The notes below the pieces were generated by a model. That model was given only the letters and a program-made list of their open reading frames with translations, ran no database searches and was not told the DNA's origin. A stretch of DNA of 42,664 nucleotides from an uncultured Spirochaetales bacterium (GTDB taxonomy: Bacteria > Spirochaetota > Spirochaetia > DTKZ01): the NCBI GenBank assembly GCA_937991975.1, contig CALKLC010000120.1, positions 1 to 42,664 on the forward strand, written 5' to 3'. A program made the translations under genes and the position numbers. Of the stretch, positions 1 to 42,664 are shown piece after piece; position 1 is the first letter of the stretch; each line of letters opens with the position of its first letter.

Positions 1-271
1 GATACAGTGCCGTTCGCTCGGATTGGAAATAAGGGCCGTAGGGGCCTCCCACACGGGGCCCTTCGTCCCACTGGATACCCAGCCAATCGAAGGTATCGTA
101 GATATCCTGCAAGGCTCGGGGATCGTACCGTTCACGGTCCGTATCCTCTATCCTCAAGACGAAAACGCCACTGGATGATCGGGCAAAAAAGTAGTTGAAT
201 AGGGCAGTCCTAACTCCCCCTATGTGCTGCAACCCTGTGGGTGAGGGTGCATAGCGAACTCGAACGCTCAT
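1..271 (-). CDS. gltX: Glutamyl-tRNA synthetase, N-terminal part (runs off window start)
   Basis: Reverse-complement reading gives [72 protein letters not shown]; class I aaRS HIGH-like region (PSPTGxxHIGGxRTALFN) and RIEDTD. Not in the ORF track because it is truncated. Confidence 0.95.
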
Positions 272-312
272 GAAAAGTCCTTTTGTGCAGGAAATGTTTT
301 GCGCATTATAAA

Positions 313-1092
313 CTAATGACGGAGTCGGTTCAAGAGATAGAGAAAAACCATCGAGAAGAGGTATACAATCAGATAGGTAAGGTTCAACCCTATTACGGGA
401 AGAAGGAGAGCAAGGAAAAGGTAGAATAGTAAGAGATTCATTACACTGTAGGCAAATCCTGTAATGATCCCCGGATACACTTTTGGCCCTTCCTCTACAT
501 GGAGAAAGACCAGCACTTGAAACAGAATCACAGGGAAAGCGGTCAATATCCCTGACCATGCAGGGCCAATGATACGGGCGATTCCTGTAATCGTCGCAAT
601 GGTGAAGGCAGTGATGAGCCCTCGTAGAAGAATAAGCCTAAGACTAGTCCCGGTTTTAGGAGGCTTGATCGAGGGAGGTACGAGCCATCGAACCAACCCC
701 AGGTTCAAAAAGATCATCCCACTGGTAACCAAAAGGGCTACCCCCAGCCGTAAGGGAAGGAGCCGTAATACGAGAGATACAACCCCATACATGAATATAG
801 CTCCGCTCGATGACCGGAAAGCAGAGATAATCCGTATCGGATGCGGGAAGAATCGATCGACAAGATAGTAGGAAAGAGAGAAAACAAGGGATGAGCTCAA
901 TCCTAAAATCCCCCAGGGAATCGCTTGCAGTAGAAAGGGGATCCCCTGCTCATAAGCTAAAAAATAAGTGGACAATCCAGCCCCTAGAGGCAACCCCATC
1001 AATATACCTCCAACCGCAGGACGGACTTTCCGGGAGATCTCTGTCAAGAGAATAACCAGTACTAATGTGATGAGAATCTTTACGAAAAACAT
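313..1092 (-). CDS. Polytopic membrane protein of unknown function, apparent internal duplication
   Basis: 259 aa, many hydrophobic segments; two similar halves ([14 protein letters not shown] / [14 protein letters not shown]). Confidence 0.7.
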
Positions 1093-1142
1093 ACATTTAG
1101 AAGATAAAAGAGGATAGTAAAACTGCCCCCGGACGAAAAATA

Positions 1143-1228
1143 TGCCGAAGACGGGACTTGAACCCGTACAGCCGGTTAGGGCCGGGGGATTTTAAGTCCC
1201 CTGTGTCTACCAATTCCACCACTTCGGC
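1143..1228 (-). tRNA. tRNA-Leu (UAA anticodon)
   Basis: Reverse complement GCCGAAGTGGTGGAATTGGTAGACACAGGGGACTTAAAATCCCCCGGCC...GGGTTCAAGTCCCGTCTTCGGCA: 7-bp acceptor stem, long variable arm, TTCAAGTCC T-loop, TAA anticodon. Confidence 0.95.
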
Positions 1229-1272
1229 CTCCCATGCATAGTACAATCTGAGTTTTTTTGCGTCAAGCGGAT

Positions 1273-2454
1273 CTATATTCTCCGAGGGATACGGATTTCC
1301 ACCCGCGTTCCCCTTTTGATTCGGCTTTGCACCTGAATCGTACCCTCATGGGCCTCGATGATATTCTTTACGATCACCAGTCCTAGCCCTGTGCCTCCCT
1401 TACTGAAAGAGTAGAAAGGCACGAAGAGGTGGGAAAGCATTTCTTTCGTCATACCCTGTCCAGTATCCTCTACGATGAACTGTACATGGGCATCATTGGT
1501 AACTGCATGGATCCGTAACGCCCCCCCCTGGGGCATCGCTTTGCGGGAGTTGTCGGTAAGGTTCAAGAATACCCTTAGCATCCGTTCTTCATCCATCAGA
1601 ACTGGGTCCTGCACCTTGTTCTGAATTTCCAGCTCAATTCCAGCGCTTTCCAAACCTGAGGCTATGTAGGATTTCAGTTTTTCGAAGAATTGATGAAGGC
1701 TCACAATGGAGAGATTCAACCGGATTTCGCCTCGACTATAATCCAGCAGTTCTCCAACGAGGAGATTCAATCGTTCAGTTTCTTTCAGTATGCTCGTGGT
1801 GTATTTTTTTACCTTGTCTGTATTTTCTGCGTTGAGGAGGATCATCTCTCCATAACTTCGGATCACGGAAACGGGATTGCGGATATCGTGAAGTACCATG
1901 GAAGAGAACTTCCCCAGGCTGGTCAGTCTTTCGTTCTTTAAAAGCTCTTCCTGGGCCAGCCGTAGTTCCTCATTGGCCTGCTGCAGTTCCAGGTTCCGCT
2001 GCCTGAGTCCTCCGACAAAGTACTCATTGCTCTTCCGAATCATCGCAGAGAGGGACTTTAGTATGGAAATGGCAATCCGTCCATTTTTCTCTAGAATTGC
2101 ATGAAAATCATCAAGGAAAATCCGCAATACTTCGAGGTCTGTCCTGGCTACCACTGTAGCACTTCGGGGCAACTCATCCACCAGGGCCATCTCTCCAAAC
2201 AGATGACCATCCGTATGCACGGCCAATAAATCAGGCTGGGTATCAAAGTAGTCTTTCCAGACTTCTGCAGACCCATGAATGATGATGAAGAAATAGTCTG
2301 CTTTATCTCCCTCTTGAAATACGATATCTCCCTGAGAGTAGTGTTTTCGTTCGCACACGAGGGATAGGGCATCTATCTCTTCATCCCTCAAATCTCGAAA
2401 GAAGTATACACTTCTTAGAAGGTCCCTTACTTCTGGATCCACTTTTTTTTCCAT
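1273..2454 (-). CDS. Sensor histidine kinase with N-terminal cyclic-nucleotide-binding-like domain (cNMP-HisKA-HATPase)
   Basis: GDIVFQEGDKADYFFIIIHGSAEVWK...LFGEMALVDELPRSATVVA (cNMP fold); SMVLHDIRNPVSVIRSYGEM (H-box); VEDTGQGM / GGTGLGLVIVKNIIEAHEG (G boxes). Confidence 0.9.
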   Translation of the reverse strand: MEKKVDPEVRDLLRSVYFFRDLRDEEIDALSLVCERKHYSQGDIVFQEGDKADYFFIIIHGSAEVWKDYFDTQPDLLAVHTDGHLFGEMALVDELPRSATVVARTDLEVLRIFLDDFHAILEKNGRIAISILKSLSAMIRKSNEYFVGGLRQRNLELQQANEELRLAQEELLKNERLTSLGKFSSMVLHDIRNPVSVIRSYGEMILLNAENTDKVKKYTTSILKETERLNLLVGELLDYSRGEIRLNLSIVSLHQFFEKLKSYIASGLESAGIELEIQNKVQDPVLMDEERMLRVFLNLTDNSRKAMPQGGALRIHAVTNDAHVQFIVEDTGQGMTKEMLSHLFVPFYSFSKGGTGLGLVIVKNIIEAHEGTIQVQSRIKRGTRVEIRIPRRI

Positions 2455-2481
2455 TCTTCCTGCACCCCTGTCCAGGGGGAA

Positions 2482-2514
2482 TAAAAAACCCCGCTACCCT
2501 TTAGCAGCGAGGTT
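2482..2514 (-). terminator. Rho-independent terminator at end of flaA pair
   Basis: Minus strand CCTCGCT-GCTAAAGGGT-AGCGGGG followed by TTTTTT. Confidence 0.8.
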
Positions 2515-2559
2515 ATGGCAACAGGTTTAGACTCTTTCCTCTAATCCCTCTCGAAAATC

Positions 2560-3288
2560 TCACCATGCATCCAGCATATCGTCTGGATCACGGTTTTCTT
2601 CTGCGAAAAGATCCGTTACAGCCCGTAAATCATCAAGGTAGATATAGTAATTCCCATACGTTTCCCTCATATCGCATTCGACGGCAAATCCGAGAAATTT
2701 AATGCCTGTCTGGGTGCTATAATGGGGATTCCGCTGTTCTATGGTGGGAGGTATTGCCACTACGAGTTGTTTCCAACCAGAGAAGTTCAGTTTACCCATG
2801 GTAAGTTCGAAGGGCCTACCCGAGAAATCCTCCAGGAGAACCTTCAATGTATGGTTGTAGTTTCGTCCAGCTACCCATACAGAAATAGTTTTCACGATTC
2901 CCGCGATCCCTAAGGGTCTGGAAGGTTTAATGGTAATGGTCGCAGCTCCTCGACGGAAAAACTCTGTCTTTACCCCCAGCACGTATTTATCTTCCTCTTT
3001 GATACCTATCTGCTGTTCATCGGGGATTGGTTTTTTTGCCGCTGGAGCACCTTCCAGCCTCCGGGCTGAAATGATTCCCTGGTCACTCGAGAAGGCCACT
3101 CTCCAGAACCCCGCATCCTCGAACTTGGAAAGGGAAATCTCTTTCAACTTCTGCTGGGCCGTGTCAACTCCGATATTCTGGGCAACTGGCTGTCCTGGCC
3201 CCGGAGTGGTGCCTGCCCGTTCGGTTTGAGCAACGAGGGTGGGTACCGCCAGAATAACGATCAAACAAAGGATACTTAGTTTCTTCAT
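2560..3288 (-). CDS. flaA: Flagellar filament outer layer (sheath) protein, FlaA family
   Basis: Signal peptide MKKLSILCLIVILAVPTLVAQ; FlaA-type C-terminus (YIYLDDLRAVTDLFAEENRDPDDMLDAW). Start moved to 3288 from the ORF-track 3369. Confidence 0.8.
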   Translation of the reverse strand: MKKLSILCLIVILAVPTLVAQTERAGTTPGPGQPVAQNIGVDTAQQKLKEISLSKFEDAGFWRVAFSSDQGIISARRLEGAPAAKKPIPDEQQIGIKEEDKYVLGVKTEFFRRGAATITIKPSRPLGIAGIVKTISVWVAGRNYNHTLKVLLEDFSGRPFELTMGKLNFSGWKQLVVAIPPTIEQRNPHYSTQTGIKFLGFAVECDMRETYGNYYIYLDDLRAVTDLFAEENRDPDDMLDAW

Positions 3289-3298
3289 GGTATGACTC

Positions 3299-4057
3299 CT
3301 ATTTTTTCCCTTGTGCTTCGGACCAGAGTTTCTGTACTTGCTCTGGATTGGCAAGTACATCTCCATCAAAGGGGGTTTCGAACATGTCGCTGAAAATCTT
3401 TACCTGATCTAAATACACGAAGAAATCATCCACCCTTTCATGTGGCTTGGTCCAAAGAACGAACTTCACCAGCTGGAGACCTTTGTACCGGGGAGCGTAG
3501 CTCACTGCCTGGGGAATATAATTGGGAATGTTGACCCAGATATTCTTCCAACCCGTATGTTTGATATCGCCAAAGTTCAATACATGGGTAATTCCTCTAT
3601 AGTCCATCAGATGTACTTCCAGATAATAATCCAGGTTGGAACCCCACACCCAGAGATCCATGTTCTTTACCCGGCCGGGGAGAGGAATTAGACGGGGGAT
3701 TAGCTTTCCATCCGACCCCTTCTGCCCGGGAATGATTTCGATGAAGTTGTACCCCTTCCGATCGAACTTTCCGTGAATCCCCAGCACCTTCAGTTCCTTT
3801 CCCTCTGGAGGACGCCGATGGAGAGCTTCAGGCCATGCCTTTACAAAGGCCATCTTGGGATACACATCCTCTCCTGCATCGGTTTTTATGATAGAGGAAA
3901 ATTTGCTTCCCAGGATGAACCAGGGGCTGGCATCGGGATTATCAAAGTCCTCCACAATGACCGACTGCAGATTGGTGGTAACCTCATCGGAAACGACAAA
4001 AGAAACAGCAAAAGGAAACAATAAAAGGCAAATAAGGAGCCTACCAGTTCTGTTCAT
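3299..4057 (-). CDS. flaA: Flagellar filament outer layer (sheath) protein, FlaA family
   Basis: Signal peptide; VIVEDFDNPDASPWFILGSKFSS...LPGRVKNMDLWVWGSNLDYYLEVHLMDYRG; tandem with a second FlaA paralogue; SD AAAGGAG upstream of ATG. Confidence 0.85.
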   Translation of the reverse strand: MNRTGRLLICLLLFPFAVSFVVSDEVTTNLQSVIVEDFDNPDASPWFILGSKFSSIIKTDAGEDVYPKMAFVKAWPEALHRRPPEGKELKVLGIHGKFDRKGYNFIEIIPGQKGSDGKLIPRLIPLPGRVKNMDLWVWGSNLDYYLEVHLMDYRGITHVLNFGDIKHTGWKNIWVNIPNYIPQAVSYAPRYKGLQLVKFVLWTKPHERVDDFFVYLDQVKIFSDMFETPFDGDVLANPEQVQKLWSEAQGKK

Positions 4058-4079
4058 GTCCTAACTCCTTTAGTAAAAC

Positions 4080-4096
4080 TAGCTTAGTTTAAGCTA
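4080..4096 (-). promoter_or_regulatory. 5'-terminal stem-loop in flaA leader
   Basis: TAGCTTA-AAC-TAAGCTA on the minus strand; 7-bp stem, 3-nt loop, at the predicted transcription start. Confidence 0.6.
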
Positions 4097-4102
4097 TTAA
4101 GG

Positions 4103-4131
4103 ATTATATTTCTTACATCTTCCTTTGTCAA
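4103..4131 (-). promoter_or_regulatory. Consensus sigma70 promoter for the flaA pair
   Basis: Minus strand TTGACA-17 nt-TATAAT (12/12 consensus bases, optimal spacer). Confidence 0.9.
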
Positions 4132-4137
4132 ATAGAA

Positions 4138-5022
4138 TCACGGAGGGAATATACTGTATGGAAAGCGGGATGGCATGGAACTGCCTGTAGTGAGAACCTG
4201 TGACAAAGCCCCTGCGTAATCTTTTCGCAGGCTCACGATAAAGGGATACTCCTTGATTCTAGGGAATCGCTCAATATTCTGCCCTATAATCCCCATATTT
4301 CTTCGGGTTCCGGGCCCTGATAGAAGTTCCAAAACGATAGATCCCGCTTTTCCTGCCCAGACCACTAATAGATCCACAGGTTCTGCCAATTCCTTTCGAA
4401 GATTCTTTCGTATAGTTTCCTCTGAATCGTACTTAGGAATAAGAACTGTTCGTACTCCAGGGGAAGGTTCTCCGAATCCCAGTTCCCGAAAGAGAGAAAG
4501 ATCCTCCTCACTCAGTATCAATAATTTTTGATCCTTTGGGATGGTCGAGGATCTGTACTGCTCCCAGCGCTTGAGAGCCTCTTTCAGGGCAGGCGCAGGG
4601 TCGAACGTGATTCCCCGCACATTGGGATGAAGGAAAAATCCTTCGGGGGCATCCATACAGAGAAAGGTTACACCTGGGAAACGAATCTCCAACGCTTCCA
4701 GTTCCAGTGCAACATAGGGGCTAACCACTACATACGAGTAGGTGTCTTCTGTCAACAGTTCTTCCAATGCCAGCCGATCCTTTTCACGAAACGCATAGGG
4801 AACCGTCTTGATACGATACCCGGATTCTCGTTCCGTGACAGCCAGTTGGCGGAGAAACTCGTCCCCCAGAATCGGAGAGGTGAGAGAATCCAGCACCCAG
4901 AGCACCTTTGGAGCCGAACAGGATAGAAGAACCATGCAAAGAAGCACCCCCCCTACCCAACGGATGCACCGGTAGATCTTGCGCTGATACAGACTACCCG
5001 GCCACTCTATGGTACGTCTCAA
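4138..5022 (-). CDS. Predicted lipoprotein, periplasmic-binding-protein-like (Med/BMP-like fold guess)
   Basis: Lipobox-like VLLCMVLLSCSAP; alternating beta/alpha pattern (YSYVVVSPYVALELEALEIRFPGVTFLCMDAPEG); TTG start overlaps the TGA of the upstream SDR. Confidence 0.55.
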   Translation of the reverse strand: MRRTIEWPGSLYQRKIYRCIRWVGGVLLCMVLLSCSAPKVLWVLDSLTSPILGDEFLRQLAVTERESGYRIKTVPYAFREKDRLALEELLTEDTYSYVVVSPYVALELEALEIRFPGVTFLCMDAPEGFFLHPNVRGITFDPAPALKEALKRWEQYRSSTIPKDQKLLILSEEDLSLFRELGFGEPSPGVRTVLIPKYDSEETIRKNLRKELAEPVDLLVVWAGKAGSIVLELLSGPGTRRNMGIIGQNIERFPRIKEYPFIVSLRKDYAGALSQVLTTGSSMPSRFPYSIFPP

Positions 5023-5771
5023 TCCCGTAGGGTCCCTCCATTTACCATCATGCTCTCTCCCGTGATGAATTTCGCTCGGGGGCTGGCTAGATAGGAAGCG
5101 GCAAAGGCAACATCCTCTGGGTCTCCCAATCTCTTCAGGATGCTGTTATCGATGAACTTCTGATTCTCCTCTTTAGACACCGCAGTTGCCATGGGAGTGA
5201 CGATCCTTCCTGGGCAGATCGCGTTGGCCGTGATGTTGTCCATTCCAACTTGCTGGGCAAGATTACGGGTAAAGGCAAGGACCCCTCCCTTGGAGGCGGC
5301 GTAATGGCAGGCGGCTACCGTTCCACCATGCTTTCCTGCTTCTGAGCTGATATTGATGATGCGGCCGTACTTCTGTCTGCGCATTCCAGGAAGTACGGCT
5401 TTGCAAAAATAGAACATAGCCCGCAGGTTCACCGCCATCACCAGATCCCACTCCTCTGATGAGATTTCCTCTATCTTGTGTAGCGGATGGATCCCCGCGT
5501 TGTTCACCAGAATCTGAATACTACCAAAAGTATGCTCCACCTCTGCCACAAAAGCGTTCACTTCTCCTTCTTTTGCGATATCCACTACTTTATAAAAAAC
5601 TTTCACCCCTGTTTTCTGCTGGATTTCTTTTGCCGTTTTCTCCAGCTCTTCCTTCTGCACATCGCACAACCCTACATTGGCTCCCAGGGTAGCAAACTCT
5701 AAAGCGATTGCTTTTCCTATCCCTCGGGCAGAACCAGTAACAATAGCACTTTGACCTTTCAACGAATCCAT
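5019..5771 (-). CDS. SDR family oxidoreductase (FabG-like)
   Basis: TGSARGIGKAIA (TGxxxGIG), NNAGIHP, catalytic Y-x3-K (YAASKGG), C-terminal MMVNGGTLRD. Confidence 0.92.
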   Translation of the reverse strand: MDSLKGQSAIVTGSARGIGKAIALEFATLGANVGLCDVQKEELEKTAKEIQQKTGVKVFYKVVDIAKEGEVNAFVAEVEHTFGSIQILVNNAGIHPLHKIEEISSEEWDLVMAVNLRAMFYFCKAVLPGMRRQKYGRIINISSEAGKHGGTVAACHYAASKGGVLAFTRNLAQQVGMDNITANAICPGRIVTPMATAVSKEENQKFIDNSILKRLGDPEDVAFAASYLASPRAKFITGESMMVNGGTLRD

Positions 5772-5795
5772 CGTTTCTTTCTCCTCTCCATTGGA

Positions 5796-6611
5796 TCAAG
5801 ATATCCGATTCAATACAGGAGCGAGAGTTTCCATGGCCGCCTGTACATCTTCGGCAAAACTCCTTTTCAGATTTCCTTCGATGGCCAGTTTTCCGTTGTA
5901 CCCACACGCATCGAGGATTCCTATGATATGCTTGAAATCGAGAGCCCCATAGCCGGGGAAAAATCGATTATTCTCCGATAGATGGAAACTGATGAAATGA
6001 TCCCGGTGAGTGATGATGGCAGCTTCCATGTTGGATTCTTCGATGTTCATGTGCCATGTATCGGGCAGGATATAGGTAGAACCTTTGTTTCTCCCTTCCA
6101 CCAGCGACCAGGTATCATCAAGGCTGTTCCCCAGAGGGGACTCGAACCGATTGATCGCTTCCACCAGGAAGGGTGTCTTCAACCGGGCTGCTTCTTCAGA
6201 TACTTCCTCGATGGATCGTTTCAAAGCCTCCCGATGGGCTTCGGAACTTTCCCCTGAAGTTCCTTTGAGAAATCCCGCAATGATCCCTGCTCCAAAATGT
6301 TTGGCAAAGGCAAGGAACTCCTTGGCCCGCCTAACCGATAGAGTGCGTTTCTTTTCGTCGGTAGAGGAAAGGGACAACCCTTCTGTTTTAGCAGTGAACC
6401 CCGTTGCGAACATGGATAACTCTAAATCGAAATCTTTGAGAAAAGATTTTAAATCTTCAGGGTCTACCGCATCAGGATTCCGAATGTTCAATTCTACCCC
6501 ATCGAATCTGAAACTCTGTAGAACCTTCATCCGTTCGATGAACTCCCTGTCCTTTCGATAATCGTCGGGTAACAGGGTCTGTAACGCAAGATAGTACCGG
6601 TATCTTCCCAT
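5796..6611 (-). CDS. Sugar phosphate isomerase/epimerase family (xylose-isomerase-like TIM barrel)
   Basis: FDGVELNIRNPDAV, FLVEAINRFESPLGNSLDDTWSLVEG, ILPDTWHMNIEESN, FHLSENNRFFPGYGALDFKHIIGIL, AIEGNL. Confidence 0.85.
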   Translation of the reverse strand: MGRYRYYLALQTLLPDDYRKDREFIERMKVLQSFRFDGVELNIRNPDAVDPEDLKSFLKDFDLELSMFATGFTAKTEGLSLSSTDEKKRTLSVRRAKEFLAFAKHFGAGIIAGFLKGTSGESSEAHREALKRSIEEVSEEAARLKTPFLVEAINRFESPLGNSLDDTWSLVEGRNKGSTYILPDTWHMNIEESNMEAAIITHRDHFISFHLSENNRFFPGYGALDFKHIIGILDACGYNGKLAIEGNLKRSFAEDVQAAMETLAPVLNRIS

Positions 6612-6627
6612 CGATTCTGCTCCTTTC

Positions 6628-7704
6628 CTACATTCCTACAATAGGTCGTAAGGTTTCTACTTCTTTCCAGCTGGTCACCATGATGTAGAGGTATAGCCCT
6701 CTAGGGTCCAGAGAGTCCCTCAACTTCCGTAGCTCATCCGGAGCAAAAGAGCCCCGGATCAAAAGGGGTTTCCCCGCTTCCTGCACTTGCTGCAAGTACG
6801 GAATTAGCCAGTCCAGCGGCGGCCCCCCCACATCGTTGTTTATTTCGTAACACCGAATCTCGGGAATCTGCAGCATCCTATCCAGCACGAACATACTGGT
6901 AGCGTGCAAGTGGATGAAACTACAGGAAAATCGGGCTGCCACCCGCTGATCCACCGGTTTCAGGTACTCCTCATAGAGGGTAGGAGATAGAACAGCCACC
7001 CCGTCTTCCTGCATCCGAATGATCGACCCGGGGGCCCAGAGGCTGTACTGGGCATCGAAGTACCCCCCCTGAAAAAGGGGAATCCCTTTCCAGGCTTCTT
7101 CGGTGATCCAGATGAAGAAATCCCCCATCCGTTCCAGTAACCTGTAGGCCCGCTCCCCTTCCAGCATCAGGTCGATTACAGCCTGTTCATGGCCGCGCAA
7201 GTTAATCACATAATCCAAGGGACCTGTGAGGGTTCCATGGGATACGGGGTACCTTCCCGCCGCATGCTTCACCAGCACATCGATGAACTCCATGTACTTC
7301 TGGTACCAGGGAGATTCGCGGTTCCACTCTACCGCCTCCGCTTCCTCCCAGCTAAGGTTCTGTTCTTCCGCCACTACGTTGCCCGGCAACACCCGCATGG
7401 AACTCCCCAGGATCCCCTCCCCCCAGAACACAGCCTGAGAGGGAGACGCCCCCCGAATAATATCATCCTCCATCTGTTCCCCTTCGGAAAGGAGTCTCTC
7501 CTGATCTTCCAGAAACTCCTCGGGGTGAATCATTTCCGGGGTAAGAGGAGCGTCTTTCTTCCAGGACGCACTGGCCCTGAACTCATCCAGGGGAAACCAA
7601 CTCTTGAAAGAAAACCCGACAAGCGGTCGTTTCACGGCTTCCCGTGCCCAAAACTTACGATACCCCTCGATTTTTTGGGGATCATTCCCGAACGCGTAAC
7701 CCAT
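6628..7704 (-). CDS. Uroporphyrinogen decarboxylase-like family protein (function unknown)
   Basis: URO-D-superfamily-like layout: LTGPLDYVINLRG, EDGVAVLSPTLYEEYLKPVDQRVAARF, FIHLHATSMFVLDRMLQIPEIRCYEINND. Confidence 0.6.
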   Translation of the reverse strand: MGYAFGNDPQKIEGYRKFWAREAVKRPLVGFSFKSWFPLDEFRASASWKKDAPLTPEMIHPEEFLEDQERLLSEGEQMEDDIIRGASPSQAVFWGEGILGSSMRVLPGNVVAEEQNLSWEEAEAVEWNRESPWYQKYMEFIDVLVKHAAGRYPVSHGTLTGPLDYVINLRGHEQAVIDLMLEGERAYRLLERMGDFFIWITEEAWKGIPLFQGGYFDAQYSLWAPGSIIRMQEDGVAVLSPTLYEEYLKPVDQRVAARFSCSFIHLHATSMFVLDRMLQIPEIRCYEINNDVGGPPLDWLIPYLQQVQEAGKPLLIRGSFAPDELRKLRDSLDPRGLYLYIMVTSWKEVETLRPIVGM

Positions 7705-7712
7705 TCAACCTC

Positions 7713-8534
7713 CTAGTTCATCTCGAACCCACCATCCACATTCAGCGTCTGCCCTGTAATATAATCCGATTCGGAAGAACAGAGGAACAAGGCCGCGGCC
7801 GCCATATCATCAACCGTTCCGGGTCTCTTCAGGGGGATCCGGGCAATGAACTCTTCGCTCGTTTTCTGGGCATCCACTCCAAAGGCTTTCTGTTTGAGTC
7901 GATTGTTCTCGTCCCACATAGGGGTAAGCACAACACTGGGGGCTATGGCATTTACATTGATGTTATAGGGTGCAAAGGCCAGGGCAGCTGACTGGGTGAT
8001 ACTGATCACTGCAGCTTTACTAGCCGCATAGGCCAGCTGGTACGCACGCCCTCTTCGACCAGAAATGGAGGTGAAATTGACGATCTTACCGTAGGATCTT
8101 TCCGCCTTCCCTGCTCGCTTTACCTCGTCGGGAATCAGCTGGATCATAGCCCTCGCTACAGCCTGGGTAGCGAAGGCTGTTCCCTTCTGGTTGATGTCGA
8201 TCACCCGGTCCCATTCCTCCTCCGTTACATCGAGGAAGTTGTTGCTCTGCACTACACCGGCAGTATTTACGAAGATATGCAATGCCCCAAAGTCCAGCAT
8301 AATTTGATCCACCACCTGTTGAGTCTCCCTGGGTTTGGAAATATCCAATCGGTAGGTTCTTGCCTCTGTCCCATTCTTTTTCAATTGGGCACTCAATTCC
8401 TCAAGAAGGTTTTCCTGAATATCCGCCAAGGCTAATCTTGCCCCCTCGCGGGAGAAGCGAAGGGCAATTCCCCTTCCAATACCCGAGGCCGCCCCTGCAA
8501 TAAAAGCTACTTTACCTTCTAGTTGTCCTTTCAT
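7713..8534 (-). CDS. SDR family oxidoreductase
   Basis: IAGAASGIGRGIALRFSREGARLALADI, VNTAGVVQSNN, YAASKAAVISITQ, GQTLNVDGGFEMN. Confidence 0.92.
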   Translation of the reverse strand: MKGQLEGKVAFIAGAASGIGRGIALRFSREGARLALADIQENLLEELSAQLKKNGTEARTYRLDISKPRETQQVVDQIMLDFGALHIFVNTAGVVQSNNFLDVTEEEWDRVIDINQKGTAFATQAVARAMIQLIPDEVKRAGKAERSYGKIVNFTSISGRRGRAYQLAYAASKAAVISITQSAALAFAPYNINVNAIAPSVVLTPMWDENNRLKQKAFGVDAQKTSEEFIARIPLKRPGTVDDMAAAALFLCSSESDYITGQTLNVDGGFEMN

Positions 8535-8546
8535 AGGTTATCCTCC

Positions 8547-10289
8547 CTATAAGTCATATAAGTCATGCGCTATCTCGAGAAACCAGCGTTTCAGCCGTTC
8601 TGTGTATTCCTTCCTGCATACGGGTGAGACATCGTACAATTTATCCCGAAGGACAAACCGGTTCTGTGGATCCCGCCTCCCAACGGAGACAAAGCAATAG
8701 TAATGGAAGAGTTTCTTCGCCGGATGAGGGGTGGGATCCTTTGCCAGTTCCTCCAGACATTCCTTTGCAAAACTGGATCCTTTCTGGGCCTCTCCTTTTA
8801 CGAAGTTATACACATCCTCCCACCATTCCAGGAATCGTTCCCGCTGCACGTCGTAGAGGGTCTCGGCAAAGATCAACTGAAGCATGGGGGAGATCTTGAA
8901 ATTGATCCTTCCACGGGTGGCTCTCCCAAAGACCTTCCGTGTATCCTTCGATAGATCGTCCCCCGAATGGCAGTCGAGCATCAGGTTGTATAGAGAGGCG
9001 ATGTCAGAAATAACCTTTACCCGATGTTCCAGCCCGGACAGTCCGTCAGGGCAACGGTAATCTGTGCTTTTCTCTACCCCAAAATTCGGTGCCAGGTGGG
9101 TAACGGGCAGCCCCCGTCGTTCGATCTCGATTGCAAGGAAAACCACTTCTTCCGGTCGGGTGATACAATTACAGGTAGAGACTTCTGGGGGATTCTCGTC
9201 GATGGAAAGCTCCAGATCAAAAGGTTGGTTTCCCTTCAAGGATTTCAAATGAGCCGAGAGTTGTTCCAGAGCATCAAGAGCCTTCCAGTACTTTCCCACC
9301 AGTCTTCCGATCTCTTCTTCGGAGAAAGCGTACTTCCTACCGCCAATGGTTCTGGTCCGTTTATGGTAGAGAAGGACGTCTCTCCGTTCCCCTTCGTCGG
9401 GAATCTGCTGCGTTAGGTACTCCCACCCCATACCGCTGGATGAGTCCAAAAGGGCCGAATATCCAAGGATATCGGACACATCAACGGTAAAGAAAGTGTA
9501 ATACCTCGCGGCTCGCATCACCTTCTTGGCCCTTTTCAATCCTTCAGGGCCTCGTTTCACCTGAATGTGATCTGCATCCGCCCCATATTTGGGGAAACTT
9601 GGATCCTTCAGAATGGCAAGGATCCCCGCATGGAGGAGTCCCTCGAAGGTACTTCCCGTGTGTCCTTCAGCAATGGTACCAAAACTGAATAGGTAGTTTT
9701 CATGAGGAGCCTTTCCCTCTTTGAGATCATCCAGCAGGTTCAGTTCTCGGAGGGAATTCTGTATCGCATTCGCCGCAAACATTCCCTCTTCCATCGCCCG
9801 GATGGCTGCCGGCCAGACAAGGACCGTGTGCCGATCCCCTACTCCCAAGCGGGGGGTAGAACCCAACGCCCGAGGAGCCTTTTCAGGATTCAGTTCCATA
9901 AGGTACGTTTCCAGCACTTCCATGTCGGTAGGATAGAGAGAGAGGTTCTGTCCTCCCGGAAGAGGCTTGGTAGCCATGGGGTATCCCAGTTTTGAAGAAC
10001 CTTGCATGGGACCTATTCGCACAAAAAGGTGCTGTCCATCCGGCAAAGAGCCCAGAAACACATCAGCCCCTTGATCAGGTGCATGGGAAGCCGGATACAC
10101 CGTCAGATAGTTTCCCGAAAGGGGAGATTCTTGATTCTTCCCTGCCAGAGCTTGTAAGCGATGCCAGAATCGGTCATCCTCCTGAAACACCAGGGAAATG
10201 GCAGAATCCCGATCCCACGTGGCGGTATCCAGTACTCCAGGATTCCGTGCAGGGTCTATCTCCAGTTTGCCGAACGAGTAAGTCCCCAT
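8547..10289 (-). CDS. Tagaturonate epimerase-like protein (UxaE family candidate)
   Basis: 580 aa; SIDENPPEVSTCNCITRPEEVVFLAIEIERRGLPVTHLAPNFGVEKSTDYR and LMLDCHSGDDLS resemble the metal-binding/HSGSDKFS-type segments of UxaE; genomic context of SDRs, LarA-like and GntR supports sugar-acid metabolism. Confidence 0.6.
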   Translation of the reverse strand: MGTYSFGKLEIDPARNPGVLDTATWDRDSAISLVFQEDDRFWHRLQALAGKNQESPLSGNYLTVYPASHAPDQGADVFLGSLPDGQHLFVRIGPMQGSSKLGYPMATKPLPGGQNLSLYPTDMEVLETYLMELNPEKAPRALGSTPRLGVGDRHTVLVWPAAIRAMEEGMFAANAIQNSLRELNLLDDLKEGKAPHENYLFSFGTIAEGHTGSTFEGLLHAGILAILKDPSFPKYGADADHIQVKRGPEGLKRAKKVMRAARYYTFFTVDVSDILGYSALLDSSSGMGWEYLTQQIPDEGERRDVLLYHKRTRTIGGRKYAFSEEEIGRLVGKYWKALDALEQLSAHLKSLKGNQPFDLELSIDENPPEVSTCNCITRPEEVVFLAIEIERRGLPVTHLAPNFGVEKSTDYRCPDGLSGLEHRVKVISDIASLYNLMLDCHSGDDLSKDTRKVFGRATRGRINFKISPMLQLIFAETLYDVQRERFLEWWEDVYNFVKGEAQKGSSFAKECLEELAKDPTPHPAKKLFHYYCFVSVGRRDPQNRFVLRDKLYDVSPVCRKEYTERLKRWFLEIAHDLYDL

Positions 10290-10301
10290 GGGTATCCCTC
10301 C

Positions 10302-11579
10302 TTAGGGTTCATAGTATGGGATCGTAAGGGGCCCTTCGGGCAACACACATATCTTGATGGCAGGGCCCAGTTCCCGAATTTTTTCCTCCACAAGCTTTTC
10401 GATGGAAGGACAGTATTCCAGATGGCATTTGCGCACCGTCTCTTTCGACAGATGGGTGGTATAAAGATAAATCCGAGCTTTCTTGACCAAAAGAGCAAGA
10501 ATATGCGCCTGCCATTGATCATCCATTCTGAATCCTTCTGAACGGATCCGTGTCAATAACGCATCCGGATCTTTCGCTTCCTGTAAGAGCCGTCCAAAGG
10601 AGCCATGTTCGGGTACCCCATCCCAACACTCAGCTGCCACCACAATCGTTCCCCCTGGTTTGGTAATCTTGGCAGCAGCACTCATCCCCTTCACTGCCTG
10701 GTACAGGTTTAAATCCAGAGGGTATCCTGCGTTGGAGGTAATTACCAGATCATACAGCGTATCGGTTCGTACCATGGAAGTGCTTCGTACAAACTCGGTC
10801 CCCTTCCGGTAGGCATGGATCCAATCCCCGGCAAAGGATGCGGTTATGTGCTTTTCCTTGTTCAAAGTCACGTTTACCAGAAAATTTGGTTTCACAAGGG
10901 AAGCTGCCTCATCGATCTCCTCTCGTAGTGGGTTCCCCTCGAGGATCCCCCAGTTTGCGGCTGGAGAATCGATATTCCGAGCATCATGATTCCGCATCAC
11001 TGTGTCCAGATGGGCAAGGCCAGGCATCACAGCCTTTCCCCCACCGGAGAACCCCGCAAAAAAGTGGGGTTCGATGAATCCTGTAAGGATTTTGAAAGAA
11101 CAGTGGAGAAACTCCCGATGGATCTTCACGATCGTTCCTCTCCGGGTTGTTCCCACCCCCTCGTGCTGATCCACGGCCCGGGCATCGTTCTGCACGATCC
11201 GATAGGTTCGGACGATATCCGCTCCCAGCATGGACTCCAGTTCTTCCCGGGTATTCAACCTGTGAGTTCCGGTAGAATTGAACAGGGTGATCCGATGGGT
11301 GGGAACGCCTGAACGTTCCAGTTCCTGGAGAATGGCTGGAATAAGGATATGGTTGGGAGTAGGTCTCGTGATATCGCTGAACACGATTCCCACCGAATCG
11401 GTGGCTCCCACAAGCTCCCGAAGGGGTTTTGTTCCGATCGGATTTCTCAAAGAACCGATAATCGTCCCATGAGGATCTTTAGCAGCAGACACATAGGAGG
11501 GCTCGATGATTCGAACAGGGAGATCATCCGGTAGCGTAAGGGGTAGCCCCTCTTTCCCATAGGCTAAATGTACTACCAT
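10302..11579 (-). CDS. LarA-family (nickel-pincer) 2-hydroxyacid racemase/epimerase
   Basis: VFSDITRPTPNHILIPAIL, STGTHRLNTREELESMLG, ILTGFIEPHFFAGFSGGGKAVMPGLA, ITSNAGYPLDLNLYQAVKGMSAA. Confidence 0.9.
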   Translation of the reverse strand: MVVHLAYGKEGLPLTLPDDLPVRIIEPSYVSAAKDPHGTIIGSLRNPIGTKPLRELVGATDSVGIVFSDITRPTPNHILIPAILQELERSGVPTHRITLFNSTGTHRLNTREELESMLGADIVRTYRIVQNDARAVDQHEGVGTTRRGTIVKIHREFLHCSFKILTGFIEPHFFAGFSGGGKAVMPGLAHLDTVMRNHDARNIDSPAANWGILEGNPLREEIDEAASLVKPNFLVNVTLNKEKHITASFAGDWIHAYRKGTEFVRSTSMVRTDTLYDLVITSNAGYPLDLNLYQAVKGMSAAAKITKPGGTIVVAAECWDGVPEHGSFGRLLQEAKDPDALLTRIRSEGFRMDDQWQAHILALLVKKARIYLYTTHLSKETVRKCHLEYCPSIEKLVEEKIRELGPAIKICVLPEGPLTIPYYEP

Positions 11580-11604
11580 CTATCTTTCCTTTTTCCTGTC
11601 TGTT

Positions 11605-13326
11605 TCAACCTTCTGCCACACCTTTCATCCGTTCCCGTACCATCTGGCTCATCTCCTGGTACATACCAATGAATTGTGTCAATGTTTCATGAACGGGTTT
11701 CCATGCTGCCACCGCCTCTGCATCTTTCTTATCCAGGGTAAGCACCCTCTCCGGTTTTCCCATCGAACTATTTTCTGGAACCCACCAGGCTTGCCGGAAG
11801 ATCTCGCTCTTCAAGAGGATCTCCACCTCCTTGTCAGGGGTTTTCCCATGGAGGGCATCGATCACGAGGGGTCTTGGATGAACATCGTACGCTCTTCGGA
11901 CGTTGGGGAAAATCGTAATGAGGGGGATCCCCCAGAGTTCCGAAATATCAGGGATCCAATCATCATAGATCCGCAGGGAGGCAATCATAATTTTTACCTT
12001 GTCCGGATCAACTCCCAGCCCTCCTTTTTCCGGGGCGGAATAAAGCCGGTACGCTGCTTTTCGAGCCACCTCCACTCCCGCCCACCGAGCAGCCTCCACC
12101 CCTCCCTCTACCCCTTTTGCCTTCAACTCATCCCGCACAGGGAACGCCAGCCTTCCGTTCATAATAGCAATGTAGGAAACAAGAGCATTCCCTTTCTGTA
12201 ATACTTCGGCAAAGGGGATGGATTGGAACAGACTGAAGGTAAGAGTCACAGTTACCCCGATCCCCTTAGAGGTGAGTTTTTTGGCTGCCTCCAGTCCTGC
12301 CGCTGTGGAAGGCACCTTGATCACCACATTAGGTACCCCTCCCAGCCGTTTCTCCAACTCTCTGTAGATGAAGACTGCCTCCTTCACCATTTTCTCGCTA
12401 TCCAGGTGGGCTTTTGGATTCACCTGCAGACTCACGTACCCCTGTTTTCCCTCACTCCAGAGGAAGATCGGCCGCAGTAACCGACAGTTCCTCTCTACTA
12501 CCGAGGTAGTAACCAATGCATTGATCCGCTCGATTGCCTCGGAAAGACTTTGTTCCGGCCCTTCCAGGATGGATGCAAGTTTTTTCTTTGAATAAGTCGA
12601 ACGAATCACTTCCTCCACCCGCTTGTTCCAGTATACCGGATCTATGTCCCATGCAAGTTTGATTAGAACTGGATTGGTAGTCACGAAGGTCCCGCCAATC
12701 CGCATCATAGAATCGAGAAACTCTGCATAATCGTTCCCGATTTCGGTATGGAGACTCCCCGCCAATGCAGATCTGGCCGCAATGCGAAGGTTCGATTTGT
12801 TATACTCATGGATGAGATTTTCAATATATTCTTGAATCCCTTTGCCCCACAGAGAGTTAACCATCCGGGTGACTTCCTCATCCGCCGCAATTCCCTCTGC
12901 CTTCAATCGGGCACGGGTTGTCTTTTTGATTTCTTCCTCGAATGCAACGGCCTCATCCGGAAAGGCCTCTAAAAGGGATCCGAGAGTCTCTAAGGTTCGT
13001 ACTGTATAGGATTGTATTCCTTCTTCTCCCAGCATAGGCAAGAGTTTCCGCTCTGCAGGGAAAGAACGAAGATCCAATGAGAGGTTCAGGAGGAAGCGGA
13101 GAATGATCGATCGATCGACTTCGGAACTCTTTACGGCTTTCCCCGTAAATTTCTTCTCTAGAAACGCGAACCGTTTCTTGAAGGTATCACTGGTAGAGAA
13201 GTATAGGAGTGCCCCTCGGACAGCCTCCTCATGTCCCTGCACAAGGGAATCCCACAAGTTTTCCAGTGTGGCCTTCTCCCACCTCTTCTTCTCTTCTCGA
13301 ATTCGTTCCTTCAGTTTCAGATTCAT
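11605..13326 (-). CDS. Transaldolase-family protein with ~200-residue N-terminal extension
   Basis: FLDSMMRIGGTFVTTNPVLIKLAWD; VVIKVPSTAAGLEAAKKLTSKGIGVTVTLTFSLFQ (catalytic-Lys region). Start set at 13326 (SD GGAGGAG). Confidence 0.85.
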   Translation of the reverse strand: MNLKLKERIREEKKRWEKATLENLWDSLVQGHEEAVRGALLYFSTSDTFKKRFAFLEKKFTGKAVKSSEVDRSIILRFLLNLSLDLRSFPAERKLLPMLGEEGIQSYTVRTLETLGSLLEAFPDEAVAFEEEIKKTTRARLKAEGIAADEEVTRMVNSLWGKGIQEYIENLIHEYNKSNLRIAARSALAGSLHTEIGNDYAEFLDSMMRIGGTFVTTNPVLIKLAWDIDPVYWNKRVEEVIRSTYSKKKLASILEGPEQSLSEAIERINALVTTSVVERNCRLLRPIFLWSEGKQGYVSLQVNPKAHLDSEKMVKEAVFIYRELEKRLGGVPNVVIKVPSTAAGLEAAKKLTSKGIGVTVTLTFSLFQSIPFAEVLQKGNALVSYIAIMNGRLAFPVRDELKAKGVEGGVEAARWAGVEVARKAAYRLYSAPEKGGLGVDPDKVKIMIASLRIYDDWIPDISELWGIPLITIFPNVRRAYDVHPRPLVIDALHGKTPDKEVEILLKSEIFRQAWWVPENSSMGKPERVLTLDKKDAEAVAAWKPVHETLTQFIGMYQEMSQMVRERMKGVAEG

Positions 13327-13344
13327 AGGTTTCTCCTCCATTCA

Positions 13345-14016
13345 TTACTCATGAATAAACCCTTCCAGCTTCAGTACTGCATCCCGGGAGGCCAGGATAT
13401 GGGCAGACATGACCTGCTCGATTCTTTCCTCATCCTGGGACAGAAAGGCCTGGATGATGGCAATATGTTCCTGATTGGTAGATTCTATCCGTTTCGGAAG
13501 CCTCCCTGCAAGGATACGCATACGCTGGTTCTGGTCCATTACCACCCGGTACATTTCTATTAGATGTTTATTCTGAGTACACTCCACGATGTAATCGTGC
13601 AGATCCCGATCATACTGGAACCAATCTTTGAACGATATAGAACCCATATCCATCGTGGTGAACAGCTTCAGGAATTGTTCCAGGACTCCTCGATCCATCC
13701 TCCGACTGGAAATGCGGGCGATCTTGGGCTCTAAAAGAAGTCGGATCTGGTAGATCTCGTAGATGTCCTGTACAGAAATAGGTGAGACAAAGGTACCTTG
13801 CCTGGGATAGATATCGATAAGATGTTCCCGTTGGAGACGGAGCAAGGCCTCCCGAATGGGGGTTCGAGACGTACCGAACTCCGAAGCCAATGAATCCTCT
13901 GAAACTACCGATCCCGGAAGCATTTCACAGGAAATGATCCGTTCCTTGATTCTTCGGTAGACCTGTTCCTGCAGAGCTTCCTTCTTCATGCTCGAAGTCC
14001 CGATCGGTGTTTTCAT
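13345..14016 (-). CDS. GntR family transcriptional regulator (FCD-type)
   Basis: QVYRRIKERIISCEMLPGSVVSEDSLASEFGTSRTPIREALLRLQREHLIDIYPRQGTFVSPI; FCD-like C-terminus. ATG overlaps the upstream stop (TAATG). Confidence 0.93.
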   Translation of the reverse strand: MKTPIGTSSMKKEALQEQVYRRIKERIISCEMLPGSVVSEDSLASEFGTSRTPIREALLRLQREHLIDIYPRQGTFVSPISVQDIYEIYQIRLLLEPKIARISSRRMDRGVLEQFLKLFTTMDMGSISFKDWFQYDRDLHDYIVECTQNKHLIEMYRVVMDQNQRMRILAGRLPKRIESTNQEHIAIIQAFLSQDEERIEQVMSAHILASRDAVLKLEGFIHE

Positions 14017-15053
14017 TATTCCTTCGGATCCAGCACGATTTTCAATCCGCGTTTTGCTTCGAATAGATCGAAGGCCTTCTTCCATTCTGCCAGGGGAAGG
14101 ATATCGGATACGAGAGGTTTCAACTGTACCTGCCCCTCGGCCACCATATGCAACGCCCGTTCCCAGGAAGTCCATCGGGATCCAAGAGATCCGGTAACCT
14201 TCACCTCTTTATAGCAGATCCGTTCGAAATCTAAGGATATGGGCTTTCCGAATAGTCCAATTTGTGTCAACTGTCCCCGTTTCCTCACAGAAAGAAGGGC
14301 GTCCTGCAGGGCCTTCTCGCTTCCCGAACACTCCAATACAACGTCTACCCCAACGCCCCGCGTGATCTCTTCCACCAATTCCCCCAGACTTTGCTTCGTG
14401 ACATCCACCGTCCACTCTGCACCGAGGGCTTTTGCTTTTTCAAGCCTTTCCGAATCTACAGGAGTACCCGTGACCAGTACGCGGGCTCCATGCGCTTTCG
14501 CTACCTGGAGGGTAGCCAAACCGATGGCTCCCGGCCCCGATACAAGGACTGTATCCCCCGCCTGGATATGGGTAAGTTCCACCACAGCATGCACAATACA
14601 GGCAAGAGGTTCCATCAGAGCGCCTTCAAGGAAGGAAATAGAATCTGGCAGCGGATGGAGGCGAGCTGCAGGAACGATCGTGTAGGGAGCGAAAGCACCG
14701 TTGTACCAGTAGCCGAGAGTCTTACGCTGGTTACAGAGGTTGTAGTACCCTTCCCTGCAATGGATACAGACTCCACAGTATGAGTACGCTGTTTCTGAGA
14801 CCACCCGATCCCCTGGCTTCCAGTGTTCCACACCAAGTCCAACCTCTACGATTGTTCCGCTGAACTCATGTCCCGTGATTACGGGCGGACGCACAGGAAT
14901 GGCAATGTCACTATGGTAGATATGAAGGTCTGAACCGCAGATTCCTGTGTACTGGACTGCGATCTTTACCTCTCCCGGGCCTGGTTTTGGTTCCGGAACT
15001 TCCCGCAGTTCCATATTCCCGGGCCCAGCCGCATACTTCACTAACCCCTTCAT
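14016..15053 (-). CDS. Zinc-dependent medium-chain alcohol/polyol dehydrogenase
   Basis: GICGSDLHIYHSDIAIPVRPPVITGHEFSGTIVEVG; four-Cys structural zinc loop (CGVCIHCREGYYNLC); VLVSGPGAIGLATLQVAKAHGARVLVTG. Confidence 0.93.
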   Translation of the reverse strand: MKGLVKYAAGPGNMELREVPEPKPGPGEVKIAVQYTGICGSDLHIYHSDIAIPVRPPVITGHEFSGTIVEVGLGVEHWKPGDRVVSETAYSYCGVCIHCREGYYNLCNQRKTLGYWYNGAFAPYTIVPAARLHPLPDSISFLEGALMEPLACIVHAVVELTHIQAGDTVLVSGPGAIGLATLQVAKAHGARVLVTGTPVDSERLEKAKALGAEWTVDVTKQSLGELVEEITRGVGVDVVLECSGSEKALQDALLSVRKRGQLTQIGLFGKPISLDFERICYKEVKVTGSLGSRWTSWERALHMVAEGQVQLKPLVSDILPLAEWKKAFDLFEAKRGLKIVLDPKE

Positions 15054-16009
15054 TACAACCCTCCTTTCTTTTTCAGAACCTCCTCCGCAGCCTTCACGAT
15101 ATGCTGGGAAGTCAACCCATACTTTTCTAGAAGAGCCTGATAATCCCCTGACTCGGCAAAGGTGTCCCGTACTCCCACGAACTCGATGGGTACTGGATAA
15201 AGACGTCCTACTGCCTCGGCTGCCGCACCTCCCAGGCCTCCGTGGATAGAATGCTCTTCTGCCACCACAATTCCGCCCGTTTCTTTCGCACATCTCTCGA
15301 GGAGTTCCGTGTCCAGGGGTTTGATGGTATGGATGTTTACCACTCTCGCGGACACTCCCTGTGCCTCGAGTATCTGAGCAGCCTCCATTGCTCGGTGTAC
15401 CATGTAGCCAGTTGCTACGAGGGTAATGTCTTTTCCGCTTCGAAGGAGTTTCCCTTTCCCCAGGACAAAAGGCTGGCTATCATTTTCTGGAATGTCCGGG
15501 CACTCGTTTCTGTGGATCCTAATGTATACCGGGCCTTTATACTGCACCGCCGCTTCTGTAGCCGCCTTGACTTCAGCCCCATCAGCCGGGCAAATGACCA
15601 GCATGTTGGGAAGGGCACGCATAAAAGCGATATCCAGGATGGAATGATGACTCGCTCCATCGTAGGAGTCGGAAAGCCCTGCATAGGTTCCTGCCAGTTT
15701 CACATTCAGTTTCGTATACGCTATAAGACTACGAATGGGATCTCCACATCGGAGGACCATGAAACAGGCAAAGGTGTTCACGAAGGGAATCAGCCCTGTG
15801 GTTGAAATACCCGCTGCCATGGCTGCCATATTCATTTCTGCAATCCCCACATTGAAGAAACGCTCAGGGAACGCTTCCCCAAACAGGATGGTCCTTGTGG
15901 AGGTTGCCACATCCGCATCGAATACAACGATATGGGGGTTGGTCTTTCCCAGTTCCACTAGAGTTTCACCATACACTTGCCTCATGGCCTTCCCTGTTGC
16001 TCCTGCCAT
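15053..16009 (-). CDS. Transketolase C-terminal subunit (split transketolase)
   Basis: AMRQVYGETLVELGKTNPHIVVFDADVATST...FFNVGIAEMNMAAMAAGISTTGLIPFVNTFACF. Confidence 0.95.
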   Translation of the reverse strand: MAGATGKAMRQVYGETLVELGKTNPHIVVFDADVATSTRTILFGEAFPERFFNVGIAEMNMAAMAAGISTTGLIPFVNTFACFMVLRCGDPIRSLIAYTKLNVKLAGTYAGLSDSYDGASHHSILDIAFMRALPNMLVICPADGAEVKAATEAAVQYKGPVYIRIHRNECPDIPENDSQPFVLGKGKLLRSGKDITLVATGYMVHRAMEAAQILEAQGVSARVVNIHTIKPLDTELLERCAKETGGIVVAEEHSIHGGLGGAAAEAVGRLYPVPIEFVGVRDTFAESGDYQALLEKYGLTSQHIVKAAEEVLKKKGGL

Positions 16010-16842
16010 TACCTTCCCCCTTCCAGTTCCTGAATCGCAGCTTCGTATTCCGCCTTGCTGATGGGTTTTCCATGCCACGTATGTTTCCCTTCCATGAAAG
16101 AAACCCCCTTCCCTTTTACTGTATGGGCAATAATGAGGGTGGGTTTCCCTTTCACCTGATGAGCCTCCTGAATAGCATCGTAAATTTCTTCCACCTTATG
16201 ACCGTTTACCTCGAAGGTATTCCAGCCAAAGGAACTCCACTTTCCTTTTACATCCCCCAAAGGCATGATTTGATCCACTGTCCCATCCAGTTGCACCCCA
16301 TTCTTGTCGAGAATCGCAACTACATTATCCACACCATACTTAGCCCCGGCCATGGCCGCTTCCCATACGATCCCTTCCTGAATCTCCCCATCCCCTAAGA
16401 GAACATACGTATAGAAAGGTTTCCTTTGGAGTCTGGCTCCAAGACCCATCCCTAAAGCGGCAGAAAGCCCCAGACCCAGAGGGCCTGTGGAGAGTTCTAC
16501 CCCCGGGGTCTTCAGCGCGCAGGGATGACCCTGCAGCCTGCTGTTGAGTTGCCTCAGGGTTTTAAGCTCTTCCTTTGGAAAGAACCCCTTTTCAGCCAGA
16601 GCGATATAGAGCATAGGAGCTGCGTGTCCTTTGGCCAGGACGAACCTGTCCCTCTCTTCCCAGTAAGGATTCTTCGGATCCACCTTCATTACTTCAAAAT
16701 ATAGGGTGGTTATGATCTCGGTGGCGGATAAAGACCCTCCTGGATGTCCTGTTTGCACAGAATAAAGAGTGTCGAGGAGAGTTCTACGGAACTGTTTGCA
16801 GAGCCCCTCCAGGACGGCTTTCCGTTCCTTGGATAATCCCAT
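16009..16842 (-). CDS. Transketolase N-terminal subunit (split transketolase)
   Basis: TGHPGGSLSATEIITTLYFEVM; RDRFVLAKGHAAPMLYIALAE; GDGEIQEGIVWEAAMAGAKYGVDNVVAILDKNGVQLDG (ThDP motif). Confidence 0.95.
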   Translation of the reverse strand: MGLSKERKAVLEGLCKQFRRTLLDTLYSVQTGHPGGSLSATEIITTLYFEVMKVDPKNPYWEERDRFVLAKGHAAPMLYIALAEKGFFPKEELKTLRQLNSRLQGHPCALKTPGVELSTGPLGLGLSAALGMGLGARLQRKPFYTYVLLGDGEIQEGIVWEAAMAGAKYGVDNVVAILDKNGVQLDGTVDQIMPLGDVKGKWSSFGWNTFEVNGHKVEEIYDAIQEAHQVKGKPTLIIAHTVKGKGVSFMEGKHTWHGKPISKAEYEAAIQELEGGR

Positions 16843-16860
16843 GGTGCCTCCTGCAGTATG

Positions 16861-16881
16861 TTGACTTCTATTTTAAGTCAA
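16861..16881 (-). promoter_or_regulatory. Inverted repeat overlapping a -10-like TAAAAT upstream of the transketolase operon (candidate operator)
   Basis: TTGACTT-7 nt-AAGTCAA perfect 7-bp arms. Confidence 0.5.
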
Positions 16882-16962
16882 AGATGCTCGAAACAATGAT
16901 GATTACTCAATGGGGCCCGAACATCTTGTATAAAATAGATATATCAGATTCTATCGAAGCAT

Positions 16963-18246
16963 CTACCCCCTGTCAAGTAAGACACGCGGTGAAAAGATAG
17001 GCTTCCCGCTGCCAGGGTTTTGCACAGCGAGATTATGCATGGAAAGAGCCTTCAGGGCCGATTCCACATCCTTCAGGCCGTTCCCTGTAAGTAGTACTAC
17101 TTCTGGACCTTGAGGGTCCTTCCTCGACCCCCGAAGGTCCTTTCCTGCAACCAGAAGATCCTTGAGATACCCTGCAAAGGCTGTGGCGCCAGCAGGTTCA
17201 GAGAAGAGGCCTGTCCAGGAAGCGAGATTCTTCTGTGCTTCCAGGATCTCGCTGTCCGAAACAATGATTATACGCCCGCCGTAAGCTTTTAATTTTTGGA
17301 CTGCAAGATATCCGTTTCGGGGGATTTCTACAGAGATGGAATCTGCCACTGTATGGGCCCCCATCCCTCTGTCGAAAAGCCCCCTCTCTAAGGCCCGCGC
17401 AATTGCCGATGAACCCTCCGCCTGCACCCCAATGACTTCTGGTATTTCCTCTATTAATCCCAATCTTAAAAGATCCTCAAACCCGCGATAGACACCAGCA
17501 AGGATCACTCCATCCCCCACAGAAAGGTATACCCGTTTCGGCGCCCTTCCCAGGTCGCGAAAAATCTCCAGCGCAACGGTTTTCTTCCCTTCGATCGTAA
17601 GGGGTTGCTGGGCAGTATTCCGAGAAAGAACCTCTTTGTGGGACCTGCAGTACTCTAAGGATGCATCATACGCATCATCGTAGGTACCCTCTACCAGGGT
17701 CACTTCTGCTCCATACAGGAGGGACTGTACCCGTTTGGCCAGAGGAGCAGATGCAGGCATAAAGATCCGGACCGATAATCCTGCCGCGGCTCCCACCCCT
17801 GCCATGGAGGAAGCTGCATTACCCGTGGATGCTACCGCAATGGCTGAACGTCCATGCTTTTTTGCAAAGGCAGCTACTAGAAACGAAGCCCGGTCCTTCA
17901 ATGACCCTGTAGGGTTCGCTCCATCGTCCTTCAGGTATACCTCCTCGATTCCCGTCTGTTTCCACAACCTCGCAGGTTTCCAGAGGGGGGTATTCCCTAC
18001 CGGAATAGAAGGAAAGAACTCTCGTTCAACAGGAAGGAGGTCGAACACATCCCACTTTCCTGCCTTAGAATCGATCCATTCCCGCAGGAGAGGGTAGTTC
18101 CAATCAACCTCTAAGACTCCACGTAGAGGCTCTTTCGGATCCTGGGCAGCATGGCAGGCGGTACACACAAGCATCTCAGGGGAAGGATCATACTCCTTTC
18201 CACAGAGGCTGCACCGGTAGTGGAAGAGGGGCTCTTTCCTACCCAT
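16963..18246 (-). CDS. Threonine synthase-like PLP enzyme (fold type II)
   Basis: N-terminal CSLCGKEYDPSPEMLVCTACH zinc-ribbon-like; LKDDGANPTGSLKDRASFLVAAFAKKHGRSAIAVASTGNAASSMAGVGAAAGL. Confidence 0.85.
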   Translation of the reverse strand: MGRKEPLFHYRCSLCGKEYDPSPEMLVCTACHAAQDPKEPLRGVLEVDWNYPLLREWIDSKAGKWDVFDLLPVEREFFPSIPVGNTPLWKPARLWKQTGIEEVYLKDDGANPTGSLKDRASFLVAAFAKKHGRSAIAVASTGNAASSMAGVGAAAGLSVRIFMPASAPLAKRVQSLLYGAEVTLVEGTYDDAYDASLEYCRSHKEVLSRNTAQQPLTIEGKKTVALEIFRDLGRAPKRVYLSVGDGVILAGVYRGFEDLLRLGLIEEIPEVIGVQAEGSSAIARALERGLFDRGMGAHTVADSISVEIPRNGYLAVQKLKAYGGRIIIVSDSEILEAQKNLASWTGLFSEPAGATAFAGYLKDLLVAGKDLRGSRKDPQGPEVVLLTGNGLKDVESALKALSMHNLAVQNPGSGKPIFSPRVLLDRG

Positions 18247-19459
18247 GGGTTTGACCCAGCCTGTGGGATTCGTCTAGCACATAAGGAAGGTACGCGTAGA
18301 AAGCACTGGCTATTTCCAGATCCTTCACACGGGTGACTTCGTTGGGGGCATGGGCCTGCGCCTCGTCCCCCGGCCCGAAACCGATGGTGGGAATCCGATA
18401 CCTTCCACACACAGCGGTTCCGTTGGTGGAAAACGTCCACTTATCCACCACAGGCTCTGTACCAAAAAGCCCCTTGTACGCGTGCCTACCGGCTTGCACA
18501 AAAGGATGATCCGACGGAAGTTTCCAGGTGGGGAAGTAAAGTTCCTGGCCATAGGGAGTCTTTTTCCATCCAGGTTTGTCATAGTATGGAACGACTACCT
18601 CTTCAGCCAGACTTCCAAGGGCATCCTTCACCTGCTGCACTGCCAGTTCCATCGTTTCTCCCCAGGTAAGTCTGCGATCGATATAGAGGGAAGCCACATC
18701 GGGTACTGCACATTGGGAAGGTCCAAATGCTTTCAGCTGGGATACTACGATCGTTCCCTTCCCTAGAAACCGATCCTCATCGGGTTGCAATTCTTCATTC
18801 AACCCTTCGAGGGCCAGGGCAGCCCTGGCTGCTTTGTAAGCTGCATTTTCTCCCCGTTCCGGTGCCGAACCATGGGCAGAGACTCCTTTGATATGAACCT
18901 CCATCTCCATCCGGCCCCGGTGCCCCCGATACAACCGACAACTGGTAGGCTCGGTACTGATAAAGTAATCGGGAATAAACTGTTCTTCCTCGATCAGGTA
19001 CTTCCAGCACATTCCATCGCAATCTTCCTCAAGGACGGTAAAGGTAAAATACACGGAGTACTTCCCCCGGTAATCAAGATCTTTCAATATCCGACCCGCA
19101 GTCAGCATGGCCGCTGCTCCCCCCTTCTGGTCCGAGGCTCCCCGGCCGTAAACCAACCCATCCCGGATGGCCCCCGAAAAGGGATCGTCCTTCCATTGAC
19201 TGCGGTCTCCCACCCCAACAGTATCGATATGGGCGTCGATGACGAGTTTCTTTTGCCCTGACCCTATGCGAGCAACTAGACTCCCTAACCCGTCGATCCG
19301 CACCTCATCGAACTCGAGAGTTCTACATATGTGCTCCAGTTCCCGAATAACCCCTTCCTCTGCCCCTGAAAAGGAGGGGATACGGATGATTCGGGAAAGG
19401 TTCTCTGCTGTCATGGATGCATACGTATTTGCCAGTTTTTTAATTCTAACCGGATCCAT
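18239..19459 (-). CDS. M20 peptidase-family hydrolase, YgeY-like
   Basis: LVIDAHIDTVGVGDRSQWKDDPFSGAIRDGLVYGRGASDQKGGAAAML; VLEEDCDGMCWKYLIEE; GFGPGDEAQAHAPNEVTRV. Confidence 0.85.
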   Translation of the reverse strand: MDPVRIKKLANTYASMTAENLSRIIRIPSFSGAEEGVIRELEHICRTLEFDEVRIDGLGSLVARIGSGQKKLVIDAHIDTVGVGDRSQWKDDPFSGAIRDGLVYGRGASDQKGGAAAMLTAGRILKDLDYRGKYSVYFTFTVLEEDCDGMCWKYLIEEEQFIPDYFISTEPTSCRLYRGHRGRMEMEVHIKGVSAHGSAPERGENAAYKAARAALALEGLNEELQPDEDRFLGKGTIVVSQLKAFGPSQCAVPDVASLYIDRRLTWGETMELAVQQVKDALGSLAEEVVVPYYDKPGWKKTPYGQELYFPTWKLPSDHPFVQAGRHAYKGLFGTEPVVDKWTFSTNGTAVCGRYRIPTIGFGPGDEAQAHAPNEVTRVKDLEIASAFYAYLPYVLDESHRLGQTHG

Positions 19460-19461
19460 CT

Positions 19462-20028
19462 TTATACTCCTGCATTAGGTATAGAATATTGATCTGCCCA
19501 CCGGGCTAGAACGTACAGATAATCGGACATGCGATTCAAATACCGCTGACACGGAGCCAGTTCCTGCAACCCCCTGCTTCGAATAAGAGCTACGAGAGAT
19601 CGTTCCGCTCTGCGGCAGATGGTTCTACAGATATCCAGTCGGGCAGATAGGGCACAGCCTCCCGGCAATACGAACCGTTTGGGAACTTCAATCGATTCCA
19701 GCACTCTCTTTTCTACGGTTTCCAGAACTGTAATATCCTGATCCGTCAAAAGATCGAGGGCATGGAAGCGGGGGTCGGTTGGAGGAGTGGCAACCTCGGC
19801 CCCGATCCGAAAGAGGTTCAACTGAAGGGATTCCAGTTCGTCCTTGAAGAAGAGTCCCTTCCCTTCTGCTTTTACCCATCCGAGAAAAGAGTTCAGTTCA
19901 TCCAGGTCCCCCAGGACTTGGAATACAAGATCGTCTTTGGGCCTGCGTTCTCCATTGTATAGGGTGGACAATCCCTCATCTCCTCCCCGCGTGGTAATTT
20001 GATCGAAGGGAATTTTTCTACGTATCAT
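19462..20028 (-). CDS. ATP:cob(I)alamin adenosyltransferase (PduO-type)
   Basis: TRGGDEGLSTLYNGERRPKDDLVFQVLGDLDELNSFLGWVKA; VLPGGCALSARLDICRTICRRAERSLVAL. Confidence 0.92.
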   Translation of the reverse strand: MIRRKIPFDQITTRGGDEGLSTLYNGERRPKDDLVFQVLGDLDELNSFLGWVKAEGKGLFFKDELESLQLNLFRIGAEVATPPTDPRFHALDLLTDQDITVLETVEKRVLESIEVPKRFVLPGGCALSARLDICRTICRRAERSLVALIRSRGLQELAPCQRYLNRMSDYLYVLARWADQYSIPNAGV

Positions 20029-20153
20029 ATCGAACCTTCATCCCACAGTACTCTAAAACAGTGAAAAAAGCAATTTCCTTCCTCTTTACTCAGCTTCCCA
20101 TTCCATATTACAAATGAAGAATTAAATCCTGAGGAAAAAATGAGGGTAGTTGT

Positions 20154-21347
20154 ATGAGCGAGACGATCATCCCCAAGCTGCTTAAAGATCTGGAGACTAT
20201 TCCCTTCGACATGCACGAGAAGGATTTTCTTCTTACCTGGGAATTGAGCAAGGAAAACCTCCTTGCCATCCTGAAAACAGGACTCCTGTTGAAAGAGCTC
20301 CACCGAACAGGCTGTTCCATGCGGATTTTCGACACCGGGTTGGCTGTTTCCATCTTTAGGGACAACTCCACCCGGACCCGATTCAGCTTTGCCTCGGCAG
20401 TCAATGCCCTGGGCCTCACCCTCCAGGAACTGGATGAACGAACCTCCCAGATTGCCCATGGAGAGACCGAACGGGAAACCGCAGTGATGATATCCTTTCT
20501 GACGCAGGCAGTTGGGATTCGGGACGATATCTTCCTGGGGGAAGGGGACCGGTACCAGAGGAACTTCATCCAGGCCATTAAGGAGGCCTATCTGGAAGGA
20601 ATTCTCCATCAACGACCTGTCCTGGTAAATCTTCAGTCCGACATCGACCATCCTACCCAGAGCATGTCAGACCTGGCCAAACTGATAGACTATTTCGGAG
20701 GGGTAGAAAACCTCAAAGGTAAGAAGATTGCCGTTACCTGGGCGTATTCTCCTTCCTATGGGAAACCCCTCTCAGTGCCTCAGGGAGTAATAGGTCTTTT
20801 AACCCGATTCGGAATGGAGGTCACCCTTGCTCACCCAGAAGGGTACGAGTTATTACCCGATGTGGTTGCTCTGGCCAAAAAGCAAGCGGAGGCCAGTGGG
20901 GGGGCTTTTTCTATAACGAATAGAATGGATGAAGCTTTTACCAATGCTGATGCCGTGTACCCCAAATCCTGGGCTCCCTACCAGGTGATGGTGCGTCGAA
21001 CAGAGCTTTTAAAATCGGGGAATACGACTTCGCTGAAGGATCTGGAAAAAGAATGTCTCGCCAATAATGCAAAGTACAAGGAATGGGAATGTACGGAAGA
21101 CAAAATGAAGCTCACCAGGAACGGAAAGGGTCTATACATGCATTGTCTCCCAGCAGATATCAGTGGGGTGAGTTGTAAAGAAGGGGAAGTGGCGGCCTCT
21201 GTGTTCGACGCGTACCGAAAGGATCTATACCATCAGGCAAGTTTCAAGCCATTCCTCATCGCTGCTATCATTCTCCTATCACGCACAAAGGATCCACTCT
21301 CTACCCTGAAGAGGCTCTCGAACGAAGATAAACGGTTGCTCTTTTGA
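20154..21347 (+). CDS. ygeW: Knotted carbamoyltransferase, YgeW-like
   Basis: FRDNSTRTRFSFASAVNALGLTLQELDERTSQIAHGETERETAVMISFLTQAVGIRDD; HPTQSMSDLAKLIDYFG; LYMHCLPADISGVSCKEGEVAASVFD. Confidence 0.88.
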   Translation: MSETIIPKLLKDLETIPFDMHEKDFLLTWELSKENLLAILKTGLLLKELHRTGCSMRIFDTGLAVSIFRDNSTRTRFSFASAVNALGLTLQELDERTSQIAHGETERETAVMISFLTQAVGIRDDIFLGEGDRYQRNFIQAIKEAYLEGILHQRPVLVNLQSDIDHPTQSMSDLAKLIDYFGGVENLKGKKIAVTWAYSPSYGKPLSVPQGVIGLLTRFGMEVTLAHPEGYELLPDVVALAKKQAEASGGAFSITNRMDEAFTNADAVYPKSWAPYQVMVRRTELLKSGNTTSLKDLEKECLANNAKYKEWECTEDKMKLTRNGKGLYMHCLPADISGVSCKEGEVAASVFDAYRKDLYHQASFKPFLIAAIILLSRTKDPLSTLKRLSNEDKRLLF

Positions 21348-21434
21348 GGTTTTCCCTCGTTACAACCCTGCCTGCCCACGGGCCAATAAACTAGCAATAA
21401 ACTAGCATAGGTAAGAAGCGCACCTTTTTGGTTA

Positions 21435-21463
21435 AAAAAAGGGGGCCTTTTGGCCCCCTTTTT
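21435..21463. terminator. Bidirectional rho-independent terminator between convergent ygeW and hsp20
   Basis: AAAAAAGGGGGCC-TTTT-GGCCCCCTTTTT. Confidence 0.9.
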
Positions 21464-21496
21464 CTCTACATGTTTTCTTCCCTCAGGGAAAAGGGC

Positions 21497-21928
21497 TTAA
21501 CCTTCCCGGATAGGGATAGATTTCGGTTGCGCGGAGGCGAGTTTCTTCATCTCCAGAGTCAGTAGCCCGTTCTTGAACTGAGCGGAAATATTCTCCTTAT
21601 CCACCTCGTTGGGCAGCACGAAGCTCCTCTGGAAGGAAGAAGACCTCCGTTCCCGGATAAGATACCCGTTCCGTTTTTCCTCCCGACTCTCATCCTTTCT
21701 GGAAGATATAGTCAGGAGATTGTCCTCTACCTTTACCTCCACATCCTTGTCCGTCAGCCCGGGTAACTCAGCCTCCAGCACGTACCGATCCTTTTCCTCC
21801 CGTACATCTACCGCGGGAATCCGTGCTTCCCAAACGGGAGTATCGGAAAAGATCCGGTCGATCATGCGGTCGAAATCGCCCCACACATCCCCAAGGGTGA
21901 AAGGTTTGTACGTTACTAGGCTTTTCAT
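21497..21928 (-). CDS. Small heat shock protein (Hsp20/alpha-crystallin family)
   Basis: PAVDVREEKDRYVLEAELPGLTDKDVEVKVEDNLLTISSRKDE...SFQRSFVLPNEVDKENISAQFKNGLLTLEMKK. Start at ATG 21928 after GGAGGAGG. Confidence 0.95.
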   Translation of the reverse strand: MKSLVTYKPFTLGDVWGDFDRMIDRIFSDTPVWEARIPAVDVREEKDRYVLEAELPGLTDKDVEVKVEDNLLTISSRKDESREEKRNGYLIRERRSSSFQRSFVLPNEVDKENISAQFKNGLLTLEMKKLASAQPKSIPIREG

Positions 21929-21979
21929 AGGCACCTCCTCCTGTATAAATGATTCAATTTACTTTTTCACTAATTATTA

Positions 21980-21996
21980 AGCAATTAATGTGCCAA
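21980..21996 (-). promoter_or_regulatory. Putative sigma54 promoter for hsp20
   Basis: Minus strand TTGGCACATTAATTGCT; matches YTGGCACGNNNNTTGCW except one base, with GG-N10-GC spacing. Confidence 0.75.
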
Positions 21997-22175
21997 CTTA
22001 TCCATTAAAGCTTACTACTTAACAGTGGCCGATAATATTATTAATTCATTATTTTAAAAAGAGTTATTTGAATTCAATTCTCGATGCCGGGTCTGGAAGG
22101 GTTTTTCGAACGGATAGAACCGATAGAAGTATGGTTCAAATTAACACACCGAAACAGAAATTATGCTACAATATG

Positions 22176-22613
22176 TCATTTTGATACAGAAAGAGAAAGG
22201 ACACAGAGCAATTTCGTACTGTCCGAACCAATGAAAAGGAGGGAGCCGATTCTAGAGAGGGTAATCGCCCCTTCCTTATCACCTATCGCCGAACTATTCC
22301 CATCCCTCGGTAGTACCAGAGCTTCCAATTCTTTGATCAAGTTCAATGCTACAGGTTCCCCTTTGGGATCTGGATACGCGGTGTATAAGTATGAATACAG
22401 TTGAGAGCGCTCTACAGTAAAATTCTTTCCCTCTTCCCACTTTCCGCTAAACTGATACGCATACTGCCCAGGAGCCTTAAAAGCGATCGAATAAGTACCC
22501 AAAACCTTTGTCTCCTGGACCAGTACAACCTGTACCCCTTCCCTGGAGGGAGGTACTAAATGAAGAATCAGGAGTAGGATCCTAAGCACGAGGGGATTCA
22601 TGAAAGGATTCAT
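22176..22613 (-). CDS. Hypothetical protein with N-terminal hydrophobic segment
   Basis: 145-aa ORF; N-terminal hydrophobic stretch; no recognised family. Confidence 0.5.
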   Translation of the reverse strand: MNPFMNPLVLRILLLILHLVPPSREGVQVVLVQETKVLGTYSIAFKAPGQYAYQFSGKWEEGKNFTVERSQLYSYLYTAYPDPKGEPVALNLIKELEALVLPRDGNSSAIGDKEGAITLSRIGSLLFIGSDSTKLLCVLSLSVSK

Positions 22614-22654
22614 ACCAGGTTAGTATACCTTTTCTTTCCTTTCAGGGGAATCCC

Positions 22655-22684
22655 TTGACAGGCTCTTCCCCTGCTGCATAGTAT
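22655..22684 (+). promoter_or_regulatory. Putative sigma70 promoter for fba
   Basis: TTGACA-18 nt-TAGTAT upstream of ATG 22715. Confidence 0.55.
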
Positions 22685-22714
22685 GCAATGTAACGCTATA
22701 TTTAGGAGTGACAT

Positions 22715-23707
22715 ATGATTTCCTATAAAGAATTAGGGCTGGTGAACACGAAAGAACTGTTCGCCAAAGCAGTGAAGGGCGGATACGCCATACCTGCATA
22801 CAACTTCAATAACATGGAACAACTGCAGGCTATCATCACCGCCTGTGTCGAAACCAGGTCTCCCGTCATTCTGCAAGTCTCCTCAGGAGCACGAAAATAC
22901 GCCAATTCTACTCTTTTACGGTATATGGCGCAGGGTGCCGTGGCACTGGCGAAGGATCTGGGATATCCCATTCCCATCGTTCTCCACCTGGATCATGGGG
23001 ACAGTTTCGAGCTTTGTAAATCCTGCGTAGAGAATGGATTTTCCTCTGTGATGATCGATGGTTCACACCTGCCCTATGAGGAAAACGTTGCTCTCACCAA
23101 AAAGGTAGTAGATTTTGCTCACCAGTACGATGTCTCTGTAGAAGGGGAACTGGGGGTGCTTGCAGGAATCGAGGACGAGGTGTCGGCAGAGAAATCCCAC
23201 TACACGAAACCAGAAGAAGTGGAAGACTTCGTCTCAAAGACAGGGGTAGATTCTCTGGCGATCTCCATCGGAACTTCCCATGGAGCAACGAAGTTCAAAC
23301 CCGAACAATGTACCCGCACACCGGACGGGGTACTCATTCCGCCTCCTCTTCGGTTCGATATCCTTGAAGAAATCGAAAAGAAGCTTCCCGGTTTCCCCAT
23401 TGTTCTCCACGGTTCATCCTCTGTTCCCATCGAATACGTACGGATGATCAACCAATATGGGGGAAACATCAAAGATGCAGTAGGGATTCCAGAGGATCAA
23501 CTACGACGGGCAGCCCGCTCTGCAGTGTGCAAAATCAACATAGACTCCGATGGAAGGCTCGCAATGACTGCAATGATTCGGAAAGTACTGGCAGAAAAGC
23601 CCTCCGAATTCGATCCACGGAAGTACCTGGGGCCTGCACGGGATGCATTGAAAGAATTGTATAAACATAAGAATATCAATGTACTGGGATCGGCGAATCA
23701 AGCCTAG
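22715..23707 (+). CDS. fba: Class II fructose-bisphosphate aldolase
   Basis: AIPAYNFNNMEQLQAIITAC; PIVLHLDHGDSFELCKSCVENGFSSVMIDGSHLPYEENV; SIGTSHGATKF; IVLHGSSSVP. Confidence 0.96.
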   Translation: MISYKELGLVNTKELFAKAVKGGYAIPAYNFNNMEQLQAIITACVETRSPVILQVSSGARKYANSTLLRYMAQGAVALAKDLGYPIPIVLHLDHGDSFELCKSCVENGFSSVMIDGSHLPYEENVALTKKVVDFAHQYDVSVEGELGVLAGIEDEVSAEKSHYTKPEEVEDFVSKTGVDSLAISIGTSHGATKFKPEQCTRTPDGVLIPPPLRFDILEEIEKKLPGFPIVLHGSSSVPIEYVRMINQYGGNIKDAVGIPEDQLRRAARSAVCKINIDSDGRLAMTAMIRKVLAEKPSEFDPRKYLGPARDALKELYKHKNINVLGSANQA

Positions 23708-23731
23708 AATGTAGAATCAACCATGTGTTGT

Positions 23732-23761
23732 AAAGGGCTCCCTGTAAGGGGGAGTCCTTTT
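23732..23761 (+). terminator. Rho-independent terminator after fba
   Basis: AAAGGGCTCCC-TGTAAG-GGGGAGTCCTTTT hairpin. Confidence 0.75.
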
Positions 23762-24401
23762 ATAGATATTTTACTTTATCGATTAACTTTGGGAAAATGA
23801 TCGTTGTAGCCACAAAACTCCCCAGTATAAGCAGCGAAGAAATAAAACGAATGTTCACCCGATACAGGTAACTAAACCATCCCATAAGAAAAATCAGCAA
23901 CATTCCACCCCCTATCACAAGGAATCGTTCCCACCGAACAGTGGAAAACCAAACCCCTAAAGAGAGGCAGCCCACGTAGAGTAGCTGGATCCATAGAAAT
24001 GGGATCAAGAGGTATTGAAACCCTTCTTCCCATCCCCGAAAGGAGATATGAGCTTGCAAAGCGATAGGGAAAAAGCCCCCAGCACCGAAAGCAAGGAACC
24101 TTCTTCCCTGCTCCAGGATGGAAACCACGAGTCGTTTGCGATGCCACAACACGTAGCTGGCCAGTATGTAGAAAAGCGGAAGAACCAGATCAAGGAAAAA
24201 TCCCTTCGCGAACAGTTTCCATCCCTCGACGGAAAGAGAAAACATGCTCCCAAAGGTCCCATAAACGAGAAAGAAAGGTAAGGCAAGCAGGGCACCCCAA
24301 AGGAAGGTGTGAAGCCCCTCTTTTCTATCCCAGGAAGGCATATGGGTTTCCATGTAGTACCAGACGAAGAGGGTCGGACCGAACAATAAAAACACCGCCA
24401 T
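23760..24401 (-). CDS. Hypothetical multi-pass membrane protein
   Basis: 213 aa with about six hydrophobic segments. Confidence 0.65.
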   Translation of the reverse strand: MAVFLLFGPTLFVWYYMETHMPSWDRKEGLHTFLWGALLALPFFLVYGTFGSMFSLSVEGWKLFAKGFFLDLVLPLFYILASYVLWHRKRLVVSILEQGRRFLAFGAGGFFPIALQAHISFRGWEEGFQYLLIPFLWIQLLYVGCLSLGVWFSTVRWERFLVIGGGMLLIFLMGWFSYLYRVNIRFISSLLILGSFVATTIIFPKLIDKVKYL

Positions 24402-24490
24402 ACTTACACCCTACCACAGAGCATCCTTCGAACGCAAGGTGACTTACTTTTTGCTCCTTTTCTATTGATAACGATCAAGACACCATCTCC

Positions 24491-24519
24491 TTGACAGGGC
24501 AGGATGGAATCCTTAGTAT
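24491..24519 (+). promoter_or_regulatory. Putative sigma70 promoter for metX
   Basis: TTGACA-17 nt-TAGTAT; the ORF-track start codon (TTG 24491) is part of this -35 box. Confidence 0.65.
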
Positions 24520-24538
24520 CCTCCTAGGGATTCACGGA

Positions 24539-25696
24539 ATGAAAGATATGGGAACCAAAACAAACGTAGAGGGTTCTGTAGGAATTGTTACCCCCAAAGA
24601 GTACACCTTTGGTACTTCAACCACTCCCCTAACCCTTGAAAGCGGGAGAACCCTTTATCCTGTAACCATACGGTATGAAACGTATGGAACCCTCAATAGG
24701 GACAAATCCAACGCTGTTCTAATTCTTCATGCCTTTTCAGGGGATGCCCACGTGGCAGGGTACAGAACAGAGCAGGATCGTTATCCCGGTTGGTGGGACC
24801 CCATGGTGGGTCCTGGCAAACCTTTCGATACAAATAGATACTTTGTCATTTGCTCCAATGTCCTTGGTGGATGCCAGGGAACCACAGGCCCCAGCTCTAT
24901 AGATCCGTCTACAGGAAAACCCTACGGTCTTTCATTCCCCCTCATCACTATTGGCGACATGGTACATGTCCAGCGCCACTTGATCGATCACCTGGGAATC
25001 GAACGCCTTCTCACGGTGGTAGGGGGATCGATGGGAGGGATGCAGGCGCTGGAATGGGCCATTATGTATCCTGAACGGGTACGTTCTGCCATTGTCATCG
25101 CTGCTACACCACGGCTCACAGCCCAGGGGATTGCCTTTAATGCCGTGGGAAGGAATGCCATCACTTCCGATCCAAACTGGAACGGGGGTGACTACTACGA
25201 GAAAGACATCCCATCCCGAGGGCTGGCCATTGCCCGGATGATCGGTCACATTACCTATCTCTCCGAAGAATCCATGCATCACAAGTTCGGGAGGCGACTC
25301 CAGAATCGGGAACAGTACGGTTTTGACTTCAACGATCAGTTTGCTGTGGAAAGTTACCTGGAGTACCAGGGGGACAAGTTCGTGGAAAGGTTCGATGCCA
25401 ATTCCTACATCTACATCTCCCGTGCGATGGATTACTTCAACCTGGATGAAAAGTATGGTTCCCTGGAAGCTGCATTCCGCAGGACAAAGGCGAAGTTCTT
25501 GATCGTTTCTTTCACATCAGATTGGCTGTATCCTCCCAAACAATCAAAGGAAATGGTGTTCGCTCTGATGAAAGAGGGGAAAGATGTTTCCTATGCAGAG
25601 CTGGATTGTCCCTTTGGGCACGATTCCTTCTTAATAGAGACAGAACGACAGGGAAAATTGTTTTCATCCTTTTTGGAGAATCTCTATGCACACTAA
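24539..25696 (+). CDS. metX: Homoserine O-acetyltransferase
   Basis: YETYGTLNRDKSNAVLILHAFSGDAHVAGY; LTVVGGSMGGMQALEWAIMYPERV (nucleophile elbow); GHDSFLIE. Start at ATG 24539 or 24548. Confidence 0.95.
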   Translation: MKDMGTKTNVEGSVGIVTPKEYTFGTSTTPLTLESGRTLYPVTIRYETYGTLNRDKSNAVLILHAFSGDAHVAGYRTEQDRYPGWWDPMVGPGKPFDTNRYFVICSNVLGGCQGTTGPSSIDPSTGKPYGLSFPLITIGDMVHVQRHLIDHLGIERLLTVVGGSMGGMQALEWAIMYPERVRSAIVIAATPRLTAQGIAFNAVGRNAITSDPNWNGGDYYEKDIPSRGLAIARMIGHITYLSEESMHHKFGRRLQNREQYGFDFNDQFAVESYLEYQGDKFVERFDANSYIYISRAMDYFNLDEKYGSLEAAFRRTKAKFLIVSFTSDWLYPPKQSKEMVFALMKEGKDVSYAELDCPFGHDSFLIETERQGKLFSSFLENLYAH

Positions 25697-26339
25697 CCTA
25701 TCAAAACATGTGTTTCAGGAAATTGCCCAATTGATCCCCGAAGGCAGCAGAGTGCTTGACCTTGGTTGCGCCGATGGTGACCTATTAGAGTTCCTTTCCC
25801 GGACCAAGCAGGTAAAGGGCATGGGAGTCGATATCGATGAGAAAATGGTTCTTCAATGCATTGCCCGGGGAATTTCTGTCTTTCAAGGGAACCTCGATGA
25901 GGGGTTACGGGATTACCAGACAGCCAGTTACGATTATGTGATTCTCAGCAGGACACTTCAGGTAGTGCATAAACCAGTCCTCATTCTCAAAGAGATGGTG
26001 CGAGTGGGAAAACACGCAATCGTAACCTTTCCCAACTTTGGATACCTCCCTATCCGTCTTCAACTTCTCCTGAAGGGGCAAATGCCTGTCACCTCATCCC
26101 TCCCTTTTCAATGGTACGATACTCCCAATATCCATCTCTGTACCAAGAAGGACTTCCGAAACCTTTGCAGAGCATTGGGGATCCCCATTCTAAAAGAGAT
26201 CGATCTGTGGAACAGGAAGCGTATCCCCCCTTTTCTGGGGAATGCCTGTGCCATGGAAGTGTGCTTTTTGTTGCAGGGCAGTAGTAATGAGGAATCCCTA
26301 ATTGGAGAGCATCGATTCCAGATCCAAACGATCCTGTAG
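25686..26339 (+). CDS. metW: Methionine biosynthesis protein MetW (methyltransferase fold)
   Basis: IPEGSRVLDLGCADGDLLEFL...GVDIDEKMVLQCIARGISVFQGNLDEGL; overlaps the metX 3' end. Confidence 0.93.
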   Translation: MHTNLSKHVFQEIAQLIPEGSRVLDLGCADGDLLEFLSRTKQVKGMGVDIDEKMVLQCIARGISVFQGNLDEGLRDYQTASYDYVILSRTLQVVHKPVLILKEMVRVGKHAIVTFPNFGYLPIRLQLLLKGQMPVTSSLPFQWYDTPNIHLCTKKDFRNLCRALGIPILKEIDLWNRKRIPPFLGNACAMEVCFLLQGSSNEESLIGEHRFQIQTIL

Positions 26340-26747
26340 AATCTGGATATGACGCCTTGTTTGGTCTACCAGGGAATTCAATTGAATGGTTTCGGCTTCT
26401 TTTTGGGACGAATGTAAGAGAAGCTCAAGCAATTTATGCATCAATCGCTCCCTCTGCAGGATGGTCCTAAGAGAGTCGCAGAAAGAAGTGTATCCATCAA
26501 AGGAAAGAGTTAAATCAAAGCTGGAGGTATCCAGTCCAACAGAAGGTTTGAACCTTTCTTCAAGGGGAGTTGGGTCTGCCTCGATGGTTTCGATTACCCG
26601 TCCGATTTCCCTGGTCTTTTCCACATAGCTTTCAAGTATCTTTCGCATACCTACATGTGATTGCATATGGAGGTATACATCGTAGAGAAGGAGGTTATCT
26701 TTCAAAACATGATGTATTACCTGGAGGATCCGATGAATATCGTCCAC
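26298..26747 (-). CDS. Hypothetical helical protein
   Basis: 149-aa ORF with helical/heptad character; 3' end overlaps metW by 42 bp. Confidence 0.6.
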   Translation of the reverse strand: MDDIHRILQVIHHVLKDNLLLYDVYLHMQSHVGMRKILESYVEKTREIGRVIETIEADPTPLEERFKPSVGLDTSSFDLTLSFDGYTSFCDSLRTILQRERLMHKLLELLLHSSQKEAETIQLNSLVDQTRRHIQILQDRLDLESMLSN

Positions 26748-26797
26748 ACTCTAAGGATACCATACTTGCAAGGGATCTGTCAAAACCAATAGGGATC

Positions 26798-26826
26798 TGG
26801 ACATACAGGGTCGTTCTTGGTATAGT
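26798..26826 (+). promoter_or_regulatory. Putative sigma70 promoter for infC operon
   Basis: TGGACA-17 nt-TATAGT. Confidence 0.65.
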
Positions 26827-26874
26827 TTGAATGTAACTTTCTATATAGACTAAGGCAAAAACCAAGGAGGTCGA

Positions 26875-27393
26875 TTGTCTTCAAAAGATTTACGGATCAA
26901 CGAAGGGATCCGAGTTCGTGAAGTTCGGTTAATCGATGGAAACGGCGAGCAGCGAGGAATTGTACCTACCATCGAAGCTATCCGCCTTGCGAAAGAGGCG
27001 GGAATGGATCTGGTAGAAGTTGCTCCTCAGGCGAATCCACCGGTATGCAAGATTCTCGACTATGGGAAATACAAATTCGAATTGGAGAAAAAGAGCAGAG
27101 AATCGAAGAAAAAACAGAAGCTAATAAAGATCAAAGAAATACGGATGCAGCCTAAAATCGAGGAGCACGATCTTCAGTTCAAGAGCAAACATATTCAGGA
27201 GTTCCTTGAAGAAGGAAACAAAGTGAAGATTACCGTTCGATTCCGGGGTCGAGAGTTGGCCCATACGGATCGGGGGTTGCTGGTATTGAACAAAGTGCTG
27301 GAACTCCTTGGGGACACCTACGTACTGGAAAAAGAACCAAGTATGGAAGGAAGATTCATGTCTATGGTCATTGCCCCCAAGGGGAAAAAATAA
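26875..27393 (+). CDS. infC: Translation initiation factor IF-3
   Basis: [67 protein letters not shown] start after AAGGAGG. Confidence 0.98.
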
Positions 27394-27417
27394 ATCGTAG
27401 AATACAGAGAGGACGCT

Positions 27418-27615
27418 ATGCCAAAGATGAAAACGCGAAAATCGGCCGCGAAACGGTATTCGATTACGAAGAACGGAAAAGTAAAGTATAAAAAACAGGG
27501 GTTGCGGCATATCCTTACGAAGAAGTCCAGTAAACGAAAACGGCATCTTCGGAAGAGCGGAATTCTCAGCAAGGTAGAAGTGAAACGAATTCGGACACTT
27601 CTTCCCTATGCCTAA
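27418..27615 (+). CDS. rpmI: 50S ribosomal protein L35
   Basis: [48 protein letters not shown]. Confidence 0.98.
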
Positions 27616-27652
27616 CCCTATCAAGATCACTTAAGGAAGAAGGAGAATATGC

Positions 27653-28012
27653 ATGCCTAGAGCAGTAGATGGGACTCGGAGAAAAGACAGACGAAAGAAA
27701 ATTTTAGAGCTGGCAAAAGGGTATTGGGGCAAGAGAAGCAAACTCTTTCGCACTGCCAAAGACCAGGTAATGAAATCCCTCGTGTATGCCTATCGGGATC
27801 GGCGGAGAAAGAAGAGGGATTTCCGTTCCCTCTGGATTGCCAGGATTTCGGCTGCTTGCAGAGCGGAAGGAATCACCTACTCGAGGTTTATAAATGGACT
27901 TCAGCAAGCCAATATCCTCATAAATAGAAAAGCCCTATCCAACCTTGCTATCCAGGATCCTTCTGCTTTCAAAGTCCTGGTATCCAAGGCCAAAGAAGCG
28001 CTGAAGGTATAG
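27653..28012 (+). CDS. rplT: 50S ribosomal protein L20
   Basis: [71 protein letters not shown]. Confidence 0.98.
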
Positions 28013-28016
28013 TTCC

Positions 28017-28397
28017 ATGGTTAGCCTCGAGCAGATTCGAAAACTCGAAGCCCGGGTGTCTCAGGCTGTTTCCACAATCCTGGAACTACGGGAAGAGAAC
28101 ACCACCCTCAGGCAAAAGCTGGAAAAGTACCAGGAAAAGATCGATCAGCTGGAACTTCTCATCGCCCAGTATCGAGACAGTCAAAAGGAAATCGAGGAAG
28201 GGATTCTCAATGCTCTTCGTCAGCTGGACCATCTGGAGGACGATGCTCTGCGCGCATCATCCTCTACCCTTTCCTCGGTTCCGAAGGAACCCCTTTCAGA
28301 AGAGTCCGAGGGGGAAGATATCGAAGGAAAACCAGTTGTTCCCCTTCAAGAAAAGGGTGATGAAGTAAAAAAGTCTGGAGAGCTGGATATTTTCTAA
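28017..28397 (+). CDS. Coiled-coil protein, ZapB-like
   Basis: LEQIRKLEARVSQAVSTILELREENTTLRQKLEKYQEKIDQLELLIAQYR coiled coil; immediately upstream of a zapA-like gene. Confidence 0.6.
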   Translation: MVSLEQIRKLEARVSQAVSTILELREENTTLRQKLEKYQEKIDQLELLIAQYRDSQKEIEEGILNALRQLDHLEDDALRASSSTLSSVPKEPLSEESEGEDIEGKPVVPLQEKGDEVKKSGELDIF

Positions 28398-28413
28398 AAA
28401 GGGAGATCGGTCT

Positions 28414-28758
28414 ATTCCTAAACAACGTTCTGAACTGAGAATCGAGATTCTCGGAACAACCTTTACCATTCAAACCGATGAGAGCCCTCAGTACGTGTCT
28501 ACCCTGCTGGAATACTATAAAAAAAAGATAGGGGAAGTTCGTTCTTCTGCTCCAACAGCGGATGCATTGAAAACAGCCGTTCTTGCAGGACTCCTATTGG
28601 CAGACGAGGCTCTACGGAAAAAAGACACGGTCTTACCCCATCAGGATGAAACAGAAATTGTTCTCCTGACAGAAAAACTCATTCAAACATTGGATGAGTG
28701 CCTGGTACCCCATTCAAAAGAGTCCCCCAGCACTTCAGAGACTTCCAGTTTCGAATAA
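28414..28758 (+). CDS. zapA: Cell division protein ZapA-like, apparent ATT start
   Basis: Frame extends upstream of ORF-track GTG 28495: (I)PKQRSELRIEILGTTFTIQTDESPQYVSTLLEYYKKKIGEV...TAVLAGLLLADEAL; no ATG/GTG/TTG between in-frame stop 28366 and 28495; GGGAG 8 nt before ATT 28414. Confidence 0.75.
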   Translation: MPKQRSELRIEILGTTFTIQTDESPQYVSTLLEYYKKKIGEVRSSAPTADALKTAVLAGLLLADEALRKKDTVLPHQDETEIVLLTEKLIQTLDECLVPHSKESPSTSETSSFE

Positions 28759-29705
28759 TCACATCCGAATACTGATACGATCCCTCCGGCCAATCGGTTG
28801 GCCAGTTCTCCGCACTTGAATGGAGGGTTCCCTCGAAGGGAGGCAAAGAGGTATCCTGCCGCAAAGGCATCCCCCGCACCTGTTGTGTCTTTCACTCGTG
28901 CCTTTGCAGCAGGCACCTGAACAACCTCACCTCGAGCACTAATTAAACACCCCTCTTTCCCTGTTTTCATCACTACAACAGGAGCAAGGCTGGCCGCTTT
29001 TTTGAGGATTTCTCTGTCCCCCTCAGTCTCGGTCAACGCTGCCAGTTCGTCCCGATTCCCGAATAGGAGGTCTACCCAACGGGGAATCCATTGCAGTAAC
29101 TGATCCCGGTACCGATGCACCAGGAAAGGATCTGAAACATCGAGACAGATCATCCTTCCCGCCCCCCTCGCTATTCCGGCCGCCCGGTTCACCACTTCTC
29201 GCTGGTTTGGAGTGTCCCAATTATAACCTGTCACATAGAGCATATCCGCCTGTTTAACAGTTGCCTCGGGTACATCTTCTGCTCGCAGTTCCCTGCATGC
29301 TCCAAGATACGTACACATGGTTCGCTCATGATCGGGAGTTACGAGGACTAAAGATGTGCCCGTTCTGCTCCCATTCTTTCTGGCCAATAGGGGGTGAACG
29401 CCTGCATCCTTCAAAAGATGGTCCAGGGTTTCGCCTTCTTGGTCGTTTCCCACCGCACCGAGGAAGTACACATCTACTGGATGAGCCGTTTTCATGGCTA
29501 ACCATCCGATTCCTCTAGCTGTATTCGCACCGCTACCCCCTGGAGCAACCGCCCATATCGTACCCTCTTTCTCGATACGTTCGATGAAAGAAGACTCTAC
29601 GAGATTCATACTTCCCGGAATAATTCCCCATTTTTCAATCTGTGCATACTCGGAAGGGACGATCGTGTCACGCAAGGGATTGCAAATGATGAACACACTG
29701 GGCAT
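28683..29705 (-). CDS. PfkB-family carbohydrate/nucleoside kinase
   Basis: APGGSGANTARGIGWLAM; FLGAVGNDQEGETLDHLL; VKDTTGAGDAFAAGYLFASL (PfkB signature). Confidence 0.92.
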   Translation of the reverse strand: MPSVFIICNPLRDTIVPSEYAQIEKWGIIPGSMNLVESSFIERIEKEGTIWAVAPGGSGANTARGIGWLAMKTAHPVDVYFLGAVGNDQEGETLDHLLKDAGVHPLLARKNGSRTGTSLVLVTPDHERTMCTYLGACRELRAEDVPEATVKQADMLYVTGYNWDTPNQREVVNRAAGIARGAGRMICLDVSDPFLVHRYRDQLLQWIPRWVDLLFGNRDELAALTETEGDREILKKAASLAPVVVMKTGKEGCLISARGEVVQVPAAKARVKDTTGAGDAFAAGYLFASLRGNPPFKCGELANRLAGGIVSVFGCDYSKLEVSEVLGDSFEWGTRHSSNV

Positions 29706-29764
29706 CCTGTACCTCTCTTTAGTTGACTTTTCCTTGAATCCCATCATACTATGGTGCCACTGCC

Positions 29765-30589
29765 ATGTCTATCATTACGAGTCAACAGATACTCCATTAC
29801 TACGAAACCTACGGAAAGATAGAGGTAACATTCACGAAAGAGGTGATTCAAGCCACCCAGCTAATACCTAGAAATGTATTCTTGAAATGCCTCGGGTTTC
29901 AGTATCCCTGCATCCTCTACTCCAGTTCTATGGTAGGGGCCAAGATCCTCTTGAATATCTCCCCTTCGCTCCAGCAAGCCCTACGAAAAGCGAACAATGT
30001 CGTGTACCTGCGGTACTGTTTTCAAAAGAATCAAAAAGGGGATCCATTGACCTTTTTCGTTCCCGCGAAAGTCGCGGGCTCCTCTCCGTACGACAAGAAT
30101 GGTGGGAATCTTTATTTTTTCTCTCTCACCTTTACTCAAAAACCCGCGGATACATTGATCGAGATCCTCGGCACCCTGCTGGATGCCACCCTCACTTCAC
30201 AAAAGAGAAAGGAGGAAAGGATTCTCATCACTACAGAAACCCTTAAAAAGTTGGGAATCTCCAACAAGGAATTGGCTATCCTGATCCAGGGGGTTCCTCG
30301 AAAAGGGATCCTCCGGGACCTGTCCTTTGGAGGCGCCAAAGTAATCCTCCTGGGGTTGGCCAAATTCATCATGAACAAAGAGGCAGTGCTGCGTCTTGAG
30401 ATCGAAGAACCTCGACAGATCATAGAAATTCCCGGTACCATTATCCGTCATGAACCCGTTGAGGGGCGGAGGGACATTTCTGCGTTTGCCATCAAATTCC
30501 ACGAAGGCAAGGTCCCCATCACATACAAGCTTCTTCTCAGTGATTACCTGAAACAGCAAGAAAAGAGAAAAGAAATCCCTGCCCTCTAA
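29765..30589 (+). CDS. PilZ-domain-like protein
   Basis: GVPRKGILRDLSFGGAKVILLG ((D/N)xSxxG PilZ motif) and a C-terminal beta-rich AFAIKFHEG; adjacent to flagellin. Confidence 0.75.
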   Translation: MSIITSQQILHYYETYGKIEVTFTKEVIQATQLIPRNVFLKCLGFQYPCILYSSSMVGAKILLNISPSLQQALRKANNVVYLRYCFQKNQKGDPLTFFVPAKVAGSSPYDKNGGNLYFFSLTFTQKPADTLIEILGTLLDATLTSQKRKEERILITTETLKKLGISNKELAILIQGVPRKGILRDLSFGGAKVILLGLAKFIMNKEAVLRLEIEEPRQIIEIPGTIIRHEPVEGRRDISAFAIKFHEGKVPITYKLLLSDYLKQQEKRKEIPAL

Positions 30590-30613
30590 AGTTTATAGGA
30601 CTCCTGTCGATAA
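30587..30613 (+). promoter_or_regulatory. Sigma28 (FliA) promoter for flaB1
   Basis: TAAAGTTT-11 nt-GTCGATAA versus TAAAGTTT-N11-GCCGATAA (15/16 bases). Confidence 0.9.
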
Positions 30614-30711
30614 AAAGAACGGGGGAAATGGAAATTTTGAGCATGCCAAAGTTTTCTTCTCTCCCCTTTCACTCTAAATATCGGAATAGTTTATTCCGGG
30701 TTTAGGAAAAC

Positions 30712-30731
30712 TTTCGGCAAGGATGCCGAAA
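30712..30731 (+). promoter_or_regulatory. Leader hairpin with GGA loop upstream of flaB1 (candidate CsrA site)
   Basis: TTTCGGCA-AGGA-TGCCGAAA, 8-bp stem; 21 nt before ATG. Confidence 0.7.
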
Positions 30732-30752
30732 TACCACATCAGGGAGGAGTGT

Positions 30753-31613
30753 ATGATTATCAACCACAACCTAAGTGCCATGTTCGCCCAAAGAACACGG
30801 GGAGTCACGGAAATAAGCCTTACCAAGAACATGGAAAAGCTTTCTTCCGGACTACGAATCAATCGGGCCGGTGACGATGCGTCTGGACTGGCTGTGTCGG
30901 AAAAAATGCGGTCTCAGATTCGAGGGCTCCGGCAGGCTTCGGCTAATGCGATGAATGGTATTTCCTTCATCCAGACTACAGAAGGGTACTTACAGGAAAC
31001 GCAGGATATTCTTCAGAGGCTCCGGGAACTGGCGGTACAATCTGCGAATGGGATTTACACGCAAGAAGATCGGATGCAGATCCAGGTGGAAGTATCCCAG
31101 TTGATCGACGAAATCGACCGGATCGCGTCCCATGCTCAGTTCAACGGTATGAATCTACTGACAGGCAGATTTGCCCGCGCCGCAGGAGAAAATGTGGTAA
31201 CCGCTTCCATGTACTTCCAGATTGGTGCCAACATGGATCAACGGGAACGGGTGTATATCGGAACAATGACAGCCGCAGCCCTCGGAGTGCGGCAGGTAGG
31301 AAGCGGAAAACTCCTTTCCCTCTCCACGCCGGATGATGCCAACCGCTCTATTGGTGTACTGGACGTGGCACTGCGAACTGTCAACAAGCAGAGGGCTGAT
31401 CTGGGTGCATATCAGAACCGTCTAGAGCATGCCATAAGAGGAATCGATATTGGCGCAGAGAACCTGCAGGCAGCTGAATCGAGAATTCGGGATGTAGATA
31501 TGGCAGCGGAGATGGTGGAATATACGAAGAACCAGATTCTGCTGCAATCAGGTACTGCCATGCTCGCACAGGCCAACACAAAGACACAATCTGTATTGCA
31601 ACTCCTGCAATAG
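30753..31613 (+). CDS. flaB: Flagellin core protein FlaB
   Basis: [80 protein letters not shown]; start set at ATG 30753 after GGGAGGAG. Confidence 0.97.
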
Positions 31614-31673
31614 AGTAGTATCATATAGGAGTAGTAAAAGCTTCGTTCTTTGACAAACACCCTCCGTATGCAG

Positions 31674-31720
31674 CAGCAAGGAGAGGTTTCGGTCCAAATC
31701 CGAAGCCCTCTCTTTGTTGC
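31674..31720 (+). terminator. Hairpin between flaB1 and flaB2 (terminator or processing/attenuation element)
   Basis: AGCAAGGAGAGGTTTCGG-tccaaat-CCGAAGCCCTCTCTTTGTTGCT; imperfect long stem, weak U-tract. Confidence 0.55.
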
Positions 31721-31787
31721 TTAGGGGGAGCGGAACGGCAGGGAAGCGCGATGTGGCCCTGAAAAATTCCCCTGCAGGCATACAAAA

Positions 31788-31808
31788 CGAAGGCGAGGGA
31801 TGCCTTCG
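31788..31808 (+). promoter_or_regulatory. Leader hairpin with GGGA loop upstream of flaB2 (candidate CsrA site)
   Basis: CGAAGGC-GAGGGAT-GCCTTCG; 26 nt before ATG. Confidence 0.65.
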
Positions 31809-31834
31809 GTATATTTCAAGGAGGGTTATCCAAT

Positions 31835-32689
31835 ATGATCATTAATCACAACATCAGTGCCATGTACGCCAACCGGGAACTTAGTTTCCGAAACGTGGAT
31901 GTATCCAAAAACATCGAAAAGCTGAGTTCCGGGATGCGGATTAACCGCGCAGGCGACGATGCTTCCGGATTGGCGGTCTCGGAAAAACTTCGCAGCCAGA
32001 TTCGGGGTTTGAACCAGGCAACCCGTAACATTCAAAACGGGATCTCTTTCATTCAAACAACAGAAGGGTTCCTGCAAGAAACGCAAGACATTCTTCACAG
32101 GATTCGGGAATTGGCCGTACAATCCGCGAACGGTATCTACACTCAGGAAGACCGACTCCAGATCCAAGTGGAAGTGTCCCAGTTGGTGGATGAAATCAAC
32201 CGGATTGCGTCCCATGCCCAGTTCAACGGTATGAACATCCTAACCGGTGCCTTTGCCAGAAACTCGGCAACCGGCGCAGTGATGAGATTCCAGATCGGGG
32301 CAAATATGGACCAATCCGAACAGGTTTACATCGGGACCATGACCGCTCAGGCCCTCGGTCTTCAGGCAGCTCAGGGTGGACAGGGAATGATCTCTATTTC
32401 CACGGTAGAAAACGCTAACCAGGCGATCGGAATCCTAGATGTGGCTTTAAAGACAGTTAGCAAGCAGAGAGCCGATCTGGGTGCATACCAGAACCGTTTT
32501 GAAATGGCCAGCAAGGGAGTGGCGATCGCAGCTGAAAACCTACAGGCTTCCGAGTCCAGAATTCGCGATGTGGACATGGCAAGTGAAATGGTTTCTTTCG
32601 TTAAGAACCAGATCCTTACCCAGGCTAACACCGCAATGCTGGCTCAGGCCAACATGCAAACCCGGTCCGTGCTTCAACTCCTCGGCTAA
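31835..32689 (+). CDS. flaB: Flagellin core protein FlaB
   Basis: [80 protein letters not shown]. Confidence 0.97.
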
Positions 32690-32757
32690 CACAACAACAG
32701 TACTCCGTTCCGTCATCATCGAGAGATTGCTGGACGTCATCTCTCGAACACATTCCT

Positions 32758-32787
32758 GGAAGGAAGGGTTCGCGCTCCCTTCCTTTC
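32758..32787 (+). terminator. Strong 11-bp hairpin between flaB2 and flaG (terminator/attenuator-like, no U-tract)
   Basis: GGAAGGAAGGG-TTCGCGCT-CCCTTCCTTTC (one G-U pair). Confidence 0.6.
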
Positions 32788-32811
32788 AGCCCTTTACAGG
32801 GAGGTAATTGT

Positions 32812-33171
32812 ATGTCTCTGGAAGTGACCCCTTACCGAAACATCGAAAACTCGCACTTGATCCCCTCGCTTGCCTCTACCGGTAACTTGTCCACAGAACA
32901 ACGGAGCTCGAATAGCGAAGAAGCAAACCAGTCCCAGGGAAAGGTTCCTTTTCTCATCGTAGAACAGAACCTGAAAGAACTGGACGGTTTTACCAGGTTT
33001 CTCAACCGCAGACTTAAGTTTTCCTTCAACGAAGAGTTACAGCAGGTGGTGGTCAAGATCGTTGAAGGAGACACCGATAAAGTAATTAAGGTACTTCCCC
33101 CGGAAGAAATACAAAAACTTCATCTACGGATCCGGGAAACTCTCGGTATCCTGTTCGATCAACTCATTTGA
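32812..33171 (+). CDS. flaG: FlaG family protein
   Basis: FLNRRLKFSFNEELQQVVVKIVEGDTDKVIKVLPPEEIQKLHLRIRETLGILFDQLI. Confidence 0.92.
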   Translation: MSLEVTPYRNIENSHLIPSLASTGNLSTEQRSSNSEEANQSQGKVPFLIVEQNLKELDGFTRFLNRRLKFSFNEELQQVVVKIVEGDTDKVIKVLPPEEIQKLHLRIRETLGILFDQLI

Positions 33172-33198
33172 ATCTGATTGGGGGAAACAGGGGTACGC

Positions 33199-35226
33199 GT
33201 GGCCGACATATCCATACCAGGGATCTCAAGTAAATACAAAAGCGAGGAATTGATCAAGAAACTCGTCGAAGTGGAAAAGATCCCTCTGAAACGGATGGAA
33301 GAGTCGGTAACGAACCTCAAGACCCAACAATCCACCTGGCGAGAGCTTCAGCAAGGGATGACCCAATTAAGGGAGCGCGCTAGAAGTCTTTTCGGATTCC
33401 AATCTCCCTTCAACGAACGAACGGCCAAATCGGAAGACCCCTCTATTCTAACAGCCACAGCAACCCGGGATGCTGTAGAAGGCTCCTACGAAGTAGAAGT
33501 CAGAAAGATGGCTCTGGCAGATAAGTTTCTATCCGATTCCCTCCCATTAGATCTTGAAATCCAAGCAGGTCGATACGGTTTCAAAGTGGGAAATCAGGAA
33601 GTATCCTTCCAATTTCGAGGGGGCAGGCTATCCGCTTTCGTAGAGCTACTGAAGGAAAAGGGTAGGGACATCCTTACGGCCGGGGTCGTAAAAGATACGG
33701 CCCAAACGCAGGTGATGTACATCGAATCCCTCAAACCTGGTAAGGAAAACCAGATAACCTTCACAGAAGCTTCCACCGAACTGGGGGAACGTCTGGGCCT
33801 ATTGAAAAAAGATTCTTCTACCTCAAGAGTTATCAAAATCGATCAGACACTTCTAACCACAGCGAAGATCCTCAAAAATCCTTCTGCCATACGAATCGAG
33901 GGAAATACTCTCCACCTTGGTACGGGTGGGGAACTGGAAATTCCCCTCCAACCCCCTTTTACCATCACCCCTTCTATGGTGTTGGAGGCAGAGCTTCGGT
34001 TAAGAAAAACTGCCGAGGGTCCTCCTCCCCCTCCCGCTCCGCCACCCGGTCCTTCCATTCCAGAAAGAGGAGGGGTCACCCTTTCCGATGTGACTGTTCT
34101 CAATAGTCCTTCGAAAGTGGTACTTCCAGAATGGAAACCACCACCTCCTCCCGAAATCGTCGATGATTTCAATATTCTATCTCTCCAAACCGATGGGCGT
34201 GTAACCTCTCTTCCACCAGTAGAAGAAACGATACAGTTCAGGACAGTTCAAGTACCTTTGGACACCCTGGGAAACAGGGTGGAATCGATCCTTCTGAAGA
34301 ATAGGAATACCCTTCGAGAATTGGAAATTAAGAGTATACGATTATACGATCCCTCTACGAGAGGAGAGTATCGTCCATTACACCCCATCTCCACTGCTCA
34401 GGATGCGGAAATCCTTGTCAACGGGATTCCTTTGACACGAAGTTCCAATACCATAGACGATGCCATCCCCGGAGTTACCCTTTCCCTAAAAAAACCTGGT
34501 CAAGGGAATATCAAACTTTCCATCGAGCCAGATAGGGAAAAAGTAAAGGACTCCATCATTGCTTTTGTAGGAACCTATAACAGACAGATGGCGCAGATAA
34601 ATATCCTCACCCGCAAGGATGAAGCTGTGCTGAACGAAATCACCTATCTGAAGGAAGAGGAACGAGAAAAAGCCAAAGAAAGACTGGGCCTCTTGCAGGG
34701 AGATGTAGGGCTGATGCAGCTGAAGAATACGTTTCAATCCATCCTGATGAACCCCTATCCTACCCGCCTGGGACAGGATCTCTCCCTCCTTTCCCAAATT
34801 GGGATATCTACCAATGCCCAAGCAGGGGGCTTACGGGGGATCGATGTGTCGAAACTTCGGGGATACCTGGAAATCAACGAACAACTTCTGGATACATCAT
34901 TACAAAAAAATTTTCAGGCAGTGAAGGATCTCTTCGGCTATGACTCGGATGGGGATCTGGTTCCCGATTCAGGGGTCGGAGTTTCCATGGATACCTTCCT
35001 CCGGCCGTACGTGCAGACAGGAGGAATCATTTCCATGAAACTGAGCACCCTGGATACGCAGATTTCTTCTACCAACCGAAGGATTGAGTCGTACAATCAG
35101 TATTTAAACCGGTACGAACAGGATCTGAAACGAAAATACGGGGCCATGGAAAGCACACTTAACTCTCTAGAGAAAAGTTCTTCTGCCCTAGAAAGGTTTA
35201 ACAACAGTAACCAAAACGCTCGATAA
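33199..35226 (+). CDS. fliD: Flagellar filament cap protein FliD (HAP2)
   Basis: VADISIPGISSKYKSEELIKKLVEVEKIPLKRMEE; SNTIDDAIPGVTLSLKKPGQGNIKLSIEPDREKVKDSIIAFVGTYNRQMAQINILT. GTG start 33199 preferred over TTG 33178. Confidence 0.93.
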   Translation: MADISIPGISSKYKSEELIKKLVEVEKIPLKRMEESVTNLKTQQSTWRELQQGMTQLRERARSLFGFQSPFNERTAKSEDPSILTATATRDAVEGSYEVEVRKMALADKFLSDSLPLDLEIQAGRYGFKVGNQEVSFQFRGGRLSAFVELLKEKGRDILTAGVVKDTAQTQVMYIESLKPGKENQITFTEASTELGERLGLLKKDSSTSRVIKIDQTLLTTAKILKNPSAIRIEGNTLHLGTGGELEIPLQPPFTITPSMVLEAELRLRKTAEGPPPPPAPPPGPSIPERGGVTLSDVTVLNSPSKVVLPEWKPPPPPEIVDDFNILSLQTDGRVTSLPPVEETIQFRTVQVPLDTLGNRVESILLKNRNTLRELEIKSIRLYDPSTRGEYRPLHPISTAQDAEILVNGIPLTRSSNTIDDAIPGVTLSLKKPGQGNIKLSIEPDREKVKDSIIAFVGTYNRQMAQINILTRKDEAVLNEITYLKEEEREKAKERLGLLQGDVGLMQLKNTFQSILMNPYPTRLGQDLSLLSQIGISTNAQAGGLRGIDVSKLRGYLEINEQLLDTSLQKNFQAVKDLFGYDSDGDLVPDSGVGVSMDTFLRPYVQTGGIISMKLSTLDTQISSTNRRIESYNQYLNRYEQDLKRKYGAMESTLNSLEKSSSALERFNNSNQNAR

Positions 35227-35245
35227 TGAAAATAAGGAGCTGTCT

Positions 35246-36103
35246 GTGAAGATTAAGCTGGATGGTCAACCTTTGAGCTATACCCTCGAAGGAGAGCAAA
35301 ACCTTTATCAAATTCTTACCAGTATTGCCCAATGGCTTAGCCCGCAAAAAGCGATAATAACTCAACTTTCATTGAATGGTACCCCGATTGACCACTGGGA
35401 TCGAAAGAAAATTGAAAACATCTCCCTTGAAGAAATCGACCAACTGGATATTACCACAACTACAGAGAGTGAGCAGGAATTGAATGAACTGGAAATACTC
35501 CTAGAGTATTTTCATCTACTAAAAGGTGCTCTGGAAAAAAGGCAGAACAATTCCTTACTGGAAATCCTTAAGGAGTATCCCCACGTCCAACCCACGCTCG
35601 AGTATTATCTTCACAATCTCTTTCTTGCCGAGGGAAGCGCGCGGTTTCCCATGGATGGGGCTTCTTCGAGTGAAGAAGAATGGACAAAAGCAGAACAGTT
35701 CGTGCAAGCAGTCATTCCCTTATTGGAAGCTCGTCTTTCCGAACTCCTCCATCCATACGAGGCATGCGAAGCTCTGATTCCTATCCTGGATCAAACGAAA
35801 CAAGAGATCGAACATACTTCCGTACTCCTGCAAACAGGGAGAGACCGGGAAGCTATTCGAAACGTTCTCGCATTCATAGAAATCGTATCAAAGGTCCTTC
35901 GGATTCTTGCTCGTCTGAAACCATCCGATCCTCAGGTGCAGGATGTACATAGAACCTTCTCAGAGCCCCTGAAGGAACTGAATGATGCGTTTCTCCATAG
36001 AGACTCTGTCCTCATCGGAGACCTACTAGAGTATGAGATTGCCCCTAAAGTAGAAGATCTACGCAGTTTACTATTGAAAACACTTACGGAACGATCGAAA
36101 TGA
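35246..36103 (+). CDS. Hypothetical protein encoded between fliD and a PilZ gene
   Basis: 285 aa, GTG start, acidic and helix-rich; no family recognised. Confidence 0.7.
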   Translation: MKIKLDGQPLSYTLEGEQNLYQILTSIAQWLSPQKAIITQLSLNGTPIDHWDRKKIENISLEEIDQLDITTTTESEQELNELEILLEYFHLLKGALEKRQNNSLLEILKEYPHVQPTLEYYLHNLFLAEGSARFPMDGASSSEEEWTKAEQFVQAVIPLLEARLSELLHPYEACEALIPILDQTKQEIEHTSVLLQTGRDREAIRNVLAFIEIVSKVLRILARLKPSDPQVQDVHRTFSEPLKELNDAFLHRDSVLIGDLLEYEIAPKVEDLRSLLLKTLTERSK

Positions 36104-37203
36104 TCCTTTTACAAACCCAATATCAGTTCTTTGCCAAACCGGATCCGACTCAGAGTCTTATCGCTATCATCATTCTGGGGATCCTGATGGGGACCTTCTT
36201 TCTTTGGGCGATCCTAACCTCCCGTACCAGTAACAAACCTGGCGCATTTAGCAAAAGAGCTTTTCGAAAACGTGCGAAGAAGCTGGGATTATCCAGGGCT
36301 CTGATTCATCAATTGGAGTACTATTTAAAGGCGACAAAACACTTAAGCCCTTTACGAGTGCTGGAAAATAGTAAAGCTCTCGATGGTTTCCTCCGCAAAT
36401 CTCTTGCGTGGATCGATGCACAGAACCTAACGGAAGAAGAGAAGGAGAAACGGAAATTTATCCTCTACCAGATTCGTCAGACCATTGAAGCAAATACCCG
36501 CGAAGAAAAGATTCTTTCCTCTACCTTGAGCTTACCCCTAAATACCGAGGTTACCATCAAAACTCCATCGGGAGAATCGTATCCCAGTTATATTACCTCC
36601 AACATGCAAAGCATGCTGGGACTGGAATGTCCGATCGCAGAAGAAAAAGGGAAAGGGTATCCCTGGAAAAAAGATGAAGAACTGGGGATCGTGATCGTCA
36701 GAGGTGGGACAGAAGTATATGCCTTCAAAACAAAAGTTCTCGGATACAAACGCGTTAGGGGGGTGTTATCGGTTTTTGTTGCACATGGCCGTAATCTGAA
36801 ACAGATACAGAAACGCAAATATCGACGGAAAGAAATTTCGAGACCTGCGATTTTCTATCCTGTAGAAGTCGTCCAGACCTCCAAGGGAAAGGAGATCGAA
36901 AAACAGGCGGTTGTAAACAGGAACCGCAGAGGACTCGGAACTCTGCAGGATATTTCGGCGGGAGGCTGTGCTATCCTTACCCGGGGGCCCCTCCCCCCAG
37001 GAAGTTTGATCCGCATAGAGTTCGAAACCGAACGGGGAAAACCGATTCTGGGGTACGGGAAGGTAAAAGGAGTAACGAAAATACCTCGAGGTGGAATTAT
37101 GCATGTCCAGTTTACCAATCTATCCCGGCAACATCTAACCAAGATTCTAGACTATATCTATGAATACACAACCTTGACAGCTAGGGCAGGAAAGTCGGCT
37201 TAA
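36100..37203 (+). CDS. Membrane-anchored PilZ domain (c-di-GMP effector) protein
   Basis: N-terminal TM (SLIAIIILGILMGTFFLWAIL); RKYRRKEISRPAIFYPVEV (RxxxR) and DISAGGCAILTRGPLPPGSLIRIEFE (DxSxxG). Confidence 0.85.
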   Translation: MILLQTQYQFFAKPDPTQSLIAIIILGILMGTFFLWAILTSRTSNKPGAFSKRAFRKRAKKLGLSRALIHQLEYYLKATKHLSPLRVLENSKALDGFLRKSLAWIDAQNLTEEEKEKRKFILYQIRQTIEANTREEKILSSTLSLPLNTEVTIKTPSGESYPSYITSNMQSMLGLECPIAEEKGKGYPWKKDEELGIVIVRGGTEVYAFKTKVLGYKRVRGVLSVFVAHGRNLKQIQKRKYRRKEISRPAIFYPVEVVQTSKGKEIEKQAVVNRNRRGLGTLQDISAGGCAILTRGPLPPGSLIRIEFETERGKPILGYGKVKGVTKIPRGGIMHVQFTNLSRQHLTKILDYIYEYTTLTARAGKSA

Positions 37204-37265
37204 CGTTTATGAGTTCTAAAAACACACGGCTTGACGTTTATCTCTTTTTCTCGTAAAAAAATTCC

Positions 37266-37526
37266 ATGAAAATAGTAGAGCTGAAAGAGCTGGAAAGAAA
37301 GAATGGAGAACTTCACTATAGAAAAATCTATACGGCAAAAGCGGTTCTTGAATTCCCCCAAGAAACGATCGAACGTCCCATCGAAATCGTGATCGAACAT
37401 ACAGCATTAGGACAGGTACATGCGAAGGTGACTCTGAAAGAACCCATCGGTTACCCATTACTCCCTGTTCTCAAAGATCTTTCTTCCTACGCTTCTGAAC
37501 TGTACAGAAAGGGGCAGCTACCCTGA
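37266..37526 (+). CDS. Hypothetical 86-aa protein
   Basis: ORF with ATG start; stop overlaps the tsaE CTG start. Confidence 0.6.
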   Translation: MKIVELKELERKNGELHYRKIYTAKAVLEFPQETIERPIEIVIEHTALGQVHAKVTLKEPIGYPLLPVLKDLSSYASELYRKGQLP

Positions 37527-37945
37527 TCCAGTATCTTTCATCATCTCCCGAAACAACCCGTGAAATCGGGAGGAACATTGCTTCTACTATCCAAGGCGGA
37601 TCTATCCTCCTTCTAGAAGGCAGTCTGGGGAGCGGGAAAACTACCTTTGCCCAAGGGGTAGCGGAAGGTTTGGGGATTATCGAACCCCTCAGGAGTCCCA
37701 CGTACTTATATGTGATCGAATACGAAGGTAGAATACCCCTGTACCATATAGATCTCTACAGGGTGGAAGAGGAGGAGTTCCTGGAAGAACTAGGGCTTCG
37801 AGAGCTGCTCTATGGAAGTGGAGTCTCTGTCGTAGAATGGTGGACAAAATTTTCTGCCTTTTTTCCCGAACAGGCGATCCGTGTGTCTTTTAGGATTCTC
37901 CCTGGAGGGGATCGATCCATTACCGTGGAAGGTTGGTATCCATGA
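37523..37945 (+). CDS. tsaE: tRNA threonylcarbamoyladenosine biosynthesis ATPase TsaE, apparent CTG start
   Basis: (L)IQYLSSSPETTREIGRNIASTIQGGSILLLEGSLGSGKTTFAQGVAEGLGIIEPLRSPTYLYVIEYEGRIPLYHIDLYRVEEEEFLEELGL; Walker A lies upstream of the ORF-track start 37670. Confidence 0.9.
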   Translation: MIQYLSSSPETTREIGRNIASTIQGGSILLLEGSLGSGKTTFAQGVAEGLGIIEPLRSPTYLYVIEYEGRIPLYHIDLYRVEEEEFLEELGLRELLYGSGVSVVEWWTKFSAFFPEQAIRVSFRILPGGDRSITVEGWYP

Positions 37946-38607
37946 ACCTACTGGCTATCGATACTTCCACTGAAATTCTTTCCATCTACGGTTCTGCTGG
38001 ATCGAAGACGATGGAGCTTACCCGGGACATCGATCTACGGCACTCTGAACAACTCATTCCTCTTACCGATTGGGTTCTTGGCCAACTATCCTTAAGACCA
38101 AAGGACCTCGAACTAATCGTGACAGCGGGCGGACCGGGCTCTTTTACGGGACTACGAATCGGGATGGCCTTTGCCAAAGGACTTTCAGGAGGGATTGGTT
38201 GCCCCTACGTCAGTGTTCCTACTCTGGATGCCTACGCTCACCGTTTCATCAAGGTGTGCGATTCGTTTATAGCTCCTGTTATCGATGCGAAAAAGAATAG
38301 ATTCTACACGGCTCTATGGAAAGGAATGCAACGGATCACTGAATACCTGGATATCACGTCCGAAGAATTTCTCCATTTGATACCAGAAGGGACCCCTTGC
38401 ATCCTTACCGGACCACACGCTCATGTAATGAAAACCCTCCTTCCCAATGACAGATACATTCTGGATCCCTCACATCGGTGTGGAGTAGCCCTTCTTTTGG
38501 CCAGACTCGGACTGGAAAAATACCAATCGGAAGGACCCGCGAGGGATGATGAAGGGCCCCTCTACATTCGAAAAAGCGATGCGGAAATAGCAAAGGATCT
38601 TCTATGA
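37942..38607 (+). CDS. tsaB: tRNA threonylcarbamoyladenosine biosynthesis protein TsaB
   Basis: MNLLAIDTSTEILSIYGSAGS...RHSEQLIPLTDWVL...AGGPGSFTGLRIGMAFAKGLSGG. Confidence 0.95.
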   Translation: MNLLAIDTSTEILSIYGSAGSKTMELTRDIDLRHSEQLIPLTDWVLGQLSLRPKDLELIVTAGGPGSFTGLRIGMAFAKGLSGGIGCPYVSVPTLDAYAHRFIKVCDSFIAPVIDAKKNRFYTALWKGMQRITEYLDITSEEFLHLIPEGTPCILTGPHAHVMKTLLPNDRYILDPSHRCGVALLLARLGLEKYQSEGPARDDEGPLYIRKSDAEIAKDLL

Positions 38608-39707
38608 CCGAAGAACATACAAACGACGTGGAAGGATTGATAGAACTGGAAGAAATCCTTCCAGAAGAAAATGAAGAATCCAGCACTGTAGACATGGCTC
38701 CGGGTGAAGAAAAGGTATTTTTGCTAGAGAACCCCTGCACACAGAGGTTGATCCATTCATTCACAACCCACAGGATGCCATGGGTTTTGCTGGACAAGAA
38801 GTTGAATCTTCTCTGGCGAAACGATGCCCATGCGACTGTATATCCAGAGTTCAAACCAGGGGACAACTTTATCGCCTATTTTTATAAATACCTGGGAGAA
38901 GAAGAAGTCGGCCACATCTATCGCTCCATCCTTTCGAAAGAGCAAGGGTATAGCTATCAAGGCAAACTGGAGTACAAGACAGTCGAACGGGCGAAGATCA
39001 TTGCGAATATCACCCTCTCTCCCCTCTTTTTCGATCCAGACGGGAAGGATACCCCTACGGGATTTGTCTGCCATTTCGATGATGTGACTTCCGATATCCA
39101 GAACATCCTTCAGCAAACCTTCAAGAGTCTGCTGGAAGCCTCTAAACTGAAGGATAACGATACAGGGAACCATATCGAACGGGTAAATGCGTACTCTGCC
39201 CTACTGGCTGAATTTTTCTTTCGAAAACGATCCTTTCCGCAGATCGACCAGGATTTCATCAACGATATCAGGTTCCTAGCAGCCATGCATGATGTGGGGA
39301 AGATCGGTACTCCGGATGATATCCTCAACAAAAAAGGCCCCCTGGAACCCTGGGAATGGGACATCATGAAGGAACATACGAAGAACGGAGCCTTCCTCCT
39401 CAGCACCTACCCAAACCCTATGGCTAAAGAGATCGCTCTTTCCCACCACGAAAAATGGGATGGGACCGGGTACCCCTATGGGCTTGCTGAAGAAATGATT
39501 CCCCTCTCTGCCCGTATCGTGGCTCTATCGGATGTGTACGATGCCCTTCGTTCCAAGCGAAGCTACAAGGACTCTATCCAACATGAAGGGGCACGCGCCA
39601 TTATTGAAAAGGGCATCGGTTCTCATTTCGATCCGCGAATTGGAAAGGCTTTCTTAGAACTAGACAAGGAATTCGACAATATTTATTCCAGATTGGCCGA
39701 CTCTTGA
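38604..39707 (+). CDS. HD-GYP domain protein (putative c-di-GMP phosphodiesterase) with N-terminal PAS-like region
   Basis: NHIERVNAYSALLAEFF; MHDVGKIGTPDDILNKKGPLEPWEWDIMKEHTKNGAFLL; SHHEKWDGTGYPYGLAEEMIPLSARIVALSDVYDALRSKRSYK. Confidence 0.95.
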   Translation: MTEEHTNDVEGLIELEEILPEENEESSTVDMAPGEEKVFLLENPCTQRLIHSFTTHRMPWVLLDKKLNLLWRNDAHATVYPEFKPGDNFIAYFYKYLGEEEVGHIYRSILSKEQGYSYQGKLEYKTVERAKIIANITLSPLFFDPDGKDTPTGFVCHFDDVTSDIQNILQQTFKSLLEASKLKDNDTGNHIERVNAYSALLAEFFFRKRSFPQIDQDFINDIRFLAAMHDVGKIGTPDDILNKKGPLEPWEWDIMKEHTKNGAFLLSTYPNPMAKEIALSHHEKWDGTGYPYGLAEEMIPLSARIVALSDVYDALRSKRSYKDSIQHEGARAIIEKGIGSHFDPRIGKAFLELDKEFDNIYSRLADS

Positions 39708-39740
39708 TCACACCTCATTGAGGATACTTTTTCTACTCAG

Positions 39741-39992
39741 CTATGTTTCATCCTTTTTTTTCTTCTGGTCCAATAATGGTTCAATGGAAGGCAAAGCTCC
39801 CGTACTCTGGAGGGCTTCGCGGTTCTCCCTCTGGATATTCTCATACACCTCTTTCCGATAGACCTTTACTTTCTTGGGGGCCTTGATTCCTAATTTGACC
39901 TGATCTCCTTTTATATCCACCACAGAGATTTCGATGGAATCCCCGATCATGATACTCTCATTGGCCCGTCTGGATAGAATCAACATACTCAA
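39741..39992 (-). CDS. csrA: Carbon storage regulator CsrA
   Basis: [58 protein letters not shown]. Confidence 0.98.
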
Positions 39993-40429
39993 TCCTTCAA
40001 TGCCGCCAATTCATCCAGGATCACATGCTTTACCCTCCAGTTGGGATTAAGAGAGATGGATTGCCTGCCGATTTTCCTCTTCCGGTTGATCAAGACCGGC
40101 CCCTGAAGGTTGGCTGTCATCCGATTCTGGTTCTCTGGTATGGTTACAATAGAAAAAACTAGTAGATCATCCGGGTGGTCCAGCTGGAGGTCTTCTAAAT
40201 CTTCCTCGGCAACATCGGGTGTATAATCCGGACGAAAAAGGAGAGGGTTGATTAGGACAAAGGCAATTTCGGGCACATCGAGGGATTGTAACCAGTAGAA
40301 GGGCTGCTGGCTGGCATCCAGAAGAGCAAACATTTTGAATTGTTCGAAACCGATCAGCCCATGGGGGAATTGGATCACCTGCCTCTCGTCGATTTCCAGA
40401 GGGCCATAGGCTTTTGTAACAATCTTCAT
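39989..40429 (-). CDS. fliW: Flagellar assembly factor FliW
   Basis: [48 protein letters not shown]; 4-bp overlap with csrA. Confidence 0.97.
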
Positions 40430-40430
40430 A

Positions 40431-41678
40431 TCACCTCAAGAAATCCAGAAGGGTAGGTTGCAGGATCCGGGCAGCGGTAGACAAAGCCGCCTTGTGGGTG
40501 TTTTCCATCAATTTCAGGTCGATTATTGCTGCAGTCATATCGAGATCCTTCGTTTTAGAATACATCTCTTTCATGTCAGGAATTTCGGTTTGTAACCGCG
40601 CATATGTATACTCGAGCCTTTTTCCCTGGGCACCGATATCTCCCAAAGTGGCAAGAAGACTGTGTAGAGCATTATCGATCCCCCGCAGCCCTCGTCCTCC
40701 CACTTCACTGTTGTTTCCTTTCAATAGATCATCACGCAGCTTGATCACCATATCGAAAACAGAGCCCCCAAATGTTCGGACAGTGGGATCCAGATTCGCG
40801 GGAGGAGGAGAAGATCCATCCCGCAAAAGCCCGAGTTCCTGTAATACCTTTCCATTGGGAGGATCCTGGAGCCAGATCTGATGGGGAGTGGTCGATTCCA
40901 GTACGAGGCTTCCTCGTACGGGGTCTAGTCTTGCTTTTACCGGTGCTTCCGAATCGTTGATCTTTGAAATGATGGCGTGGATCGAATCTCCCGCTTTCAG
41001 ATCTATTTCCACTCCATCGATGAAGATCTTGGCATCCTCCCTGAGAACATACTCGGAGGCCTCCTTAGCAGAATAGAGTTGCTGATTCTCTGCCCAGAAG
41101 ACCCTGTTTCCTGGATAGTTCAACCGGATGTAAGCTCCATCGGAAACTTCTGCCCGGTTCTCCGTGATAGTTCCGATGTATTCCACCTGAGTGACTACAC
41201 TTTCCCCCATACCCCCAACATGACCTAATACTGGCCGAAAAGGTAATGCACCAGTCTTGTCTCCTGAAAATAGGGTAGTGCCATCTCCATTACGAGCATT
41301 GGCTATTTCTACCAGCTGATTCAACAGCTGATTTACTTCCATCCCCATTGCTTTCAGGTCATCCTTTCCATAGGTTCCATGCGCTCCCTGGACGGAAATC
41401 TCTCTCACCCTCTGAAGAATCTCGACTGCTTCTCGCACTTTGTCCTCGGTGATCTTCAGGTTTCCTTGCGCATACTCCACATTCTTACTGAACTGCTCCA
41501 ACCGGTGGATCCCCGACTGGTACCTTACGGCATGGGCAGCAGCAGTGGGGTCATCCCGTAGGTTCAAAATCCTGGTCTGTCCTGCCATTTTATTCTGTAC
41601 CGAGTTCATCCGATATTCCCGCTCTCGCATATAAAACTGCATATCGGTATTGGGCATGTTGGTGCTGATTCGTTTCAT
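40431..41678 (-). CDS. flgL: Flagellar hook-associated protein 3 (FlgL)
   Basis: MKRISTNMPNTDMQFYMREREYRMNSVQNKMAGQTRILNLRDDPTAAAHAVRYQSGI; C-terminal DMTAAIIDLKLMENTHKAALSTAARILQPTLLDFL. Confidence 0.94.
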   Translation of the reverse strand: MKRISTNMPNTDMQFYMREREYRMNSVQNKMAGQTRILNLRDDPTAAAHAVRYQSGIHRLEQFSKNVEYAQGNLKITEDKVREAVEILQRVREISVQGAHGTYGKDDLKAMGMEVNQLLNQLVEIANARNGDGTTLFSGDKTGALPFRPVLGHVGGMGESVVTQVEYIGTITENRAEVSDGAYIRLNYPGNRVFWAENQQLYSAKEASEYVLREDAKIFIDGVEIDLKAGDSIHAIISKINDSEAPVKARLDPVRGSLVLESTTPHQIWLQDPPNGKVLQELGLLRDGSSPPPANLDPTVRTFGGSVFDMVIKLRDDLLKGNNSEVGGRGLRGIDNALHSLLATLGDIGAQGKRLEYTYARLQTEIPDMKEMYSKTKDLDMTAAIIDLKLMENTHKAALSTAARILQPTLLDFLR

Positions 41679-41685
41679 TCTTCCT

Positions 41686-42664
41686 CTATGCTCCTATTCT
41701 GTTGATGATGGTATCCAGCATCCGGGTAAACTCGGTGATGAATCTGGCTACCGCAGCATACCCGTGCTGGAACTTGATCATCTCCGCAATTTCTTCGTCG
41801 ATATTTACCCCGGATAGGGATTCCCGCATGTCTCGTAGATCTTTCATGATCTGCTGCTGGGTTCGGAGCATGATCTCCGCTTGCTCCCCCTTGAGCCCGA
41901 TCGATGCAGTCGCATCGGCAAAGTAGTCGTCGAAGGTAGTCTTCTTCCCGATCATTACAGGATGGTTGCGCAAGGAGGCGATGGCCAGAGCAGCTGCCCC
42001 ATCCCCTGGCTGACCGGGCCTACCAGCTGATCCAAAGGAGGCCACGATAGATGCAGGTTCCAGAACCAGTTGCCGGTTTACCTCGATCCATCCGCTAGGA
42101 TGGGATAGGGGCGCCACCGCATAGGAGAGACCTCCTCCCTGGAGGGAAAATACCGCATCTGCCCTTTCCCAGTCGAAAGATCCCTCAGGCCCCGACTGTC
42201 TCAAGATCCCTGTGTATCCTACAAGAAACTGTCCCGTATCTTCCAGATGACGGATTACAAAATCCGGGAACGCCACATCCGAGGAAGGAGTCCCTTTCAA
42301 AGAAAGTCTTCCCTCCCGATCCAGCCGGGCTGTGATCTCTGCTCCAGAGGTATTGATTCGCTGGATCACATCCCCCACTGTATCCGTTGCATAGTAGGGT
42401 ACACGTATGTTCCCTTTTGGGCCTGGTAGAATCATTTCCCCCGAAATTCCCAGGATATCCTGCGGATTCAGAGGATGGGAACCCGAAATCCGGAAAATGT
42501 AACTCGCATCGTACACCCCATCCCCGTTCCTATCGTAATTGCCTGCAAGATTATTGATGGAAGGATACTCGGTAAAAAAATCATTTCCTGTTTTCTGGTT
42601 CAATCCATAGCCGGCCCTGTGGATTTCGTTCACCAGATCGATGAAATTGAGGGTAAAGGTATCC
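41686..42664 (-). CDS. flgK: Flagellar hook-associated protein 1 (FlgK), C-terminal part (runs off window end)
   Basis: DLVNEIHRAGYGLNQKTG...LRDMRESLSGVNIDEEIAEMIKFQHGYAAVARFITEFTRMLDTIINRIGA; frame open to the window edge. Confidence 0.95.
   Translation of the reverse strand, partial: DTFTLNFIDLVNEIHRAGYGLNQKTGNDFFTEYPSINNLAGNYDRNGDGVYDASYIFRISGSHPLNPQDILGISGEMILPGPKGNIRVPYYATDTVGDVIQRINTSGAEITARLDREGRLSLKGTPSSDVAFPDFVIRHLEDTGQFLVGYTGILRQSGPEGSFDWERADAVFSLQGGGLSYAVAPLSHPSGWIEVNRQLVLEPASIVASFGSAGRPGQPGDGAAALAIASLRNHPVMIGKKTTFDDYFADATASIGLKGEQAEIMLRTQQQIMKDLRDMRESLSGVNIDEEIAEMIKFQHGYAAVARFITEFTRMLDTIINRIGA

Follow-up and report, generated by a model that had tools for sequence, protein, structure and literature searches.

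The window, a 42,664-nucleotide stretch of DNA from an uncultured Spirochaetales bacterium, carries a run of 12 open reading frames, all intact and all on the minus strand, that spans positions 4138-16842 (Table 1). Neighboring genes overlap or lie no more than 25 bp apart throughout: TAATG overlaps join TKN to TKC, TKC to the Zn-dependent dehydrogenase gene (ADH), and ADH to the GntR gene; SDR 2 and the lipoprotein gene share a TTGA overlap; and all remaining junctions are gaps of 8-25 bp. This agrees with the first-pass annotation, which had described packed minus-strand genes with a coupled lipoprotein and had seen no sugar-acid kinase, dehydratase, or KDG aldolase; none of the three is encoded within the operon. 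Operon gene content and order are the same in L031 and L032, the best two genomes available for the genus. The UroD-like protein is about 91% conserved in both; the name given to it earlier has a PF01208 match behind it, but one below the cut-off. The least conserved member is the lipoprotein (65% and 42% identity within the genus).

Table 1. Genes and predicted control elements of the operon, in order of transcription
Feature	Position	Strand	Basis
Sigma-70-like promoter, TTGACA-17-TAGAAT	16948..16976	-	11/12 consensus bases; consensus match only
Operator-like imperfect palindrome, CTGATATATCTATTTTATACAAGATG	16922..16947	-	Conservation; inferred function
Split transketolase, N-terminal (ThDP-binding) subunit, TKN	16009..16842	-	PF00456, 208 bits
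Split transketolase, C-terminal subunit, TKC	15053..16009	-	PF02779/PF02780; RSFYR motif
Zn-dependent medium-chain dehydrogenase (threonine-DH/IolM-like)	14016..15053	-	NCBIfam, below cut-off
GntR/FCD (FadR-type) regulator	13345..14016	-	PF00392, PF07729
N-extended transaldolase, 573 aa	11605..13326	-	PF00923, AF2 model, PDB fold matches, TalB alignment
LarA-type nickel-pincer 2-hydroxyacid racemase/epimerase	10302..11579	-	NF033504, 483 bits (cut-off 460)
UxaE-like protein, 580 aa, new clade	8547..10289	-	PF16257, profile/fold matches, residues, tree
SDR 1 (iditol/gluconate dehydrogenase-like)	7713..8534	-	Pfam/NCBIfam
UroD-superfamily-like protein	6628..7704	-	PF01208, E 0.0018, sub-threshold
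IolO-like/ketose 3-epimerase-like TIM barrel	5796..6611	-	NF041099, 169 bits
SDR 2 (FabG-like)	5019..5771	-	Pfam/NCBIfam
Lipoprotein, translationally coupled to SDR 2	4138..5022	-	Without family match (Pfam/NCBIfam)

Immediately upstream of the first gene lies a promoter-like match, the best candidate for the operon, whose -35 and -10 elements are kept in L031 and L032; shuffling this region yields about 11 matches, most of them weaker. A second promoter-like match (12/12, 4131-4103) lies beyond the lipoprotein gene and serves the next gene. The palindrome is kept in three other members of the genus (L031, L032, and L153) despite diverging flanks. Its position suits a repressor, such as the operon's own regulator, whose GntR and FCD domains both score above cut-off, and we regard it as a putative operator.

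TKN retains the TktA residues H26, H66, H100, D155, E160, N185, and H261. TKC, in contrast, has the head-group motif RSFYR (H461 to Y) in place of the RSFHR of phosphosugar transketolases. RSFYR is found in the transketolases of the window genus and of G300, G301, G522, G433, and G412, and never among the other transketolase paralogs of the genus, which include a separate housekeeping enzyme with RSFHR. An engineered Escherichia coli transketolase (R358I/H461S/R520Q), altered at the same site, acts on 5-keto-D-gluconate and cleaves it to tartaric semialdehyde (PMC12016104). The two would have in common a ketohexonate substrate, as proposed here, and changes at the phosphate site that include H461; yet one is a laboratory mutant, while the operon enzyme carries a natural change, H461Y alone.

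The transaldolase consists of a helical N-terminal domain of about 190 aa, according to the AF2 model and PDB fold matches, and a barrel that matches TAL_FSA (PF00923) with 107 bits over residues 220-491. Like E. coli TalB, it has the Schiff-base lysine (K132 equivalent), D17, N35, and T156. Unlike TalB, it bears the extra domain and three replacements: E96 to Q, as in FsaA, F178 to Met, and S176 to Ala/Val. It is not a typical FSA either, since it has Gln59 but Met for Tyr131, and 573 aa against about 220 aa. Gln occupies the E96 position in every UxaE-linked transaldolase and FSA, and F178 is Met in all the TalB-type ones. We considered E96Q/F178M as a signature of ketouronate transaldolases and dropped it, because the pair is shared by a transaldolase clade of the class not known to be UxaE linked. 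R181, S226, and R228 are retained and are compatible with phosphorylated ligands, which counts against a ketouronate pathway.

The UxaE-like protein matches PF16257 with 86 bits (gathering score, 27.1) over residues 211-467, that is, 257 of 580 residues. It has the family domain and fold of the Thermotoga maritima and Cohnella UxaE proteins, is matched to UxaE/tagatose 4-epimerase by profile and by fold, and shares with true UxaE the putative catalytic or metal residues D238, D240, H241, D270, E360, D364, E365, K407, H441, and K465. Still, it is no true UxaE. Our tree places the two in different clades (support, 100/99), and the UxaE-like protein has about 25% identity and 580 rather than about 420-520 aa and is tied to transaldolase and transketolase genes rather than to uxaC and uxuB. 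The genus carries both proteins, in one genome together, and its true UxaE sits in a canonical UxaC/UxuB/UxaE cluster. UxaE works by a retro-aldol mechanism (PMC11194214) on the very bond that a transaldolase would cleave, which we count in favor of a pathway through transaldolase. The UxaE-like protein is presumed to be a ketouronate C4 (ketose numbering) epimerase of the same kind. The same mechanism and conserved residues could also make the UxaE-like protein itself a class II aldolase that yields dihydroxyacetone and tartronate semialdehyde, the transaldolase then handling the dihydroxyacetone unit or serving as a second aldolase. The Gln for E96 in all linked partners, seen in the PDB in TalB variants E96Q and E96Q/F178Y, would fit such a role. 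We consider this unlikely, however, given that the closest solved relatives of the protein are epimerases, that the neighboring transaldolase would become redundant, and that FSA-type partners (see below) show repeated recruitment of a dedicated aldolase or transaldolase.

Among the other enzymes, LarA exceeds its family cut-off with its catalytic His/Lys motifs intact, and among solved structures it comes closest to a lactate racemase of broad substrate range (9eia/9eid). A search of five genomes, of which two are 97-98% complete, turned up no LarC (PF01969); this leaves the LarA cofactor without explanation and counts against the pathway. The dehydrogenase scores highest in NCBIfam against tdh, at 262 bits, followed by IolM at 224 bits, neither at cut-off; it has counterparts with 60-62% identity in the modules of distant relatives, and is a candidate hexonate 5-dehydrogenase. 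SDR 2, with 68% identity to counterparts in the L069 and L122 modules, is a candidate acid-aldehyde reductase or hexonate dehydrogenase. SDR 1 orthologs adjoin the UxaE-like gene in L038, L071-L075, and L084. The best solved relative of the IolO-like protein is T. maritima TM_0416, that is, IolO, although its NF041099 score falls short of the cut-off of 300.

Co-conservation of these genes, suggested as a check in the first-pass annotation, was evaluated in draft assemblies, and the linkage recurs with three kinds of transaldolase or aldolase. Of 398 genomes of the class, 14 encode the N-extended transaldolase, and every one of these has the UxaE-like protein as well (Fisher p ~1e-19 by genome and ~6e-9 by genus, not corrected for relatedness). 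In 13, the two genes are direct neighbors or have a single gene between them; in the remaining one, a contig end interrupts the locus. A short transaldolase adjoins the UxaE-like gene in three genomes (L038, L043, and L081) and an FSA-type aldolase in two (L078 and L079), and a non-RSFHR transketolase is present at four of five UxaE-like loci lacking a transaldolase. Against the pathway, the G454 locus has neither enzyme within 37 kb. The class of G039 comprises only eight genomes and so offers no independent replicate, and plasmid searches returned ordinary transaldolases only and no UxaE-like match. Kinase and aldolase neighbors, which had been named as grounds for rejecting direct cleavage, are absent from the window operon, but sugar kinases, a DapA-like aldolase, or an enolase-family (sugar-acid) dehydratase adjoin some distant relatives' modules, which likewise counts against it.

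The relatives' modules also bear on the type of substrate. They include UxaB-type proteins (433-530 bits; NCBIfam tagaturonate reductase cut-off, 359), TRAP permeases, one of which adjoins the operon's own transketolase in G301, and, in L036, a tartronate-semialdehyde-reductase-like protein. Together with LarA, these suggest acids, which we count in favor of our proposal. In an alternative module for neutral sugars, the UxaE-like and IolO-like proteins would be 4- and 3-epimerases of an unphosphorylated rare ketose, and transaldolase and transketolase would either use this ketose as a substrate or belong to the ordinary pentose phosphate pathway. Such a module could explain why the UxaE-like family finds its best profile match in a tagatose 4-epimerase (9kcs) and why tagatose/psicose 3-epimerases are also among the matches of the IolO-like protein. 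Those acid-related genes and the separate RSFHR housekeeping transketolase make it improbable, at about the same level as an aldolase role for the UxaE-like protein. Recurrent linkage and the altered transketolase head-group residues fit direct ketouronate cleavage better than pentose phosphate work.

A close precedent is Faecalicatena sulfoglycolysis (PMC11659671), where one operon likewise holds a split transketolase, transaldolase(s), an isomerase, and aldehyde reductases. There, transaldolase and transketolase cleave an unphosphorylated C6 ketose whose C6 is anionic, handing C3 and C2 units to G3P, and we propose the same here. This resemblance raises the question of another head group, such as a sulfonate. 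Sulfolactate and similar 2-hydroxy acids could be LarA substrates, and in L043 the transaldolase-UxaE pair is followed by a glycyl-radical relative of sulfopropanediol dehydratase, albeit with a score of 424 against a cut-off of 1000. Yet the sulfo-transketolase (SqwGH) motif is RAFDR, not RSFYR; SQ isomerase, sulfoquinovosidase, and sulfonate genes were not recognized; UxaE-like, IolO-like, and LarA proteins replace the SQ and SEu isomerases; and tagaturonate reductase homologs are present instead. Neither motif nor gene set fits, so a divergent sulfoglycolysis module is quite unlikely, and the head group is probably a carboxylate.

Another cluster of the genus encodes UxaC, a UxuB-type SDR, true UxaE, and a hexonate epimerase, and KdgK and KDPG aldolase are encoded elsewhere; the presence of this canonical cluster counts against a new pathway. 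The operon could accordingly be read as part of the canonical isomerase (Ashwell) hexuronate route with accessory pentose phosphate genes, its SDRs acting as fructuronate reductases beside a UxaE homolog. We reject this as very improbable and largely refuted, since that route is encoded elsewhere and the operon lacks UxaC, UxuA, UxaA, KdgK, and Eda. With the canonical route already present in the genus, the operon probably serves hexonates or other ketohexonates and not galacturonate or glucuronate as such.

With a probability of roughly 60%, we propose that the operon serves the catabolism of six-carbon sugar acids, a dedicated transaldolase and a dedicated split transketolase cleaving the carbon-carbon bond. 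These two enzymes would replace dehydratase, kinase, and KDPG aldolase, hexonates most likely entering as 5-ketohexonates, that is, ketohexuronates. Reading substrates, direction, products, and each assigned reaction from gene content, conservation, linkage, and active-site residues, we propose that the dehydrogenase and/or an SDR forms a 5-ketohexonate by oxidizing a hexonate, for example L-galactonate, L-gluconate, or D-altronate. The IolO-like (ketose C3) and UxaE-like (ketose C4) proteins would then set both stereocenters, those read by transaldolase and transketolase, to the D-fructuronate configuration. Transaldolase may pass a dihydroxyacetone unit to G3P, giving F6P and tartronate semialdehyde, or, given its FSA-like Gln for E96, release free dihydroxyacetone; transketolase may pass a C2 unit to G3P, giving X5P and a C4 acid aldehyde. 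The SDRs would reduce the acid aldehydes, the C3 product from D-fructuronate being L-glycerate, which LarA would turn into D-glycerate for the unlinked glycerate 2-kinase; that such a kinase is present favors the scheme. The ketouronate cleavage put forward in the first-pass annotation is partly supported: the linkage and the altered motif favor it, but the epimerase belongs to a clade apart from UxaE, and the substrates are probably hexonates or other ketohexonates.

Parts of this scheme have parallels. The Thermotoga inositol pathway to D-tagaturonate also sets an IolO epimerase and IolM dehydrogenase beside a UxaE-family protein, but the operon proteins fall below the IolO and IolM cut-offs, IolG, IolN, and IolK are missing, and Thermotoga uses a reductase, dehydratase, and kinase where transaldolase and transketolase stand here. 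The Luteolibacter L-glucose/L-galactose pathway (PMC12632266) converts hexonate to 5-ketohexonate, as proposed here, and reaches D-tagaturonate by IolO-type C4 epimerization; unlike here, tagaturonate is then reduced, dehydrated, and cleaved as KDPG, with neither transaldolase nor transketolase. As far as we found, direct cleavage by these two enzymes is known for sulfur-containing sugars and has no description for ordinary sugar acids: the open-access literature held no pathway combining transaldolase or transketolase with fructuronate, tagaturonate, or tartronate semialdehyde, in line with the earlier remark that this gene set was not known as described.

More tentatively, and at somewhat less than even odds, the operon may belong to a bifurcated pathway of "urono-transaldolase" and "urono-transketolase," which would be to carboxylates what the sulfo-transaldolase and sulfo-transketolase routes are to sulfonates. 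Such a pathway would be spread through uncultured Spirochaetota and would cleave ketohexuronates drawn from many hexonates via C3, C4, and C5 epimerases (IolO-like, UxaE-like, and LarA), without dehydratase, KDG kinase, or KDPG aldolase. If true, this would add a route of hexonate and hexuronate breakdown to the isomerase, oxidative, and fungal reductive ones, and would account for the N-extended transaldolase family and the clade of UxaE homologs. It would also supply natural enzymes for ketouronate cleavage to tartronate and tartaric semialdehydes and make transketolase head-group motifs usable as a predictor of substrate. Cleavage of unphosphorylated anionic ketoses by transaldolase and transketolase would then rank as a general strategy, not one peculiar to sulfosugars.

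Twelve minus-strand genes form the operon, in the order TKN and TKC (the N- and C-terminal subunits of a split transketolase, TK), Zn-ADH, GntR, an N-extended transaldolase (TAL; 573 aa), LarA, the 580-aa UxaE-like protein, SDR1, UroD-like, IolO-like, SDR2, and a lipoprotein; their junctions are stop/start overlaps or otherwise gaps of 8 to 25 bp. The source is a spirochaete draft genome, 79% complete. The coordinates and families assigned in the first-pass annotation stand, except that the UroD call is subthreshold (PF01208, E = 0.0018) and the lipoprotein belongs to no family. No transporter gene lies within the window operon. The palindrome ahead of the first gene (see table) is kept in three other members of the genus, where its flanks diverge, and is a plausible operator candidate for the operon's own GntR. 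Judged by eye, the neighboring region carries a threonine-synthase/diaminopropionate-lyase-like gene, an M20 peptidase gene, and a divergent carbamoyltransferase-like gene, a set that may correspond to the ygeWXY-like genes of E. coli.

Positions of the operon, its candidate control sites, and related features
Feature	Location	Strand	Remarks
Window operon	16842-4138	minus	twelve genes
Strong sigma-70-like promoter	16976-16948	minus	TTGACA-17-TAGAAT; upstream of gene 1 (TKN)
Imperfect palindrome	16947-16922	minus	between operon promoter and gene 1
Perfect sigma-70 consensus promoter	4131-4103	minus	3' of lipoprotein; serves next gene, precedes two FlaA-like genes
ygeWXY-like region	window 16963-21347		
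Canonical hexuronate cluster of the genus	L117 565-10923 and L118		DeoR, mannonate-oxidoreductase-like SDR, UxaC, true UxaE, LarA-type hexonate epimerase
UxaE-linked FSA-type aldolases with GPL	L078 6457-7134; L079 frame from ~2852		
Glycyl-radical enzyme and activase	L043 11302-14488		
Second TRAP/TK/TAL set	L161 (G298:C7) 243-6783		
Glycerate 2-kinase	G000:C42		unlinked to operon

The same gene order is found in two other genomes of the genus, G298 and G299 (98% and 97% complete), with operon proteins about 82 to 97% identical except for the lipoprotein (65%); the G299 contig stops after the IolO-like gene. G301, from a sister genus, has TKN-TKC-GntR-TAL immediately preceded by a gene for the large permease of a TRAP transporter, and TAL-LarA-UxaE-UroD is carried on a separate contig. 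Between families, Zn-ADH, a core member of the module, is 60 to 62% identical.

The neighborhood search for co-conservation suggested in the first-pass annotation revealed a recurrent linkage of TAL and the UxaE-like protein. N-extended TAL occurs in 14 of 398 genomes of the class, and all 14 encode the UxaE-like protein (Fisher p of about 1e-19 by genome and 6e-9 by genus, uncorrected for relatedness and slightly conservative, since the counts include G343, which has true UxaE). In 13 of these genomes, TAL and the UxaE-like gene stand side by side or have LarA alone between them; in the 14th, G478, the contig breaks off at TAL. Short TALs (343 to 404 aa) adjoin the UxaE-like gene in G335 and G039, and one lies near it in G307, with a single GntR gene between, while fructose-6-phosphate aldolase (FSA)-type enzymes of about 225 aa adjoin it in G314 and G446. 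In all, 19 of 24 UxaE-like loci have a neighboring TAL or FSA, of three kinds, and four of the other five have a transketolase departing from the phosphate motif; in G454, neither TAL nor TK was found near the UxaE-like gene in the 37 kb read. At one locus, L043, a glycyl-radical enzyme and its activase follow directly behind TAL and the UxaE-like gene; the enzyme scores far under every characterized glycyl-radical equivalog cut-off (sulfopropanediol dehydratase, 424 of 1000).

The UxaE-like profile matched 24 of the 398 genomes; the G343 match is true UxaE, so the UxaE-like protein is present in 23, and also in G039, from another class. Its clade stands apart from canonical UxaE with support of 100/99, some branches being long. 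The UxaE-like protein keeps the residues common to UxaE. Matches to UxaE and tagatose 4-epimerase came from its profile and also from its predicted fold, for which the model has a mean pLDDT of only 70. In the mechanism proposed for UxaE, a retro-aldol step yields dihydroxyacetone enediolate and tartronate semialdehyde, which then recombine (PMC11194214); the bond broken is the one TAL would cut. An ordinary hexuronate route was rejected for the window operon because the genus has UxaC and true UxaE in a separate canonical cluster, whose hexonate-epimerase LarA (NF052594, 662 bits) lies on the opposite strand with a 6-phosphogluconate-dehydrogenase-like gene.

Aligned to E. coli TalB, the window TAL retains K132, D17, N35, T156, R181, S226, and R228, whereas E96 is replaced by Gln (as in FsaA), F178 by Met, and S176 by Ala. 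The changes E96Q and E96Q/F178Y move TalB towards aldolase activity, and the PDB contains both engineered structures. The Gln/Met pair also occurs in another TAL clade of the class with no known UxaE link and, on these alignments, is not exclusive to UxaE-linked TALs. A Faecalicatena TAL candidate expressed during growth on sulfoquinovose likewise has Gln at the E96 position (PMC11659671). In both UxaE-linked FSA-type aldolases, Pro (GPL) replaces the phosphate-binding Arg of TalB and FsaA.

The head-group positions (TktA R358, S385, F437, H461, and R520) spell RSFYR in the operon TK of the window genus and in TKs from G300, G301, G412, G433, and G522; the remaining TKs of the genus have RSFHR, RAFDR, RSFSR, RGFCQ, RAFHR, RVFNS, or RSFHK. 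RSFHR is the phosphate-orienting motif and RAFDR that of sulfo-TK (PMC11659671), and engineered TktA R358I/H461S/R520Q converts 5-keto-gluconate to tartaric semialdehyde (PMC12016104). On its motif, the operon TK is thus unlikely to serve a housekeeping role, and a separate full-length RSFHR enzyme in the genus is there to fill it.

UxaB-type proteins occur in the modules of seven relatives (three were scored, at 433 to 530 bits versus the 359-bit tagaturonate reductase cut-off), TRAP permeases accompany most modules, and the best family of a protein at locus L036 (G330) is, below cut-off, 2-hydroxy-3-oxopropionate (tartronate semialdehyde) reductase. LarA substrates are 2-hydroxy acids. Together, these proteins point to acids as substrates; glycerate has been named as a possible undiscovered LarA substrate (PMC7583248). 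LarC (nickel insertion; PF01969) gave no match in five genomes of family f1, and 6 of 14 control genomes were positive by the same search; the five nevertheless have at least two LarA-family proteins above NCBIfam cut-offs, and a LarA step, which needs the cofactor, sits poorly with this result.

We propose that Zn-ADH or an SDR would oxidize hexonates to 5-ketohexonates and that the IolO-like and UxaE-like proteins would act on ketose C3 and C4, inverting them as required to give TAL and TK the fructose-like configuration that they need. With G3P as acceptor, TAL would give F6P and tartronate semialdehyde, and TK would give X5P and a C4 acid aldehyde; SDRs would reduce the acid aldehydes. Worked out by Fischer projection, the C3 product from D-fructuronate would be L-glycerate, which LarA could turn into D-glycerate, feeding the glycerate 2-kinase. 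Alternatively, LarA may invert ketose C5, three epimerases then spanning all three stereocenters, or, on the model of SqwI in sulfo-TK, the IolO-like protein may isomerize the C4 aldehyde so that TK could act a second time. In families f80 and f82, an FGGY kinase, DapA-like aldolase, KdgK-like kinase, or enolase-superfamily sugar-acid dehydratase lies near the module, which means that in these relatives other routes may draw on the same substrates.

G000, G298, G299, G300, and G301 each have nine to eleven transketolase-N-like stretches (e.g., loci L140-L157 and L158-L163), mostly split TKs with several head-group motifs (RSFHR, RAFDR, RSFSR, RGFCQ, RAFHR, RVFNS, and RSFYR), several beside TRAP or ABC transporters; these genomes thus seem to hold an array of transketolases dedicated to ketose cleavage. 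In G298, a second set joins a TRAP transporter to a split TK with the motif RVFNS and a transaldolase-like protein of 346 aa, which suggests another TK/TAL-type module for a different substrate. Our search of the open-access part of the literature found no natural TAL- or TK-based hexuronate or hexonate pathway. The proposed working of the operon resembles that of the bifurcated sulfo-TK/TAL pathway, yet the defining tests of that pathway were negative; the operon may represent a variant of a sulfo-TK/TAL-like cleavage strategy.
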